Assembly: GCF_016863395.1 (NCBI RefSeq)
Contig: NZ_BOOU01000054.1
Span: 124,001-188,000 of the forward strand
Direction of reading: 5' to 3'
From: Sphaerisporangium rufum
Lineage (GTDB): Bacteria > Actinomycetota > Actinomycetes > Streptosporangiales > Streptosporangiaceae
Length of the DNA: 64,000 nucleotides
Under the pieces are notes generated by a model that saw only the letters and a list, made by a program, of their open reading frames with translations, was not told the origin of the DNA and did not search any database. Below, one piece after another: positions 1 through 64,000 of the stretch (position 1 is the stretch's first letter; the number at the start of each line of letters is the position of its first letter). The position numbers and the translations under genes are program-made.

Positions 1-1
1 C

Positions 2-436
2 CTCGGCGCCGGATCCGCCCTGGTGGTGCACAGCTTCATCGACGGCACCGCCATCGGCGCCGCCTTCCAGTCCGGTCAGGGGCTCGGCCTCACCGTCGCC
101 ATCGCGGTCATCGCGCACGACTTCACCGACGGCTTCAACACCTTCACCCTGACCACCCTGTACGGCAACGCCCGGCGGCTCGCCCTCACCCTCGTCCTGC
201 TGGACGCCGTCGCCCCGCTGGCCGGTGCCGCGCTCACCCTGCTGGTGCACATCCCGGAGCCGATGCTGGCCGGCTACCTGGGGTTCTTCGCCGGGTTCCT
301 GCTCTACCTCGCGACCGCCGACATCCTGCCCGAGGCGCACACCACCGACCACCCCACCAGCGCCACCCTGCTGGCCACCGTCGGCGGCACCCTGTTCATG
401 TGGCTGGTCATCGGCCTCACCGCCCACACCCCGTGA
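2..436 (+). CDS. ZIP-family metal transporter, 5' truncated by window edge
   Basis: This is the C-terminal part of a ZIP (ZRT/IRT-like) divalent-metal permease of the cytoplasmic membrane, which usually imports zinc, iron or manganese. The reading frame is open from base 2, so the start lies outside the window. Two histidine/acid motifs sit in hydrophobic helices as in ZIP helices IV and V: HSFIDGTAIG near the start and HDFTDGFNTF about 30 residues later. Hydrophobic segments follow, including one around LAGYLGFFAGFLLYLATA, then a last helix ending LFMWLVIGL. The family assignment rests on the paired HxxxD/HDxxD motifs. The transported metal cannot be told from the sequence. Confidence 0.82.
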   Translation, partial: LGAGSALVVHSFIDGTAIGAAFQSGQGLGLTVAIAVIAHDFTDGFNTFTLTTLYGNARRLALTLVLLDAVAPLAGAALTLLVHIPEPMLAGYLGFFAGFLLYLATADILPEAHTTDHPTSATLLATVGGTLFMWLVIGLTAHTP

Positions 437-680
437 CCCGCCCGGCCGCAGCCTGCCGATGGCTCGGCTCACGCCGTCCGGGCCGCCGACGACCGTCCCG
501 CCTGGGTACGGATCCATCTCGATCCGGCATTTCCTGGTAGCGGACATTCCGCTGTCAACCTCGCTACAGGAAGAGGCGTCATATACGCGCCCCCGACACT
601 AGCGAGGAGTCATGAAGCAGTCGCGGATCCGGTACATAAGAAAACCTGCTGGGACGATCGGCGGCTACCGGATCTGACCC

Positions 681-1604
681 ATGACTCCCCGACTCATCCT
701 CTTAACCATCTCGCTCGCGCTGGCAGCGGTCATCGCCATCTGCGCCACCACCATCGTCCTGGTTCTCGACCAGCCCTCCGGCGACCCGAGTGAGTACCAC
801 CCCAACCTGGCCGGGGTCGCCCTGGCCGACGATGGCGAGCCGCAGCCTGACACCGAGGCCGGTGCCCGAGCGGCCGCGCAGACACTGTTCGATTCCTACG
901 CCGCCGGTGACCACGGCGCCTTCTGGGACGGCTGGAGCAGCGACGCCCACAACCTGATCTCTCGAGGGGACTATGTGCGGCTCTTCGAGCTGTGCAAGCC
1001 CGTCGCGCAAGGAATCCGCTACGCCGTCCAGTCCGCGACCGTCCAGGGCGACACGGCGAAGGTGCAGGTCACCCGGCTGATCGCCGCGTTCACCTACGAT
1101 TTCAGGTACGAGAACGGGCGCTGGCGATTCGTCCCGGAGGCCGAAACTCAGGCAGAGTACCGATCCAAGACCGTCGAGCAGATGGTCGCCGAGAAACAGG
1201 CCGCAGGCACCTGCGCGAACGGCTCCACTCCCCCGTCGGCGCCGACCGCCACCTCCGTCCCACCGGACGCGGCCCGGCAGAGTGTCCGGTCACAGCCCCC
1301 ACCTGCGACGCCGGGCGAACGGAAGGTGCTGCTCACCGACAACGGCAGCGGCAGGAAGAACAGCGCGCCGTTCACCGTCGACGCCTCATGGGCTCTGCAC
1401 TACACCTACGACTGTTCACAGTCGTCGACCGGTTCCGCTTTCATGTCGGCCACCTTGCTGGACGGGACCAGGCACGTAGATCTCCTGGTCAGCGAGACGG
1501 GTGCGTCAGCGGACAAGACGACTCCGCAATACCGGGCGGGCACCTTCCACCTGGAGATCGCTGGATCGTGCCCGTGGACGGTCGAAGTGGTCGACATCCC
1601 GTAA
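681..1604 (+). CDS. Membrane-anchored extracytoplasmic protein with NTF2-like region
   Basis: A 307-residue protein of unknown function, probably anchored to the membrane and facing outside. Residues 7-31 form one uninterrupted hydrophobic segment after MTPR, typical of a signal anchor. Residues about 58-165 (AAAQTLFDSYAAGDHGAFWDGW onward, ending in the GRWRFV strand) look like an NTF2/SnoaL-fold region of the kind found in actinobacterial lipoproteins. A Pro/Ser/Thr-rich linker at about 180-205 leads to a C-terminal beta-rich domain (about 210-307) with two cysteines (YDCS, GSCPW) that could form a disulphide. The ATG at 681 is the only start that keeps the anchor. It stands alone between ZIP and RidA genes. 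Confidence 0.72.
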   Translation: MTPRLILLTISLALAAVIAICATTIVLVLDQPSGDPSEYHPNLAGVALADDGEPQPDTEAGARAAAQTLFDSYAAGDHGAFWDGWSSDAHNLISRGDYVRLFELCKPVAQGIRYAVQSATVQGDTAKVQVTRLIAAFTYDFRYENGRWRFVPEAETQAEYRSKTVEQMVAEKQAAGTCANGSTPPSAPTATSVPPDAARQSVRSQPPPATPGERKVLLTDNGSGRKNSAPFTVDASWALHYTYDCSQSSTGSAFMSATLLDGTRHVDLLVSETGASADKTTPQYRAGTFHLEIAGSCPWTVEVVDIP

Positions 1605-1714
1605 CCGTCCCTGGGCGGCCGGCCTCGTCAGAGCCGGCCACGTGATCAGCGGCTGCGAGAGCACCCGGGCGGCATGACCTGCGGCCCGAACCACGTGGTG
1701 TGCGCTGGTGGCGG

Positions 1715-2125
1715 TCAGCCGGGCAGTGCCGCCGTGAGGTCCACCTCGACCAGCTGCCCGGTGAACCCGAGCTGGGCGACTCCCAGCAGCGTGGCCGCGG
1801 TGGTGAACGCCGGCCCGATGACCGAACCGTTCAGGCGCTTCCAGGCGGCGCCCAGCACCGCGACATCGGTAGTGACCACATAGATCACCGAACGGACGAC
1901 CTGATCGGGCTGGGCACCCACCGCACTGAGGGCGGCGAAGGCGTTGGCCGCCACCTGGTCGATCTGGGCCTCGAGATCATCCGGCCCCACCAGCGCTCCT
2001 GAGGGGTCCAGCGGGACCTGCCCGGCCAGGAACGCCGTCCGGCCCGCCTCCACAACGGTAATGTGGTGATAACCAGGAGTCCGATGAAGCTCGGCAGGAT
2101 TGATGCGCGTGATATCGACGGCCAT
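1715..2125 (-). CDS. RidA/YjgF/UK114-family protein
   Basis: RidA-type enamine/imine deaminases hydrolyse reactive enamines released by PLP enzymes, in the cytoplasm. The 136-residue product has the family landmarks: HITVVEAGRTAFLAGQVPLDPSGALVG in the first half, a central QIDQVAANAFAALSAVGAQPDQVVRSVIYV, and the C-terminal strand LLGVAQLGFTGQLVEVDLTA. The catalytic arginine usually found in the segment around position 105 of RidA is not obvious here (the local residues are GPAFTTAATLLGV), so the protein may belong to a non-deaminase Rid subfamily. The start was set at the ATG at 2125 because MAVDITRINP aligns with the family N-terminus; the frame runs further upstream but looks non-coding there. 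Confidence 0.82.
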   Translation of the reverse strand: MAVDITRINPAELHRTPGYHHITVVEAGRTAFLAGQVPLDPSGALVGPDDLEAQIDQVAANAFAALSAVGAQPDQVVRSVIYVVTTDVAVLGAAWKRLNGSVIGPAFTTAATLLGVAQLGFTGQLVEVDLTAALPG

Positions 2126-2334
2126 GCCGACAAGTCTCGCGAATCGGCCGCCGCACCGCATCACCTTTTCCGCGTACCCGAAGACCGGGCCCACGTGCAC
2201 CCGCAGCCACCCCCGCCGGCTCCAGTCACGAACTTGAAACCGGCACCCGCCTCCACCCCGCCGGCCTCGGTCCACCGGACTTCGCAGCCCGGCCGTCGCC
2301 GACGATCGTCCGGCTGCTCAATTAATGTGCGGCC

Positions 2335-3033
2335 ATGGCGGATTTCGTACTGGTGGCCGGCGCGCGGCTCGGCGCGTGGGCGTGGGACGAGGTGGTGCCG
2401 TATCTTCGCGCGGCCGGCCACCGCGCTCACCCGCTGACGCTGTCCGGTCTCGCCGACAAGCGGGATGTGCCGGCCGGGCAGCAGACCCACGTCCAGGACA
2501 TCGTCGCCGAGGTCGAAGGCCGGGACCTGCGCGACGTCGTCCTGGTGGGGCACAGCTACGCGGGTATCCCGGCCGGCCAGGCCGCGCAGCGGATCGGCGA
2601 CCGCCTGACCCACGTGGTCTTCGTCGACTCCAGCGTGCCGGCCGACGGCGCGGCGTTCACCGCCGACTGGCCGGACGGCGGCGCGTCACTCAAGGCATCG
2701 CTCGCCGAGAACGGCGGATTCTGGCCGGTCGCGCCCGCGTCCCACTACGCCGGCCACGGCCTCACCGAGGCGCAGATCGCCCGGATCGTCGCCGGCTCGA
2801 CGCCGCACCCGGGTGCCACGCTCACCGAACCCGCCGTGCTGGCCGGGCCGCTTGACGAGCTCCCGGCGACCTACATCCAATGCCGACCGGCCGGGGGCGA
2901 GGAGCGCGAGGACGTGACCGATTGGCTGCCCGGCGAGCACTGGGGGCTGGTCGAGATGGACACCGGGCACTGGCCGATGTTCTCCCAGCCCCGCGAGCTG
3001 GCGCAGATCCTCCTCGAATCAGCCGATCAGTGA
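2335..3033 (+). CDS. Alpha/beta-fold hydrolase
   Basis: A 232-residue cytoplasmic alpha/beta hydrolase of the small esterase / hydroxynitrile-lyase-like type. The first strand, FVLVAGARLGAWAWDEV, is followed by the nucleophile elbow GHSYAG (Ser at about residue 71). An acid candidate lies in VFVDSS, and the catalytic histidine candidate is MDTGHWPMFSQPREL near the C-terminus. The length fits the family (230-260 residues). The normal oxyanion HG motif after the first strand is replaced by GARLG, so substrate preference is uncertain. It is divergent from the RidA gene with about 210 bp between them. Confidence 0.8.
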   Translation: MADFVLVAGARLGAWAWDEVVPYLRAAGHRAHPLTLSGLADKRDVPAGQQTHVQDIVAEVEGRDLRDVVLVGHSYAGIPAGQAAQRIGDRLTHVVFVDSSVPADGAAFTADWPDGGASLKASLAENGGFWPVAPASHYAGHGLTEAQIARIVAGSTPHPGATLTEPAVLAGPLDELPATYIQCRPAGGEEREDVTDWLPGEHWGLVEMDTGHWPMFSQPRELAQILLESADQ

Positions 3034-3256
3034 CCATACGCCGCACGCTCGCGGGTTTCTTCGGACGGTGAGATGCGAGCCCTGATCGCCCTCGCATCTC
3101 ACCGGCCTTCTTTCCGCGTCCGCCGGACGGCGAGGTGGATGTCGGCATCCCCTTCCGATTCGTCACGGACGGCCCAAGGCCATCGCGGTACGCCCCGGGT
3201 CTGTGCCAGCAGCGGCGCCACCGGGTGCGAGTCGAGGATCCGTATGCTGTACGCGT

Positions 3257-3903
3257 ATGAAGGATCTTGGTAACCAGGTCGCGTACTGGGATGGTGTCGG
3301 CGCCACGAAGACGTTCACCCATCCGCTGAATCTCGACTGGCTGGCTGGAGCGAACCGGAACACCCGGATCCTCGACTACGGCTGCGGGTACGGCCGGGTC
3401 ATGGCCGAGTGAGCGACCACGGGTTCTCCCAGGTGTCCGGCGTGGACCTGTCTCCCGCACTGATCGCGCGGGGTCGCCGGTCGCAGCCCGACCTGCGCTT
3501 CGAGGTCCTGGAGTCCCCACCGGCACTCCCCTGCCCCTCGGCGAGCTTCGACGTCGTCCTGCTGTTCGCCGTGCTGACGTGCATTCCCGATGACGAGGCG
3601 CAACGGGAACTCGTCGCGGAGCTGAACCGCGTCCTGGCACCCGGTGGGCTGCTCTACGTCAGTGATCTGATCCTGCAGGACGACGAGCGAAACCGGTCCC
3701 GCTACACCGCCTACGCCGAGCGGTTCAGCGCCCCCTACGGAGTGTTCGCCACCGAGGACGGCGCGGTGTGCCGGCACCACGACATCGCCGACCTACGCGC
3801 CCTGCTGTCGGAGTTCGACCTGGTGGACGAGCATCGGCTCGACGTCGCGACGATGAACGGCCACCGGTCGCGCGGAGTGCAGCTGCTGGCGCGGAAACGG
3901 TGA
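3257..3903 (+). pseudogene. Class I SAM-dependent methyltransferase, single-base frameshift
   Basis: The first frame starts at ATG 3257 (MKDLGNQVAYWDGVG) and carries SAM motif I, ILDYGCGYGRV, then stops at 3410-3412. The second frame runs from about 3409 to 3903 and continues the same protein: VSGVDLSPALIARG (acidic loop after beta-2), FDVVLLFAVLTCIPDDEAQ (motif post-II) and LNRVLAPGGLLYVSDLIL (motif III). Joining the frames by restoring one base at GCCGAG|TGAGCGAC gives an uninterrupted methyltransferase of about 215 residues. The break falls between motif I and the acidic loop, so neither half should be active. A recent inactivating deletion or a sequencing error would both explain it. Confidence 0.75.
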
Positions 3904-4095
3904 AACTCACCGCCACGCGTCGATGGCCGCGACCCGCAGGGCTCGGCGGACGCCGTTCGCCCTGCACCGGCGGCCCGCCGGGCATGATGCCCCTCGGAAG
4001 CAGGGCGTCAAGCGCCGTCCACCGAGCGTCAACCAGCTCTCCCCGAGCCACGAGGCGGATCAGCGCGCGATGTTGATCCACCTCTGGAAGAGACC

Positions 4096-5109
4096 CTAGA
4101 TCCGGTCCCCCGGTGACAGCCGGGCATGCGCGGCGCGGGCCCGCCGCTCGGCGGTGGCCTTGGTGTACCGCTGCACCATGGCCAGCGACGTCCAGCCGCC
4201 GATGTGCATCAGGTCGATGGGATCGCCGCCGGCGTCCAGATAGCCGGTCGCCATGGTGTGCCGGAACCGGTGGGTGTAGACACCGGGGATCTCTGCCTCC
4301 TTCGCGCGGCGCTTGAGCATCTGCAGGATGCCCGTCCTGGTCAGCCGCCGGTCCCCGCCCGCCGCGGTGACGCCGCGCTCCGGCAGCCACAGCCACGGGC
4401 TGCCGGCGTGCTTGTGCCGGGCGCGGGCCCGCAGGTAGCGGTCCAAGGCCGCCGCCGTCTTGCGGCCGATCGGCGCCATATGGGCGCGGCCGCCCTTCAA
4501 CCGGATCCGCAGCAGGTGCTGGGAGAGATAGACGTCGTTCCGCTCCTCGTCGGCCGGGTGATAGCGCAGGCCGGCCAGGCCGCCGCCGCGGATGCCGTTG
4601 TCCAGCAGCACCCGGATGATGGCGGTGTCCCGGCGGTCCACGAACGAGGTGCCGGAGCACGTCTTGAGCATGCGCGCCAGCTCGTCGTCCGACAGCGGCT
4701 CGATCGGATCGGCGGTGACGGCGGGCGGCTGCACGTTGGCCATCGGCGAGGCGGCCAGCTCCCCCTCGGCCACCAGCCAGTTGAACAGCACCCGCAGGTT
4801 GCGGAAGTGCTTGTGGGTGTCGCCCGCCGAGCGGCTCCTGGTCTGGCCGCAGGGACAGGGCCGGGTGCGCCGGTCGTCCAGCCAGCACCCGTTCAGCCGG
4901 CCGGCCAGGAACCCCCGGACATGCCGCGCGCTGATCTTGCCGACCTGTTCCGGCAGGCCGTGAACCTCGAGATACTGGAGGAAGAGGGAGGCGGTGTGCA
5001 GGTAGCTCTCGATCGTGCCGGGCGACTTGCGGGCACTGGCCAGCGCCAGCCTCCAGGACGGGACGAGGTGAGCGAGCAGCGGCGATCTACCCATCTGGCG
5101 AGACTCCAA
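4096..5109 (-). CDS. Tyrosine recombinase/integrase (XerC/D-like)
   Basis: A 337-residue tyrosine site-specific recombinase. Residues about 10-125 form a SAM-like core-binding domain with an unusual insert around residues 73-100 containing CPC and several basic residues. The catalytic domain follows with Arg174 (GIRGGGLAGLR), Lys205, HRFRH (His280, Arg283), Trp306 in IGGWTS and nucleophile Tyr315 in VQRYTK. The glutamate normally three residues after the first Arg is Gly here, a mild deviation. It starts 81 bp left of the tRNA-Arg and reads away from it. A different integrase sits on the other side of the same tRNA, so this may be the relic of another element. Confidence 0.85.
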   Translation of the reverse strand: MESRQMGRSPLLAHLVPSWRLALASARKSPGTIESYLHTASLFLQYLEVHGLPEQVGKISARHVRGFLAGRLNGCWLDDRRTRPCPCGQTRSRSAGDTHKHFRNLRVLFNWLVAEGELAASPMANVQPPAVTADPIEPLSDDELARMLKTCSGTSFVDRRDTAIIRVLLDNGIRGGGLAGLRYHPADEERNDVYLSQHLLRIRLKGGRAHMAPIGRKTAAALDRYLRARARHKHAGSPWLWLPERGVTAAGGDRRLTRTGILQMLKRRAKEAEIPGVYTHRFRHTMATGYLDAGGDPIDLMHIGGWTSLAMVQRYTKATAERRARAAHARLSPGDRI

Positions 5110-5190
5110 ATCCGATGCTGTTTCATCGGTTCGCGGCTATGCTAGTCTGCCACGCGGCCGGCGACATCGCTGGTCACCGCCCCAAGTCTC

Positions 5191-5264
5191 GCGCCCTTAG
5201 CTCAGCTGGATAGAGCATCGGACTTCTAATCCGACGGTCGCAGGTTCGAATCCTGCAGGGCGCG
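5191..5264 (+). tRNA. tRNA-Arg (anticodon TCT)
   Basis: A full cloverleaf can be drawn: acceptor GCGCCCT (5191-5197) pairs with AGGGCGC (5257-5263), followed by discriminator G. The D arm is GCTC...GAGC, the anticodon stem TCGGA/TCCGA encloses loop CTTCTAA with anticodon TCT, and the T arm GCAGG-TTCGAAT-CCTGC is perfect. CCA is not encoded. The tRNA is intact although its anticodon region is the left copy of a 17-bp repeat that probably marks an integration site. Confidence 0.97.
5222..5238 (+). repeat. Candidate attL core (anticodon region of tRNA-Arg)
   Basis: The 17 bp ACTTCTAATCCGACGGT cover the anticodon loop, the 3' strand of the anticodon stem and the start of the variable loop. The same 17 bp recur exactly, in the same orientation, at 36477-36493. 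An exact 17-bp match is not expected by chance in 64 kb. Tyrosine integrases are known to use tRNA anticodon loops as crossover sites. Confidence 0.65.
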
Positions 5265-5273
5265 CCCTCCACA

Positions 5274-5305
5274 CCAGGTCATCTACCCTCTGACCTGGTC
5301 TTTTC
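5274..5305 (+). terminator. Rho-independent terminator after tRNA-Arg
   Basis: Stem CCAGGTCA (5274-5281) pairs with TGACCTGG (5291-5298), with a 9-nt loop, followed by the pyrimidine tract TCTTTTCTCTT. It begins 10 bp after the tRNA. Confidence 0.85.
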
Positions 5306-5369
5306 TCTTGATCGGTGATCATGGCCACCTGCAGCCACATGCCACCGAATGCAGCCCCAGGCGGGTGCT

Positions 5370-5389
5370 TGCGGGATATATGCGGGATG
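5370..5389 (+). repeat. Left arm-type repeat (integrase binding candidate)
   Basis: TGCGGGATATATGCGGGATG contains two copies of TGCGGGAT with an 11-bp period, one helical turn apart. A version with 2 of 20 mismatches lies at 36383-36402 in the same orientation. Both lie inside the proposed element ends, about 130 and 75 bp from the cores. Confidence 0.5.
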
Positions 5390-5426
5390 AAAACCACGCC
5401 GTTTGCCCAGCTCAGGCACACAAAAT

Positions 5427-5456
5427 CGAAGGGCCACGGTCATCCCGTGGCCCTTC
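5427..5456 (-). terminator. Terminator downstream of the element integrase
   Basis: A perfect 12-bp stem, CGAAGGGCCACG with CGTGGCCCTTCG, encloses a 6-nt loop. Read on the minus strand it follows the integrase stop (5472) and is followed by ATTTTGTG, a short T-run. Confidence 0.8.
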
Positions 5457-5471
5457 GCAGATTGATCGTCT

Positions 5472-6833
5472 TCAGGTCGTCAGCGCGTCCGCTATCCGCT
5501 GGTTGGCGATCTCTCGCTGTCCATCGATGCACTTGGCGTACACCCGAAGCAGCACGTCCACACTGTGCCCCGCCCGCTCAGCGACGTCCGGAGCTGGGAC
5601 CCCGGAGTTGAGCCAGAGCGAGACCGCCGCATGCCGCAGGTCGTACGGTCTACCGGCCAGAGGCGACGCAACCTGATCAGGCGTGAGCGCGTACATCCGC
5701 GCTTCCTTCCACACCTTGGTGTAAGCCGTCGTGGAGAAGACGCCGCCGGTCGCAGTGCGAAACAGCCGCCCGTCAGCCGCGCCGCCATGCCGCTCGATGT
5801 GCGCGCGGAGGATCTTCACCAGCTCAGGTGGGATCGGTACATCCCGTATGGCCTTGCGCCGACGCTGCTTCAGCCCACGAACATCATGAGTCTCGCCCGA
5901 GTCGGAGAACTGCCGCCCACTCTCCGGACGAGTCTCCTCCAAGGTCAGCAGGCCCCACCCGCTTTCGGGAAGGTGACAGTCCTTCTCGCGGAGCCCCGCC
6001 GCCTCAGCAGGCCGCAGGCCGGCGAAGTACATGCAGGGGAACATCCCAGCCAGCATCGCTCCGCGGGTCCGGCCCACGTAGGTGACCGCCGCCAGGAGCT
6101 CCCGAGCCTGCGTCGGATTGACCACCACGCGCCGATCTACCTCGCCCGATATCTTGGCAGGCTTCCACTTCACCCGGTCCAGCGGATTCGCGGAAAGTTC
6201 CCCCAGCTCAACCGCGTAGCCCAGCGCGTGATGAAACACCGCGCGCTTGCGCCGGAAGGTAGAGTCAGCCGCCCGCGTGCCGTCGAGGTTGACGGATATC
6301 GCCTCCAACACAGCACGCACGGTCTTGGCCTCCTCCAGTTCGATGACGGGCAGCGAAGCTGCAGTGAGCCAGCGCATCGCCGCCGTCTGCTCAGGATCGA
6401 GGCGTGCCCGCCGGTCTTCGGGTAGAAAAACGTGGTTGCGAAGGACCGCCCGCAGCGTTGCGGTATCGGGCTTGCCCGGACGGTCGTGCAGCAGCGCGAG
6501 CGTGACGCCTGTCATGGTGTCCGTCAGGCCCTCACGGGACTTGGCGGCGGAGTGAGGCCACTTGGCCAAGACGTACGCCTGTGCGAACTGCAGCCAGGTT
6601 CGCGCGTTCTTGGCCTTGATCATCGACTCGGGCAGGCCGGTTTCCAGCTCGAACGCCTCGCCACGCTTGGCCGCTTGTCGCATGTCGGACAGGAAGCTCT
6701 CGGCCAAACCCTTGGTACGGAAGCTCTTGGATTTCCCCCGCCGGCCAACCTTCCAGCGCACCTCAAAGGAGGCGGTCCTGCTGGACTGGTTGCGGCGGAT
6801 GTCCCAGAACTTCACGTCATAGGAGGTGTTCAC
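5472..6833 (-). CDS. int: Tyrosine integrase of the tRNA-Arg element
   Basis: A 453-residue phage/ICE-type tyrosine integrase, the likely catalyst of integration at the adjacent tRNA. Residues 1-65 resemble an AP2-like arm-binding domain (ASFEVRWKVGRRGKSKSFRTKGLAESFL). A core-binding domain follows, then a catalytic domain from about residue 240: first Arg in FAGLRPAEAAGL, a basic KQRRRKAIRDVPIP strand, DLRHAAVSLWL (Tyr replaces the usual first His, a common variant), AGHSVDV, and nucleophile Tyr in LLRVYAK. It overlaps the upstream excisionase gene by 4 bp (ATGA), so the two are translationally coupled. A strong terminator follows it. Orientation towards the tRNA fits an element whose left end is attL. 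Confidence 0.9.
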   Translation of the reverse strand: MNTSYDVKFWDIRRNQSSRTASFEVRWKVGRRGKSKSFRTKGLAESFLSDMRQAAKRGEAFELETGLPESMIKAKNARTWLQFAQAYVLAKWPHSAAKSREGLTDTMTGVTLALLHDRPGKPDTATLRAVLRNHVFLPEDRRARLDPEQTAAMRWLTAASLPVIELEEAKTVRAVLEAISVNLDGTRAADSTFRRKRAVFHHALGYAVELGELSANPLDRVKWKPAKISGEVDRRVVVNPTQARELLAAVTYVGRTRGAMLAGMFPCMYFAGLRPAEAAGLREKDCHLPESGWGLLTLEETRPESGRQFSDSGETHDVRGLKQRRRKAIRDVPIPPELVKILRAHIERHGGAADGRLFRTATGGVFSTTAYTKVWKEARMYALTPDQVASPLAGRPYDLRHAAVSLWLNSGVPAPDVAERAGHSVDVLLRVYAKCIDGQREIANQRIADALTT

Positions 6834-7021
6834 GCAGCCTCCCGGAGAGATTCGAGCCAGGCATAGAACTCGCTGCGATAAATCCGGATCTCGCCATTAG
6901 GCAGCTTGAAGCCCATCGGCGCCTTGCCGATCTCTCGCCAGCGGTAGAAGGTACGGACCGAGATCCCGCCCAGTTCTTCGAGGATGTCGGGAGCGGCCAT
7001 CAGCTCGTCGCGGCGGCTCAT
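6830..7021 (-). CDS. xis: Excisionase-like helix-turn-helix protein
   Basis: A 63-residue DNA-binding protein of the MerR-like/excisionase type. ILEELGGISVRTFYRWREIGKAP is a helix-turn-helix followed by a wing (GFKLPNGEIRIYRSEFYAWLES), matching small excisionases that bend DNA and direct the integrase to excision. Its stop overlaps the integrase start by 4 bp, the standard xis-int layout. The IS just upstream (from 7148) lies about 125 bp from its ATG and may have replaced its native promoter. Confidence 0.8.
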   Translation of the reverse strand: MSRRDELMAAPDILEELGGISVRTFYRWREIGKAPMGFKLPNGEIRIYRSEFYAWLESLREAA

Positions 7022-7147
7022 TCAGCACTCCCGGAAAAATCGCTCGATGTAGCAGGGGAAGAGCATCCGGTCAGAAAGCTGGCGATGACCTGTTCTCCAG
7101 CGGCCAGGCCATGGCCGGCGTACTCCCAGTGGGGACTGTACGGTCTT

Positions 7148-8814
7148 CGGCTCTGGCCCACTTTCGGTGGTCACGGAACGTGATAGCTCGTGTCGGTCCA
7201 TGGTTATCTCGGCGTGCTGTGTCAGCGTGACGCCGGTGTGACGTAAAGGATCTTCCAGGGCTGCTGTTCCCACAGTTCGCTGACTTGGCCATCGGCAGCG
7301 TTCAAGCCGAGGTCGGGGATGGGGCCGGGGCAATCGTGGTGCATGTCGCGTCCCGGGGAACGCCGGTAGTGTGCCCTGACTGCGAGGCTGTCGGGCGGGT
7401 GCATGGCTACGTGGATCGTCAGCTGGCCGACGTTCCTGTTGGCGGGCAGCGGGTGTTGGTGCGGCTGCGGTTTCGGCGGCTGAGGTGTCCGACGGTGGGG
7501 TGCGAGCGGCAGACGTTCCGGGAGCCGCTGCCTGGGCTGGCTGAGCCGTATCAGCGCCGCACGATCGCCTTGACCACGCAGGTGGGGGCGGTGGTGCGGG
7601 AGCTGGCCGGGCGAGCTGGATCGCGCCTGTTGGCCGTGCTGGGAGTCAGGATGTCGCGGCAGAGCGCGGTCCGGTCGTTGCTGCGTTTGCCCCTGCCGGC
7701 TCGTCCAGTGCCGGAGGTGATCGGGGTGGACGACTTCGCGCTCCGCAAACGACACCGCTACGCCACCGTGATCATCGACGCGGTGACGCGGGAGCGGATC
7801 GATGTGCTCGCCGATCGTCAGGCCGACACCTTGGAGGCGTGGCTGCGTGCCCACCCCGGGGTGCGGATGGTGTGCCGGGACAGCAGCGGCGCCTATGCCG
7901 AGGCGATCCGTCGCGCCCTGCCCGAAGCGGTGCAGATCGGTGATCGCTGGCATATCTGGCACAACCTGGCCCAAGCCGTGGTCAAAGAGGTCGCCGCGCA
8001 TTCGATCTGCTGGGGCAAGACCGGCCCGCCGCCGAAAGAAGGGGTGCGAGCAGCCACTACACGCGAGCGCTGGCGGCAGGTGCATGCCCTGCTCAGCCAG
8101 GGTGTCGGACTGCTGGAATGCGCCCGCCGTCTGGGCCTGGCGCTCAATACCGTCAAGCGCTATGCCCGGGTCAGCGAGCCCGAGCGGCTGGTGCGCGTGC
8201 CGAAGTACCGGCCCACGCTCGTCGACCCGTTCCGCGACCATCTGCGCGAACGCCGGGCAGAAGATCCCGCCGTTCCCGTCCAGCAACTCCTCGTCGAGAT
8301 CAAGAGGCTCGGCTACACCGGCAGTCAGAACCTGCTCTACCGCTACATCAACCAAGGCCGCGTCGAATGCGACCGGCCCGCGATCTCGCCCAAGCGTCTG
8401 GCCGCCCTTCTTCTTACCGAACCGAGCAAGCTCACCGGCCACCACGCCGAGCGGTTGGATGCCGCCATCGCCGCCTGCCACGAGATGACCACGCTCGCCG
8501 GACTCGTCCGGGACTTCGCCGCTCTCCTGGACCCCAAGCCGGGCAACGGCCAGCTACTGACCGACTGGATTGAACAAGCGCGTCAGGCCGACCTGCCCCA
8601 CCTGCACGCCTTCACCCGTGGGCTGGACTACGACCGGGCCGCCGTCAACGCCGCCCTCACCCTCCCTTTCCACAACGGCGGCACCGAAGGTGTCAACACC
8701 AAAACGAAAATGATCAAGAGGCAGATGTACGGGCGAGCCGGCTTCGCGCTCCTCCGTCATCGCATCCTGCTCGGCTAACCACTTTCCGTCACCACCGAAA
8801 GTGGGCCAGAGCCG
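7148..8814 (+). mobile_element. ISL3-family insertion sequence
   Basis: Terminal inverted repeats of about 31 bp bound the element: left at 7148-7178 and right at 8784-8814, both beginning CGGCTCTGGCCCACTTTCGG when read inward and differing only near the inner end. One transposase gene lies between. No 8-bp target duplication is visible (left flank ends ACGGTCTT, right flank begins TTGACTGG), which suggests that insertion was followed by an adjacent deletion. The gene to the right lacks its 5' half. Confidence 0.88.
7285..8778 (+). CDS. ISL3-family transposase
   Basis: A DDE transposase of 497 residues. The N-terminus carries the ISL3 zinc-binding segment (CPDCEAVGRVHGYVDR, CPTVGCERQTF), then a helix-turn-helix, then the catalytic domain with VIGVDDFALRKRHRYATVIID (first Asp), VCRDSSGAYAEAI (second Asp) and the C-terminal LPFHNGGTEGVNTKTKMIKRQMYGRAGF (Glu). 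The TTG at 7285 is the first usable start. The frame is open back to 7231 and encodes a conserved-looking lead (GLLFPQFADL) without ATG, GTG or TTG, so the native start may have mutated. Otherwise it looks complete. Confidence 0.9.
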   Translation: MAIGSVQAEVGDGAGAIVVHVASRGTPVVCPDCEAVGRVHGYVDRQLADVPVGGQRVLVRLRFRRLRCPTVGCERQTFREPLPGLAEPYQRRTIALTTQVGAVVRELAGRAGSRLLAVLGVRMSRQSAVRSLLRLPLPARPVPEVIGVDDFALRKRHRYATVIIDAVTRERIDVLADRQADTLEAWLRAHPGVRMVCRDSSGAYAEAIRRALPEAVQIGDRWHIWHNLAQAVVKEVAAHSICWGKTGPPPKEGVRAATTRERWRQVHALLSQGVGLLECARRLGLALNTVKRYARVSEPERLVRVPKYRPTLVDPFRDHLRERRAEDPAVPVQQLLVEIKRLGYTGSQNLLYRYINQGRVECDRPAISPKRLAALLLTEPSKLTGHHAERLDAAIAACHEMTTLAGLVRDFAALLDPKPGNGQLLTDWIEQARQADLPHLHAFTRGLDYDRAAVNAALTLPFHNGGTEGVNTKTKMIKRQMYGRAGFALLRHRILLG

Positions 8815-9290
8815 TTGACTGGACGGACCCGTCCATGGTCGAGCGGCTGCTGATCTCCCTTGGGAGCGACGCCAACGACCGGCACACCGAGCTGTACATG
8901 AAAGAGGTGCGCCCGCTGGAGTACCGGTGCCTGATGGAAACCGCGTGGGACAACCTCAACGTCGGCACCTCGGCGATCCTGTCGGCCCCGTTTATCACCG
9001 AACTGCGCGATGAGGCATGGTTCACCCGGTTGGAGAACCGGTGCGCCGCCAAGGGCATCGACGTCGCGGCGATCTGGGTGCGCTGTGATCCCGAGTCCAT
9101 GCGCGAGTACATCGAGTTCCGCGCCGCCGCCCGTGATGCTTGGAAGCTGGCGAACTGGGACGAGTACGTGGCCGGTCTGGACGTCGACAACCCGCCGGCG
9201 ACCGCACACCTGACGGTGGACAACCGGCTAGGGGCGGCGATCAGCCTTGCCGACCAGACCCGCGACGCCCTTAAGCGCATCCTCACGTGA
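8815..9290 (+). pseudogene. AAA/zeta-toxin-like kinase, 5' part lost to ISL3
   Basis: The frame is open across the IS right end and reads VDWTDPSMVERLLISLGSDANDRHTELYMKEV, then a C-terminal kinase half: NVGTSAILSAPFITELRDEAWFTRL, VAAIWVRCDPESMREYIEFRAAARDAWK (LID-like arginines) and LTVDNRLGAAISLADQTRDALKRIL. The P-loop half expected before this is absent: the sequence stops at the ISL3 inverted repeat, and I see no matching half left of the IS. An ATG at 8835 could still make a 151-residue product without ATP-binding residues. It overlaps the next kinase gene (GTGA), so the two formed an operon. Confidence 0.7.
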
Positions 9291-9904
9291 CCACGCCGCC
9301 CACCGGGGTCGTGCTCTACGGCCCGCCCGCCAGCGGTAAGAGCACCACCACCAGCGCCCTTCACCGGCTCGACTCCCGGTTTCGCCTGCTGCGCAAACTG
9401 AAGGTCGGCACCGGCCGGGCCGACGAGTACCACCTGGTCACCGCGGCCCGCTTGGACGAGCTGCGCCAGTCCGGGCGCACGGTCGCCGAGACCCACCGGT
9501 ACGGCAATACCTACGCCATCGACCGCGCCGAGATCGAGGCCATGACCGGCACCGGACTCATCCCTGTTGCCCACATCGGCAACATCCCCGACCTGCGCAC
9601 CCTCGTCGGCCGGGACCCCTGGTTGCGCGTACTGCTGTGGGTACCGCGCCAGGTTTGCCGGCAGCGGTCCCAGGGCCGCGGGGACGTCGACACCGCCCAG
9701 CGCTTGACCGCATGGGATGAGACATTGACCGATCTGCAGGCCAACGCCGACGACGGCTTCTTTCACCTACGCCTCCACACCGACCGCATCGGCCCCGACC
9801 AGGCCGCCGCCGAGATCGCCGAAGCGTACGACGCCCTCACTCGCCGCCCCCTTCACTCGGCGCCACCCCACCGGGAAGACGTAGCAGCACCGCCGGCGGG
9901 ATGA
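9287..9904 (+). CDS. Guanylate-kinase-like P-loop protein
   Basis: A 205-residue P-loop phosphotransferase. GPPASGKSTTT (about residues 11-21) is a Walker A motif. The pattern GTGRADEYHLVTAARLDELRQSGRTVAETHRYGNTYAIDR resembles the GMP-binding region of guanylate kinases (S/T-R-P...Y and E..YG.YYG). IPVAHIGNIPDLRTL and the Arg-rich QVCRQRSQGRGDVDTAQRL supply the LID. It overlaps the truncated kinase upstream by 4 bp. Such paired small kinases occur in actinobacterial accessory regions; the substrate is unknown. The GTG start at 9287 was chosen from the overlap and the position of the P-loop. Confidence 0.7.
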   Translation: MTTPPTGVVLYGPPASGKSTTTSALHRLDSRFRLLRKLKVGTGRADEYHLVTAARLDELRQSGRTVAETHRYGNTYAIDRAEIEAMTGTGLIPVAHIGNIPDLRTLVGRDPWLRVLLWVPRQVCRQRSQGRGDVDTAQRLTAWDETLTDLQANADDGFFHLRLHTDRIGPDQAAAEIAEAYDALTRRPLHSAPPHREDVAAPPAG

Positions 9905-10070
9905 GGTCCAGCCGCCACCACGTCCCGCAGTCCTCACAGATGGCCCCACTCGGCATGACGCCGCCATAGGGCCACACGAAGGTCCAGCACACCCGCAGGT
10001 GGGCACAGTCAGCTTGCCGCGGCCGACCGTGCCCACCCGCAGGGGTTCGTTCGCCGAGCGCGACGATCAC
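9837..10070 (-). CDS. Small Cys-rich hypothetical protein
   Basis: A 77-residue protein of unknown function, last gene of a three-gene operon. Its GTG start overlaps the stop of the gene before it (GTGA). It contains the scattered metal-ligand-like pattern DCAHLRVCWTF and GAICEDCGTWW, compatible with a small zinc ribbon, followed by RLDLIPPAVLLRLPGG. It overlaps the convergent kinase gene end by about 70 bp. Support comes from the coupled start and the zinc-ribbon-like cysteines rather than from a recognised family. Confidence 0.45.
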   Translation of the reverse strand: MIVALGERTPAGGHGRPRQADCAHLRVCWTFVWPYGGVMPSGAICEDCGTWWRLDLIPPAVLLRLPGGVAPSEGGGE

Positions 10071-10399
10071 AGCGGATGGCCTGCGATCCAGGAAGGCGCG
10101 TCCGGCGAACGTGTCCGGCGTAGCTCGTGGTACCGATCCGCGACCCGGCGAGCCGCGGTCACCGGGTCATCGGCGGGGCTGTAGCGGTAGGTGAAGCGCC
10201 CGGTCACCGGGGACACGCCGCCGGCCCACCACAGGTAGCAGGGACCGGCCCAGACCACCAGGTCGTACCAGACCGACACCAGCGCAAGGCCGGCTCCCTC
10301 GTTGACGTCGGCCGCGATCCCATGTCGATCCAGCGCATCCCGCAGCCGGTAGGCGGCCCGGATGGCGGGATGCCGAGGTGGCGCGAGCCCGGGGATCAT
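10067..10399 (-). CDS. Conserved small actinobacterial protein
   Basis: A 110-residue protein of a type seen beside S-adenosyl methyltransferase and XRE/DUF397 genes in actinomycetes. The body is AIRAAYRLRDALDRHGIAADVNEGAGLALVSVWYDLVVWAGPCYLWWAGG, then DDPVTAARRVADRYHELRR. No catalytic motif is visible and the function is unknown. The ATG at 10399 was chosen because it overlaps the stop of the upstream methyltransferase (ATGA); the frame continues upstream but there only mirrors the methyltransferase gene. Co-translation with its neighbours suggests a shared role. Confidence 0.65.
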   Translation of the reverse strand: MIPGLAPPRHPAIRAAYRLRDALDRHGIAADVNEGAGLALVSVWYDLVVWAGPCYLWWAGGVSPVTGRFTYRYSPADDPVTAARRVADRYHELRRTRSPDAPSWIAGHPL

Positions 10400-11229
10400 G
10401 GCTTGCGCCCAATTCCGCCGAGCACCGGCACCCGCAGGTCGTCGGTGTACACCGGGCCGTCCGGCCGCCACAACGGCACGTAGACCACGCCCGGCTCGAC
10501 CAGGCGCAGGCCGTAGAAGAAGCTCGCGATCTCCACCAGGGTCCGCAGCACTGCCGGAGCGTTCGCCCGATCGTAGGCCGCCCTCGCCGGCATCAATGCC
10601 CGGCGCTGCTCGGCATGCGAGACCAACAGATACGAGCCAGGCGCCATCGCCCGGATGAAGGTGTCAACGATGCCGTAGGGGTCTTCGCTGTCGCGGATGA
10701 AGTGGAGGACGGCGCACAGCAGCACCGCCACCGGCTCCCCGAAGATGAGCACCCCCCGCACGTGCGGATCACCCAGGATGTGCAACGGCTCTCGAAGGTC
10801 ACCGGCCATGGCGTGGGTGTTGGGGTTGTCGGCCAGCAGCGCGCGGGCATGGGCGAGCACGAGCGGGTCATTGTCGACGTACACCACACGCGCCCGCGGA
10901 TTGATCTCTTGCGCCACCTGGTGAACGTTGCTCTGCGTCGGCAGGCCGGTTTCGATGTCGAGGAACTGAGTGATCCCGCACTCGCCGGCCAGGAACCGCA
11001 CCGCACGCCCCAGGAAGTCCCGGTTCGACCTCGCCATCAGCCGCACATGCGGCGTCTTGCGGATCACCTCCTCGGCACACTCACGATCGACCGGAAGATT
11101 GTCCTTGCCGCCGAGGTAGTAGTCGTACATCCGCGCCACACTGGGCGTACTCAGATCCAGGTGGCCCGGAACAACACTCTGGGACCCCTGCCCGGGGTCC
11201 CGCTCCGGTGCATCCATGCGGGGCATCAT
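10396..11229 (-). CDS. S-adenosyl methyltransferase, DUF574/SAV2177-type
   Basis: A 277-residue class I methyltransferase of the actinobacterial DUF574 family. Family landmarks: PSVARMYDYYLGGKDNLPVDRECAEEV near residue 30, RFLAGECGITQFLDIETGLPTQSNVHQVAQ (motif I region), VVYVDNDPLVLAHARALLADN (acidic SAM-ribose loop), AGDLREP, and AVLHFIRDSEDPYGIVDTFIRAMAPGSYLLVSH. The canonical FLDIGTGLPT reads FLDIETGLPT here, a Gly-to-Glu change in the SAM loop. The substrate is unknown for the family. It heads a coupled three-gene operon transcribed divergently from a GntR regulator about 100 bp away, which probably controls it. Confidence 0.9.
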   Translation of the reverse strand: MMPRMDAPERDPGQGSQSVVPGHLDLSTPSVARMYDYYLGGKDNLPVDRECAEEVIRKTPHVRLMARSNRDFLGRAVRFLAGECGITQFLDIETGLPTQSNVHQVAQEINPRARVVYVDNDPLVLAHARALLADNPNTHAMAGDLREPLHILGDPHVRGVLIFGEPVAVLLCAVLHFIRDSEDPYGIVDTFIRAMAPGSYLLVSHAEQRRALMPARAAYDRANAPAVLRTLVEIASFFYGLRLVEPGVVYVPLWRPDGPVYTDDLRVPVLGGIGRKP

Positions 11230-11325
11230 AAGCAGACCTGCCTACTCTTGCCTACCCCTGCCGATCGGTACGCCCCGTAACGCCCCGTGACCTGGGCCTA
11301 CCGTTCGCTTCCTATCGTCAGAGAT

Positions 11326-11634
11326 GTGATCGACTTCCGGCCTGATCAGCCCAAGTCAGAGCAGGTACTCGCCGAGATGCGCCGCCGCATCAAAGCCGGC
11401 GTCTACAAGCCGGGCCACCCCGTCCCCGGCGAACCTCGCATGGCCGAAGAGTTCGGCATCGCCCGCCGGACAGCCCGCAAGGTGATCAATGCACTCTTGG
11501 ACGAGGGCCTCATCTATACGGTCAAGAACATCGGCACCTTCGCCGCCGACCCGGCAACCGGCCAGCCGCCCGAGCACATCACCAGGCAAGACGATCCGGA
11601 CGAGGACGACGAGCCCTCACCACAAGCCCAGTGA
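11326..11634 (+). CDS. GntR-family winged-helix regulator (short)
   Basis: A 102-residue DNA-binding protein with only the GntR winged helix: SEQVLAEMRRRIKAGVYKPGHPVPGEPRMAEEFGIARRTARKVINALLDEGLIYTVKNIGTFAA. No ligand-binding domain follows; the tail is acidic (DDPDEDDEPSPQAQ). The GTG at 11326 gives MIDFRPDQPKSEQV, the usual short lead; an upstream GTG at 11287 would add 13 residues. It is divergent from the methyltransferase operon, so the 11230-11325 gap probably holds both promoters and the operator. Confidence 0.82.
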   Translation: MIDFRPDQPKSEQVLAEMRRRIKAGVYKPGHPVPGEPRMAEEFGIARRTARKVINALLDEGLIYTVKNIGTFAADPATGQPPEHITRQDDPDEDDEPSPQAQ

Positions 11635-12208
11635 ACCACCGGCCAGCCCAGACGGCCAAAGCGCCCCAGGACCAGGCCGCCAATCACCCTCGATGAGGAC
11701 TTTCTCCACGTCCTTAAAGGCGGCCCGCTGCGCGGCCCGCCGGGCGCGCTGGCCAGTCTGCGTGCCCGGCTGCGGCTCTTCGGCCGGTCCGGGCACGCAC
11801 CGCCCCGCGCGCCCGAGCAGTCGACAGCAGTAGGCAGTTAAGGTCGTGACGATCACTGACTTCGATTCTCGGCACACGTGGTCGGGGTGATCGGCTGCCG
11901 CGGCCCTCCTTCGTCGCGCCTTGCCATCGAGCAACGTGGCTAGGTGCCGGCCAATTCTTCCAATCGCCAGAAGAGGTAAGGATCGGGCAAGGTAGACGTA
12001 GTAGCGGTCTAAGTGGGCGGTAGCCAGCTCCGAGAGACAGTGAGCCGCCTCGGCGAGGGGCAGGACCTCGGTCGGACGGCACCGCTCCGATTAGTGGGCA
12101 CGGAGGTTGGCCAGCGCCTTAGACTTGCCATCCTGGTTGATCCGCCGCGGCGTCAAGCCTAGCCTTGAGAGTATCTAGATCCCCTCAGTTTTTAAGGAAT
12201 CCGCGAGA
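11635..12208. other. Gene-free stretch, 574 bp
   Basis: No open frame here reads like a protein, and there is no tRNA or clear hairpin terminator. Base composition changes towards the right end, ahead of the AT-richer DUF262-HEPN pair, so one border of that imported cassette may lie in this stretch. Confidence 0.5.
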
Positions 12209-13441
12209 ATGACTGAATATAACGGAGAGGACACCGAGTTCTCCCTCCAAGGTGATTTCTGGAATCCAGCTTCTGAAGATGAGATAGAGGAGGAGGGCGA
12301 ATATGACGAGCTGACAGCAGAAGACGTCTCGGGAGTGGTCACATACACTCTTGACTGGAGCGTCCACTCGCTTTTGGAGCGAATAGGAAATAATTTCGAC
12401 ATAAACCCAGCCTTCCAACGCCGAGACGCCTGGAATGGGCCACGCAAAAGTCTCTACATAGAATCTCTGATGCTAGGGCTTCCGGTGCCTCAAATCGTTC
12501 TTGCCGAAGACAAACAGAAGGGGAGATTCATTGTTCTAGATGGCAAGCAACGTTTGGTAACCATGAAGCAATTCGCCGATCCCGACGAACATTTCAAACC
12601 TCTACGATTGGGTAAACTCCAATTCCTCGAAGACCTGAAAGGCAAAACCTTCGCCAAAATCCAAGCCGATCCCGATCAGCGGGAGTGGGCCGATAACCTC
12701 CTAAGCCAACCGGTCAGAACAATAGTAGTTCGCAACTGGAGTAAACCTGCAGTCCTCTATCAGGTATTTGTTCGCCTCAATCAATACAGCGTCCCACTCT
12801 CTCCACAAGAGTTGCGCCAAGCACTATTTCCCGGCGAATTCACCGTCTGGATTAATCAGCGATCTATCGAGAGTGAGGCCATTAGGAAGGCTCGCCGACT
12901 TAAGGCACCCGATTTCCGAATGCGTGACGCCGAGATGCTACTCCGCACTATCGCCTTCTTTGATCGACTCGAAGAGTATGCAGGAAACCTTCGCGAATTT
13001 CTCGATGATGCTTGCGAGTCGGGAAATAGAGAATGGCAGCTCAGGGGAGATCAATTCCAGGCCATGGCCGCTGCGTGCGATGCAGCCATCAATAAGACCT
13101 TGACTGCCTTCGGCCCAAAGCAAGCATTCTTTCGATATGACGCGACAGCTGGTTACATCTCGCGGTTCAATGTCGCTGTATACGACCTCATGTGCGCAGT
13201 CTTCGCGGAATCAATCCTGACACAGGAATTGGTGAGCCAAAACGCCACAAAACTCCGACAAGCATTTGAAGAACTTTGTAGCAACGACCCAGTTTTCCAA
13301 GACAGCATTAAGTCCACGACTAAGACGGAAGTCGCAGTTGCCGGACGCATCATCCGCTACGGCACGAAAGTCCAAGAGATAACTGGAGTTCAGCTTCCCG
13401 TCATCGGTAGGGCGTCTCAGCTCCTAGAAGCTCGGAAATAA
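12209..13441 (+). CDS. DUF262 (ParB-like/GmrS-N) domain protein
   Basis: A 410-residue protein whose DUF262 domain spans about residues 48-260. DINPAFQRRDAWNGPRKSLYIESLMLGLPVPQIVL is followed by IVLDGKQRLVTM (the DGQQR-type nucleotidase motif at 111-115). DUF262 is related to ParB/Srx folds, and in GmrSD-type restriction it supplies NTP-dependent activity. Here no DUF1524 HNH nuclease is fused; the C-terminal half is helical. The N-terminus is strongly acidic (EDEIEEEGEYDELTAEDV). Nine bp downstream begins a HEPN gene, so the pair probably works as one two-gene system. Codon use is visibly AT-richer than in neighbours, a sign of recent transfer. Confidence 0.85.
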   Translation: MTEYNGEDTEFSLQGDFWNPASEDEIEEEGEYDELTAEDVSGVVTYTLDWSVHSLLERIGNNFDINPAFQRRDAWNGPRKSLYIESLMLGLPVPQIVLAEDKQKGRFIVLDGKQRLVTMKQFADPDEHFKPLRLGKLQFLEDLKGKTFAKIQADPDQREWADNLLSQPVRTIVVRNWSKPAVLYQVFVRLNQYSVPLSPQELRQALFPGEFTVWINQRSIESEAIRKARRLKAPDFRMRDAEMLLRTIAFFDRLEEYAGNLREFLDDACESGNREWQLRGDQFQAMAAACDAAINKTLTAFGPKQAFFRYDATAGYISRFNVAVYDLMCAVFAESILTQELVSQNATKLRQAFEELCSNDPVFQDSIKSTTKTEVAVAGRIIRYGTKVQEITGVQLPVIGRASQLLEARK

Positions 13442-13450
13442 CAGCCACCC

Positions 13451-14062
13451 ATGACGTCGAAAGAGCTAGGGTGGCTCGGGCAGATGCTGGATGAGCTTAA
13501 GGCTGACCTGATTGTCACCGGCAAGGACTACGACAAATATAGTCGCCAAGAACATCGAATGGCACTTTCGTTCCGCCTCCTTGCTAGTGCTGCAGTCGAG
13601 CAATACGTTGAGGATCGCTGCAAGGCTGCTGCTCGGCATGGGCTCAATCGACTACCTAAAGGGCAACCTACGCGCACCGGTCATTCGCTCACACTTTGGT
13701 ATTTGATCAAAAGGGACAAAGGAGTAATCCCGCTAAATGCAGCGGAGGTTCCAAAGGCCGCCGACTTCCTAAACGCGGTACATGCGGCATATGAGAACAC
13801 CGTCAACAAGACGCACGGAATGGACGACAAGGATCTTCGCGCGCTAGTTATACCACTCGGCTTACCCGAAACAGACATCGACGGAGTTTTATGCGCCATG
13901 TTGAAGGATCTTAGCAATGAGCGCAATAAGGCGGCGCACCGTCTGATAAACCGGGCCAAATCAATGACTGAGCCAATCGAGGAATGGAACAAGATTCAGG
14001 CAATACTTTATCTTCTCAAAGATCTCGATGCAGCACTCGATCGTGCGGCGACAAACTCATGA
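13451..14062 (+). CDS. HEPN-domain protein, putative RNase partner of the DUF262 protein
   Basis: A 203-residue all-helical protein. The C-terminal region contains SNERNKAAHRLINRA: Arg158-Asn159-x3-His163 is the R(N/D/H)x3-4H motif that forms the RNase active site of HEPN domains. The first helices (residues 35-60, HRMALSFRLLASAAVEQYVEDRC) fit the MAE_28990/RiboL-PSP type of HEPN. HEPN toxins act as RNases when released by an NTPase or antitoxin partner. The upstream DUF262 gene ends 9 bp before, so co-transcription is near certain. It shares the low-GC codon use of its partner. The HEPN call rests on motif and helical pattern only. Confidence 0.7.
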   Translation: MTSKELGWLGQMLDELKADLIVTGKDYDKYSRQEHRMALSFRLLASAAVEQYVEDRCKAAARHGLNRLPKGQPTRTGHSLTLWYLIKRDKGVIPLNAAEVPKAADFLNAVHAAYENTVNKTHGMDDKDLRALVIPLGLPETDIDGVLCAMLKDLSNERNKAAHRLINRAKSMTEPIEEWNKIQAILYLLKDLDAALDRAATNS

Positions 14063-14299
14063 TGCAGTACAGATATCAGATTATTTGACGTTTGAACTGA
14101 CTTCGGAGTGAGTGAGAGATTGCTGTCTAACATGGTGGTCCGGTGGATTCGGCCCCACGAGCGGCACGCTCCTGTCTACAGCTGAAGCTCCCAGGGCGGT
14201 AACTGTCTGTCGGGTACCACGTCGAAGGTGCTCGTCTGCTCTGATGTGAAGGTGGGCTTTGTGGCTGCCGTTGTCGGTGGGCTTCTCTAAGCTTGAGTC

Positions 14300-15267
14300 A
14301 TGATTCAGCTCGAGCCGGGACAAATTCGGACACGTGAGCAGCTTGCTCCCATTTTCGGCGGAAGCGCGCAAGGGGGATCTGCCCTTCTAGGACAACGCCC
14401 AACGTGCTGCTCTACTCCGACCCGAAGGTAGGGGAACTTCGCGGATACTACGACGGTTGGCTGGCCGAAGTAGACGAGCACGGCCGAGTGTTCGAGTACA
14501 CCGGGCACGGTGAAGGCGACCAAACCTTCGAGGGCCGGCATGGCACCGGGAACCGTGCGACCTTGCATCATGTCGATGACGGAAGAGATCTGCAGGTCTT
14601 CAAAGCCGTCGGTGTCGTACCCGGAACGGGTACCAAGCGTCACCGCTACGTGGGACGCTTCGCGCTTGACCAGATCCAGCCGTACGTTATGCGCCAGGCG
14701 CCGAACAGCAATCACGTGATGCGGCGCGTAATCGTGTTTCGCTTGCGGCCCCTTGGCAGCGAGTATCAGCACGTCGAAGACGACGTCATCCCCCCAGCTA
14801 CTTCCACCAGCGCCATTGTAGTTCCGTCAAGCGTCACTACCAGCGCAATTGTAGAACCAGAGACGAACAAAAAGACGAAGAGTTTGCGATCTGCGGCACC
14901 AAAGACGACCGCCGAGCGGCGTGAAGCCAAGCTCGCTGATCAGTTCCAGTCCTTTATGAAGGCCCAAGGTCGGGATCTTAAGCGGTTTCAGATCACCGTC
15001 AAGGGGCTCACCGGCACCCTCCTCACCGACCTGTACGATGCCCAAGGCCATGTCCTGTACGAGTTGAAAGGTACCTGCACTCGCGAAGCCGTGAGAATGG
15101 CTATCGGACAGCTTTTGGATTACCGTCGGCATGTCGAGCCGCGCTACCCGGGGCTTGCGGTCCTCCTCCCCGGTGAGCCTCATGAGGACCTTCGGGCGTT
15201 GCTTGCTGAACTACAAATCAGCTTGGCCTACTGGGACGGAGCGACCTTCATTGACGTCCCGCTCTAG
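14300..15267 (+). pseudogene. SRA-like (ScoMcrA-type) plus PD-(D/E)XK restriction protein, N-terminal frameshift
   Basis: Two frames together encode a modification-dependent restriction-type protein. From ATG 14300: MIQLEPGQIRTREQLAPIFGGS. One missing base near 14365-14372 moves the reading to the frame of GICPSRTTPNVLLYSDPKVGE. The SRA-like domain follows (VFEYTGHGEGDQTFEGRHGTGNRATLHH, FKAVGVVPGTGTKRHRYVGRFALDQIQPY), which recognises modified bases. After a Ser/Thr-rich linker, the C-terminal region has TDLYDAQGHVLYELKGT, a D...ExK nuclease core, then QLLDYRRH. A GTG at 14404 could still start a 287-residue product that lacks the first part of the SRA domain. It lies in a restriction/defence context. 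Confidence 0.65.
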
Positions 15268-15392
15268 CCTGAGATGAAGCCTTAAGGCTGACCGCATTGC
15301 TGCAAGCTAGCCATAAGAGCAGTCGAGCTGGCGGCGCAGCGCTGCGAGGCGAGGGTTAGCAGCTTGGCTGCGCAGTCCCGTAAGATCGTTCT

Positions 15393-16058
15393 ATGCAGCC
15401 CATTGCGCTCTTCGACCTAGATAACACTCTTGTGGACCTAGACGAAGCGTTTCGAAGGTGGGCCGAAGAGTTCGCCGGTGAGCATCGCCTAGGCTCCGAA
15501 ACGATTGACTGGTTGGTCGCTCTCGATCGGGCCGGATTTCCGCATCGTGAACTCTTCTTTGCCAAGGTACGTGAGCGCTACACGCTACCTCACCCAGCCT
15601 GGGAACTATGGCGCCAGTACCGAAGGCGTATGCCGCAGCTGGTGCGCTGTCGACCCGAAGTTTTGGAAGGCCTAGCAGAGCTTCGGAAATCTGGGTGGCG
15701 CGTGGCGATCGTGACCAACGGGACGGCGGACAACCAACTGGGGAAGATCCAGCAGACCGGGTTGGCCGAGGCCGTAGACGCCTACGCGCTGTCGGGAATC
15801 GAAGGAGTGCGCAAGCCCAATGCTGCCCTGTTTCAGATCGCGGCCCAGCGCTGCGGCACGACTCTCGCCGGTGGCGGGTGGATGGTCGGGGATAATCTCA
15901 CGGCCGACATCGCCGGCGGACGCGCAGCGGGCCTCAGGACCATCTGGATTGACCGAGGCCTCTGGCCCGGGGGTGACCATCAGGCCGACCACGTGGTTAA
16001 GGACGTACTCCAAGCCATGGAGATTCTACATAGGAAGAAGGGGGATAGCTCGCAATAG
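15393..16058 (+). CDS. HAD-family hydrolase
   Basis: A 221-residue haloacid-dehalogenase-type phosphatase. Motif I is LFDLDNTLVDLDEAF (nucleophile Asp8, acid Asp10). Motif II is IVTNGT, motif III GVRKPNAALF with its lysine, and motif IV GWMVGDNLTADIAGG. A helical C1 cap (RRWAEEFAGEHRLGSETIDWLVALDRAGF) lies between motifs I and II. Substrate unknown; probably a small phospho-metabolite. A decayed copy of the C-terminus of a homologous gene is present at 21949-22140. Confidence 0.88.
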   Translation: MQPIALFDLDNTLVDLDEAFRRWAEEFAGEHRLGSETIDWLVALDRAGFPHRELFFAKVRERYTLPHPAWELWRQYRRRMPQLVRCRPEVLEGLAELRKSGWRVAIVTNGTADNQLGKIQQTGLAEAVDAYALSGIEGVRKPNAALFQIAAQRCGTTLAGGGWMVGDNLTADIAGGRAAGLRTIWIDRGLWPGGDHQADHVVKDVLQAMEILHRKKGDSSQ

Positions 16059-16208
16059 TAGCGTCCATCTTCACGGGCACTCCGGCCGGAAATACCTCTG
16101 ACCTCAGTCTCTTAATAATAATGGCGCAGGGAGGTAACTCCACCCGATTATAAATGACCGATTCCCGAAGTACTCCTATTGGAATCTGCCCCCCAAGTGC
16201 TTCTTTAG

Positions 16209-17027
16209 TTATCTGCGCATGCGGATCCACTGGCGCTCGATTTCCTTATGAATCTCTCCTACATCAACCTCCACGCCAGGAATGTTGCGCCCCCACGACA
16301 GTGCCCATATCCGCGGGTCCATTTTTCGGACCACCCGGGCTAGCTCGTCGGAGATGCCGTTGACTACATGCGAGGATAGATCGATAGTTGACTGGATAGG
16401 GTTAGTGGCGATCCACATGCCATAGTCCTCAGCATCTAGGTCGCTCGGCGGCTCTGGATCTGCCTGGCTGAATTGGGCGCGGAGCTCGACCGTTCGCAAC
16501 TCGCCGCGTTGATGGGTTAGAATATGCCGTATATTCCGGCTGCGATTGATGCCAGGGGTGTTTAGGTCATTGCCAATGAGTCGATGAAGCCGGACCAACT
16601 CCCGCCAGCCCGGCGATTGCAATCTTCCCGAGCGAGGCACCTGTATTTTAAACGGTTTAAGAGCTTCATCAAGCGATTTCTCGGCATACACCTCGAAAGC
16701 AGTCACCATATCTTTGATGGCAGCCGCTTCAATCATCCAGGCATAATCTGTAGACCACAAGCCTCCACTCAATTCATCGTACTTTTCGAAGAATACGTCT
16801 AGATCTCCGAAAAGGGCCGACGGAGGGCGATTCTCCTGGTCTGCGATACGCGAAGCCTCCTTCTCTAATTTACCGAAGCCCTCTTCGGCCCACTTCAGGC
16901 TCAGATATTCGAATGCCCGTATATCTTGAGTCGACGTTCTCCACTCCTCAAACGCACCACTCACTCGATGCTGGTTCTCGTCCCAGGTCATGACCGAATG
17001 ATAGCTGTCTAGCGCTATGGCTAACAT
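16209..17027 (-). CDS. Putative HEPN-like helical protein (Abi-type candidate)
   Basis: A helical protein of unknown family, about 272 residues. The segment GINRSRNIRHILTHQRGELR contains Arg-His-x3-His (RHILTH), matching the HEPN RNase signature and followed by a basic stretch. The first half is rich in charged helices (FEYLSLKWAEEGFGKLEKEASRI). Start choice: the ATG at 17027 has AGAGGCG five bases upstream; the frame also extends to an ATG at 17078 that abuts the IS5 target duplication. The IS lies 53 bp upstream of the chosen start and may have removed the native promoter. AT-richer codon use suggests import. A standalone abortive-infection-type RNase is an inference. Confidence 0.5.
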   Translation of the reverse strand: MLAIALDSYHSVMTWDENQHRVSGAFEEWRTSTQDIRAFEYLSLKWAEEGFGKLEKEASRIADQENRPPSALFGDLDVFFEKYDELSGGLWSTDYAWMIEAAAIKDMVTAFEVYAEKSLDEALKPFKIQVPRSGRLQSPGWRELVRLHRLIGNDLNTPGINRSRNIRHILTHQRGELRTVELRAQFSQADPEPPSDLDAEDYGMWIATNPIQSTIDLSSHVVNGISDELARVVRKMDPRIWALSWGRNIPGVEVDVGEIHKEIERQWIRMRR

Positions 17028-17079
17028 CGCCTCTGGACACTGGTGGATATCAACGAAGCAGTGACGTGGCAGACACATG

Positions 17080-17981
17080 GAGCGTTTTTCATCCTGCTTC
17101 GCGTAGTTGAAGGACGAGGATGGCTTTGACGAGCTGACCTGCGCGAAGGGGGCAGCAGCGTAGCTTTCGCAGGATTCGCCAGCTCTTCACCTGCGCATTC
17201 GCCCGCTCGCCGGGTCCGCGGAGCTTGGCGTGAGCGGAGTTGGCGTTCTTCTGGGAGGCCGGTTTGCCTCGTCCCTTGTACGGCACCAGGACGCGCTGAC
17301 CTGCGCCGACGTAGGCCTTATCGGCGAGGGTGATCAAGCCGGCGGCCTGCAGTCGGCGGATGATGCCCCAGATGCGGGCCGCTGTCAGATCGTGTACCGA
17401 TCCGGGCAGCGAACCGGAAGTCCATAACGGTGTGCCGTCGGGAGCGCTGATGACCTGGATGTTCATCCCGTGCATCCGGTTCTTGCCGGAGTAGTACGGC
17501 CGGTCGGCGGCCACCCGGTCAATCGGGATGAGCGTTCCGTCGAGTACCACGAAGGCGTAGCCGGCGCGTCTGGCGGTCCGTAATGCCTGGTCCAGGCTTG
17601 GTGCCCGCCGGGCCAGCAGGGTGACAGCCTCGTGGATGTAGCGCCAGGCGGTGGCTGTTCCCACGCCGAACCCGGCCGCCGCCTCGCTGAGGGTTTCCCC
17701 TTTGCGCAGGTGGACCAGCACGAGCAGCGCCTGCCGGCCGGGGTTGAGGCGGCGCCAGGTCGAACCGATGGTCTTGCGGTGGCGGCGGATGAGGCCGGAC
17801 AGGTAGGACAGCGTCTGATGTGACAACGGCAGCGCGGCACGGTACAACAGCAACTTGAAGCCTCTGGTGTATAGGTTGATCTTGGTCGACAACCCTTCTA
17901 CCAGGGGCTTCTCTATTTGTCGATCAGGTACCGGACGCTATCCGAGGCTCCTGACCTGCGACGTCGGGATGAAAAAGGCTC
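17080..17981 (-). mobile_element. IS5-family insertion sequence with 3-bp target duplication
   Basis: Imperfect inverted repeats are GAGCGTTTTTCATCCTGC from 17080 and, on the opposite strand, GAGCCTTTTTCATCCCGA ending at 17981 (15 of 18 match). Target duplication ATG at 17077-17079 and 17982-17984. Length 902 bp, with one transposase gene whose stop lies in the left repeat. The structure looks intact and recent. Confidence 0.85.
17089..17892 (-). CDS. IS5-family transposase (DDE_Tnp_4 type)
   Basis: A 267-residue DDE transposase. Residues about 25-90 form the helix-turn-helix region (LSYLSGLIRRHRKTIGSTWRRLNPGRQALLVLVHLRKGETLSEAAAGFGVGTATAWRYIHEAV). The catalytic core has FVVLDGTLIPIDR (first Asp), PGSVHDLTAARI (second Asp), LADKAYVGAG and the terminal RGPGERANAQVKSWRILRKLRCC (Glu). 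Length and motifs match complete IS5-group transposases of actinomycetes, so it is probably active. Confidence 0.92.
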   Translation of the reverse strand: MSTKINLYTRGFKLLLYRAALPLSHQTLSYLSGLIRRHRKTIGSTWRRLNPGRQALLVLVHLRKGETLSEAAAGFGVGTATAWRYIHEAVTLLARRAPSLDQALRTARRAGYAFVVLDGTLIPIDRVAADRPYYSGKNRMHGMNIQVISAPDGTPLWTSGSLPGSVHDLTAARIWGIIRRLQAAGLITLADKAYVGAGQRVLVPYKGRGKPASQKNANSAHAKLRGPGERANAQVKSWRILRKLRCCPLRAGQLVKAILVLQLREAG

Positions 17982-18677
17982 ATGGATTGCGGTCTGCCTT
18001 GCCAGCGCACTTGGAGACCCTGGCTGGCATGCTCGTCACCGCGTCGGCGTAGCCCGACGACGAGCAGATGTCCGCCACGCGCGGACTCAAGGTTGCTTTG
18101 TTGCACTGCCACGATCCGGCGATGGCCATGCCCCCGCCGGTGATGTCCCGCCGGGTGGTGTAACTCGCAGCTGATCATGTGTGGTCGGCGAGCAGGGTCG
18201 TTGTGACTATGACGCGGCCAGGGCGGTGGCCGCCAGGGGTTCGGCTAGATTCTCGGGCGGGGCCGCGAGTTGGGCCATGGATCCTTCTGAGAGGTAGCGG
18301 CGGTCGCTGACTTGCCATTCGTCGTGGTGTTCGGCGAGGACGGCGCCGGCCAGGCGGGCCAGGGCGTCGGGGCTGGGGAAGACGCCAACGACGTCGGACC
18401 GGCGTTTGATCTCGCGGTTGAGCCGCTTCAGTGGATTGGTCGACCAGACCTTCTTCCAGTGCTGGTAGGGGAAGTCGGCGAAGGCGGTGACGTCGTCGGC
18501 CGCGTCCAGCAGCATCTGTTCCACCGGAGGGAATTGGCGGCCGAGCATGGCAGCGATAGCGGCCAGCTGGGAGCGGACCGTGGCGGCGTTCGGTTGGGCG
18601 AAGACGGTCCGGATCGCGGCGGCGACCATCTCGGCTGACCCCTTCGGAACGCGAGCCAAAACGTTCCGCATGAAGTG

Positions 18678-20832
18678 GGCCCGTACAGAAACAAGGGGTC
18701 GCTTTCGTCGGGGTAGATCGTTGATCCGGCATGGGGATCAAGGAGGGGGTACGGCAGCAACTTGCCGTGCGTTTCGGCGTGTTGCTGCCGCATCTCAACG
18801 AGCGGCAGCGGCGGCTGATGCTGGCGACGGAGGCGGGACTGCTCGGCCATGGCGGCGTCCGCGCCGTCGCGCGGGCTGCGGGAGCGAGCGAGACCACCGT
18901 CCGCCGGGGCCTGCTCGAGCTGGACACAGGCTCTGCGCCTCTGGGCAGGGGACGTGTCCGCAGACAGGGAGGTGGCCGTAAGCGTCTGACGGAGCGTGAT
19001 CCGCAGCTGCTGGCGGCGCTGATGGCTCTGGTCGAGCCGGACGAACGAGGTGATCCCATGTCGCCGCTGCGCTGGACCACAAAGTCGCTGCGCAAGCTGG
19101 CCGCCGAGCTGGCCCGTCAAGGCCATCCGGTATCTCCGGGTTCCGTGGGCAAGCTGCTGCGAGCGAGCGGATTCAGCCTGCAGGGAACCGCCAAGACCCT
19201 GGAAGGCAAGCAGCATCCGGACCGGGACGCCCAGTTCCGCTACATCAACGAGCAGGTCAAACAGTTCCAGGCGGCCGGCGAGCCGGTGATCAGCGTCGAC
19301 GCGAAGAAGAAGGAGATGCTTGGCCGGCTGCCGAACGCCGGACGGGAGTGGCGCCCCAAGGGTGAGCCGATCGAGGTTGAGGACCACAGCTTCTTCACCG
19401 GTCCCAAGGGTGAGACCGCCATCCCCTACGGTGTCTACGACCTGACGGCCGATGTCGGCTGGGTGAGCGTCGGCGTCGATCACGACACCTCCGCCTTCGC
19501 GGTCGCCACGATCCGCCGCTGGTGGCAGGCCCGGGGCCGGCTGGACTATCCGGCCGCGACCCGGCTGCTGGTCACCGCGGACGCGGGCGGCTCCAACAGC
19601 TACCGCTACCGGGCCTGGAAAGCCGAACTCGCAGCGCTGGCCGCCGAGACACAACTGGCCATCACGGTCTGCCACTTCCCTCCCGGCACTTCGAAGTGGA
19701 ACAAAATCGAGCACCGGCTGTTCTCTCAGATCACGATGAACTGGCGAGGCAGGCCGCTGACCAGCCACGAAGTCGTCGTCAACACGATCGCGTCGACCAC
19801 CACCCGCACTGGACTGCGCATTCACGCCGAACTTGACCTCAACGCCTATCCGCTCGGCGTGGCGATCAGCAAGGCACGGATGCAGGCCCTGCCAATCGAA
19901 CTCCACCCCGTGCGTGGTACCTGGAACTACACCCTCCGCCCGGCGCCGACCGACCAGACAGCCGCGCCAGTCCCTTTCACGACAGCGGAACGAGCCACGG
20001 TGCTGGAACTGCTGGACGACCCGCGGCTGACCGGCATGACCAGCGGCGATCTCGATGCCCTGGCCGAAAAGCTGGCCACGGCCCAGCGGGCCCAATGGGA
20101 ACAGCAGCGATACGAAGCGCGCGGTGGACCACGTCGTCAGCGCCCCGGAACACACGGCAAGAAGCCCCTGCTCAACGGCCGCGATCGCATCCTCGTCACC
20201 CTGCTCTACCAGCGGCGCGTGTGCTCGCAGCGGGTCCTGCGCGAAATGTTGGAGATCAACGACCGCACCATGAGCCAAGTCATCACTGACACCCGCGTGC
20301 TGCTGCGGGAGAACAAGGTCAGCATCGAACCGACCACCCTGCTCTTCAGCACCCCCGACGAGCTACTGGCCTATCTGCGCACCGGGGATCTGGCATCCCG
20401 CAGCCGCGAACTGCTGCCCGAGACCCTGTCCGACCCTGCCCTGACCGGCATGAGCCGCACCGATCTCGCCGTACTCGTTGACCGCCTCGCACTCCGGCAG
20501 GCCGCCCGAGTGGAACGGCGCCGTCACCAACAACGAGGCGGCGCCCGCCAGCTGGGCACCCGCGGCGGCATCTTTCCTCAGAAGATCGGCGACGCGGAGC
20601 GCGTGCTGGCCGCCGTGCTCTTCCACCGCCGGGTCTGCACCGGCGAGGTGTTGGCCGAGCTGTTCCAAGTGAGCCGCCGCACCATCGGCAACGCTCTTCT
20701 CGACGTGCGCCTGCTCCTGGAAGAAGACGGATTCCACCTCAAACCAGCCCCGAGGAAACACCGAACTGTCGATGCCCTTTTGGCCTCCGTTCCCCAACAG
20801 GGAAACCCACCACGTTAATTACGCGCAGCTCC
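18678..20832 (+). mobile_element. ISAzo13-family element inside IS256
   Basis: The interrupted IS256 coding sequence defines the borders: AGTG at 18674-18677 and AGTG at 20833-20836 flank a 2155-bp insert, and removing the insert plus one AGTG restores the transposase frame. No convincing long terminal inverted repeat is visible. Confidence 0.82.
18731..20818 (+). CDS. ISAzo13-family transposase with duplicated C-terminal HTH unit
   Basis: Residues 1 to about 400 are a normal ISAzo13 transposase: N-terminal helix-turn-helix (HGGVRAVARAAGASETTVRRGLLEL), VISVDAKKKEMLGRL (first Asp), GWVSVGVDHDTSAFAVATIRRWW, LLVTADAGGSNSYR (second Asp) and CHFPPGTSKWNKIEHRLFSQITMNWRG (Glu). The family usually ends near 400 residues; this protein is 695. 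The extra 290 residues hold two copies of one unit. Each begins DDPRLTGM/SDPALTGM, passes through a RGGPRR/RGGARQ basic linker, and ends in a helical HTH-like block (about residues 484-530 and 623-670: RVCSQRVLREMLEINDRTM and RVCTGEVLAELFQVSRRTI). The extension may bind DNA. The gene appears intact. Confidence 0.88.
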   Translation: MGIKEGVRQQLAVRFGVLLPHLNERQRRLMLATEAGLLGHGGVRAVARAAGASETTVRRGLLELDTGSAPLGRGRVRRQGGGRKRLTERDPQLLAALMALVEPDERGDPMSPLRWTTKSLRKLAAELARQGHPVSPGSVGKLLRASGFSLQGTAKTLEGKQHPDRDAQFRYINEQVKQFQAAGEPVISVDAKKKEMLGRLPNAGREWRPKGEPIEVEDHSFFTGPKGETAIPYGVYDLTADVGWVSVGVDHDTSAFAVATIRRWWQARGRLDYPAATRLLVTADAGGSNSYRYRAWKAELAALAAETQLAITVCHFPPGTSKWNKIEHRLFSQITMNWRGRPLTSHEVVVNTIASTTTRTGLRIHAELDLNAYPLGVAISKARMQALPIELHPVRGTWNYTLRPAPTDQTAAPVPFTTAERATVLELLDDPRLTGMTSGDLDALAEKLATAQRAQWEQQRYEARGGPRRQRPGTHGKKPLLNGRDRILVTLLYQRRVCSQRVLREMLEINDRTMSQVITDTRVLLRENKVSIEPTTLLFSTPDELLAYLRTGDLASRSRELLPETLSDPALTGMSRTDLAVLVDRLALRQAARVERRRHQQRGGARQLGTRGGIFPQKIGDAERVLAAVLFHRRVCTGEVLAELFQVSRRTIGNALLDVRLLLEEDGFHLKPAPRKHRTVDALLASVPQQGNPPR

Positions 20833-21724
20833 AGTGAACCCGACACCGTTGCCAGGCTGCGCCGAGGAAGACCGCCCGCAGGGCGCTGACCAGGCCGGCG
20901 TGGGCGTCGGAGATGGCCAACTGCACTCCGGTCAGGCCGCGGGCTTTGAGGGAGCGTAGGAACGCGGTCCAGAATGCGCCGTCTTCTGAGTCTCCGACGG
21001 CGAAGCCGAGGATCTCCCGGCGGCCATCGGCCGAGACGCCGGTGGCGATGACGACGGCTTGGGAGACGACCCGGTGACTCACCCGGGCCTTGCAGTAGGT
21101 CGCGTCCAAGAACACGTAGGGAAAGGTTGTGTGGCCAAGGGGGCGGTCGCGGAACGCTGCGACTTCGCCATCGAGGTCGGCGCAGATGCGGGAGACCTCC
21201 TTTTGGAGATGCCAGACTCGGCGCCGAGGGCTTTGACCAGGTCGTCGACACTGCGGGTGGACACCCCGTGCAGGTAGGCCTCCATCACCACCGCGAACAG
21301 GGCCTGGTCGATACGGCGGCGGCGTTCCAGCAGCGAGGGGAAAAACGACCCCGACCGCAGTTTCGGAATCTTCAGCTCCAGGTCCCCGGCCGCGGTGGTC
21401 AGCAGCCGGTCCCGGTATCCGTTGCGGTGGGTGGTGCGTCCTTCGGTGCGCTGGTGCGGGGCGGCGCCGATTACCGCAGTCGCCTCCGCCTCGATCAACG
21501 CCTGCAGAACTGCTTGCAGAGCGTGACGGATGACGTCGTCGGCGTCGGCGGCTTTCAAAGACTCCAACAGGTCGAGCAGGGCAGACTGATCCAGAGCCAT
21601 CGTGTGGTGTCCTCCGCGAGAACCTTTGGTCGGGAACTCGCTGACCGTCACACGATGGCTCGCCCCATGTCCGGGGCTTGCGTCAGCAGCCTGGAGTTAC
21701 ACCACCCGAGGGGACGTCACCTGC

Positions 21725-22393
21725 CCGGCCCGCGCCATCGCGCCACTCCTCGGAGATCTTTCTACACCTTCGGTGCCTCTGAAGCGCTAGGGCGAAACGC
21801 GGAGTGTGCGCGTAATGATCAAGTAGTGAAACGCAGTCATAGATGGTTTTCCCAGGTCAACAGGCATCGGGCGGTGAGAGGCACTGTCCTCCTGAAGCGG
21901 TGCTGCTTGTAGCAGGTCCACCGGAAAGCAAGGAAGTCCTCTTCGGCGATTTGGGTCGACCGGGGCACCTCACTCAGTGTCGACCACCTGGCCGACCATG
22001 TAGTCACTGACGCACTCGAAGCCATCGAGATACTACGCAAGGGGACGTTGGGAAGCTCAGGCTTCGCGCAAAGGTGGCTGGTCCTCTCGGTGATCGCGCG
22101 GCATCTGGGGCGGTGCCGGCGACGATCCGGGCGTATCTGAAGGGACGGGCCTTGCACGATGCCCATCCGAGCACGGCAAGCGACCCAGGTTTCATGGCCA
22201 GGATCAGGGACTACTTACGCCTCAGACGCTCCGCAGGCCTCGTACTTCGCCCAGGGGGTGACGTGCCAGATAACGACTTAGACGCAAATTGATCATCGGT
22301 TTACCACGTGCGAACACCCTCTGATCTCATGTCAAGGATCGGGAGCTTTGATGAAAATCTCACCTCCTGGACCTCTTGAGCACATCAGTAACG
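21725..22393. other. Intergenic stretch with a HAD remnant
   Basis: Apart from the HAD C-terminal remnant (21949-22140) I see no gene here. A minus-strand frame around 21840-21960 (AEEDFLAFRWTCYKQHRF...) has a protein-like ring but no recognisable family. The promoter of the DUF499 operon should lie between 22140 and 22390. Confidence 0.5.
21949..22140 (+). pseudogene. C-terminal remnant of a HAD hydrolase
   Basis: The frame reads IWVDRGTSLSVDHLADHVV then TDALEAIEILRKG, which parallels the end of the intact HAD enzyme at 15393-16058 (IWIDRGLWPGGDHQADHVV, KDVLQAMEILHRKKG). About 20 of 32 residues match. No upstream part is present, and after the match the frame runs on to a TGA at 22138. A remnant of a paralogue or of a gene destroyed by IS activity. 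Confidence 0.7.
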
Positions 22394-25300
22394 ATGGGGT
22401 GGAAGCTTGTGGCACATCTGGTACCGCTCCGGGAGGTATGTCATCCTCGGGACGACGTCCTCGAAGGCGGGTTGGCAGACAACCACTTCGCAGCTCAGCT
22501 GGACAAGGTGGTCCGCGACGCGGAGCATTATCCGGTGTACGGCGATGCGGAAGCATTCTTCGCGCAGACCTACCCCACGAGCGGTCTGAAGACGTTGCTC
22601 ACCAAGACTTTCGGTCGCCTGAGCGGAGTGAAGGGTGTCGCGGGGGAAAACGGCGTACTTCGCCCGACGACCTCGTTCGGTGGCGGTAAGACCCACGGTC
22701 TGACCGCCGTCTACCACCTCGCCAAGGGTGCCCGGCCATCCAACATCACTGAGTTCCTCGACCTGAGTCTGCTTCCCGAAGGCCCCGTCCAAGTAGCGGC
22801 CCTGGTCGGCGACGCGCTCGACCCCACCGCGGGTATCGAGACCAACGGCCATCGCACTTACACGATGTGGGGTGAGATGGCTGCCCAGATCGGCGATGAC
22901 GCGTTCGCAGCGATGGAGGCGAACGACACCCAACGCACCGCTCCGGGCACCGCCACGATCAGGGCCGCCTTCCGTGGCAAACCGACAGTCGTGATCATCG
23001 ACGAGATAGCCAAGTATCTGCGCGCGGTGGCCTCCTCCGGGAGCGAGGACATACGACGCATGGCCGGCGCGATACCGGTCTTCCTCGGCAATCTCTTCGA
23101 AGTCGCCTCCGATCCGACCAACAAGGTCTCGGTCATCATCACCCTGGCCGCGACCACCAACGCGTTCGGTGCGGAGACCACCGAGATCAGCGAGTTAACC
23201 GGTGAAGAGAAGGAGAAAACCGACGCCGCGAACACCGCCTCAGTTAAGGCCGCCCGGGAGATCGGCGACGTGCTGACCCGCGCGGTGCAGCCGAGCGCGG
23301 TGATCAAGCCGGCCGATGACAACGAGATCGGCGAAATCCTCAAGAAGCGCATCTTCGTTTCCGTCGACGAGGAGGCCGCCAAGGCAGCCGGGGACGCTTA
23401 CCGGGACTTGTACGAGAAGCTCGCCAGGGCCGAGCAGCTCGCCGGCGGCGCCGAGCACCCGGTTTCCTATGGCGATTTGGTCACCAAGAGCTATCCGTTT
23501 CACCCCGAGCTGGTCCGCGTCCTCGACAAGCGCCTGGGCAACATAACCGAGTTCCAGCGCGCCCGCGGCGCCCTGAAGCTCCTGGCCGAGGTCGTGGCCA
23601 ACATCTACGCCACCAACGACAACACGGCGATCATCAACGTCGGCGACATCGACTATTCCAACGAGCCGGTCCTCAACCACCTCACCGACGGCCTCGGCCG
23701 CGCCGAGTACGCGAGCGTAGCCAAGGGCGACTTCGCTTCCAAGGCATCCCACGCCGCTGTCGTCGACACCGACGTCTTCCCCGGCAAGCCTGCCTACGCC
23801 ACCCGCGTAGCCCGCACCGTATTCACCCACTCCCTGGAGATGGTGTCCACTGCGGGAGCAGGCCGCAACGATTGGGTGGTCGGTACCCTGCGTCCCGGCG
23901 AGGACGCCACCATCTTCGAGAAGGCGCTGACCGAGTCGGAGAAGGTTTTCTGGCACCTGTCGTACGACGGTGCTCGCTGGCGCTTCAACATCGAGCCCAA
24001 CGTCAACGCCATCATCGAGACGGAGAAGCGAAACGTCGCTAACACCGCGGTGGCCGCGGAAGTCGATAGCCTGATTCAGAAGGCGTTCGCCAACGACGGC
24101 GGCGTCACCGCGATCCATTTCCCATCAGGCCCTGCTGAGATTGCGGACAAGGACGCGCTGCGTGTGGTCGTACTCGACCACGATGTCGTTACCGTCGACC
24201 CGGCCCACGCCGACCAACCACCGGCACAAATCATAGAGATGCTCGACAAGGTCGGCTCGGTCGGTACGCCGCGCAAATACCGCAACTCTCTGGTTTTCGC
24301 CCTGGCCGACGCCGAGCAGGTCCACCTGCTCAAGGACCGTGCACGTGCCCTGATCGCCTCCAACAACCTCGCCGCCGATACTCACCGGCTGGGTCAGTTC
24401 AGCGAGGAGGTTCGCAAGAAGGTCGAGGCCTACGACAAGGAGGCCCGTCTCCAGGCCCGCATCGCGGTCACTCGGTGCTTCAAGCACATCTACTACCCAG
24501 CCGACGAGAGGGCCACCGGCTACCTGCGCCACCGGGAGCTTCCCGCCCAGTCTCAGGGCGACCCGAAGAACGCCACCTCTGCAGTCATCACCCTGCTGAC
24601 CGACGAGGACAAGATCCGTACCAGCCCGTTCACCGCCTCCTTCCTGCGCAACCGCACCTGGGCCAACAAGGAGGCCACGAGCACGGCGGCGATCGCCGAC
24701 TACTTCTGGTCCGACCACAAGGCCTCCATCGTTCGCAATACTTCCCTGCTGCGTGACGCGATTGTCAACGGCGTTAACCACGACCACTGGGTCTACTACG
24801 ACTCGGCCAGCGGCAAGGCCTACACGGCCAACAACCAGGCTGGTATGTCGATCGCCTTCAGCGCCGACGCCGAGGTCATGACTATGGCCGAGGCACAGAA
24901 GCGCGGCCTGCTGGTCCGAAAACCCACCCAAACTGACCTCCGTTCGGTGCTCACCAGCGACCAGCTCACCGGCGCTGACGTCCGCACCCGCCTTGAGGCC
25001 GTCTGCGGCGGCGAGCCCTCCAAGACCGACGTGCTCGACCTGCTAGCCACCGCAGTCCAGTCCAGCGAGTACAGCTGGTTTGTTGTCACCGACACCGCGC
25101 CTGCCGCCGGTGTCCGGGCGCTCTCTCCCTCGGCGATCAAGGACAAGGGCCTCGACACCCTCCACATCCTCAGCCGGGAGGCCGCCGACGAGATAGGTGT
25201 CGAGGTTCCCACTCGCATCGCCACCTCCAAGACCTTCACCGCGAACGGCCCCGGCGGCGCGGCCATGCAGACCCTGCTTGACGCCGTCTCCGACTATGCG

Positions 25301-25684
25301 ATCCGCGCCATCAAGACTCTTACTGTGAAGGTCAGCGCGGATACTGCGTCTGGCACGAGCGACATCGACCTCGCTGTTGCCTCGCTCGGCATGCTACAGA
25401 AGCAGACCATCGCGGTCCGCTCCACTATCCGCGCAGAGTACAAGGGTCTCACCGGAGGCGGCATCCAGTTCCAGGGCACCGCTGAGCGCGCCGACTTCCA
25501 GGTGGCCTATGGCCACGCCAAGAAAGCGCTCACCGCCGCCACGAAGGTGGTCGGCGACCTCACCCTCACCTTCCGATTTGACCCGGCACTCGACGTCAAC
25601 GACCCGCAGTTCGCACAGATCCATGACGTCATCAAAAAGCTCGGTATAAAGAGCACCAGCATGACTGCAGAGGTGACCAAGTGA
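22394..25684 (+). CDS. DUF499 P-loop ATPase of an anti-phage-type operon
   Basis: An ATPase of about 1096 residues, first gene of a four-gene operon. The N-terminus VCHPRDDVLEGGLADNHFAAQLDKVVRD and LKTLLTKTFGRLSGVKGV match the DUF499 opening. Walker A is SFGGGKTHGLTAVYHL (near residue 97) and Walker B VVIIDEIAKYLRAVA (near 200), followed by ITLAATTNAFG. The C-terminal part is mixed alpha/beta with a TASGTSDIDLAV...TIRAEYKGLTGGGIQFQGTAERADF module typical of the family. DUF499 proteins are encoded beside DUF1156 methylases and helicases in phage-defence loci. Start: ATG 22394; TTG 22376 and GTG 22406 are alternatives and none has a strong ribosome site. It overlaps the next gene by 4 bp. Confidence 0.88.
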   Translation: MGWKLVAHLVPLREVCHPRDDVLEGGLADNHFAAQLDKVVRDAEHYPVYGDAEAFFAQTYPTSGLKTLLTKTFGRLSGVKGVAGENGVLRPTTSFGGGKTHGLTAVYHLAKGARPSNITEFLDLSLLPEGPVQVAALVGDALDPTAGIETNGHRTYTMWGEMAAQIGDDAFAAMEANDTQRTAPGTATIRAAFRGKPTVVIIDEIAKYLRAVASSGSEDIRRMAGAIPVFLGNLFEVASDPTNKVSVIITLAATTNAFGAETTEISELTGEEKEKTDAANTASVKAAREIGDVLTRAVQPSAVIKPADDNEIGEILKKRIFVSVDEEAAKAAGDAYRDLYEKLARAEQLAGGAEHPVSYGDLVTKSYPFHPELVRVLDKRLGNITEFQRARGALKLLAEVVANIYATNDNTAIINVGDIDYSNEPVLNHLTDGLGRAEYASVAKGDFASKASHAAVVDTDVFPGKPAYATRVARTVFTHSLEMVSTAGAGRNDWVVGTLRPGEDATIFEKALTESEKVFWHLSYDGARWRFNIEPNVNAIIETEKRNVANTAVAAEVDSLIQKAFANDGGVTAIHFPSGPAEIADKDALRVVVLDHDVVTVDPAHADQPPAQIIEMLDKVGSVGTPRKYRNSLVFALADAEQVHLLKDRARALIASNNLAADTHRLGQFSEEVRKKVEAYDKEARLQARIAVTRCFKHIYYPADERATGYLRHRELPAQSQGDPKNATSAVITLLTDEDKIRTSPFTASFLRNRTWANKEATSTAAIADYFWSDHKASIVRNTSLLRDAIVNGVNHDHWVYYDSASGKAYTANNQAGMSIAFSADAEVMTMAEAQKRGLLVRKPTQTDLRSVLTSDQLTGADVRTRLEAVCGGEPSKTDVLDLLATAVQSSEYSWFVVTDTAPAAGVRALSPSAIKDKGLDTLHILSREAADEIGVEVPTRIATSKTFTANGPGGAAMQTLLDAVSDYAIRAIKTLTVKVSADTASGTSDIDLAVASLGMLQKQTIAVRSTIRAEYKGLTGGGIQFQGTAERADFQVAYGHAKKALTAATKVVGDLTLTFRFDPALDVNDPQFAQIHDVIKKLGIKSTSMTAEVTK

Positions 25685-26160
25685 CCGCCTCCCAGCGCGT
25701 GGCGACTGTCCCGAGCCGACGGCTCGCTGCCGTCACGGGCGTCCGTGATTTCCGTCTCATCGTGCACCCCGACCGTGGCGAGACCTACGGCCTGACTATC
25801 GAGGAGACCTACGGGGAGGCCGGCTCCGTCCTTGCCACGGCCGTCGTCACCCTCACCCCGCAGCAGACGAGCCGCGTCATCGATGCCCTCTTTGCAGCTA
25901 TGAGGCGATCGGGCCACCAACCCAGCGTGCTGACCTTCACCCGCAAAGCACCCATTCGGCTAGCCGAACCCGACGGCGTGCGCCTGGCCCTGATCCTGAT
26001 GGCCACCCAGCCCATTGCCAAGCACGAGCGCGTCCGTGCACTCGTCACTGGCATCAACGCCATGAGCATCGAGGAGACCTACTACTGGTACTCCAAGTGC
26101 ATTGGCATCGACGCCAATCGCGCCCGCAAGGCCCTCCGCACCCTCCTCTCCGACGCCTGA
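25681..26160 (+). CDS. Small protein of the DUF499/DUF1156 operon (DUF3780/DUF7680-like position)
   Basis: A 159-residue protein between the DUF499 ATPase and the DUF1156 methylase. It overlaps the former by 4 bp and ends 11 bp before the latter. Visible features: FRLIVHPDRGETYGLTIEETYGEAGSVLATAVVTLTPQQTSRVIDALFAAMRRSG (beta strands then a helix) and a C-terminal EETYYWYSKCIGIDANRARKALRTLLSDA helix. Related loci carry a small DUF3780 or DUF7680 protein in this slot. I recognise the position and the terminal helix better than the family, so the name is tentative. It may be a small structural subunit. Confidence 0.65.
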   Translation: MTASQRVATVPSRRLAAVTGVRDFRLIVHPDRGETYGLTIEETYGEAGSVLATAVVTLTPQQTSRVIDALFAAMRRSGHQPSVLTFTRKAPIRLAEPDGVRLALILMATQPIAKHERVRALVTGINAMSIEETYYWYSKCIGIDANRARKALRTLLSDA

Positions 26161-26171
26161 AAGAGCTATCT

Positions 26172-29084
26172 TTGAGCAGCACTAAGCCACGCGTCCTCAT
26201 AGAGGACTGGCTCCCTGTCGCTGAACTCGGCATCGAGTCCCGCCGCGAGCGCGGCGCCGCCTCCGCCCTTCCACCGCTTTCCTTCCTTCACATCTGGTGG
26301 GCCCGCCGCCCCCTCGTCGCCTCCGCCGCCGTCGCCCTCGCTGGCGTCCTACCAGCCTGGTCCGACGAGCTCGCCGAGACGTTCCCAGACGCTGCTGAAC
26401 TCCAGAACGAGGCTGCCTACCGCCGCTGGCTGCTTCACCTTGTCGGTATCTGGGGCGACCCGGTGTACGGGCGGAAGGTCATCGACGCTGCCAACGCCGC
26501 CGGCGTGAAGCTCGAGGGTAACGGCTACGGCTACAAGCAGGCCTTTCGCAACCCGATCCCGCGCAAGGACATCGACCTGCTCCATGCGGTGCTCATCCAT
26601 ACCTGGGGCAAACTCCCGATGCTGGCCGACCCGACGGCCGGTGGCGGCAGCATTCCTTGGGCGGCGTCCCGCCTTGGGCTCCCGGTGGTCGCCAACGACC
26701 TCAACGGCGTCGCCGCTAGCGTGCTTAAGGCTGGGGTCGAGATTCCCGCGACCAAGGGGCTCGACCTGGTTCCAGAACTGGAAAAGTGGGGGCAGGTCCT
26801 TGTCAAGCGCGTCGAGAGCCGACTCAAGGAGTACTTCCCACTCCAGGGTGGCGAGAGCGTTATCGCCTACATCTGGGCCAACGCCATCCCTTGCCCCCGT
26901 ACGGGCCGTTCCGTGCCACTCCTGCCCGATAAGTGGCTCCGCAAGACCACAGGCAAGGAAGCCGCCGTTCGGATGCTTACCGAGTACGACGGCGTAGCGC
27001 TCCCCGAACCGATCTTCGAGGTCGTCCTTGGCAGGGACGTCGACAAGACCGACGCTTCCACTGGCACTACCGCCCGTGGCAAGGCTATTTCGCCATACGA
27101 CAACCTCGTCATCGACGGCGACTGTATTAAGAAGGCCGCACAGGTTGGCCAGATGAAGCAGGTCCTTTACGCCGTCGCCATCCGCAAGCCGTCCGGCGAA
27201 CGCACCTTCCGTGCCCCCAACCAGATAGACCTCGACGCCATCGCCGCCGCCGAAGCCAAGTACGCCGAGGTTAAGGACCTCTGGATCGCCACCGGCATCC
27301 TGCCGAGCGAAGCGATCCCTGACTTGATCCCCAAGCACGAGATCCGGCCCTACGGCTTCACCTACTGGACCGACATGTTCACTCGGCGGCAGGCACTCGT
27401 CCAGGGGGTCTTCGTCGAGGAGTTTGCCAGCCTCGAAGCCGAGGTCCGCGAGGCACTCGGTGAGGATGCCACCGACGTCTTGTTCCAGTTGGCTTTGATG
27501 CAGGGCAAGGCTCTGAACTGGAACTCGCGCATGTCGTCTTGGGACGTCTCACGTCAGAAGATGCGCAGCGTCTTCGACCGCCATGATTTCTCATTCAAGT
27601 GGACCTTCGCCGAGTTCGAGGGTGCTCGGGCGCTTTTCTCGTGGTGTCTCAACCAGCTCACCGACGCTTATGGTGGAATCGCACGCCTGCTCGATGAGAC
27701 CGGTGTCTCGCTCGCGGACGTCAATAATCGATTGCCGCGACAGGTGACCATCCTTCAGGGAAGTGGTGCAAGTCTAGCCCTTCCCGACGGTGTCGTAACC
27801 CATGTGTGCATGGACCCGCCGTACTACGACAACGTGATGTACGCGGAACTGGCCGACTACTTCTACGTATGGGAAAGGCGTACTCTCGGCCGGCTGGTTC
27901 CCGACTATTTCCACGACGACCTTACCGATAAGGACAACGAGGCCGTCGCTAACATCGCCCGTTTTCTGACGATGGGCAAGCGTCGCCAAGAGCTCGCTGA
28001 CCTCGACTACGAGACGAAGATGACCAGTATCTTCGCCGAGTGCCGCAGAGTCCTCGCCAGTGACGGTGTGCTCTCGGTGATGTTCACGCACAAGAAGGCA
28101 AACGCGTGGGACACCCTTGGCATGGGCCTTCTACAGGCAGGATTCACAATCGAGACCTCGTGGCCGGTCAACACCGAGACTGCGGTTGGGCTCAACATCA
28201 GAGCTCTCAACTCAGCCCAGTCGACGATCATGCTGGTGTGCCGCAAGCGGGAAGATCGAGAGGGTGTCGCGAAGGTCTATCTGGATGACATCGAGCAGGA
28301 CGTTCGCCGCGCGGCCCGCGACGCCGCGATGCGTTTCCAACACGACGGAATTGAGGGCGTTGACCTGCTGCTCTCGACGTACGGCCCCACCCTGTCAGTG
28401 ATCTCGCAGAGCTGGCCGGTCTACTCCTCGACCCCCGACGAGGATGGTCGCGACGAGCTGCTGCGCCCTGAGGAAGCCCTCGCCCTGGCACGCGAAGAGA
28501 TCGTGGAACTACGCCGCTCACGACTGGTCGGGAAAGCGGCGAAGGTCGACACCCTCACCGATTTCGTGCTGCTGGCCTGGGACACCTTCGCTGCCCGCGA
28601 GTTCCCCTTCGACACTGCCCGCCTCTTGGCGCTCGCCGTCGGTGGGCTCGACGTTGACGATCTCGAGCGGGCCAAGGTGGTCTCCAAGTCCTCAGGCAAG
28701 GTCATCCTGCTCACCCCGAGTGAGCGGGTGCGGCGCGGTAGCGACTCCCACGCCCCCGGCGTACGCCCCGAGGCTGCCTCGTTCGACTACATCATCGACG
28801 CGGTCGACACGGCCCTGTACATCGCTGAGCACGATGGCATGCCGGCGGCGAAGCGATTCCTCGACAAGCACGGCTACACCAACGACGCTGGCTTCATCTC
28901 GACCCTGCGAGGTCTAGTCAACGCGATGCCGCGCGCCAAGGCTAAGGGAGAGTGGGTCGTCCCCGAGGCAGGGAACCTCGACACCCTGTGCACACTCTAC
29001 TTCCCCGACGTGCCCCTGCCGGAGGCCACCGACGTAGCCACGCTGGTCGAGGACAAGCCTGAGGCGCTCTTCGAGATGGAGTGA
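26172..29084 (+). CDS. DUF1156-domain DNA methyltransferase
   Basis: A 970-residue DNA methylase with the DUF1156 N-terminus (PRVLIEDWLPVAELGIESRRERGAASALPPLSFLHIWWARRPLVAS). SAM-binding motif I is LADPTAGGGSIPWAASRLGLPVVANDLN (about 152-179). The catalytic motif is MDPPYYDNVMYAEL (DPPY at 548-551), typical of N6-adenine or N4-cytosine amino-methylases. Late signature FTHKKANAWDTLGMGLLQAGF follows. It probably marks host DNA for a defence system that attacks unmodified phage DNA. TTG 26172 was chosen because MSSTKPRVLIEDWLPV is the family start; the longer frame overlaps the previous gene. Its stop overlaps the helicase start (GTGA). Confidence 0.88.
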   Translation: MSSTKPRVLIEDWLPVAELGIESRRERGAASALPPLSFLHIWWARRPLVASAAVALAGVLPAWSDELAETFPDAAELQNEAAYRRWLLHLVGIWGDPVYGRKVIDAANAAGVKLEGNGYGYKQAFRNPIPRKDIDLLHAVLIHTWGKLPMLADPTAGGGSIPWAASRLGLPVVANDLNGVAASVLKAGVEIPATKGLDLVPELEKWGQVLVKRVESRLKEYFPLQGGESVIAYIWANAIPCPRTGRSVPLLPDKWLRKTTGKEAAVRMLTEYDGVALPEPIFEVVLGRDVDKTDASTGTTARGKAISPYDNLVIDGDCIKKAAQVGQMKQVLYAVAIRKPSGERTFRAPNQIDLDAIAAAEAKYAEVKDLWIATGILPSEAIPDLIPKHEIRPYGFTYWTDMFTRRQALVQGVFVEEFASLEAEVREALGEDATDVLFQLALMQGKALNWNSRMSSWDVSRQKMRSVFDRHDFSFKWTFAEFEGARALFSWCLNQLTDAYGGIARLLDETGVSLADVNNRLPRQVTILQGSGASLALPDGVVTHVCMDPPYYDNVMYAELADYFYVWERRTLGRLVPDYFHDDLTDKDNEAVANIARFLTMGKRRQELADLDYETKMTSIFAECRRVLASDGVLSVMFTHKKANAWDTLGMGLLQAGFTIETSWPVNTETAVGLNIRALNSAQSTIMLVCRKREDREGVAKVYLDDIEQDVRRAARDAAMRFQHDGIEGVDLLLSTYGPTLSVISQSWPVYSSTPDEDGRDELLRPEEALALAREEIVELRRSRLVGKAAKVDTLTDFVLLAWDTFAAREFPFDTARLLALAVGGLDVDDLERAKVVSKSSGKVILLTPSERVRRGSDSHAPGVRPEAASFDYIIDAVDTALYIAEHDGMPAAKRFLDKHGYTNDAGFISTLRGLVNAMPRAKAKGEWVVPEAGNLDTLCTLYFPDVPLPEATDVATLVEDKPEALFEME

Positions 29085-32000
29085 GGTTGGCCGAGCACGA
29101 CGACGCCCTGTTTCCCGATGCTGCAACGCCAGCAGCACCGGTGCAGAATGGTCTCTTCGACCACGACTATGCTACGGCCGAGGACTCATTCCTGAGTGTG
29201 ACGCTGAAAGCGATGTACTCGCCCAACGATGCACCGTTTGAGACGTTCTACGAGCCGTTGCTTTCCAGGTCCGTCGCCTACGACCGTGCGGTCGGCTACT
29301 GGTCCGGTGCAGAACTGCAGTTTGCCGCGCAGGGCACGGCGTACTTCATCGCCCGTGGCGGCGTGATGAGGCTCATCGTCGGCGCCCAGCTCAGTAAGAA
29401 GGACGTGGACGCGGTGCTCTCCGGCATCCCGCTCGACGATGTGATCGCCGAGCGTCTACTGGCTGATCCTGGCCTGGAGGGCACCAAGATCGTGCAGAGC
29501 GAGCATCTCAGCGTGCTGGCCTGGATGGTCGCCCACAACCAGCTTCACATCCGAGTCGGCATCCCGGTCGACAAGCATGGCCACCTGCTTACCCATAAGG
29601 AGTCGGGCCGCTACTTCCATACCAAGTACGGCATCTTCACAGACCGTTACGGCCACAAGGTCGCATTTAGCGGCTCCAACAATGCCTCGGTCACAGCATG
29701 GGTGAAGAACCACGAGACCTTCGACGCCTACCGCTCCTGGCGTGCCGAGTCATGGGAGGACTACGGAAAGCCCAAGGAGCAAGCCTTTGATCAGCACTGG
29801 CGCGGCCACCCCGACAAAGGTTGGGCTGTCATCGATCTGCCCATCGCCGTCCGAGAACACCTGATAGAGCACGCTCCTGACGCTCCGCCGTTTCCCACCA
29901 ACACTCTCGTGCCGCAGCCCAGGCCCGAGGGGGCCGATCACAAGACACCGCCTGTCGAGGTGGACGTCGATATCCAGACGGCCTGGGACGAGCTGGTCGT
30001 TCTCCGAGATGCGCCGAAGGCGTCCGCATGGACTGGCGTGGGTACGGCCTGGGCTCAGCCGCTACCGCATCAGGCCGAGTTGATCCATCGGGTGGTATCG
30101 ACGTACCCGCGGGGCTATCTCTTCGCCGACGAGGTCGGTCTTGGCAAAACCGTCGAGGCAGGCATGGTGCTACGTGAGCTCTTCACTTCCGGCAGGGCAA
30201 GGAAAGCCTTGCTCCTAGTGCCGGCCTCGGTAATGAAACAGTGGCAGGAAGAGCTCCACGAGAAGATGAATCTCGACGTCGCCCGCTACGACAAGGGCAA
30301 TTTCGTCGACCGGTTCGACCAGCCCCTCGAGACTGGCGTGAATTCCAACCCGTGGTCGGCCTTTCCGATTGTGCTTGCCTCCTCCCATCTCGCTCGCCGC
30401 CGCGCTCGCCGTACCGAGATCCTCGACGCCGGACCGTGGGATGTCGTTCTCGTCGATGAGGCCCACCACGCCCGCCGCCGCGGCTCCAAGGCGACCGACA
30501 CACCGAACTCCCTACTCGCGCTGCTCCAGGAGATGAAAAAGCGCGACCTATGGCGTGCGCTCTACCTTGCTTCGGCGACCCCGATGCAGATGCACCCCCA
30601 CGAGGCCTGGGATCTCATCGAGCTCCTCGGACTGCCGGGTAAATGGGGCGAGCAGGCGTTCTTCTTCACTCAGTACTTCACCTACCTCGGCGACCCGCCC
30701 GAGAGGCGCGGCTGGAAACTCATCTGCGACATGCTGGAAGATTACTTCTCCGACCCGCTCGCCGATCGCGACTACGAACTGGAGCAGAAGGTCAACGATG
30801 CACTCGGGTGGGCCGACGCGTTCACGGTGATCGGGATGGCCGGCAACCCACCCTCGCCTGACCTCAGGGCACAGTTCCCCAATGCCACCTCGGAGTGGAT
30901 GGATAAGTGGGCTCGCCGCCACACCCCGATGCGCGATCGAGTTTTCCGCAACACCCGCAAGACCATGCGGGCCTACCAGGAGGCCGGCATCATCCCGGCC
31001 TCGGTCGTCATCCCGTATCGACACGTCACTGACGAGTTCATCCCGCTAGCGCCGAACGAGCGGAGGCTGTACGACCGTATCGAGGAGTACATCCGCCGCC
31101 ACTACAACGCCTATAAGTCCGACAACGCCACCAGGGCCCTCGGTTTCATCATGACGGTCTACCGGCGCCGGCTGACTTCCTCCTTCGAAGCGATCAAGCA
31201 GTCCCTCCAGCGCCGCTTGGACGTACTCGAGCAGGGCAAGAGCGCGGCCGCCCTCCTTACCGACGACGATGGTGCTGACCTGGAGGGTTCTCTCTTCGAC
31301 CCCGAGGCCTTCGACGTCCGCGCCGACCGTCTTAAGGGGGAGATCAGCGAGCTCCGTTCCTTCCTCAACGACCTCGGCGACATCACCGGTGAGGACACGA
31401 AGGCCAAGCAGCTCGTCGAGGATCTGGCCGAGTCGTTCAAGACGTATGACTCCGCGGTGGTCTTCACTCAGTACGCCGACACCATGGACTACGTCCGCGA
31501 GCGCCTCTTGGCCGCTGGCTACAACAAGCTTGGCTGCTACTCCGGTCGCGGCGGCGAGATTTACGATCCGGTCGCAGGGGATTGGAAACCGGTCACGAAG
31601 GCCGAGATCAAGAACCGGTTCCGCAACGGCAGTATCGAGGTCCTCATCGGTACCGACTCGATGAGCGAGGGCCTCAACCTGCAGACGTCGGGGCGCCTCA
31701 TCAACTACGACATGCCCTGGAATCTGATGCGCGTCGAGCAGCGCATCGGTCGCATCGACCGTATCGGCGCTTCCTACAAGGACCTCCAAATCAGCAACTA
31801 CTTCTACCAAGACACTGTCGAGGAGCAGGTCTACAAGGGCATCAAGGAGGACTACGACGACTTCACCAACATAGTCGGGGGCGCAGCACCTGTCCTAGGC
31901 ACTGTCGAGAAGGTCATCGAAGACCTCGTCCTTGCTGCAGACCTCAGCGACGAAGTCATCGCCAGCGAGATCGCCAGCATCCGAACCCAAATCGAGGACA

Positions 32001-32392
32001 TCAACAACCAACCCGTGAGCACCGACGACCTCGGCGCCCCCGATGACGGCATAACCATCAAGACTCCTCCGAACCTGGTAGGAGACATTACTCCGCCAGT
32101 TCTTGCCATCAAGCTTACAAACAACCTTCTCTCAGGCCGCTGGCTGACCCCAGACGACGGACGCCCCGGTATCTACAACCTCTTCCTTACGCGTGACGAT
32201 GCCCGTGTTTCCTTCAGACCTTCCGACGGCGCGATATCTAGCGAGCACTATTTGCGTCAGCCACCCACGGCCCCGGTCCCCGTGACATTCGACCGCGACA
32301 TCTGGGACACTAGCAGCGACAGCGACCTCGTTTTCCTGACCTATGGGTCACCCGAGTTGGCCTCCCTCCTCCCCCGCGAACCCGGTGAGTGA
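29081..32392 (+). CDS. PLD-domain/SNF2-family anti-phage-type helicase
   Basis: An 1103-residue fusion. An N-terminal phospholipase-D-like domain carries the half motif HTKYGIF (His180, Lys182) and GSNNAS (about 198). A superfamily-2 helicase follows: Q-like region LPHQAELIHRV, Walker A DEVGLGKTVEAGM (353-357), DEAH box VLVDEAHHARRRG (459-462), motif III SATPMQMHPHEAW, and C-terminal motifs TDSMSEGLNLQTSGRLINYD and QRIGRIDRIG. This resembles the SNF2-type helicase DrmD of class 1 DISARM and PLD-helicases of DUF1156 loci, here without DrmA, DrmB or DrmC. GTG 29081 overlaps the methylase stop; four genes are tightly coupled. The single HKD half suggests dimerisation or a modified nuclease. Confidence 0.9.
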   Translation: MRLAEHDDALFPDAATPAAPVQNGLFDHDYATAEDSFLSVTLKAMYSPNDAPFETFYEPLLSRSVAYDRAVGYWSGAELQFAAQGTAYFIARGGVMRLIVGAQLSKKDVDAVLSGIPLDDVIAERLLADPGLEGTKIVQSEHLSVLAWMVAHNQLHIRVGIPVDKHGHLLTHKESGRYFHTKYGIFTDRYGHKVAFSGSNNASVTAWVKNHETFDAYRSWRAESWEDYGKPKEQAFDQHWRGHPDKGWAVIDLPIAVREHLIEHAPDAPPFPTNTLVPQPRPEGADHKTPPVEVDVDIQTAWDELVVLRDAPKASAWTGVGTAWAQPLPHQAELIHRVVSTYPRGYLFADEVGLGKTVEAGMVLRELFTSGRARKALLLVPASVMKQWQEELHEKMNLDVARYDKGNFVDRFDQPLETGVNSNPWSAFPIVLASSHLARRRARRTEILDAGPWDVVLVDEAHHARRRGSKATDTPNSLLALLQEMKKRDLWRALYLASATPMQMHPHEAWDLIELLGLPGKWGEQAFFFTQYFTYLGDPPERRGWKLICDMLEDYFSDPLADRDYELEQKVNDALGWADAFTVIGMAGNPPSPDLRAQFPNATSEWMDKWARRHTPMRDRVFRNTRKTMRAYQEAGIIPASVVIPYRHVTDEFIPLAPNERRLYDRIEEYIRRHYNAYKSDNATRALGFIMTVYRRRLTSSFEAIKQSLQRRLDVLEQGKSAAALLTDDDGADLEGSLFDPEAFDVRADRLKGEISELRSFLNDLGDITGEDTKAKQLVEDLAESFKTYDSAVVFTQYADTMDYVRERLLAAGYNKLGCYSGRGGEIYDPVAGDWKPVTKAEIKNRFRNGSIEVLIGTDSMSEGLNLQTSGRLINYDMPWNLMRVEQRIGRIDRIGASYKDLQISNYFYQDTVEEQVYKGIKEDYDDFTNIVGGAAPVLGTVEKVIEDLVLAADLSDEVIASEIASIRTQIEDINNQPVSTDDLGAPDDGITIKTPPNLVGDITPPVLAIKLTNNLLSGRWLTPDDGRPGIYNLFLTRDDARVSFRPSDGAISSEHYLRQPPTAPVPVTFDRDIWDTSSDSDLVFLTYGSPELASLLPREPGE

Positions 32393-33209
32393 CAGATGAC
32401 GGCATGGACCACTTCAGCCGGATAGCAGCGCTCTCCGGTCTCCAACCTCAAGCTCGATCGCATACGGAAGACCCCCGCTGATTCCTAACCTATGTCGGGC
32501 TCGATTCCAGTCATCCACGTTGAAGAGGAACCCGACCCGGGGTGGAGCCGGGACGGCCCATGCTCTCTCTTGAGCGCTGGAGAGCCCCCAGATCTTCGAG
32601 GGGGTTCGCCATTGGATGATGCGCTGCTCCCCGCTCGACCATGGGGGATATACGAGGGGCGATCTTGCCTGGCACGGACTGTCCGCGATCAGTCCCCAGC
32701 TCAAATTATGCTTGGAGCCAGAGAAGAGCTCGCTCTCCTAATGTGGGTGTTACTGGTTACGTTGCCCAGTTGTGCTTATGGGTTATCAAGGCCACGGCGC
32801 TCCGCGGCGCCGCGCGAACCGTCGCCCGCTCTGCCGGCCAGGCATACGGCATCGACGCCGGTCCCTGCCAACGGCGGAACGCGGGCCGCCCGGCTTACAC
32901 AGCTCCCGCCCGAACAACCAGTACCCGTCGTCAAAGAACACGCCACCGCACAGATACAACACCATGATCGCCAACCCGGTTGGCCAGCCATCACACTTGG
33001 TCGGAGCCGATCGAAGGGCCCCGACTTCGTACCTCAGCCCCGGCCCGCCAAGTTCCATAGCTGAACAGCCTGAGTTACTGGTCCAGCCAGCCGGCAATCA
33101 GACATACCGATGACAATTCTCCGGTGCCGGGGGCCGACTTACGAACTTCTATGATCGATGGGAAGATTCGAGCTTGCGTTCCAAACCGCACCAGATTCGG
33201 CATGCAAGC
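32393..33209. other. Gene-free stretch, 817 bp
   Basis: No open frame with a recognisable product separates the converging helicase and NACHT genes. A minus-strand frame near 32790-33097 contains one hydrophobic patch (LAIMVLYLCGGVFF) but is compositionally unlike a gene. No strong terminator hairpin was seen. Confidence 0.5.
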
Positions 33210-35768
33210 TCAACTAAGACAAGAATTCTCTAGGTCTTCGGCCGACAGGGGTTTCAAAGCGTCGACGGCTGCGATGCGAACAGGTGGACGTGGATCTTGT
33301 GAGTACCGGCGAAGCAATTCCACAGCACGGCGTCCGCTAATCAGCTGCACAGCCTTTATGGTCGCTTTAGCACTTTCGGTTGTGGCACCAGCAAGGGTGT
33401 CGGGCATCTTATCTAGCAGCGGTTCTCCGACTGACGCCAGCGAAAGAGCTGTCCTCAAATTATGTGGCGGGACTAGTTCTTCAACATACTGGTTGACCTC
33501 TTCTGCCACCTCGGCTGGAATCGTTGACAGTGACTCCAAGAGAGCAATCACAACCAGTTTGATTCGGCTCGAGCGCTCATCTTGTTTAGCAATACGCTTA
33601 AGCAGTAGCTTCAGCAGATCGATTCGCCCTGGTTGGTTTAGTTGCTCAGCGGCAAGCACTATCACTTCATACCAACGAGCAACATGTGCCTTCGCGGCAA
33701 GGAGATCAACGGCAGCGATGTCAGCAGCTTCTCTGGCGGCCAGGTAATCCTGGATAGCTCGATGCCTGAAGTGGATCGTGCCTCGTGATGATTCGTCTAG
33801 TACTCCTGTCTCACCGATCAACGCATCGAGAATATCGACGGGAGCGGCCGTAGGCTGCCAGGGAAAAACCGATGGTAGCCGTAGTGCGACGAGGTCTTCG
33901 GCGATGTTTCGCTCGATTTGTGCGCGACCACGTACTAGTAGAACCCATGCAAGGTATTGCAGCAGTTGTGTCGACCTGCCGCCTGCCACTGCAGAGACCG
34001 TTGAGTAACGTCTATTAAGCAGCGCTTCGGTCGAAGCCTTATATAGATCCGTTAGTCGGCCCGGCAATTCACCTCGCTCCATATTGGCTCTGCTCATAAC
34101 CGCTGCCAGCAACGGAGTGGTAGCGAGTTCCTGCAGGCCTGGAACCGCTTCGAGTTGTGTGCGCAAAGCCGTCTCGTAGGCCTGAATTCTATTGGCGAGG
34201 GTAACATCAGCCTTAGCTGCAATTGCATGGCGAAAATGGATCAGATTCCACAGTTCGGCCTTGTTGAGAGGTTCGACAGATGCGTATACAAATCCCTCCT
34301 CCTGCAACCAGCGAGGATCAACGGCAGAATGGCGCGATGTAATTACTACTTGATTGTCTGGGTGACGTCTTAGAAGATCTCGTATCCACACCTTAATTGC
34401 AGACCGATGCGCTTTCATCACTTCGTCCGCACCATCCAGCAAAACCATAGCTCGTCCGGCGCGTAGCTGCCAACGCACCCATTCCTTCGGAGGAGCCGAT
34501 GCAAGCGCGGCCGCGTTGTCGTTGAGCAACTTCTCGGGACTTGGCAGATTCCTATCGGAATAGTCCCTCAAGCTAATAAAAAAGGGAATAGTTCCCGACA
34601 AGGCAGCCTCACGTGGAGATCCTCTGCGAGAGGCGAGCATTGCAAGCTGCACAAGAAGTGCAGTCTTCCCCGAACCGGCGCTACCGAATACGATAATGCG
34701 GGGATGGCGCAGCAGCGATTCTACAGGAGTAGTTATCCGCTCGTCTCCGACCTTGACCTCTACGCTGCCGCAAACTGCATCCCAGGCCGCATGCGAGCAA
34801 TTCGCTAGACGGCGATCAGCTTCGAATGGCTCCTGCCAGTTGAATTGGATGCCGAATGCGTGAAGATACTGCCAGGTGTAGTCCTCGCTTGCAGGGTAGC
34901 CCTCTGGCACGCCCAAGGTATCGAGAGGCAGCCACGGCAGATTATCTTCGATCTCTTGCCCTAGCTTGACAAACTGGGCATAGTTCGGGGCCGGCGTTGC
35001 AGCGGCGAGTCGCGAAAGAGCACTAGCGATTTCGGCGACGAGTACGGAAGAGGCCGTCACGACCAAAGAGTAGAAGCGGGCTCCCGAAGGCTCGAGCTGT
35101 GCGTTCGGGTCAGCCAAGGCATCCCGTGCAAGTTGGGCCAACTTAGCCGGATCATCAATGGCGGATAGTATGTCTTCCCCCGTTAGCTCTCGCGTGTGGA
35201 GTGCCATCAATGCGTGATGCAAAGCCGTTTTTTTGGCGTCGACATCCGCCCATTTTGCGCTGAGCAATGGGCGCATACGTCCTTCGGCAGAGAGCATGAG
35301 CGACTCGAGTTGCACTGTTATTTGCCGTGATAGCAGAGAGTCCTCAAGCCTGATGCGCTGCAGCAGGGAGTGGCGGTCGGATGCCGACCAGAGGCGGGTG
35401 GCAGCATGAACGATCGCGCGACTAATCGCGACTACATCAACGTGCTCGCCCTCATCCTCCTCTGCGAACTTTGCAGTCAATTCAAGGTGACCACCCAGAG
35501 CTGCGATGTAAGCACTGATGGACTCCATTTGCATCCGCCCTAGCTCGCCGTTTTCCATGCGAGACACTCGGACCTGACTAACGCCCATCGACTGGGCCAC
35601 CATCTGTTGCGTGAGTCCGCGTGCTTTGCGCATCTGTGCCAGGTGATAGCCAAGAACAAATGCTTCGCGCGCAGTTTGTGCATCTTCACGTCTCTCCGAG
35701 GCGTCGATACCGGGGTCCCTGGTACGGCGCTGGTCGAGAGCAGTCTCCCAGCGGTAGTGGGTGGTCAT
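33210..35768 (-). CDS. HigA-like XRE antitoxin fused to a NACHT NTPase
   Basis: An 852-residue fusion. Residues about 30-100 are an XRE helix-turn-helix of the HigA antitoxin type (AREAFVLGYHLAQMRKARGLTQQMVAQSMGVSQVRVSRMENGELGRM). Residues 105-345 are helical, in the position of NACHT N-terminal helical domains. The NACHT core has Walker A FGSAGSGKT (361-369), Walker B MVLLDGADEV (441-450, the NACHT small-residue acid pair), VVITSRH (474-480), and the winged-helix signature HFRHRAIQDYLAARE (666-680). Helical repeats follow to the end (RRYSQDPRPPVRIAAVDAL looks like a HEAT unit). NACHT STAND proteins act as phage sensors in bacteria. The ATG at 35768 overlaps the toxin gene stop by 4 bp, so toxin and NACHT antitoxin are co-translated. 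Confidence 0.88.
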   Translation of the reverse strand: MTTHYRWETALDQRRTRDPGIDASERREDAQTAREAFVLGYHLAQMRKARGLTQQMVAQSMGVSQVRVSRMENGELGRMQMESISAYIAALGGHLELTAKFAEEDEGEHVDVVAISRAIVHAATRLWSASDRHSLLQRIRLEDSLLSRQITVQLESLMLSAEGRMRPLLSAKWADVDAKKTALHHALMALHTRELTGEDILSAIDDPAKLAQLARDALADPNAQLEPSGARFYSLVVTASSVLVAEIASALSRLAAATPAPNYAQFVKLGQEIEDNLPWLPLDTLGVPEGYPASEDYTWQYLHAFGIQFNWQEPFEADRRLANCSHAAWDAVCGSVEVKVGDERITTPVESLLRHPRIIVFGSAGSGKTALLVQLAMLASRRGSPREAALSGTIPFFISLRDYSDRNLPSPEKLLNDNAAALASAPPKEWVRWQLRAGRAMVLLDGADEVMKAHRSAIKVWIRDLLRRHPDNQVVITSRHSAVDPRWLQEEGFVYASVEPLNKAELWNLIHFRHAIAAKADVTLANRIQAYETALRTQLEAVPGLQELATTPLLAAVMSRANMERGELPGRLTDLYKASTEALLNRRYSTVSAVAGGRSTQLLQYLAWVLLVRGRAQIERNIAEDLVALRLPSVFPWQPTAAPVDILDALIGETGVLDESSRGTIHFRHRAIQDYLAAREAADIAAVDLLAAKAHVARWYEVIVLAAEQLNQPGRIDLLKLLLKRIAKQDERSSRIKLVVIALLESLSTIPAEVAEEVNQYVEELVPPHNLRTALSLASVGEPLLDKMPDTLAGATTESAKATIKAVQLISGRRAVELLRRYSQDPRPPVRIAAVDALKPLSAEDLENSCLS

Positions 35769-36127
35769 TCGATCTCCTCGGCCGGAGTGCTCAGGTAGCG
35801 TTCGTATCGTTCTTCCGCGAGTTTGATGGCATCCGTATACCAGGTCTTCCAGCTGCCCGACTTGTCGCCCGCCACGAGCAGGATGGCCTGGCGCGCAGGA
35901 TCGAAGATGTACAGGATCCGGATCTCCGTACGTCCGGCAGACCCTGGGCGAAGCTCTTTGAGGTTGTGGAGCCGCGATCCGGTAATCCGATCAGACAGAG
36001 GTCGGGTCATCGCTGGCCCCTGCTCGTGGAGCAGCTCAATGGCAGCACGGACCTGGTCAGCACTGGCGTCATCAAGCTCGATGAACCAGTCCTTGACCTC
36101 AGGGACCAGGATGATCTCCCAGGGCAC
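35765..36127 (-). CDS. HigB/RelE-superfamily toxin (Gp49-like)
   Basis: A 120-residue toxin of the Gp49/HigB branch of RelE/ParE, which typically cleaves mRNA on the ribosome. Motifs: PWEIILVPEVKDWFIELDDASADQVRAAIELLHEQGPAMTRPLSDRITGSRLHNLKELRPGSAGRTEIRILYIFDPARQAILLVAGDKSG and a terminal WYTDAIKLAEERY helix. All are standard and apparently intact. GTG 36127 (MPWEIILVPEV) matches the family start; GTG 36145 would fall inside the palindromic operator and is less likely. It is the first gene of the operon; its stop overlaps the XRE-NACHT start. Confidence 0.87.
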   Translation of the reverse strand: MPWEIILVPEVKDWFIELDDASADQVRAAIELLHEQGPAMTRPLSDRITGSRLHNLKELRPGSAGRTEIRILYIFDPARQAILLVAGDKSGSWKTWYTDAIKLAEERYERYLSTPAEEIE

Positions 36128-36132
36128 CCGCT

Positions 36133-36156
36133 GAGCATAACCCACAGGTTATGCTC
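36133..36156 (-). promoter_or_regulatory. Perfect palindromic operator of the toxin-NACHT operon
   Basis: GAGCATAAC (36133-36141) and GTTATGCTC (36148-36156) are perfect 9-bp inverted arms with a 6-bp spacer, placed 5 bp before the toxin GTG. This is the expected site for autorepression by a HigA-type antitoxin. On the minus strand TAACCT (36146-36151) can serve as a -10 box inside the operator, with TTGCGA (36170-36175) as -35 after an 18-bp spacer. Confidence 0.75.
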
Positions 36157-36382
36157 GTGTACGCGGCTTTCGCAATTGACTTGTCGAAGGATGACCAGGT
36201 TCAGGGACCACGCTGGCCAAGCCCCGAAGCCTTCAGATCCAGCGAGCACCGGCGCCACCACCGACGTTGACTCGCCCCTATCCATAACGTGCCGCTCACG
36301 TCGAGCGGTAGCTCCTGGACGACCTGACACATCACCCCCTCACTCTCCCACCCGGCTCACCGAGCTAGGACGCTGGGGCTGC

Positions 36383-36402
36383 TGCGGGATATGTGTGGGA
36401 TG
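36383..36402 (+). repeat. Right arm-type repeat (integrase binding candidate)
   Basis: TGCGGGATATGTGTGGGATG differs at 2 of 20 positions from the motif at 5370-5389 and keeps the tandem TGYGGGAT layout with an 11-bp period. It lies 75 bp inside the right core repeat. Confidence 0.5.
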
Positions 36403-36476
36403 GGACTGGCTGCCGAACGATTGCCGAGAACTTGCGGTGCAGGTCAGGACGATGATGGGCCTCCCGATGGGGGTCC

Positions 36477-36493
36477 ACTTCTAATCCGACGGT
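36477..36493 (+). repeat. Candidate attR core
   Basis: ACTTCTAATCCGACGGT is an exact copy of the tRNA-Arg anticodon region at 5222-5238 in the same orientation. Flanks differ: GGGTCC on the left and GGAAGAGG on the right. No T-arm sequence follows, so the displaced tRNA half has been lost or replaced. Confidence 0.6.
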
Positions 36494-36496
36494 GGA

Positions 36497-36519
36497 AGAG
36501 GCGAAATCGCCGCGCCTCT
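36497..36519 (-). terminator. GC-rich hairpin after the VOC genes
   Basis: AGAGGCG (36497-36503) pairs with CGCCTCT (36513-36519) around a 9-nt loop, 12 bp past the stop of the minus-strand VOC gene. There is no T-run, so termination strength is uncertain. Confidence 0.35.
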
Positions 36520-36531
36520 CCCGGCGACGCC

Positions 36532-37164
36532 TCAGCTGCCGACTGAGTTGGCAACGGCTGATCGTGCCTCCCAGGGGAAGCCGTCGGGGTCGCTGAAGGG
36601 GGTGGCGGCGCCGGTGATCGTGAGGCGGTGTGATCCGGAGCCCTCCTGGGGGACGCCGGTGTCCTTGGCGAGGGCGCGGCGCGGGTAGAGCGCGAGCGTG
36701 ACGGCCGACGACGGGGTATCGAACTCCACGTACCTGCCGCCGAAGCTCTTGGCCACGACCAGGCCGCGCTCGACGTAGAACCGCTTGCTCGCCTTGACAT
36801 CCGCCACGCCGAGCAGCAGAGCAACCTGGTCGATCTGCCGGGCGGCGGGGCCGGTGTCCTTCTTAGCCGAGCATGCGATCTTGCAGATGGTCCCGTCCGG
36901 GGCACGCACGATGCCGCCGTAACCCCAGAAGCTCTTCGTGGCCGGCTTCAGCGTCGTGGCGCCGGCTTCGAGGGCGGCGTCAATGATGGCGTCGACGTTG
37001 CCCGGCTGGGATGTCACGAGGGACAGCGCGAACCCGCGGAAGCCCGTCGACGGCGCGTCGGAGGCGCGTACGTGCACGTAGGAGCCCAGTCCGACGGCCT
37101 GGTAGAAGGCCGCCGCGGTCGTGGGGTCGGGGACTTCCAGGGTGACGGATTCGAAGGAGGTCAT
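36532..37164 (-). CDS. VOC-family (glyoxalase-fold) protein, two-module
   Basis: A 210-residue cytoplasmic protein with two vicinal-oxygen-chelate modules: MTSFESVTLEVPDPTTAAAFYQAVGLG...GFALSLVTSQPGNVDAIIDAALEAGATTLKPATKSFWGYGGIVRAPDGTICKIA, then IDQVALLLGVADVKASKRFYVERGLVVAKSFGGRYVEFDTPSSAVTLALYPR. The second module ends in FSDPDGFPWE. Metal ligands of glyoxalase I are not all present, so a resistance, dioxygenase or binding role is equally possible. The start was set at ATG 37164 (GGAGG upstream). It follows another VOC gene by 52 bp, probably one operon. Confidence 0.82.
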   Translation of the reverse strand: MTSFESVTLEVPDPTTAAAFYQAVGLGSYVHVRASDAPSTGFRGFALSLVTSQPGNVDAIIDAALEAGATTLKPATKSFWGYGGIVRAPDGTICKIACSAKKDTGPAARQIDQVALLLGVADVKASKRFYVERGLVVAKSFGGRYVEFDTPSSAVTLALYPRRALAKDTGVPQEGSGSHRLTITGAATPFSDPDGFPWEARSAVANSVGS

Positions 37165-37216
37165 GGCAGGTCCTTTGTTCGGGAGGGGTCGGTCGTGCGG
37201 CGGGCGGAGGGCGTGG

Positions 37217-37573
37217 TCACCGGTCCTGCAGGACACCGAGGACGTTGCCGTCGAGGTCGGTCACGGTGGCCACCAGGCGGCCGCCGCCGACGTCGTGCGC
37301 GGCCTCCTGCACGGTGGCCCCGGCGGCGGTCAGCTCGGCCAGCTTCGCCTCGATGTCCGGTACGTGCCAGTAGGCCACCGGCGAGGTCATGCCCTGCGGT
37401 CCGCCGCCCGGCACCAGCCCGATGTGCTGGCCCTCGGTGTCGAAGCCGACGTAGTACGACGAGTCGTGCTGCGGCGCGATGCCGAGCAGCGCCGCGTACA
37501 CCGCCTTGGCCTTGGCCAGGTCGGACACGGGGTGCAGCACGGTTTTGATCGCCGGGGTGGAAGATCCGGTCAT
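37217..37573 (-). CDS. VOC-family protein, single module
   Basis: A 118-residue glyoxalase/bleomycin-resistance-fold protein: IKTVLHPVSDLAKAKAVYAALLGIAPQHDSSYYVGFDTEGQHIGLVPGG, MTSPVAYWHVPDIEAKLAELTAAGATVQEAAHDVGGGRLVATVTDLDGNVLGVLQ. The first strand carries His (TVLHPV), a usual metal ligand. Substrate unknown. It is the first gene of the two-gene VOC operon and is divergent from the LuxR-type regulator at 37691, which may control it. Confidence 0.87.
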   Translation of the reverse strand: MTGSSTPAIKTVLHPVSDLAKAKAVYAALLGIAPQHDSSYYVGFDTEGQHIGLVPGGGPQGMTSPVAYWHVPDIEAKLAELTAAGATVQEAAHDVGGGRLVATVTDLDGNVLGVLQDR

Positions 37574-37690
37574 GGTCGGCTCCTGTGATCGTGGGGCGCG
37601 TCGTTCGCGTGGTCACAGCCTCGCTGGCGGCCCCACCGGCCCACATCCGTGGTGACCACGGATCCGCGCCACGGATACGGCACGGAGGGG

Positions 37691-40522
37691 ATGCGGCAGA
37701 CTGGGACAGTGGCGGCGGAAGTGGAAATCTCGGCTCGGGAATCCGAGGTGCTGGAGCTGGTCGGGGCCCATCTCAGCAACGCCGAGATAGCGGCCCGGCT
37801 CTTCATCTCGGTGCGCACCGTGGAGAGCCACGTCTCCTCGCTGCTGCGCAAGCTGGAGGCCCCCGATCGGCGGGCGCTCGCCCGGCGCGCCCCCGAGCCG
37901 GTGGACGCCGGCCCGTCCCGTACGGCCCCGGTCCTGCCCGCCCCGCTGACCTCGTTCATCGGACGCGTGAACGAGCGCGCCGAGCTGATCGAGCTGGTCA
38001 AGGCAGGCCGCCAGGTCACCGCCGTCGGCCCGGGCGGAGTGGGCAAGACCCGGCTCGCGTCGGCGGTGGCCGCCGAGGTGGCCGGCGCGTACGCCGACGG
38101 GGTGTGGTTCGTCGACCTGGTCCCGGTCACCGACGCAGGCATGATCGCGACCGCGGTCGCCGGGGCGCTCGGCCTCGGCGAGCAGCCCGGCCGCGACATG
38201 ACCGCGTCCGTGGTCGCCGCGCTGGCCGACCGGCACGCGCTGCTGGTCCTGGACAACTGCGAGCAGGTCGTCGACGGCGTGGCGCCGTTCCTCGAACGGC
38301 TGCTCGCGGCCTGCCCCCGGGTGACGGTGCTGGCGACCAGCCGGTCCCGGCTGATGGTGCCGTTCGAACGGGTCTATCCGGTCCCGCCGCTGTCCCTCGA
38401 CGGCGAGTCGGACGCGGTCGCGTTGTTCCTGGAACGGGCCGCGGCGGCCGGCCGGACGCCGGATCCCGCGCCGCTCGACCAGATCGCCGCGATCTGCGAG
38501 CGGCTGGACGGGATGGCGCTGGCGATCGAGCTGGCCGCCGCCCGCTGTCCGACGCTCGGGCTGGACGGCATCACCGCCGCCCTGTCCCACCCGCTGCGCA
38601 TGCTCACCGGCGGCTCCCGCGTCGACGAGCGGCACCGTTCGGTACGCGCGGCGCTTGACTGGAGCCATGCCCTGCTGGACCCGGCCGACCGGGCGTTGCT
38701 GCGCCGGGTGTCGGTGTTCGTGGCGCCCTTCACCGCCGCCGCGGCCGCGCAGGTGGCGGGAGGCGAGGAAGGCGTCGTCGCCGACGGACTGGCCCGGCTC
38801 GCCGAACAGAGCCTGCTGGCGGTGACCGCGTCGCCGGCCGGGACCGAGTACCGGGCGCTGGAGACCATCCGCCAGTACGGCACCGAGCGGCTCGACGAGG
38901 CCGGCGAACTGGCCGGCGCCCGGTCCCGGCACCTGCGCTGGTGCCTGGACAAGGCCGCCGGCCTGGCGGTGACCGGCCAGGACTGGCGGGCCCGGTTCGA
39001 CCTGGTGGCCGACGACCTCCGCGCCGCCCTCGCGTGGGCGGCCGAGCGACCGGAGCGGCGCGCGGACGCCTACGAGCTCGCCAGGCACCTGGCGGAGCTG
39101 ACCTTCACCCGCAACCTGACCGGCGAGTCCCAGCGGCGCTACGAGCAGGCCGCCGCGCTCGCCACCGACCCCGCCGCCGGGGCGTCGATGCTCCGGCAGG
39201 CCGCGGCCGTGGCCGGCTGCCGGACCATCGGCGATGACATGTACCGGCTGCGCCGCGCCGCGGCCGACGCCGCCCGCGCATCCGGCGACACCGCCGGCGC
39301 CGCCGCCGACCTGGCGAGCGCCGCCACCATCGCGTTCCGGTTCTCGACCATGTTCGTCCGGCTTCCGTCCCACGAGGAGGCGCTCGCGCTGCTCACCGAG
39401 GCGCGCGAACCGGCGGGCGACGACCCGGCCCGCTACGATCCGGCCGCGCGGGCCGCCGTGGCACTGGCCGAGGCCGCGGTGCTCACCGACGCGTTCGGCG
39501 CCGTCCAGGGCCCGCCCGGCAACGCCGTACCCGAGACGATCGCGCGCGCCGAGCACGCGGTCGAGCTCGCCCGCCGGACCGGCGACCCGCTCGCCGAGTC
39601 GGCCGCACTCGACGCGCTCACCGGCGCGCAGAGCTGGGCCGGCGACACGTTCGCCACCGCGGCCACGGCCCAGCGGCGCATCACGCTCCTGTCCTCCCTG
39701 CCGGCCTCTCCCGCCGCCACCCACGAGCTGATCGACGCGCTCGCCATCGCCACCGAGTCCGCCCTCGGCGCGGGCGACGTACCGGCCGCCCGCCGCTGGG
39801 CGCGCCGGCTGGCCGACCACCCTTCTCTGGCGGAGGTCGGCCATCGCGCCACCTGCCGGCTGCTGATGGTCGACGCGCTCGCCGGCGACGTCGGCGAGGT
39901 GCTCACCGGCAGCGTCCGGTTCCTCGACGCGTGGCGGCGGGCCGGCAGCCCGTCCCGGACGCTCCTGCGCCCGGCGGTGGGCGGCGTCGCGATGATCCAC
40001 GGTTTGCGCGGCGACGGGGATGCGCAGCGCGAATGGCTGGGGATCCTGGACGAGCTGGACACCCCGCCCGAGCACACCTACGGCTACGGGGCGGTCTTCG
40101 ACGCGATCCTCCTGCTGCACCGCGGGCAGGCGGCCGAGGCGCTGGAGCGGACGGCCCCCGAGCCCGGGCAGGTGTGGAAGTGGGTCACCTGGATCTGGCA
40201 CCACTGGTACGTCGCCCTGCGCACCGAGGCCGCCGTACTCGCCGGAAGCCCCGACGCCCGCGACCGCGTGGCCGAGGCCCGTACCGTCGTGACCGGCAAC
40301 CCGGTCGCCTCCGCTTTGGTGGAGCGGGCCGAGGCCCTGCTCGACCACGACGAGGAACGGCTGCTCGCCACCGCGGCCGCCTTCGACACCGCCGGCTGCC
40401 CCTACCAGTCCGCCCGAACCCTCCTCCTCGCCGGCACCCCCCGCGGTGCCGCCGCCCTGTCCGCCCTCGGCCTCGCCCCGATGGCCCTGCCCGCCACCCG
40501 AGGCACCTCGGCCGGCACCTGA
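37691..40522 (+). CDS. LuxR-HTH / NB-ARC / TPR transcriptional regulator
   Basis: About 943 residues. Unusually for large regulators, the LuxR helix-turn-helix is N-terminal (about residues 12-58: ISARESEVLELVGAHLSNAEIAARLFISVRTVESHVSSLLRKL). An ATPase domain follows: PLTSFIGRVNERAELIELV, Walker A VGPGGVGKTRLA (about 112-121), Walker B LLVLDNCEQVVDG, TSRSRL, and GMALAIELAAARC (the NB-ARC GxP-like region). The rest is helical TPR-like. Such proteins couple ATP/ligand state to promoter binding. ATG 37691 has GGAGGGG immediately upstream but with almost no spacer; GTG 37649 and GTG 37709 are alternatives. The divergent VOC genes are plausible targets. Confidence 0.85.
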   Translation: MRQTGTVAAEVEISARESEVLELVGAHLSNAEIAARLFISVRTVESHVSSLLRKLEAPDRRALARRAPEPVDAGPSRTAPVLPAPLTSFIGRVNERAELIELVKAGRQVTAVGPGGVGKTRLASAVAAEVAGAYADGVWFVDLVPVTDAGMIATAVAGALGLGEQPGRDMTASVVAALADRHALLVLDNCEQVVDGVAPFLERLLAACPRVTVLATSRSRLMVPFERVYPVPPLSLDGESDAVALFLERAAAAGRTPDPAPLDQIAAICERLDGMALAIELAAARCPTLGLDGITAALSHPLRMLTGGSRVDERHRSVRAALDWSHALLDPADRALLRRVSVFVAPFTAAAAAQVAGGEEGVVADGLARLAEQSLLAVTASPAGTEYRALETIRQYGTERLDEAGELAGARSRHLRWCLDKAAGLAVTGQDWRARFDLVADDLRAALAWAAERPERRADAYELARHLAELTFTRNLTGESQRRYEQAAALATDPAAGASMLRQAAAVAGCRTIGDDMYRLRRAAADAARASGDTAGAAADLASAATIAFRFSTMFVRLPSHEEALALLTEAREPAGDDPARYDPAARAAVALAEAAVLTDAFGAVQGPPGNAVPETIARAEHAVELARRTGDPLAESAALDALTGAQSWAGDTFATAATAQRRITLLSSLPASPAATHELIDALAIATESALGAGDVPAARRWARRLADHPSLAEVGHRATCRLLMVDALAGDVGEVLTGSVRFLDAWRRAGSPSRTLLRPAVGGVAMIHGLRGDGDAQREWLGILDELDTPPEHTYGYGAVFDAILLLHRGQAAEALERTAPEPGQVWKWVTWIWHHWYVALRTEAAVLAGSPDARDRVAEARTVVTGNPVASALVERAEALLDHDEERLLATAAAFDTAGCPYQSARTLLLAGTPRGAAALSALGLAPMALPATRGTSAGT

Positions 40523-40569
40523 AGGCGGAGCCGCCTCATCAGGTCCACCGACGGACGTCCCGGCGGCGA

Positions 40570-40833
40570 ATCGGGCCGCCTTTCTCCGGACCTACGCACG
40601 ATGGTCCTGACGAGCCGGGCAACGTGCTCTGCCTCTGTCCCGACCACCATGTCCTGCTCGACGAGGGCACCGTCACGATCAACGACGACCTGGTGGCCAT
40701 CGACCTTCCGACCGGCGAGCCGATCGGCCCGCTTCGGCGCGTGGCGCGGCACCGGCTGGAACTGCGACACCTGGCCTACCATCGGGAGCTCTGGGCGACC
40801 CCTACGCCGAGCGGACCTACCGCAAGCACCTGA
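40570..40833 (+). pseudogene. HNH endonuclease C-terminal remnant
   Basis: The frame reads SGPTHDGPDEPGNVLCLCPDHHVLLDEGTVTINDDLVAIDLPTGEPIGPL, then HLAYHREL. N-x-x-C-L-C-x-x-H-H is the second half of an HNH finger (the zinc Cys pair and the catalytic His/Asn). The N-terminal portion with the first His is missing, and there is no start codon in context. Upstream sequence belongs to the end of the LuxR gene. Remnant of an SRA- or HNH-type restriction gene. Confidence 0.6.
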
Positions 40834-41061
40834 CCCGCCGATCCGCTGGCCAGACGGGGCGCCCGGGAAGTGACAGACTGTGATCGAATGACCGCCCTAA
40901 GCAAGACACCTCAATACCACCGCCGTGGCATGAGCCGGTAATTCAGCTCCACAGAACCCAGGGCACCACAATGTCCATCAAACCCGGCGCGGAACATGGC
41001 GCCATGTTGTTCACCAGATGGGCCGGCATGAGGCCATGGTTGGCTGAGATGCGGACTCCGG

Positions 41062-42405
41062 TCAGCGCGCCAGGAGCTCCTCATGCAGGTGTTCATCGAG
41101 ATCGGCGATGAACGACTCGCCACGCCAGGGCTTCAACCTGTTACGCACGTCCACGATCCGCAAGGCGGGTACGCGTGCTCGTGTGGCCGCCGCCAGGTCG
41201 ATGCAGGCGTGCAATGTCACGGCCGCTGCCTCTGGGCCTTCCGCATGCAGCCGCGCGAGGGCGAGATCGGCGGTGACGATCGCCCGCTGGACCGTTTGCC
41301 TGGGCTGCGTGAGTGACTCACGTGATCGGGCCAGCTGTGGCTCGGCGTCCGCGCCCCGGTTGAGGTGGAGGTTGCACACTCCTTCGAACCCGTCGAGGTA
41401 TCCCGGTCCGAACCTGCCGGCTGCCGGGTCGGAGCTGACGTCACCGTCGACTTCTTGCCAGGCGAGGTGGAGGGCGGCGAGTGCGTGCCGGTCCTGGCCG
41501 GCGCGGGCGGCCAGCTCTGCTTGGAGCGCGTGTGCCCGAGAGCGCATGATCCGGCTGTCGCTGCGGCGGGCATCCCGTACGGCCGCGTCGGCGACCCCCC
41601 GGGCCGCGGGCACATCCCGGGTGGAGTACAGCATGGTCAGGGCTTGGCTGGTGCGGATGGCGGCCTGCTCCCAAGTAGGCAGATCCCGTGCGGTCCGCAC
41701 CGCCTGTGCGTAGAGAGCGGCTGAGGTGCCATCGTCACGACTCTCGAACGCCATCCGCGCCGCCACCATGAACGCGTTGGCCGCCGCCTGCGCCAATGGC
41801 AGCCGCATCACATCCGGAAGGTCGACGGCGAGCAGGCCCCGGCAAGCCTCGACCGCCGGCGCCAAGGCGACCTGGAGTCGCGAGAATGGCGTGCTGCCGA
41901 CCTGAGCGTTGATGCCGGTGACCAGATCATCGATCTGCTGGACGACCTCATTGGTGAGGTTCTGCGGCGCGGCCAGGACGCGAGCCAGTGTCTGGCCCAG
42001 GTCTGGGGTCAAGAAGGCCAGTAGTGCGTGGCCGGGGGTGGCCGTGCGGACCACCTGGGCGCGCAGTTCGGCGACGCGGTCGGCGCGCACGCCCCAGGAA
42101 GGCAGCAGGGACATGAGGTGATCGAAGTCCGAGCCGGGCCCGACAGCCACTTCGTCACCGCGGTGTGCGAACACGTAGGCGAGCAGCAACTGGTACCGCT
42201 CGCCGGGGATCACGGGGGCGTCTTCGCTCTCCCACCGGGCGATCGTGCGGACCAGGCTGGCGATTCCGTGCCGCGCCACCGGGGTGATCGACAGTGTGCG
42301 GGCGGCGTCTCTGATCGCCCGAGCCTGGTCAGACCACGACCAGCCACGCCGTTCGCGCAGGAGGCGGAGGGATCGCGGGGTCGCACGCCGGTCCTTCTGC
42401 GTCAT
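41062..42405 (-). CDS. XRE-family regulator with helical repeat C-terminus
   Basis: A 447-residue regulator of the actinobacterial XRE plus TPR-like type. Residues about 8-75 form a degenerate helix-turn-helix (TPRSLRLLRERRGWSWSDQARAIRDAARTL...GIASLVRTIARWESEDAPVIPGERYQLLLAYVF). The remainder is helical repeats (e.g. RMAFESRDDGTSAALYAQAVRTARDL, ARAGQDRHALAALHLAWQEV) as in proteins that bind small ligands or peptides. It lies next to a SLOG-family gene and an oxygenase/transferase cluster that it may regulate. Confidence 0.8.
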   Translation of the reverse strand: MTQKDRRATPRSLRLLRERRGWSWSDQARAIRDAARTLSITPVARHGIASLVRTIARWESEDAPVIPGERYQLLLAYVFAHRGDEVAVGPGSDFDHLMSLLPSWGVRADRVAELRAQVVRTATPGHALLAFLTPDLGQTLARVLAAPQNLTNEVVQQIDDLVTGINAQVGSTPFSRLQVALAPAVEACRGLLAVDLPDVMRLPLAQAAANAFMVAARMAFESRDDGTSAALYAQAVRTARDLPTWEQAAIRTSQALTMLYSTRDVPAARGVADAAVRDARRSDSRIMRSRAHALQAELAARAGQDRHALAALHLAWQEVDGDVSSDPAAGRFGPGYLDGFEGVCNLHLNRGADAEPQLARSRESLTQPRQTVQRAIVTADLALARLHAEGPEAAAVTLHACIDLAAATRARVPALRIVDVRNRLKPWRGESFIADLDEHLHEELLAR

Positions 42406-42430
42406 GAACCAAGTACAGCATGTGATCGTC

Positions 42431-42922
42431 CTACACGGGCAGGATCAGGCGAGCCTTGCCTTGCCGCTCGGCGTGGCCGATCGTGTACCACGTTCCGCCA
42501 CCCTCGCTCCCCGATCGGGGAAACCCAATGACGAACTCGCTGCGATCGACCATCCACCGGTTGCGATGGAAATACGCCTCGGTCGAGGGATGATCAGGGT
42601 GGTCAAGCTCGATCAGCTCCTCCAGTCGTCCTTGCCGCCGAACGACGGCGACGGCCTGCCGCGCGTCGTCCGGTTGGCCGGCCAAGGTGCCAGGAACCAC
42701 CACGACCAGTTCCGCCTCGGTCTCGGCGGCCAGCCAGAGCAGCGACAGCGAGTCGATGCCGCGCGCACCTCCGACGTAGAACCGCACGCCCGAAGCTGCG
42801 AACGGGAACAGCCACTCGCGGAACAGGGCCTGGTACTCACCGAGCGGCCGGTGATCGGTGGATCGGGTCCCGGTGATGGTCACCGCGCGAGGCACGAGCA
42901 CCTCCCTGTCATCGGATGTCAT
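42431..42922 (-). CDS. SLOG-superfamily (DprA/LOG-like) nucleotide-binding protein
   Basis: A 163-residue Rossmann-like protein. VTITGTRSTDHRPLGEYQALFREWLFPFAASGVRFYVGGARGIDSLSLLWLAAETEAELVVVVPG shows the SLOG pattern: a first strand ending TGTR, then YVGGARGIDSLSLLWL (the GG.xGID phosphate loop of the DprA/YspA type), then VVPG. The C-terminal YFHRNRWMVDRSEFVIGFP is the matching RN..mv..sD..ia element. SLOG domains bind or generate nucleotide signals; no effector is fused. It is 25 bp upstream of the XRE gene on the same strand, so they form an operon. Confidence 0.78.
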   Translation of the reverse strand: MTSDDREVLVPRAVTITGTRSTDHRPLGEYQALFREWLFPFAASGVRFYVGGARGIDSLSLLWLAAETEAELVVVVPGTLAGQPDDARQAVAVVRRQGRLEELIELDHPDHPSTEAYFHRNRWMVDRSEFVIGFPRSGSEGGGTWYTIGHAERQGKARLILPV

Positions 42923-43171
42923 CTGTACTGCGGAAGGTCATCACCCGTTTACTCGTTGTCATGATGACGCGACTTCACCGAACGGCCGCGCTCCTTACCG
43001 GACGCCGCCTCGACACGCGCACCCTGCCCGACTCCGCCGGCACATGCAACCTGATGATGAGCCTGCTGAAGGGCTCCCGCCACTTCGACTGCAGCGGTTG
43101 TCAGATTGTCGGCAGAAGAGCTGGACGAGGCGCGGCAACGTCCCCACGCAGCTCCCTCAAGGGCGGGTTGC

Positions 43172-43372
43172 ATGCCTGAGAGCAGCCTCGTACCGGATGG
43201 CTGGTCGGCCTTCCGCTCGGACACCGGCCGCTGGTGGGCTACCCGCGACCGGCCCTTCAGCGAGGCCGAGTCGAAGACCGACGCGCATCGGACGGTCGAT
43301 GCCGACGACAAGGCGGCGCTCACTCTGGAGATCGTCGAGCAGGAGAACCGGGCCGCTCAGGCGGTCTCATGA
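43172..43372 (+). CDS. Small conserved protein
   Basis: A 66-residue protein of unknown function: VPDGWSAFRSDTGRWWATRDRPFSEAESKTDAHRTVDADDKAALTLEIVEQE. The W-x8-RWWATR pattern is typical of small actinobacterial proteins encoded next to XRE regulators. ATG 43172 has a weak AAGGG upstream. The divergent position relative to SLOG/XRE suggests it belongs to the same accessory cluster. Confidence 0.6.
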   Translation: MPESSLVPDGWSAFRSDTGRWWATRDRPFSEAESKTDAHRTVDADDKAALTLEIVEQENRAAQAVS

Positions 43373-43505
43373 ACGGGCCGGTGCTCCTAGAAGGCCGACC
43401 AGATCAACGGCGGCACGGTGTTCGCGCGGGGAGCGGCTCGTACCCGCCGGGCCGACAGATACGGGACATCGCGCGCAGCCCCCTACCGATGAAGGCAGAT
43501 CCTCG

Positions 43506-44327
43506 ATGACCACTTCATTGTTGCGACAGGTCGCCTGCGCCGGCGCAGTCGACCATGCCCTGCTCGAACACGTCCGCCACGAGGCACTGACCGTCCCCTC
43601 CGGATGGATGGCGGAATACGGTGAGTACCAGTCCGGCGGGTGGGAGACACTGTCGCTGCTCAACCGGACCGGCAGGGCCACCGACGTGACCATCACCGAC
43701 TGTGAGCCCACCGAGACCGACCTGCTGGCGGCGATGCCCGCCACCCGGCAACTGCTCGCCGACCTCGGCCTGCACTTCATGTGGGCGCGGATCGCCCGGC
43801 TGGACGCCGCAGCGTACCTATGGGAGCACCGCGACTACGGCGAACTCAAGGATGTGGAACGGCACCGCCTCCACATCCCCATCGTCACGAGTTCCTCGGC
43901 GTACCTGGTCCTCAGCGGCTCGGCCGTCCACCTGGCCGCCGGTCACATCTGGCGGCTCACTCCGACCTACGCGCACGGCGCGTGCAACCGGTTCGGCCCC
44001 GCCCGCGTCCACCTGATCTTGGACTGCTACGCCAGTCCCGAACTCGCCGTCCTCACCCGCGACCAGTATTTGCCGGCCGGCAGCGTGCGTCCCCTCCCCC
44101 CGCTGACCGACGCCCTTCTGCGCCACCACGCCGCGCAGGCTCTCAGACTCGCTCAACTCGGATACGCCAAAGCAGCCGAGGAGCACCTGCTGCGGTTGTT
44201 CTTCGACCACACCCTGCCCGAAGGGCGCGCCTACGACCTGATCGCCGACATGTACGACGCCATAGGCCATGACGACGCCGCCGATGGCTGGCGTGAAAAA
44301 AAGGCCGTCCTGCTCGGCATCAACTGA
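43506..44327 (+). CDS. Aspartyl/asparaginyl beta-hydroxylase-family oxygenase
   Basis: A 273-residue Fe(II)/2-oxoglutarate dioxygenase-type protein. ARLDAAAYLWEHRDYGELKDVERHRLHIPIVTSSSAYLVLSGSAVHLAAGHIWRLTPTYAHGACNRFGPARVHLILDCYA contains the iron facial triad HRD, the distal His of TYAHGA, and the Arg of ARVHL that binds 2-oxoglutarate. A helical C-terminal region follows (HHAAQALRLAQLGYAKAAEEHLLRLFFD). The substrate may be a peptide, a small amino-acid derivative or a modified-peptide precursor. ATG 43506 matches the domain start. The next gene follows by 10 bp with a strong ribosome site. Confidence 0.82.
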   Translation: MTTSLLRQVACAGAVDHALLEHVRHEALTVPSGWMAEYGEYQSGGWETLSLLNRTGRATDVTITDCEPTETDLLAAMPATRQLLADLGLHFMWARIARLDAAAYLWEHRDYGELKDVERHRLHIPIVTSSSAYLVLSGSAVHLAAGHIWRLTPTYAHGACNRFGPARVHLILDCYASPELAVLTRDQYLPAGSVRPLPPLTDALLRHHAAQALRLAQLGYAKAAEEHLLRLFFDHTLPEGRAYDLIADMYDAIGHDDAADGWREKKAVLLGIN

Positions 44328-44337
44328 AAGGAGGCCC

Positions 44338-45222
44338 ATGTCCACCTGCACAGAGGCCATCGACCAACTCGCCGCCGTCAACCGACCCGTTCAGCTGGCG
44401 GTCATGGAGCGCATCGTCGAGCACCTGGCGGCCGGCCCTGCCGTCACCCACATGCTCGTCCGCGGTTCCATCGCCCGGGGCACCTCCGACCGGCTTTCGG
44501 ACGTGGACCTCGTCGTCGGCGTCGCCCCCACGGCGTTCGAGGAGTTCGTGACCGTCCATGACGCCCTGGCCTCCACGACCCTTGGCGCGATCATGCCGGG
44601 CTGGCCCGACACGATCGTGCCCCGGATGGGCGGCTTGGGCTATGTCCATCTGATCGAGCATGACGGCCGGCTCTACCAGCTCGACCTGTACCTCGCGCCG
44701 ACCGACAAGATCGCCGCCATCACCAAGCTCACCCGCGGTCACCTCGTCTACCGCAACGACAAGGCCGGAGACCCCGCGCCTGACCCGGCCGTCGCCCCGT
44801 TCGTCGAGGCACGCCTGGCCGCCCCCCTCACCTGCGAACAGCTCATCGTCGAAGCCCTGGTACTCACCTGGATGATCCACAAGCGCATCCTGCGCGGCCA
44901 GCGGTTCATGGCCTACGCCGAGCACCACATGCTCGCCACCACTGCACGCACCCTGATCCGGACCGCCCTGTCACCGCGGAACGCGTTCTACGGCTGGTAC
45001 CACCTCGACACCGACATCAGCGTCACCCCCATCGGCCGGTCCTGCCTCCGTGACCTGGAAGCCATGATCACCGCACCCTCCCTGCCGACCAGCGGGTCCC
45101 TGGCCGCTTCGCTGGAGCGGATCCTCACACTTGCCCACCGCGCCGCTCCGCAGGCCGTCGACGCCCTTCGCCTCTCGATCGAGGCTTATCGGCATCACCT
45201 CGAGCTGACTGACCTACCGTAG
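44338..45222 (+). CDS. Nucleotidyltransferase-domain protein (aminoglycoside adenylyltransferase-like)
   Basis: A 294-residue transferase with a polymerase-beta-type NTase core: VTHMLVRGSIARGTSDRLSDVDLVVGV gives GS...D-x-D, and LYQLDLYLAPTDKI supplies the third acid. The helical C-terminal half (LIVEALVLTWMIHKRILRGQRFMAYAEHHMLATTARTLI) resembles antibiotic nucleotidyltransferases. It may adenylylate a small molecule or protein. ATG 44338 is preceded by AAAGGAGG at ideal spacing. It is co-transcribed with the upstream oxygenase; a phosphotransferase follows 125 bp later. Confidence 0.85.
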   Translation: MSTCTEAIDQLAAVNRPVQLAVMERIVEHLAAGPAVTHMLVRGSIARGTSDRLSDVDLVVGVAPTAFEEFVTVHDALASTTLGAIMPGWPDTIVPRMGGLGYVHLIEHDGRLYQLDLYLAPTDKIAAITKLTRGHLVYRNDKAGDPAPDPAVAPFVEARLAAPLTCEQLIVEALVLTWMIHKRILRGQRFMAYAEHHMLATTARTLIRTALSPRNAFYGWYHLDTDISVTPIGRSCLRDLEAMITAPSLPTSGSLAASLERILTLAHRAAPQAVDALRLSIEAYRHHLELTDLP

Positions 45223-45347
45223 AGACATGCCCCTTCACGTCACCGGACGGCGAGCTAGCCACGCCGAGCAGGAGCGATCGAGGCCCAGCGCCCTCCCCCT
45301 GCTCGGCGTGATCGCCTGATCCGTCCGTACGTGTAAGGGGTACTTCC

Positions 45348-46316
45348 ATGCCAGAAACCGACGACTCCAGCCATCCACCGCTCGGTGCCACTGCGATCCG
45401 CCCCGCCTGGGTGGAACTGCCCGAAGGTCTTCGCGAGTTCATTGCCGGCCGGCTCGGCGCGGACGTCGTCGCAGCTGAAGTCCAGGGCGGCGGCTTCACG
45501 CCCGGAGTCGCGGCCCGGCTGCGCCTCGCCGGCGGCGAGCGGGTGTTCGTCAAGGCCATCCCGGACGATCACGTCCTGGCAGCGAAGTACCGCACCGAAG
45601 CGCTCGCCGCCGCCCGGCTCCCCCGCGCCGCACCGGCCCCGCGCTTGCGCTGGCACGACACCGCCGCGGGATGGTTCGTCCTCGCCTTCGACGACATCCA
45701 CGGCCGTCACCCCCGGCTGTCCCCCGGCTCGCCCGACATCCCCCTCGTCACCGCGGCGCTGGCCATCATGGGAGAGACCCTGACGCCCTGCCCCCTGGAC
45801 GGCCTGCCACAGGCGTCCGCAGGCCGGGCCCGAATGCTACGCGGCTGGCGCGAGCTGGCCGGCGCGACGCCACCGGACCTCGGCGAATGGGAGCGGCACC
45901 ACCTGCCCGCGCTCGCCGACCTGGAAGAGCTGTGGCCTGCCCACGCCGACGGCGACACCCTGGTCCACGGCGACATCCGCCCCGACAACCTGCTCATCAC
46001 CCACCACGGCACGGCCTACGTCGTCGACTGGGCCCAACCCTGCCAGGGCGCCGCATGGCAGGACGTCACCGATCTCATCCCCCACATGATCATGGCAGGC
46101 CATACACCAGGAGCAGCGGAGAAGACGCTGGTCGGCATCCCCACCTGGGACCTGGTCCCGGCACACGTGATCACCAGCTACGCCGCCTCCTTCGCCGGCT
46201 ACTGGACACGCTCCAGCCGCCTTCCCGCCCCACCCGCCGTCCCCCACCTCCGCGCCTACCAGCGCCGAGCGGCCGCCGCCGCCATCGCCTGGACGAAATA
46301 CCGCACCGGATGGTGA
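45348..46316 (+). CDS. Aminoglycoside phosphotransferase-family kinase
   Basis: A 322-residue kinase of the APH/choline-kinase fold. Lys in VFVKAIPDDHVLAAKYRTEALAAARL binds ATP. FDDIHGRHPRL gives the hinge. The catalytic loop is LVHGDIRPDNLLI (Asp and Asn), followed by AYVVDWAQPCQG (metal-binding Asp). Substrate unknown. With the oxygenase and nucleotidyltransferase upstream it could form a small-molecule tailoring or resistance set. Confidence 0.85.
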   Translation: MPETDDSSHPPLGATAIRPAWVELPEGLREFIAGRLGADVVAAEVQGGGFTPGVAARLRLAGGERVFVKAIPDDHVLAAKYRTEALAAARLPRAAPAPRLRWHDTAAGWFVLAFDDIHGRHPRLSPGSPDIPLVTAALAIMGETLTPCPLDGLPQASAGRARMLRGWRELAGATPPDLGEWERHHLPALADLEELWPAHADGDTLVHGDIRPDNLLITHHGTAYVVDWAQPCQGAAWQDVTDLIPHMIMAGHTPGAAEKTLVGIPTWDLVPAHVITSYAASFAGYWTRSSRLPAPPAVPHLRAYQRRAAAAAIAWTKYRTGW

Positions 46317-46625
46317 CGCGTCGCGAGCAGCGATCGCAGATCGACGCGTCCCATGCGATACCGGAGATCGAGGTCAACGACCTGCCGGCAACGGAGAAGG
46401 CGTTGAACCGGCGCGAGGGACTCCTGTCGTTGCCGGCGTACAGGACGACCAGGCTGATGCCGAGAACGGCCGGACCTGCGAGCAGACCAAGATCGGGGTA
46501 GCGTTCACCCGGCTGCGTACCCAGTGAGGTCGTCATCTCGATCAAGCTGCAGCGGACAACGGAGAACGGCGGCTCGGTGTGGTTGCGGCCGGCCAGGAGC
46601 GGCAGGGGGGTGGCAGAATGTGACC
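46317..46625. other. Gene-poor stretch, 309 bp
   Basis: A minus-strand frame from an ATG at 46536 begins MTTSLGTQPGERYPDLGLLAGPAVLGISLVVLYAGN, which would be one membrane helix, but it soon runs into the antisense of the kinase gene. It may be a small membrane protein or a remnant; support is weak. Confidence 0.3.
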
Positions 46626-48203
46626 ATGCGGCCACCCCGGGCAAGGTACTTCAACACCACCGGTCCCTGCGGTCCGCGGCTCCATTACATGCTGCCCCCC
46701 ACGCCACGGCTTCCCGAGGCGCGGGCGCTCGTCGAGATGGACCGTTACTTCGTGGTGCACGCGCCCCGGCAGACCGGCAAGACCACCATGCTGGGCACCC
46801 TGGCCTCAGAGCTGACCGCCGAAGGCGACTTCGCCGCCCTGACGTTCTCCTGCGAGCGCGCCAAGTCGGCCGGCGACGATGTCGCCTGGGCGGAGTCCAT
46901 TCTGCTGGAATCCCTGCGCGAGGCCGCCGCGCAGTCCGGATGGCCGGACGAGTTGCTACCGCCGGATTCCTGGCCGCAGTCCCCTCCGGGCACCCGCTTC
47001 GGTTCGGCGCTCAGCGCGTGGTGCCGCCGCTGCCCACGCCGGGTGGCGCTCCTCATCGACGAGATCGACGCACTGCAGGGCAACAGCATGGTCAGCATCC
47101 TCAGCCAGCTCCGCTACGGCCACAACGCGCGGCCTGAGGGCCATCCGTTCCCCGCCTCCGTGGTGCTGTGCGGGTTGCGTGACGTGCGCGACTACAAGCT
47201 CGCCTCCGGCGGCGACCCCGGCCCGTTCAACATCGTCGCTGAGTCACTGCGCCTGGGCGACTTCACCGCCGACGAGATCGCCGAGCTGTACGGCCAGCAC
47301 ACGCAGGTGACCGGGCAGGAGTTCGCCAAGGACGCGGTGGAGCGGATCTTCGAGCTGACCCAGGGACAGCCCTGGCTGGTCAACGCCCTCGCCGATGAGA
47401 TCATCACCCAGATGGGGGTGACCGGCACCATCACCATCGGGCAGGTGGAAGAGGCCAAGGAGCGGCTGATCCGGGCGCGTGCCGTCCACCTGGACTCCCT
47501 GGCGGCCCGGCTACACGAGCCCCGGGTGAAGCGGGTGATGGAACCCATCGTCGCCGGCGGCACCTACATCGACCGCCACAACTCCGGCGACCTGGCCTAC
47601 GCCCGCGATCTCGGCCTGATCACGCAGAAGCCCCCGCCGCAGGTGGCCAACCCGATCTACCGGGAGGTCATCCTGCGCGTGCTGGGCGAGCTGACCGAGC
47701 AGAACATCCACGCCGACCCGCACAGCCTCGTGCTCCCCGACGGCCGGTTCGACCTGCCCCGCCTGCTGGAGGAGTTCGTGGTGTTCTGGCGGGAGCACGG
47801 CGAGGTCCTCATCCGGCAGGAGGGCTACCACGAGGCCGCCTGCCAGATCATCCTGATGGCCTTCCTGCACCGCCTGGTCAACGGCGGCGGCTACCTCGAC
47901 CGCGAATACGCCGCCGGCACCAAACGCCTGGACGTCCTCGTCCGCTGGCCCTACACCGGCCCCGACGGCGAACGGCTGATACAACGCGAAGCCATGGAAC
48001 TGAAGGTGTGGCGACCCGGCACCGACGACCCGCTGCCCGAAGGCCTGGCCCAGCTCGACCGCTACCTCGACCGCCTCACCCTCACCACCGGCGTCCTGGT
48101 CATCTTCGACCGCCGCCCCGAAGCCCCACCCTGGAAGGAACGCGGCGACTTCGACCAGGCGACCACCCCGTCCGGCCGCCCGGTCACCGTCCTGCGCGCG
48201 TGA
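46626..48203 (+). CDS. AAA-type ATPase with C-terminal PD-(D/E)XK nuclease
   Basis: A 525-residue protein. The N-terminal ATPase has YFVVHAPRQTGKTTMLGTL (Walker A, about residue 43) and RVALLIDEIDALQGN (Walker B), with PASVVLCGLRDVRDY. A winged-helix/helical middle (FELTQGQPWLVNALADEI, LARDLGLI-type PIYREVILRVL) resembles the AAA-like/DUF1703-type ATPases. The C-terminal AAGTKRLDVLVRWPY and QREAMELKVW give D...ExK, a nuclease core, with QLDRYLDRL after it. Such ATPase-nuclease fusions are found singly in many genomes; a role in DNA processing or defence is inferred. ATG 46626 was chosen from the motif layout. Confidence 0.8.
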   Translation: MRPPRARYFNTTGPCGPRLHYMLPPTPRLPEARALVEMDRYFVVHAPRQTGKTTMLGTLASELTAEGDFAALTFSCERAKSAGDDVAWAESILLESLREAAAQSGWPDELLPPDSWPQSPPGTRFGSALSAWCRRCPRRVALLIDEIDALQGNSMVSILSQLRYGHNARPEGHPFPASVVLCGLRDVRDYKLASGGDPGPFNIVAESLRLGDFTADEIAELYGQHTQVTGQEFAKDAVERIFELTQGQPWLVNALADEIITQMGVTGTITIGQVEEAKERLIRARAVHLDSLAARLHEPRVKRVMEPIVAGGTYIDRHNSGDLAYARDLGLITQKPPPQVANPIYREVILRVLGELTEQNIHADPHSLVLPDGRFDLPRLLEEFVVFWREHGEVLIRQEGYHEAACQIILMAFLHRLVNGGGYLDREYAAGTKRLDVLVRWPYTGPDGERLIQREAMELKVWRPGTDDPLPEGLAQLDRYLDRLTLTTGVLVIFDRRPEAPPWKERGDFDQATTPSGRPVTVLRA

Positions 48204-48299
48204 CGCTCCTCGACCGACCTCGATCTCCACGCCGCCCCGTCCAACGCTCTGGACGACGCCCCTTCCCGTACGGCTGACCTGGACCGGCGACGGGCCGGG

Positions 48300-50744
48300 T
48301 CAGAGGTGGAGTTGGCGGGTGATGGAGGGGTCGGTGATGGCGGTGTCGCCGGCCAGCAGGAACGCCTTGGACAGGATGACCGAGAGCATGCCGCCGTCCT
48401 CCTCGAAGGGCAGGAAGACCGAGGCGGCGCCGCGGTCGTGGCCGGGGACGATGCACAGGTAGGCGTCGTTGGGCTCCATCAGAATGTTGCCCGACCCCAG
48501 GTGGATCCGGTACGTGCGCAGGTCGCCACGGACCCGCAGGAAGCGGTCGGTCAGCTCGGCCCGGTCGGCGATCTTCAGCCGGGGCAGCAGCCGGGCCAGC
48601 GCGTCGCGCCGGGTGCGGGCGGTCTCGGTGAGCTCGCCGAACCCGTAGGAGTGCCAGTAGTCCTCGTGCTCGGTGACCCGCCGCGGATCGAGGCCGATCG
48701 ACGCGACGCCCACCGCCAGGTCGGCGTCGCGCAGCACCTCCGACAGCACCAGCGGCGGGACCTCCGCCAGCGGCACGCCCGCGTGGTGACCGTCGTCGTA
48801 GCGGCCGGGGGCGTTCTCCGCCCGGTGGAAGGCGATCCGGTCGCTCCGGCAGAAGGAGGCGGTGCCCCACTGGTCGGCCTCCGGGTCGCCGGTCACGTTC
48901 ATGCCCCAGTGGGCCCGCCACCCGGACAGGTGCTTGACCGCCTCGCCCTGGTCGCCGCCGCACTCGTAGTCCCAGTGGCCGATCGACAGGCCGGTCCAGC
49001 CGCGCTGGTTCAGCAGGGCCTTGGCCTGGCCGTAGCGCAGCACGTGCCCGGTGAACCGTTCGGAGAAGGTCCCGGTGCGCTCCTCGGCGGGGGTCAGCAG
49101 GTAGACCTCGCGGAAGGCCTGCTTGTACGGCTGGCGGATCCCGTGCTCCAGCAGGTGGTCGCGCCAGGCCTGTACGTCCGCCGCGCTCTCGCGGATCGGG
49201 TGCCAGAGCCGGACCTGGCTGCCAGGGTCAGGCCGGACGCTGCGCCCCCACGGGTCGGTGAGTTCCCAGCCATCGGCGGTGTGGACGGGGATCCCGGCCG
49301 GCCCCTGCGAGGTCTGCCAGATCAAGGTGCGGGCGTACGGGCCGGTGACCGGGTGGTCGAGGAAGAACGCGGTCACCTCGTCCCAGCGCCATGTCCGTTC
49401 TTCCGCGAGCGCCCGCTCCAGCCGGAACCGCTCGGCGGGAAGCACCTGCTTCAGCTCCTTCAAGGTGCTCCTGAGCTCGGCCAGCGCGGGGTCCTTGCGG
49501 ATGGCCTGCGGCGCCGTCTTGACGGTCTTCCCGGCTCCGTTGACGAACAGCAGGGCGGGGCCGTCTACGCCGAGCCGTACGCGGTGGTCACCGATCCGCT
49601 CCTCGCGCACTCCGTCCGGGCCGAGGCCGAAGTCCGGCACGGTGCGGTCCAGCAGCTGCTCGCGGCCCAGCCCGGCCGCCGTCGCCACCGCGTCCAGGGT
49701 GCGCGCCACGTTGGTCAGCACGGTCTTCTTGCGGACCTTGACCTGCAGCCTGGCCAGCGGCGCGACGGTGTCCAGGCCGCCGCGGCGGGCCAGCACGTGC
49801 ACCGCCGCGTTGGCGAGCATCTCGCTGCGGGAGTTGGGACCCGATCCGCCGATCCCGGTTCCGCAGGTGAGGGCGACGTCGCCGAGGAGGGGGACCACCC
49901 ACGGCTCGTCGAGCAGCGCGCAGGTCCACACCATGCCGCGCACCGGTACGGCGGTGCGTTCGTGCAGGAAGACGATCGTCGTCCACTCGTAGCCGTCGAC
50001 CCGGTGGCTGACACGTTGCTCCCGGTGCGCCGTGACCAGGGTGAGGATCTCCCGGACGAGAGCGACGGCCTGCGGCGTCAGTAGATTCGCGGCGGTCTTC
50101 AGCCACCTGCCGCTCAGCTTGGAAGATCGGGCGGTGTTCCAGTGGTGCAGGATCGGCATGACCTCCGGCGCGGACAGGCGCGGGCCGTAGGTCTCGGCCA
50201 GGTGCCGGGCGAAGTCGTCGCAATCCCAGACGACGTTGCGCACCGCGCCGGCCGGGCCGTGCTCGGCGGGTTCGGTCAGCACCTCGGCCAGCTGCTCGTG
50301 CAGCGCGTCCCAGACCACCGGGTGGTTGCGGCGGAGCCAGTCCAGCTTGTCACCGAGGATGCTGCGACGGGCGATGTAGTCGAGGCGGCGGATGGCGGCC
50401 AGCGGGACGCGATACAGCTCCGCGTAGTCGGTGTGCTTCGAGGCCATCAGCACGTCGGCGACCAGCCAGAGGTGCCGGACGTCGGCGACCTGCCACGGGA
50501 TGTCGGCATCGGCGACGAGCCTGGTCAGGCTCAGGACTCGTTCATCGTGGTGGTGACCGCCGTCCGGGCCGAGATTGAGCCGCATCTGCGCCCAGCGGCC
50601 GAAGATCCGCAGGTCCTCTTCCACCCCGGGTAACCCGTCACCCGCGGCGAAGGCCGCGTCGAACCGGGCAAAAGCGTCAACGGCCGGCTGGTCGAGGTTG
50701 TGAACGTTCCCGTAAGCGCGCGGGAACTCGGCGAGCACCCCCAT
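48300..50744 (-). CDS. DUF4132-domain protein
   Basis: An 814-residue protein of the DUF4132 (MolR-related) family; molecular function unknown. The recognisable C-terminal part has PYKQAFREVYLLTPAEERTGTFSERFTGHVLRYGQAKALLNQRGWTG and DLRTYRIHLGSGNILMEPNDAYLCIVPG, then a terminal SVILSKAFLLAGDTAITDPSI. The N-terminal half is helical. No transmembrane segment or signal peptide. One bp separates it from the upstream small gene, so they form an operon. DUF4132 proteins commonly sit beside a short partner, as here. Confidence 0.88.
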   Translation of the reverse strand: MGVLAEFPRAYGNVHNLDQPAVDAFARFDAAFAAGDGLPGVEEDLRIFGRWAQMRLNLGPDGGHHHDERVLSLTRLVADADIPWQVADVRHLWLVADVLMASKHTDYAELYRVPLAAIRRLDYIARRSILGDKLDWLRRNHPVVWDALHEQLAEVLTEPAEHGPAGAVRNVVWDCDDFARHLAETYGPRLSAPEVMPILHHWNTARSSKLSGRWLKTAANLLTPQAVALVREILTLVTAHREQRVSHRVDGYEWTTIVFLHERTAVPVRGMVWTCALLDEPWVVPLLGDVALTCGTGIGGSGPNSRSEMLANAAVHVLARRGGLDTVAPLARLQVKVRKKTVLTNVARTLDAVATAAGLGREQLLDRTVPDFGLGPDGVREERIGDHRVRLGVDGPALLFVNGAGKTVKTAPQAIRKDPALAELRSTLKELKQVLPAERFRLERALAEERTWRWDEVTAFFLDHPVTGPYARTLIWQTSQGPAGIPVHTADGWELTDPWGRSVRPDPGSQVRLWHPIRESAADVQAWRDHLLEHGIRQPYKQAFREVYLLTPAEERTGTFSERFTGHVLRYGQAKALLNQRGWTGLSIGHWDYECGGDQGEAVKHLSGWRAHWGMNVTGDPEADQWGTASFCRSDRIAFHRAENAPGRYDDGHHAGVPLAEVPPLVLSEVLRDADLAVGVASIGLDPRRVTEHEDYWHSYGFGELTETARTRRDALARLLPRLKIADRAELTDRFLRVRGDLRTYRIHLGSGNILMEPNDAYLCIVPGHDRGAASVFLPFEEDGGMLSVILSKAFLLAGDTAITDPSITRQLHL

Positions 50745-50745
50745 G

Positions 50746-51138
50746 TCAGCCTCCGACCAGCGGGACGAGCTTGATGAAGGACACCACCGGGTCGGTGGTC
50801 AGGTCGATCACCTCGGACAGGTCCTCGATCTGGCGGTCTCCGACCAGCAGTACGAACCCGTTGTGCTGGAAGGCCCGCTCGGCGATCTCGGCCTGCCTCT
50901 CCCAGTCGATCCGGCGGCCGGCACCTGTCCGGTAGCCGTTCAGCGCCACCTCGGTCTCCGACGGGCGCACCAGGCCGGTGAACCTGGCCGACGGCGCGGC
51001 GTTGTGGCGGGCCACCTCTTCCCGGACGCGCAGCCGTACCAGCTCGCGGGCCGAGATGCGCTCCGGAAGAGCGGGCAGCTCGAACTCGGCCAGCGGTTTC
51101 CCGGTTGCCGTCTCATCTCGAAAGGTGACCGTCGCCAT
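50746..51138 (-). CDS. Small partner protein of DUF4132
   Basis: A 130-residue protein: VTFRDETATGKPLAEFELPALPERISARELVRLRVREEVARHNA, then GLVRPSETEVALNGYR and AFQHNGFVLLVGDRQIEDLSEVIDLTTDPVVSFIKLVPLVGG. It has a ubiquitin-like strand pattern at the start and the end, and is typical of the short gene paired with DUF4132. Function unknown. First gene of the operon. Confidence 0.75.
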   Translation of the reverse strand: MATVTFRDETATGKPLAEFELPALPERISARELVRLRVREEVARHNAAPSARFTGLVRPSETEVALNGYRTGAGRRIDWERQAEIAERAFQHNGFVLLVGDRQIEDLSEVIDLTTDPVVSFIKLVPLVGG

Positions 51139-51530
51139 CGCACAGCTCCATGAGTCAACGAAGCATTACGCGATAACCGATATCAGGCAGGGCCGACAAG
51201 AACCTGCGGCCTGGCCGTCAGCACCGTGACCAGGCGTCACCCTCGGTGGCGGTACCTTCGCAACGCCATCCTGTTCAGCGTCATATGCGGCGTTCCTCGC
51301 GGATGTCCACGCGATGACCCGGCGTGCGGCGGCCTGCCACCTGGTACTCGCCTGCCCCACCGGCCAGCGGCTCACGGCGTGGTTCGGCCTACCGGCCAGG
51401 AGCGTCCGCTGATCCAGCGAGCCCGGCAGACGGGATTGCGCGGCATCCCTGCCGAAGACGGTCGGCCCGGTGGCGGCGCTGGTCTGACCAGACGGTGCGG
51501 CACGGCGCCGCAGGAACCGGCCGGGTGGTC
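51139..51530. other. Gene-free stretch, 392 bp
   Basis: I see no convincing gene on either strand. The DUF4132 operon promoter should lie near 51140-51200, where the sequence is locally AT-richer (ACGAAGCATTACGCGATAAC). Confidence 0.45.
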
Positions 51531-51761
51531 TCAGAGCTTGACGAGCTTGGTGTAGGGGGCGCTGATGCGATAGTTCTCCGTCCCGAAGCTGACGAGAACC
51601 GCGACGTCGTCATCGACGCCGATGACGCGGCCGAGGCCGTACTTGTCGTGGCTCACCAGGTCCTCTACGACGAAGTGCTCGAGAGGCGGCGGAGGGGGCG
51701 TCGGAACGTTGAAGGGGCTTCCGGGCAGGGCTCGCCGGGCTGCGGCTGGGTTGCGTTTCAT
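51531..51761 (-). CDS. Small SH3/tudor-like conserved protein
   Basis: A 76-residue protein. A Pro-rich lead (PTPPPPPLEH) precedes FVVEDLVSHDKYGLGRVIGVDDDVAVLVSFGTENYRISAPYTKLVKL, a compact beta barrel like the CarD/UvrD-C small beta-barrel family. Conserved in actinomycetes; probably a nucleic-acid or RNA-polymerase-associated domain, but without direct evidence. Monocistronic. Confidence 0.72.
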   Translation of the reverse strand: MKRNPAAARRALPGSPFNVPTPPPPPLEHFVVEDLVSHDKYGLGRVIGVDDDVAVLVSFGTENYRISAPYTKLVKL

Positions 51762-51924
51762 TCATCCCAGTATGCGGTCTGCAGCCACATAAATCGAGCC
51801 AAGCGCGCCCGCCGTGATCGTACCGCCACCCGAATCACCCCCTCATCAGCCGGCGCACCAGGGAACACGCGGCGTCCAGCGCGATCGGTGAACCGGGGCG
51901 GGCCAGGTCCGGATCGGTGCCATC

Positions 51925-52623
51925 TCAGGGCTTAGTGGTCCTCGTAGCTGGAGCGGCTGGGACGCCGCCGCCGGCGGCCGCCGGTTTGTGCGGGGACACG
52001 TCCCGGTCCGAAGGTTTCGGGCGTTCTATGCGGGTGGGGTTACCGCGGACGAGTTCGTCGTGGATGTGCCAGCGGGCGGTGGTGACGGCGCGCTCGGCCG
52101 CCGCGTCGCCCTGCTCGATGCGCTCGCGCAGCAACCGCATGGCGATGCCACGGTTGAGGCTGAACTGCCGCTCGGTGTCGACCACGACGACGATCCCGGT
52201 GGGCCGGTGGGTGGCCCGTACCGCCGTGCTGGCCTTGTTCCGATGCTGGCCGCCGGGGCCGCCGGTGCGGCAGGCGACGATGTCGACGTCCGCTTCGGCG
52301 AACGTCGTGCGCGGGGCGTCGACCTGGCACGGCCGGGCGATGACGTACCAGTTCTTCCGGCCGGTGCTCGCCCGGTAGGGGCTGGGTGCCTGCCAGCACA
52401 GGGTTCCGGTCCACGAGGCGGCGAACGTCTCGGCGCCGGCTCCGGTGATCCGGACCATGACCGACCGATAGGTGCCGGGACGGTCGCCGGGGACGTCATG
52501 GATCCGCCGGGTCTCCACGTTCCGCCGGCCGGCGTCGGCCTCCAGGCGGTGCAGCAGCTCGGCCAGCGCCCAGGCGCACTCCCGCGGGCCGCGCCCGGCC
52601 GACAGGAGCAGGTGGACGCTCAC
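51925..52623 (-). CDS. prfH: Peptide chain release factor homologue PrfH
   Basis: A 232-residue class I release-factor homologue lacking the stop-codon-recognition domain. VDIVACRTGGPGGQHRNKASTAVRATHRPTGIVVV contains the GGQ peptidyl-hydrolysis loop and the following ribosome-contacting basic segment; FSLNRGIAMRLLRERI follows. PrfH is known to rescue ribosomes with damaged 16S decoding centres and is encoded with an RtcB-type ligase. Here ATG 52623 overlaps the rtcB stop by 4 bp, so the two are co-translated. The C-terminal 30 residues are low complexity (PAAAGGGVPAAPA). Confidence 0.88.
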   Translation of the reverse strand: MSVHLLLSAGRGPRECAWALAELLHRLEADAGRRNVETRRIHDVPGDRPGTYRSVMVRITGAGAETFAASWTGTLCWQAPSPYRASTGRKNWYVIARPCQVDAPRTTFAEADVDIVACRTGGPGGQHRNKASTAVRATHRPTGIVVVVDTERQFSLNRGIAMRLLRERIEQGDAAAERAVTTARWHIHDELVRGNPTRIERPKPSDRDVSPHKPAAAGGGVPAAPATRTTKP

Positions 52624-53816
52624 GCCCGGCCTCGCTTACGGCGGTGGTCCCGCCGGTCCCGCTGGTCGCGCTGGTCGCGCTGGTCCCGCTGTTCGGGCGT
52701 CTTGTAGGTGACCAGCGGGACGGTGGTGGCCACCGGGGTCGCCAGATCATGCTCGACCAGGTCGGCGATGACCTGCTCGATGCGCTTGTACGCCGTCGGC
52801 GCCTCCTCGAACAGGAGCTGGCGATCGCCGCACACCACCACCGATCCCACCGGCGTGCGGCGCAGCTCCTCGACCGTGTGCTTGGCCCGGCCCCGGCGCA
52901 GGGCGTCCGCGCGTGACATCTTGCGGCCCGCGCCGTGCGCCACGGAGTGGCCGGCGTGCGCCCCGGCGTGCGCGGCCACCAGGTAGGACGGGGTGCCTCG
53001 GGTACCGGCGATGAGCACGTCGCGGCCGTCACCCGGCGCCGCGCCCTTTCGGTGCAGGTAGATCCCGTCCCGGATCTCCACCAGGTTGTGGCACTGATCG
53101 ACGATCGGCTCGGCGGGCTCGAACCCCAGCGCGTGGGCGACCCGGGCGGCCAGCAGCCGCCGGTTGAGCGACCCCCACCGTACGGCGTCGTCGTGTTGAG
53201 CCAGGTAGTCGCCGGGATCGGGGGCGGGGCCTGCGCCGTGGACCTCGGTGTGGGCCCGCAGGATCCGCTCGCCCAGCCCCCGGGAACCGCTGTGCACGAC
53301 GAGAACCAGGTCGCCGGCGGCGAGCTCGAGCCGGCTCGCGTGGCCGGGGTCGAAGATGGTTCCGATCCGCGCCAGCTCGACGAAGTGGTTGCCCCGGCCG
53401 ACCGTGCCGAGTCCTTCGAGGTGACCGGCGGGAATGTCACCCTTCACCACGGCCCAGGCGGGGTCGTCGGCGTCCCGCTCCGGGTCGAGCGCACGATCGA
53501 GGTCGGGGAACCGGGCGGCCAGCTTCTCGGGTACGGCGCGCTTCAGCCTGACGGGGAACACCGCGATGCCGCAGCCGATGTCGGACCCCACCAGGAACGG
53601 ATACAGGACGGTCGACGCCATGGCGGCGCCGATGGGGGCGCCCTTGCCGGGGTGCAGGTCCGGCATGGCGGCGACGTGCACCATGCCGTCAAGGGCGGCT
53701 ACCTGATGGCACTGCGCGACGGCATCGGACTCGATCCAGCTCGCGGGCGAGGCGAACACGGTCACGCCGGCCGTCCCCGTGGACGGGGGGTCCGGCCGGG
53801 CGGGTTGTTCGGACAA
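52620..53816 (-). CDS. rtcB: RtcB-family RNA ligase (RtcB2 type)
   Basis: A 398-residue 3'-phosphate/5'-hydroxyl RNA ligase. Metal and catalytic residues are visible: MPDLHPGKGAPIGAA, VGSDIGCGIAVF (Cys), GRGNHFVELARIG (His), VVHSGSRGLGERIL (His), QCHNLVEI (His) and SVAHGAGRKMSR (the guanylylated His). The protein is shorter than housekeeping RtcB, as in PrfH-linked RtcB2, which reseals cleaved 16S rRNA. An odd C-terminal tail, QRDQRDQRDQRDRRDHRR, comes from a tandem 9-bp DNA repeat. First gene of the rtcB-prfH operon. A fragment of a second rtcB-like gene lies at 56091-56167. Confidence 0.92.
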   Translation of the reverse strand: MSEQPARPDPPSTGTAGVTVFASPASWIESDAVAQCHQVAALDGMVHVAAMPDLHPGKGAPIGAAMASTVLYPFLVGSDIGCGIAVFPVRLKRAVPEKLAARFPDLDRALDPERDADDPAWAVVKGDIPAGHLEGLGTVGRGNHFVELARIGTIFDPGHASRLELAAGDLVLVVHSGSRGLGERILRAHTEVHGAGPAPDPGDYLAQHDDAVRWGSLNRRLLAARVAHALGFEPAEPIVDQCHNLVEIRDGIYLHRKGAAPGDGRDVLIAGTRGTPSYLVAAHAGAHAGHSVAHGAGRKMSRADALRRGRAKHTVEELRRTPVGSVVVCGDRQLLFEEAPTAYKRIEQVIADLVEHDLATPVATTVPLVTYKTPEQRDQRDQRDQRDRRDHRRKRGRA

Positions 53817-54130
53817 AGACCCTCTCTTCGCTTGAACGGGTATGGGCGCGTGGAATTACGGCGCGAATCGGCGCCGCAACGTCTGGGAATGGCGGGTGCT
53901 GTATGTCAGCACATCCACGGTTCCCTGCCCCGCCCTCCGCGGCAACCGGTTTTCGCCCGACCGGCCCCGGCGGCCGGGCGGTCCTCGACCGCGGTATCTG
54001 CTGCCGGTGGCGCCATCCGCTACCACCCGAAATGGCGGATCTGCGGGACTTTTCGCAGCTGGTCCGCGCGATAAGGTGAAGCCGTCCGCTTGCCACCTTG
54101 CCGGCCGAGCCGCTTTGGGAGTCATGCCCG
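53817..54130. other. Gene-free stretch, 314 bp
   Basis: Divergent intergenic region between rtcB (minus) and the UTRA gene (plus); it should contain both promoters. No gene or strong hairpin recognised. Confidence 0.45.
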
Positions 54131-54676
54131 ATGAGCCGTCCACCTGAATGGGTCGGTAGCTCGGCGTCCTACCTGTCACCTCGCGGCGACGGGCAGGCGG
54201 ACGCCTGGTCGGAGGAGCTCGCGGTGACCGGGAGGTCGGGTTCCCAGCGGCTGCGCGAGGTGGCCGAGGTCGTGCCGCCGGCCCAGGTGGCCGAGGCCCT
54301 GCGGTTGCGCGGCGGCGAGGCCGCCGTGGTCCGGCGGCGGGTCATGCTGGTCGAGGACCGTCCGGTCGAGCTCACCGACTCCTACTACCCGGCGTCGGTC
54401 GCCGCCGGCACCGGTCTCGCCGAGGCGCGGAAGATCCGGGGCGGCGCGCCGACGCTGCTCGCCGGGCTCGGCTACGTTCCCGACGAGGTGTACGAGGACA
54501 TCTCGGTCCGGCCGGCCACCGGCGAGGAGGGTGAGATCCTTGAGGTGGCGGCCGGCACGCTGGTCGTCGTGCTGTTCCGGGTCGTGTTCGCCGCCGGTCA
54601 CGTGCCGTTCGAGGCGTCGGTGATGACGATGCTCCCCGAGGGACGCCACTTCCGCTATCACTTCCGGACGAGCTGA
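54131..54676 (+). CDS. UTRA-domain ligand-binding protein (GntR type, no HTH)
   Basis: A 181-residue free-standing UTRA domain, normally the effector domain of HutC/GntR repressors. Signature: RPPEWVGSSASYLSPRGDGQADAW, LREVAEVVPPAQVAEALRLRGGEAAVVRRRVMLVEDRPVELTDSYYPASVAAGTGLAE, VYEDISVRPATGEEGEILEVAAGTLVVVLFRVVFAAGHVPFEASVMTM. No DNA-binding domain precedes it. The GntR helix-turn-helix is encoded next, as a separate gene 4 bp downstream, so the usual HTH-UTRA order is split and inverted. ATG 54131 gives the family-like start. Confidence 0.8.
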   Translation: MSRPPEWVGSSASYLSPRGDGQADAWSEELAVTGRSGSQRLREVAEVVPPAQVAEALRLRGGEAAVVRRRVMLVEDRPVELTDSYYPASVAAGTGLAEARKIRGGAPTLLAGLGYVPDEVYEDISVRPATGEEGEILEVAAGTLVVVLFRVVFAAGHVPFEASVMTMLPEGRHFRYHFRTS

Positions 54677-54680
54677 TCTC

Positions 54681-54986
54681 ATGGCCAAGAAGCCCGACGG
54701 CCGGCCGCGGCACCAGCAGATCGCGGCCGAGATCCGTGCGCTGATCATGTCCGGCGATCTTCCGCCCGGCACGCGCCTGCCGACCACCCAGCAGCTCATG
54801 GCGCGGTACAGCGTCACCAGCCAGACCGTCCAGCGCACCCTCAACGTGCTCAAGGACGAGGGCTTCATCGCCGGACGGGCCACGGGAGCGGTGGAGAAAA
54901 TCGGTCGCCGGGTAGCGAACGGGTCCACGAGACTGGCGCGATGTCTGATGGGGAGCTGTCCGGGGCGGTGCTGGACTGGGTGGTAG
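54681..54986 (+). CDS. GntR-family winged-helix protein (HTH only)
   Basis: A 101-residue protein whose first 68 residues are a GntR winged helix: RPRHQQIAAEIRALIMSGDLPPGTRLPTTQQLMARYSVTSQTVQRTLNVLKDEGFIAGRATGA. The remaining 30 residues overlap the next gene's start and look like read-through, not a domain. It may act together with the separate UTRA protein upstream to form a two-polypeptide repressor. Confidence 0.75.
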   Translation: MAKKPDGRPRHQQIAAEIRALIMSGDLPPGTRLPTTQQLMARYSVTSQTVQRTLNVLKDEGFIAGRATGAVEKIGRRVANGSTRLARCLMGSCPGRCWTGW

Positions 54987-55864
54987 GGGTCTGCGGCGGG
55001 AAGGTGCGCGGGGTGCGGGCGCTCGCGGGGGGGACGCACGCCGCGACGCACCTGGTCCGGCTGACCGGGCCGGACCCGGAGGTGGTGCTGCGCCGATACC
55101 CCGCCGGCGACGACGCGGCGTACCGGGAGGTGCGGGTGCTGTCCGCACTGGACGGGCTGGACGGCCTGGCACCACGCCTGGTCGGGGCCGATCCGGCGGG
55201 TGAGCGGTTCGGCGAGCCCGCCGTGCTGCTGTCCCGGCTGCCGGGCCGGGCGGACATCATGCCGGCCGACCCGTTCGGCTGGGCCGTGCAACTAGGCCAG
55301 GCGCTGGCCTTGATACACCGCGCGCCGGTCGCGGCGGGCGGGTTCCGGGACGCGGTGACCGAACTCCCCAACATCGCCCGGCGGGCCGGCGGCGAGGTGC
55401 GGGAGCGGTGGGCCGAGCTGGTCGCGGAGCCGCGGGTGCTCACGCATTTCGACTACTGGTCGGGCAACGTGCTGTGGGCGGACGGACGGCTCACCGGGGT
55501 GGTGGACTGGTCGGGGGCCTCGGTGGCGCCGCGCGGGTTCGACGTCGGCTGGTGCCGGCTGGACCTGGTGCTGCTCCATGGCACCGACGTCGCCGACGCG
55601 TTCCTGCGCGCTTACCAGGACGCCGCCGGCACGGCGGTGCCGCACCGGGAGCTGTGGGATCTGTTCGCGCTCCAGCGCTCCCAGGGCGAGGTGGCCGGGT
55701 GGCTGCCGAACTACCGCGATCTCGGCCGTACCGACTTGACCGGCCAGGACCTCACCGACCGCCACGCCACCTGGCTCGCCACCTGCGGACCGAGAACCAG
55801 GAGGGCTGGTACCGGGGACAGCGGGGAAAACCGGGCGAGACGGCCCTGCCACCCCGGCGCCTGA
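54941..55864 (+). CDS. APH-family phosphotransferase
   Basis: A 307-residue small-molecule kinase fold. VVLRRYPAGDDAAYREVRVLSAL (nucleotide-binding Arg/Lys region), EPAVLLSRLPGRADIMP, the catalytic loop VLTHFDYWSGNVLWADGRL (His-x-Asp...Asn) and GVVDWSGASVAPRGFDVGWC (metal Asp). LTHFDYWSGN is the usual variant of HGDL/HFDY in actinobacterial kinases. Substrate unknown. It overlaps the GntR gene by 46 bp; the regulator pair probably controls it. Confidence 0.85.
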   Translation: MSDGELSGAVLDWVVGVCGGKVRGVRALAGGTHAATHLVRLTGPDPEVVLRRYPAGDDAAYREVRVLSALDGLDGLAPRLVGADPAGERFGEPAVLLSRLPGRADIMPADPFGWAVQLGQALALIHRAPVAAGGFRDAVTELPNIARRAGGEVRERWAELVAEPRVLTHFDYWSGNVLWADGRLTGVVDWSGASVAPRGFDVGWCRLDLVLLHGTDVADAFLRAYQDAAGTAVPHRELWDLFALQRSQGEVAGWLPNYRDLGRTDLTGQDLTDRHATWLATCGPRTRRAGTGDSGENRARRPCHPGA

Positions 55865-56195
55865 TCCAGAGCTTCATCGGCCCGCCGAGCAGACGTGGCG
55901 TCGCGGGCACGATCGAGCGTCTCGTACCGCGCTGAGCCTTCAGGTGACGGCCCCATGAAGCGGACGCACAAGCGATCGTGGTGGTCGGTCCTGGCGCCGG
56001 CAGGCAGTGCGTCCAGCGCGTCGACCGTGACGGCGAAGGCGCCGACCGCCACCGCCCCTTCCTCCGGCATCAGGGACACCCGTCGTCTGGCACCGTGGCC
56101 CAGGCGGGGGTGCCGGCGTCCCGCTCCGGTTCGAGCGCCGCGATCGAGTTCGGGAACCGGGCGCCCGGCTGCTGGTATGGCGCGTCGCGGAGTAC
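55865..56195. other. Intergenic stretch with an rtcB remnant
   Basis: Apart from the rtcB-like fragment I see no gene. A minus-strand frame at about 55960-56060 reads GAFAVTVDALDALPAGARTDHHDRL and may be another broken gene of unknown family. Confidence 0.4.
56091..56167 (-). pseudogene. rtcB-like gene fragment
   Basis: About 75 bp closely match 53446-53520 within rtcB, in the same orientation. On the minus strand the fragment reads FPNSIAALEPERDAGTPAWATV, against FPDLDRALDPERDADDPAWAVV in the intact protein. No further rtcB sequence is recognisable, so this is a relic of a second copy. Confidence 0.7.
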
Positions 56196-57572
56196 TCAGC
56201 ACGTCCCGCCCGCGACGGTCCACCGGCCGGCCAGGGCCGCCTCGACCTGCCTGGCCAGCCCGTCGAAGTGGGCCAGCTCGCCGGGATCGTAGCGTCGCTC
56301 GCTGAAGTGGCGGCGTACCCGGGCCAGCTGGTCGGCGATGGCCGGACGCTGCGAGTGGGCGGTGCACCACGCGAGGTCTCGCAGCATGGACAGCAGTTGC
56401 GCGAGGACGGCCGGGTCGTCCCCGCCGTAATGCCGGGGCTGCTGGATCGCCAGGTCGAGCAGGTCGGCGAAGTCGGGCCGGCTCAACACCACCCGGATCC
56501 GGTCGTGGCCGTCCGTCAGCAGCCGGGGCCCCAGTTGCCGGCCGGCCAGCTCACAAAGCAGAGATGAAAGGTGTCCAAGTGCGTGCACGGCCGTGGTCGG
56601 GTCGTTGATGCCCGGCGACAGGGCGCGGACGGCCACGTCGACGATCTGGCGGATGCCGTAGGTCAGGTCGTGTGCCGCGCTGCGTTCGGGACGGTTGTCG
56701 ATCGCCTTGGCCACCTTCGCGGCCAGATCCGTGCCGGTCTCGCCGGACAAGGAGTCGGCGGTGCGCGACCAGGCCACCCCGGCCGGTGTGCCCGCGATCA
56801 GCAGGCTTCCCGGGCAGCAGTCGAGGTAGACGACCGCGTCGGCCTGCACCGCGGCCGACAGCAGCGCCTGCTCGTCCACGCGCACCACGAAGCCCGACGA
56901 GGGTGACGGCAAGGGCAGGGCGCCGGTGGGCGGGACCGGCACGGTGCTCCCCGCGGAGTCGGACGCCTCCTGGCGTGGGGGCAGGATGCGGCGGACGGTC
57001 TTCTCCGCATCCGCGTGCACCTTGCGCAGCAGGCTCTCGACCCTGATCTCCTGGGCCAGGTGGGCGAGGAACATGACGAGGGCCAGCACGCTCACCAGGG
57101 CCAGGACGAAGCCCGTGGTCACCGCGACCTGCGGTACGAACAATGCCTGTTGTTCGTCGGGCGCGCGGACGGTGCGCAGCACCGTCAGCGCATAGGTGAA
57201 GGTGGCCAGGAAAAGCGCCAGGGTGAGCTGGACCAGCCGGTCAGCGGAGAAGGTGCGCAGCAGGCGGGGAGAGTATTGGCTGCTGGCCAGCTGAAGGGTG
57301 ACCACGGTCAGCGAGAAGGTCAGCGAGGTCACGGTGATCAGTGACCCCGCGATGGCCTCCAGCACGCTGCGGGCCGCATCGGCGCCTCCGCCGAACAGGT
57401 AGCCGGCGAGCCATGCCGGCAGGTCGTCATCGATTCTCGCGTCCACCCGCGCCAGCCCCACCCCGGCGGCGACGGCGAGCCCCACTCCGACGGACGGCAG
57501 CAGCCACAGCTGCGTTCGCAGCGTGTCACGCAGGACCCCCAGCCTGCCCCACAAGCTCTGAAGCCCCATCAC
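56196..57572 (-). CDS. DUF2254 membrane protein
   Basis: A 458-residue integral membrane protein of the DUF2254 family. Hydrophobic segments: LWLLPSVGVGLAVAAGVGL, then ILEAIAGSLITVTSLTFSLTVVTLQLASSQYSPRLLRTF (the family signature), VQLTLALFLATFTYALTVL, and VTTGFVLALVSVLALVMFLAHLAQEIRV. The cytoplasmic C-terminal half carries DLTYGIRQIVDVAVRALSPGINDPTTAV, another family hallmark. Function unknown; possibly a channel or envelope protein. Monocistronic. Confidence 0.9.
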   Translation of the reverse strand: MMGLQSLWGRLGVLRDTLRTQLWLLPSVGVGLAVAAGVGLARVDARIDDDLPAWLAGYLFGGGADAARSVLEAIAGSLITVTSLTFSLTVVTLQLASSQYSPRLLRTFSADRLVQLTLALFLATFTYALTVLRTVRAPDEQQALFVPQVAVTTGFVLALVSVLALVMFLAHLAQEIRVESLLRKVHADAEKTVRRILPPRQEASDSAGSTVPVPPTGALPLPSPSSGFVVRVDEQALLSAAVQADAVVYLDCCPGSLLIAGTPAGVAWSRTADSLSGETGTDLAAKVAKAIDNRPERSAAHDLTYGIRQIVDVAVRALSPGINDPTTAVHALGHLSSLLCELAGRQLGPRLLTDGHDRIRVVLSRPDFADLLDLAIQQPRHYGGDDPAVLAQLLSMLRDLAWCTAHSQRPAIADQLARVRRHFSERRYDPGELAHFDGLARQVEAALAGRWTVAGGTC

Positions 57573-57820
57573 CGGTCCTGTTCCCGCCGTCCTTCACGTT
57601 CCACCAGCGCATCACGAAACGATGGCATCCGCGGACATGACACGCTCGTGACGGCCTGAAGTATCCGCGCTCGTGGACGCATGGGTCCGGTCAGCCGCCT
57701 CCGCCGGCCGCGCCTGCAGCGCTCCCCCCACCGGGCGGTGACTGAGATCTTCACCTGGCGTTCCGCCGGTGGCCGGTCGGTGCGGGGCGGGGCGCCACCG
57801 CACCGACCGGGGAGCGCCGG

Positions 57821-59368
57821 TCAGCCTACGGCGCAGGCGTCCTTGTTGAGGGAGAAGTGGCTCGGCAGTGACGCGTCGCCGGTGTGGTTGGCCAGGTAGC
57901 CCATGGTGACGCTGGCGCCGGGGGCGATGGCGCCGTTGTGCGCGGCGTTCGTCGCGATGACGACGTTGCTGCCCTGGCTGAGGTCGGTGTTCCAGTCGGA
58001 GACGACGGTCTGCCCCGGGGCCAGCCGGAAGAACAGGTTCCAGCCGTCGATCGGCTTGGTGCCGGTGTTGGTGATGGTGAGGTCGACGGTCATGCCGGTG
58101 CCCCAGGTCTGCGCCTTCACCTTGACCCGGCAGGTCGGCGCGGCCCGTTCGAACGACACCCGGTGCAGCCCGCCGGGCAGGTCGTTGACGACGTAGAACT
58201 CGCCGCTGGGGGTGGCGCCGAACGCGGTGACCTGGGTGGGCATCTGGCCGAGCTCGCCCCAGGTGTAGCCGCCCTTGCCGTCCTCGCGGAGCGCCCACGT
58301 GGTGGAGGAGCAGTAGTCGGTGGCGATGTAGGTGCCGCCGACCAGGTCGGCGTACTGCCGGCCGCGGTAGACCAGTCCGCCGATGACCGCGCAGCCGCCG
58401 GTGTAGGGCGAGTAGGTGAAGACCGGCTTGGTGTACTGGACGTCGGTGCGGCACTGGCCCTGGTCGAAAACCTCGAGTCCTTCGTAGCAGGACCAGCCGA
58501 GGTTCGCGCCGGCCTGCTTGCCGGCCTTGAGGTGGTCGATCTCCTCCCACCGGCCCTGGCCGACGTCGCCGATCCACATCGAGCCGTCCGCCTGGTCGAT
58601 GGAGAACCGCCAGGGGTTGCGCCCGCCGTACATCCAGATCTCCCCGCGGGCGCCGGCGCGGCCGACGAAGGGGTTGTCGGCGGGAATGCAGTAGGGCAGC
58701 GAGCCGCAGGCCCGCTTCACGTCGACGCGCAGGATCTTGCCGAGCAAGGTGTCCAGGCGCTGCCCGGAGTCGAAGGGGTCGCCGGAGCCGCCGCCGTCGC
58801 CGATGCTCATGTACAGGTAGCCGTCGGTGCCGAAGGTGAGCTGGCCGCCGTTGTGGTTGTTCTCCTGGGAGTGCTCCTGGGAGAGCAGCGGCTCCAGGCG
58901 CTTGTCGTCCATCCGGTAGCGGGCCAGGGTCACCGCGCTGTCGGGCAGCGCGGTGTACGCCAGGTAGAGGACGTGGCTCTGTGCGAAGTCGGGGGCGAGG
59001 GCGATGCCGAGCAGCCCACGCTCGTTGCCGGATTCGTCGACCGAGGCGGTGATGTCGATGATCGGGTCCGCGGCCAGGCCTGTGTCGGGGTGGTAGACCC
59101 GCACGGTGCCGCGCTTCTCGACGATGAACAGCCGGTTCGTCCCGTCGTCGGGTGCGGCGATGGCGACCGGGCGCCGCAGGCCGAAGGCGACCTGGGTGGT
59201 GACCACGTTGATGTCCGTCAGCGGCACGGTGGCGGCCTGCGTGCCCGACGCGGCGGCCGGGCCGGCGGCGGGTGTCGCCGCGGCGACCGGTGGAAGGGCG
59301 GTCATGGGGGCGATCAGCAGCAGGGACGTGGCGAGCAGTGCGCGGGCCGCCCAGCGATTTCCTGACAT
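57821..59368 (-). CDS. Secreted PQQ-type sugar dehydrogenase with CBM2
   Basis: A 515-residue exported enzyme. Signal peptide: RWAARALLATSLLLIAPMTALPPVAA (about residues 4-31). The beta-propeller glucose/sorbosone dehydrogenase domain (about 50-390) shows FGLRRPVAIAAPDDGTNRLFIVEKRGTVRV, NERGLLGIALAPDF, HNGGQLTFGTDGYLYMSIGDGGGSGDP and WMYGGRNPWRFSIDQ, with residues for PQQ and Ca. A C-terminal CBM2 (about 415-515: CRVKVKAQTWGTGMTVDLTITNTGTKPIDGWNLFFRLAPGQTV, Cys at both ends) should bind cellulose or chitin. ATG 59368 was set from the signal peptide; the frame extends upstream without sense. Probably oxidises sugars released from polysaccharide. Confidence 0.88.
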   Translation of the reverse strand: MSGNRWAARALLATSLLLIAPMTALPPVAAATPAAGPAAASGTQAATVPLTDINVVTTQVAFGLRRPVAIAAPDDGTNRLFIVEKRGTVRVYHPDTGLAADPIIDITASVDESGNERGLLGIALAPDFAQSHVLYLAYTALPDSAVTLARYRMDDKRLEPLLSQEHSQENNHNGGQLTFGTDGYLYMSIGDGGGSGDPFDSGQRLDTLLGKILRVDVKRACGSLPYCIPADNPFVGRAGARGEIWMYGGRNPWRFSIDQADGSMWIGDVGQGRWEEIDHLKAGKQAGANLGWSCYEGLEVFDQGQCRTDVQYTKPVFTYSPYTGGCAVIGGLVYRGRQYADLVGGTYIATDYCSSTTWALREDGKGGYTWGELGQMPTQVTAFGATPSGEFYVVNDLPGGLHRVSFERAAPTCRVKVKAQTWGTGMTVDLTITNTGTKPIDGWNLFFRLAPGQTVVSDWNTDLSQGSNVVIATNAAHNGAIAPGASVTMGYLANHTGDASLPSHFSLNKDACAVG

Positions 59369-59819
59369 GTGGCTCCAGAGACGGGTTTCGTCGGGGTCTG
59401 GAGCGCGTCCGCGCTCGCAACCCGCCCGATCCGGCCGCATACCCCGGCGTAACGACCGGAGTGCGACACCGACCGAACAGGTTCGATGCCCTGACACGCC
59501 CGACCGGACGGTACCGGTTCGACCGCCGTCGCAACCAGACCGGCGGCCGCCGCGCACGTCCACGGCGGCGACGACGGGCCGCCGTGGCGACCTTCCTCCG
59601 CCGTGACCAGGGTCGATGAGAAGGCCTTCCGGCCAGGCCGTCACCCGGTCGCATGAAACGTACATCGCCCGGGAGCCCCGCCCGCCGCTGGGCGGGGTGC
59701 CCGAACGGGTCGGGCGGCCAGGCCACCCAGCCGGCCCGCCGGCGTCGTTGACCTGGCTGGAAGAAGTAGTTCACCTCCACGAAACCCAAGGTGGGGGGTG
59801 CGCTGGATAGAGTCCGGGC
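59369..59819. other. Gene-free stretch, 451 bp
   Basis: Divergent intergenic region between the dehydrogenase and GH92 genes. It is locally rich in CG-steps and contains no recognisable gene. Promoters of both neighbours should be here. Confidence 0.45.
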
Positions 59820-62060
59820 ATCTTCGGCCACGTTGATCCATTCATCGGTACGGCGGCGACCGACCTGCCCGCGGGGCGCGGTCTGGCCGCCACCTGGTGG
59901 TGGCCGAAACCGCAGGTGGGCAACACCCACCCCGGGGCCACCTCGCCGCTTGGCATGGTGTCCGCCTGCGCCTACTCGGGCGCCTACCCCACCGGGTACG
60001 GCCGGTACGCCAAGAGCACCGAGGGCGTGCCCGAGGAGTTGTTCGACCGGCTGCAGGCGTCCGGGTTCACCCATTTCCAGCAGTCCGGTACCGGGGCGAT
60101 CCGCAAGTATTACAACTACGTGCGGGTCACCCCGATGGTGCAGCCGCTGGACGTGCTCGGCGACGCCTGGCCGCTGCACGAGGAGGTGGCCGAGCCGGGG
60201 TACTACGCGGCGACGCTGGACACCGGGGTGCGCTGCGAGCTGACGGTGGGCGCCAAGGTGGCCGTGCACCGGTACACCTTCCCCGAATGCGGCAGTGCCC
60301 GGGTGGTGGTGGACCTGTCCTGCGGCGGGCTGGCGATCGAGCTGGGCCGGACGGTGCCGCTGCGGGCGCAGGTGGAGAGCATGGGCCACGGCCGGGCGCA
60401 GGGCACGGTGGTGATGGAGGGCGTGCCGCTGTCGGTGTACCTGGAGGTGGACAGCCCGGGCTGGCGGCAGATGCTCTGGTACGACCGGCGGCTGGTGCAC
60501 GGCGGCACCCGGCTGGACTTCGACAGCATCCGGCACACCACGCTGCGCCCGTTCGGGCTGATGTTCATGGGGCCGGCCGCCGCCGGGCAGGCCATCGAGG
60601 TGCGACTGGGGTTTTCGCTGCGCGGCTGCGACCAGGCGCGGGACAACCTGGCGCGCGAGTGCGGCCAGGGCCGGCCGGCGTTCGACGCGGTGCGCACCCG
60701 CACCCGGACGCGCTGGGGCGCGCACCTGGACCGGGTCCAGGTCGAGGGCGGCACGCCGGCCCGCCGCACGGTGTTCGGCACCGCGCTGTACCACGCGCTG
60801 ATCAAGCCGTGCGTGACCGACGACGAGAGCCCGTTCTGGCCGGCGTCCGGGCCGTACGCGTTCGACGTGTGCACCATGTGGGACATCTACAAGACCCAGC
60901 TGCCGCTGCTGGCGGCGATCGCGCCGGACCGGGCGGTGGACCTGCTGGAGTCGCTGATCCGGGTGTGCGAGGAGGAGGGCAACTTCCCGATCGGGTACCG
61001 GATGGCGCGCGGCGCGGACCGGTTCTTCCGGCAGGGCAGCGCGCTGGTGCACACCGCGCTGGCCGACGCGCACGCGCTGGGCCGGGCGGGCCTGGACTGG
61101 AACTGGGCGCTGGTCCACATGGTGGACGACCTGCGCCGGCTGTACGGGGAGGACTTCTTCGAGCACGGGGTGGTGCACCCGATCTCGCACACTCTGGACC
61201 TGGCCTACGCCCATCACTGCACCGCCCAGGTGGCCCGGGCGCTGAACGACCGGCGGCTGGCCGAGGACCTGGCGGAGCGGAGCCGGCAGTGGGCGAACGC
61301 GTTCGACCCGGCCACCGGGCTGCTGCGCGACTCGGAATTCTACGAGGGCGGCAAGTGGAACTACTCGTTCCGCCTGCTGCACGACATGGCGGCGCGGATC
61401 GCGCTGGCCGGCGGCGACCAGGCGTTCGCCGGGATGCTGGACCGGTTCTTCGGCTTCGGCGCCGCGCCGGTGGTCCAGCCCGGCCGGCGGCCGGCGGTGG
61501 CGGAGATGGCGGCCGGGTACGCGCTGAACCGCTTCGAGGGGCTGAACAACGAGCCGGACATGGAGGCGCCGTGGGCCTACCACTACGCGGGCCGGCCGGA
61601 CCGGACCGCCGAGGTGGTGCACGCGGCGCTGACCTGGCAGTTCGGCACCGGGCCCGGCGGGCTGCCGGGGAACGACGACTCCGGCGGCCTGAGCTCGTGG
61701 TACGTCTGGGCGTCGCTGGGGCTGTTCCCGGTGGCCGGGCAGAACCTGTTCCTGGTGAACGCGCCCGCCTTCCCGCGCAGCGTACTGCGGGTCGGCGGCG
61801 GCGAGTTCGTCGTGGAGACCAGCGGGCACCGGGAGACGCCGATCGGCGCCGACGGCCTCGACCGCGATCCGCCGGTGCGGTACGTGCAGTCGGCGACGCT
61901 GGACGGCGAGCCGCTGGCCGCGGCGTACCTGAGCGCGACGACCGTGCATCGCGGCGGGCGGCTGCACCTGCGGCTCGGGCCGGAGCCGTCGGCCTGGGGA
62001 CGACATCCGCGCCCGCCGTCGCTGTCCGATCTCCCCCCGAACCCGGAGGAACCACGATGA
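59820..62060 (+). CDS. GH92-family alpha-mannosidase, start codon unclear
   Basis: A calcium-dependent exo-alpha-mannosidase. The conserved N-terminus HVDPFIGTAATDLPAGRGLAATWWWPKPQVGNTHPGATSPLG is encoded from 59820, but upstream of GTG 59916 the frame has no ATG, GTG or TTG (59820 is ATC; stop at 59808). GTG 59916 would delete the PFIG strand. Later signatures: WDIYKTQLPLLA, FEGLNNEPDMEAPWAYHYAGRP (catalytic acid Glu) and GLPGNDDSGGLSSWYVWASLGLFPVAGQ (base Asp pair). No signal peptide, so probably cytoplasmic. It overlaps a glycosyltransferase gene by 4 bp; together they may recycle and build mannosides. Confidence 0.82.
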   Translation: MFGHVDPFIGTAATDLPAGRGLAATWWWPKPQVGNTHPGATSPLGMVSACAYSGAYPTGYGRYAKSTEGVPEELFDRLQASGFTHFQQSGTGAIRKYYNYVRVTPMVQPLDVLGDAWPLHEEVAEPGYYAATLDTGVRCELTVGAKVAVHRYTFPECGSARVVVDLSCGGLAIELGRTVPLRAQVESMGHGRAQGTVVMEGVPLSVYLEVDSPGWRQMLWYDRRLVHGGTRLDFDSIRHTTLRPFGLMFMGPAAAGQAIEVRLGFSLRGCDQARDNLARECGQGRPAFDAVRTRTRTRWGAHLDRVQVEGGTPARRTVFGTALYHALIKPCVTDDESPFWPASGPYAFDVCTMWDIYKTQLPLLAAIAPDRAVDLLESLIRVCEEEGNFPIGYRMARGADRFFRQGSALVHTALADAHALGRAGLDWNWALVHMVDDLRRLYGEDFFEHGVVHPISHTLDLAYAHHCTAQVARALNDRRLAEDLAERSRQWANAFDPATGLLRDSEFYEGGKWNYSFRLLHDMAARIALAGGDQAFAGMLDRFFGFGAAPVVQPGRRPAVAEMAAGYALNRFEGLNNEPDMEAPWAYHYAGRPDRTAEVVHAALTWQFGTGPGGLPGNDDSGGLSSWYVWASLGLFPVAGQNLFLVNAPAFPRSVLRVGGGEFVVETSGHRETPIGADGLDRDPPVRYVQSATLDGEPLAAAYLSATTVHRGGRLHLRLGPEPSAWGRHPRPPSLSDLPPNPEEPR

Positions 62061-63358
62061 ACCACCCCCGCCGCCGGCTCGTCATCGTGGTCCGCGCCGA
62101 CCCGGTGATCTGCGGCCATTCCGGTGAGGCGCGCAACCTGGCCGAGGCCGCGCTGACCCGCGGGTTCGACGACGTACGGCTGCTGACCTGGCCGGTGCCG
62201 GCGCTACGCGCGGCCGGACTGCCGCTCAAGCCGCTGGACCGGCTACTGCCCTACAGCCCGGGGATCACCGTGGAGCGGCCGGAGCCGGTCGGCGACTACC
62301 GGGTGCCGGACGGCCGGTTCCAGGCCGGGCTCACCGGGCGGCTGGTCGAGTTGCTCGCCGAGCCGGTGCCGACGATCTGCCTGTCGATGTACCTGGCCCC
62401 GCACACCTCGGTGGTGGTGGAGGCGGTGGCGGCGGCGCGGGCGGCCGGGTTCGCGCCGGAGGTGCACACCGTGGCCAAGGCGGTCGGCTCGGACGTGACC
62501 AACGTGATCGCCTCGTGCCTGCGGGACGGGCGGTTCGGCGCGGCGACCGTGCTGTTCACCACGTTCCTGGCCAACGACGAGGTCGTCGCGGTGTCCGAGT
62601 ACACCCGGCAGGAGATCATCGGCGCGGCCGAGCAGGTGGACGCGCACTGCGGCACCGCGTTCGCCGAGGAGTGCCGGCGCCGGGTGACGGTCAGCTACCC
62701 GCCGATCGACTCGGCCGCCTTCCTGGACCTGGATCCGGCCGAGGTGGACGCGGTGCTGGCCCGGCGCGGCCTGACCCGGGACGGGTACGTGCTGTTCCTG
62801 TCCCGGGTGACCCGGGCCAAGGGGATCTACGATCTGCTGGATGCCTTCGCCCAAACCCGCTGCCGGTCGGCGGTGAAGCTGGTCGTCGCGGGCACCGGGC
62901 CGGCGCTGGACGACGTGCGGGCGCTGGCCGGGCCGGACGAGCGGATCATGCTGCTGTCCGACGTGGACGACGCGGAGAAGGCGGCGCTGATGCGCGGGTG
63001 CGCCGCGTACGCGCTGCCGACCCGCCCCGAACCGGACTTCGTGGAGACGTTCGGCATCGCGCTGGCCGAGAAGATGCTGTCCGGCGGCGGCCCGATCGTC
63101 ACCACGGTGACCGGCGGCACCGCCGAGGCGGTCGGCGACACCGCGGTCATCGTCGACCCGGGGGACGTCGCCGGGCTGGCCGCCGCGCTGGACCGGGTGG
63201 TGCTGGACATGCCCGCCGCCGAGCGGCAGGCACTGGAGCTGCGGGCCCGGACCCGGGCGATGGACTTCGACCGGGCCGCGGTCTTCGACGGGCTGTTCCC
63301 TCAGGTCGCCTACCGGCCGGCCGACCCGCACGACGCCGCCGAGCTCCGCTTCGGCTGA
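62057..63358 (+). CDS. GT4-type glycosyltransferase
   Basis: A 433-residue retaining glycosyltransferase of the GT-B fold. N-terminal: RRLVIVVRADPVICGHSGEARNLAEAAL. C-terminal donor domain: GYVLFLSRVTRAKGIYDLLDAFAQ, KLVVAGTGPALDDVRALAG, and DFVETFGIALAEKMLSGGGPIVTTVTGGTAEAVGDTAVIVDPGD, with the E-x7-E motif (ETFGIALAE). ATG 62057 overlaps the GH92 stop by 4 bp and has GGAGGA upstream. Donor and acceptor unknown; pairing with a mannosidase suggests a mannose-containing glycoconjugate. Confidence 0.87.
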   Translation: MNHPRRRLVIVVRADPVICGHSGEARNLAEAALTRGFDDVRLLTWPVPALRAAGLPLKPLDRLLPYSPGITVERPEPVGDYRVPDGRFQAGLTGRLVELLAEPVPTICLSMYLAPHTSVVVEAVAAARAAGFAPEVHTVAKAVGSDVTNVIASCLRDGRFGAATVLFTTFLANDEVVAVSEYTRQEIIGAAEQVDAHCGTAFAEECRRRVTVSYPPIDSAAFLDLDPAEVDAVLARRGLTRDGYVLFLSRVTRAKGIYDLLDAFAQTRCRSAVKLVVAGTGPALDDVRALAGPDERIMLLSDVDDAEKAALMRGCAAYALPTRPEPDFVETFGIALAEKMLSGGGPIVTTVTGGTAEAVGDTAVIVDPGDVAGLAAALDRVVLDMPAAERQALELRARTRAMDFDRAAVFDGLFPQVAYRPADPHDAAELRFG

Positions 63359-63395
63359 GCCCCGCCGTCGCCCGGTACGGGTCCGCCGCGGCGGG

Positions 63396-63518
63396 TCAGA
63401 TCAGGAAGGAGAGCGGGTAGAGCGCCGGCACCGCGACGGCGATCAACGCCCGCCACCGCCGGTCGATGCCCGGCGAGGTGGCGAGCGCGGCCAGCGGGTA
63501 GGCGACCGCTGCTGTCAA
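63396..63518 (-). pseudogene. C-terminal remnant of a membrane protein
   Basis: The minus-strand frame reads LTAAVAYPLAALATSPGIDRRWRALIAVAVPALYPLSFLI then stop: two hydrophobic stretches around a polar IDRRWR loop. The upstream part is gone; the preceding 140 bp are AT-richer intergenic DNA. Likely the tail of a deleted membrane protein gene. Confidence 0.45.
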
Positions 63519-63656
63519 GATCCCATAACTCGTACCTGCCACCTGCGCATTTACCACTGAAATGGTGGCCGATAAGCCGATATTCGCCGTAAATCGGATG
63601 GCGATACGTCGGGCGCATGCTCATTCCGGCCTACCAATGAATTGCGGAGGCGGAGC

Positions 63657-64000
63657 ATGGAACTGGCCGGCTGGGACACGGTCACCGCGGTGTCGATCGA
63701 GGCCGTCAACCGGATGCTCGCTGCGCGGCCCGGCGAGCTGATCGACGAGTTCGCCTTCGCCGGGGACACCTTCGGCACCCGCTACCAGGGCTCGGGCACG
63801 CTGGACGCCTGGCGGATCCTGCCCGGCCGGACCGGTGACCTGCTCACCCTGGCGCTGCCGATCGGCCGGGGTCAGGTCACGGCCGGTCCGGCCACGGCCG
63901 ACCTGGCCGGGCTGACCGCGGTCGTCATGCTCTCGCTCGACCTGCTCCCCCGCGACGCCGCAACCGGCCCGGGCCCGGCCCGGCTGGTGTTCGCGCTGGG
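63657..64000 (+). CDS. P47/TULIP-like protein, 3' truncated by window edge
   Basis: The first 114 residues of a protein beginning MELAGWDTVTAVSIEAVNRMLA, the GWDTV-x-A-x-S...-VN pattern of P47/TULIP (lipid-binding) proteins. FAGDTFGTRYQGSGTLDAWRILPGRTGDLLTLALPIGRGQV follows with alternating beta strands. ATG 63657 has GGAGGCGGAG upstream. P47 proteins are known from clostridial toxin clusters and other bacteria and bind hydrophobic ligands. The C-terminus is outside the window, so family placement is provisional. Confidence 0.6.
   Translation, partial: MELAGWDTVTAVSIEAVNRMLAARPGELIDEFAFAGDTFGTRYQGSGTLDAWRILPGRTGDLLTLALPIGRGQVTAGPATADLAGLTAVVMLSLDLLPRDAATGPGPARLVFAL

Follow-up and report, generated by a model that had tools for sequence, protein, structure and literature searches.

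What kind of machine do four tightly coupled genes on an island of the actinobacterium Sphaerisporangium rufum encode, and which of its parts chooses the target? The window that we analysed, 64,000 nucleotides of contig NZ_BOOU01000054.1, contains all four open reading frames on the plus strand (Table 1), as the original prediction had it: a DUF499 gene, a small-protein gene, a DUF1156 methylase gene and a PLD-SNF2 helicase gene. The coordinates also agree with the close coupling first described, with a 4-bp overlap between the ATPase and DUF7680 genes, an 11-bp gap before the methylase gene and a 4-bp overlap between the latter and the helicase gene. An alternative TTG start of the DUF499 gene is open at 22376, and a longer mechanical reading frame of the methylase starts at 26097. 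Our results suggest that this operon represents a widespread, undescribed variant of the recently defined BREX-related (BR) family, and probably an anti-virus restriction machine.

Table 1. Positions in the window of the operon, its island and the integrase.
Feature	Position	Strand	Basis
DUF499 AAA+ (ORC/Cdc6-like) ATPase gene	22394-25684	+	ATG start; Pfam, PADLOC, Walker motifs
DUF7680 small subunit	25681-26160	+	Pfam PF24728 E 1.6e-33; AF2 model
DUF1156 amino-methyltransferase gene	26172-29084	+	Pfam, PADLOC HmaB, motifs I/IV, allele exchange
HKD (PLD) nuclease fused to SNF2/RapA-like helicase	29081-32392	+	Pfam, NCBIfam NF042964, motifs
Island with operon	5222-36493		17-nt repeat in tRNA-Arg at 5222-5238 and again at 36477-36493
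Integrase	5472-6833	-	left end of island

The expected content of a P-loop ATPase, a DPPY methylase and a PLD-helicase was borne out by intact Walker A, DPPY and HKD motifs, and the assignments to DUF499, DUF1156 and DUF7680 were each confirmed by a Pfam match. The ATPase matches Pfam DUF499 (E 1.2e-40) and PADLOC HmaC (1.7e-91), conserves Walker A (GGGKTH) and Walker B (DE), and gave no relative in the PDB by sequence. The methylase matches Pfam DUF1156 (E 2.1e-13) and PADLOC HmaB (2.3e-74), with motif I DPTAGGG and a motif IV, DPPY, that cannot discriminate between N6-adenine and N4-cytosine methylation; the authors of PADLOC label HmaB an m5C methyltransferase (PMC8565338). The helicase matches Pfam SNF2 (E 4.5e-18) and Helicase_C (9.1e-17), has SNF2 motifs, and carries an N-terminal PLD domain of the HKD kind (HTK at 180-182, GSNN at 198-201) whose HxK and GSxN are invariant in 36 DUF7680-type helicases. 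The catalytic motifs of all three enzymes are essentially invariant across DUF7680-type loci. These families are annotated as anti-phage-associated, and the NCBIfam equivalog models NF042962-NF042964 (DUF499, DUF1156 and PLD helicase, the last with E 1.1e-96) do match, though far under their cut-offs (167.5 against 1200, 205.4 against 1000 and 325 against 1100 bits). None of the PADLOC profiles matches DUF7680.

Operons of the DUF499 type were noted already in 2013 (PMC3710099) and 2020 (PMC7641849), and PADLOC names the three-gene set 'Hma', for helicase, methylase and ATPase (PMC8565338). According to the text of a survey published in 2026 in NAR, operons with a DUF499 ATPase, a DUF1156 methylase and an SNF2 helicase are grouped as BR; in Type-2 BR, the N-terminus of the helicase bears an HKD nuclease instead of TUDOR, and 98% of taxa have a DUF3780 gene (PMC12839542). 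By its sequence, our locus belongs to this DUF499-centred kind, with a putative role in defence: it combines a predicted DUF499 AAA+ ATPase, a DUF1156 amino-methylase (N6-type by class) and a Swi2/Snf2 helicase. Its nearest relative is Type-2 BR, which shares the N-terminal HKD, judged here on its motifs, and the gene order, because canonical Type-2 loci (such as L103-L105, with the NCBIfam anti-phage set) run ATPase, DUF3780, methylase and PLD-helicase. The proposed search for DUF3780 came out differently from that for the other families: the host genome, which has a single DUF499 gene, gave no match to PF12635, and DUF7680 occupies the slot of the stand-alone DUF3780 gene. Since DUF3780 was searched for and is absent, we file the operon as a sister variant and not as Type-2 BR. 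The two also differ in helicase length (about 1100 residues in the DUF7680-type against 910 in Type-2). Type-1 BR, or 'Hma', has homologous DUF499 (HmaC) and DUF1156 (HmaB) proteins, but the loci that we examined have the order helicase-methylase-ATPase, no small subunit and often a HEPN-ATPase; the helicase lacks the N-terminal HKD, and the survey text places the nuclease of this type in a C-terminal REase (PMC12839542). As for Type-3 BR, no PglZ-type PADLOC match was found among the 16 scanned genes (iSTAND is too divergent for HMMs), and the window differs in having a helicase that carries the nuclease.

Is this arrangement peculiar to one genome? DUF7680 is rare in Actinobacteria, with 3 of 299 genomes of the family and 2 of 396 of the phylum, host excluded. 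Yet when one peptide motif was run against 84,980 species genomes, 206 relatives emerged, and the 80 that were fetched span Actinomycetota, Chloroflexota, Bacillota, Planctomycetota, Gemmatimonadota, Pseudomonadota, 'Deltaproteobacteria' and others, to which plasmid loci add cyanobacteria, alphaproteobacteria and haloarchaea. The linkage is tight: DUF499 lies immediately 5' of DUF7680 in 92 of 95 loci, with an overlap of exactly 4 bp in 52 of 93, and among loci with enough sequence 76 of 79 have the methylase 3' of it and 57 of 65 the HKD helicase. The set of DUF499, DUF7680, DUF1156 methylase and HKD-helicase is thus recurrent in many bacterial phyla and in haloarchaea, which is new here. We found no mention of DUF7680 in the literature searched; the supplementary tables of the survey, where some DUF7680 loci may be counted as DUF3780, lie outside that scope (PMC12839542). 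Annotated phages contain no DUF7680, and viral contigs gave two loci only. Four viral contigs (L119, L120, L122 and L123) carry DUF3780-type operons in which DUF3780 and the methylase stand about 0.9-1.7 kb apart, an additional gap the size of a gene. On the cyanobacterial plasmids L009, L012 and L014, genes of toxin-antitoxin, PIN and HTH/ImmA types lie between DUF7680 and the methylase, in operons that are otherwise conserved.

In quick trees of the ATPase, helicase and methylase, which have long branches and were rooted on Type-1 BR, the DUF7680-type, DUF3780-type and Type-1 sequences each form one group. Support for the DUF7680 group is 94 in the helicase and 97 in the methylase tree, and only 25 in that of the ATPase, where haloarchaeal rows branch deep. 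By these phylogenies, DUF7680-type genes are a group of their own beside the other two.

Within this group the four genes do not share a single history. The closest relative of the window's ATPase and helicase, L015 from the same family, is 96.3% identical in DUF499, 89% in DUF7680 and 93.5% in the helicase, against 61% in the methylase, while the window methylase is 88-91% identical to those of L020 and L024. Two Rhodococcus plasmids (L007/L008) repeat the pattern, with 98.6, 93 and 98.5% for the same three proteins against 70% for the methylase, as do L028/L029, with 97, 92 and 94% against 71%; in pairs of DUF3780-type operons from viral contigs the methylase falls less far (79 against 93/98). 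At the DNA level, identity between the window and L015 is 90-98% up to about 26.1 kb, 50-64% in the first two thirds of the methylase gene, 73-83% in its last third, and again 92-98% in the helicase gene, and the boundaries are sharp (about 26.1-26.2 kb and 29.1 kb). By AU tests, on groups picked after the trees were seen, the methylase data reject the ATPase grouping, and both the ATPase and the helicase data reject that of the methylase (p 0.0025 or less). Among ten close loci, the identity within methylase classes minus that between classes was -0.2 for DUF499, -0.3 for DUF7680 and -0.9 for the helicase, against +25.8 for the methylase; since the classes were defined from the methylase, its own value is true by definition, and the information lies only in the flat values of the other three. 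The methylase has thus been exchanged as a cassette between operons that are nearly identical elsewhere, and the other three genes show no dependence on which allele is present. Such exchange of one subunit, with the rest indifferent to it, is what would be expected of a target-recognition subunit, which the methylase probably is; in BREX, both defence and methylation owe their specificity to PglX (PMC11341690). Methylase exchange is not discussed in the text of the survey (PMC12839542).

On balance, we consider it likely that the operon encodes a BREX-related, DUF499-centred anti-phage system that acts in the manner of restriction and in which target choice would lie in the methylase alone. 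The DUF1156 methylase would read a short DNA sequence and mark it on host DNA, and the DUF499 ATPase would assemble a complex with DUF7680 and the methylase. On unmarked foreign DNA, the methylase in this complex would license the HKD-SNF2 helicase to translocate and cut, the cutting being done by the HKD domain. Because they do not follow the methylase allele, the other three subunits may be sequence-indifferent machinery, with DUF7680 probably an adaptor or reader beside the ATPase. Neighbours of defence type in the window, a PD-T4-2/NsnA-like DUF262 gene, a HEPN gene and a NACHT gene, count in favour of this reading. DUF7680 proteins of at least nine Chloroflexota loci bear an N-terminal ASCH domain, which may point to reading of nucleic acids or modified bases. 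They invite the alternative of a modification-dependent, type IV-like system, where DUF7680, alone or with ASCH/EVE partners, would recognise modified phage bases and direct the helicase-nuclease, leaving the methylase to protect the host; ASCH and RAMA fusions of DUF3780 described in the survey text (PMC12839542) and the association of EVE with DUF499 operons in the literature are in line with it. We think this rather unlikely: with reading entrusted to DUF7680, diversity of the methylase through exchange should be unneeded, DUF7680 shows no dependence on methylase class, and that of the window has no ASCH domain.

If DUF7680 is part of the common machinery, is it related to the protein whose slot it occupies? 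The survey text reports that no homologue of DUF3780 was found (PMC12839542), the Pfam models of the two families do not cross-match even at E 10, and a profile comparison built on a smaller set of sequences fell short of significance (E 0.063). It might therefore be argued that DUF7680 is an independent DUF499 regulator or chaperone, in the same slot by chance, and the search for a solved fold does not contradict this: Foldseek and VIA-align gave nothing above background for DUF7680 (best Z 3.8), so that a new fold is neither shown nor excluded. But profiles built from 98 DUF7680 and 14 DUF3780 sequences align over 135 colinear columns with a score of 23.2 (E 0.0046). No null comes as high: the best of 200 column-shuffled DUF3780 profiles scores 22.3 (mean 12.9), and the best of 29 unrelated families 14.5 (mean 10.4). 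The AF2 models (pLDDT 90 for DUF7680, 73 for DUF3780) have an identical order of elements, three strands, a helix, a strand and four helices, in agreement with the four strands and five helices of the published DUF3780 fold. The conserved EExYYWxxK of DUF7680 aligns to EERWWLYSK of DUF3780, a common EE-aromatic-K motif, and some members of both families are fused to ASCH. Given the shared slot, the shared order of strands and helices, a score above all nulls and the ASCH fusions, profiles and models strongly indicate that DUF7680 is a remote homologue of DUF3780, and a chance meeting of unrelated proteins seems improbable.

The genomic setting raises a different question, that of whom the operon serves. 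It lies within a lower-GC stretch, a 31-kb island that has a tRNA-Arg(TCT) gene (5190-5267) and an integrase at its left end, while 17 nt copied from the anticodon region of that tRNA mark the right end. The tRNA 3' half expected of simple integration is absent from the right end, and the exact right boundary is unsure because only the 17-nt core repeat is found there. Two relatives (G031 and G082) have other inserts at the same tRNA gene, share the right flank and carry, downstream of the gene, copies of 46-49 bp of its 3' end, which makes this site an integration hotspot. The island also contains, on the plus strand at 12209-14062, a DUF262/GmrSD_N gene that matches PADLOC NsnA and PD-T4-2_A, and after it a RiboL-PSP HEPN gene with a weak match to PD-T4-2_B; the two form a defence pair like PD-T4-2. 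An ISAzo13-family transposase gene sits inside a Mutator/IS256-family transposase at 18207-21115 (two halves, minus strand). A HigB-like Gp49/DUF891 gene (35765-36145, minus strand) overlaps by 4 bp a gene that fuses XRE HTH, NNH1 and NACHT (33210-35768); the two (33210-36145) look like a toxin-antitoxin pair whose antitoxin bears a STAND/NACHT sensor. Plasmid relatives of the fused gene cover less than 60% of it, mainly the NACHT half.

Such an address, the many plasmid copies and the toxin-antitoxin genes inside cyanobacterial copies of the operon would suit a selfish restriction-modification system whose main effect is to keep its island or plasmid in place, cells being killed when they lose it. 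Diversification of the methylase by exchange is compatible with every system in which this enzyme sets the target, selfish ones that stabilise an element included. Nevertheless, many copies are chromosomal, a large multi-subunit helicase machine exceeds the needs of addiction, and stabilisation is compatible with defence; we regard it as an improbable main function.

The likeness to class 1 DISARM pointed out in the original prediction stands only as a generic one, the SNF2/RapA-like helicase and the amino-methylase, whereas its remark that DrmA, DrmB and DrmC are missing holds among the 16 island and flank proteins scanned. That the operon is a reduced DISARM of class 1 is most improbable: PADLOC DrmD profiles match the helicase, but its best matches are BrxH and NF042964, those of DrmA hit nothing but the helicase core of the HKD protein, and the ATPase is a DUF499 protein, a family absent from DISARM. 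BREX Types 1 and 3 share the logic of an ATPase with the methylase as specificity factor and, in Type 3, an SNF2-like helicase, but the window has a dedicated HKD nuclease and no match to PglZ or another BREX-only profile among the scanned genes. ARMADA, which combines a YprA helicase, a BrxHII-like helicase and a PglX-like methylase (PMC12458937), was rejected, as there is no YprA gene here and ARMADA has no DUF499.

DUF7680-type operons could, tentatively, constitute a fourth, phylum-spanning subtype of BR, in which a universal DUF3780/DUF7680 adaptor would couple the ATPase to a plug-in specificity methylase, and swapping the methylase alone would re-target both host marking and phage restriction. 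The unstudied Pfam family DUF7680 thereby gains a home and a likely relative in DUF3780. The window and L015, L007 and L008, and L028 and L029 differ almost only in the methylase, and are natural pairs with which to ask if, in DUF499 systems, modification and restriction both take their target from one gene.
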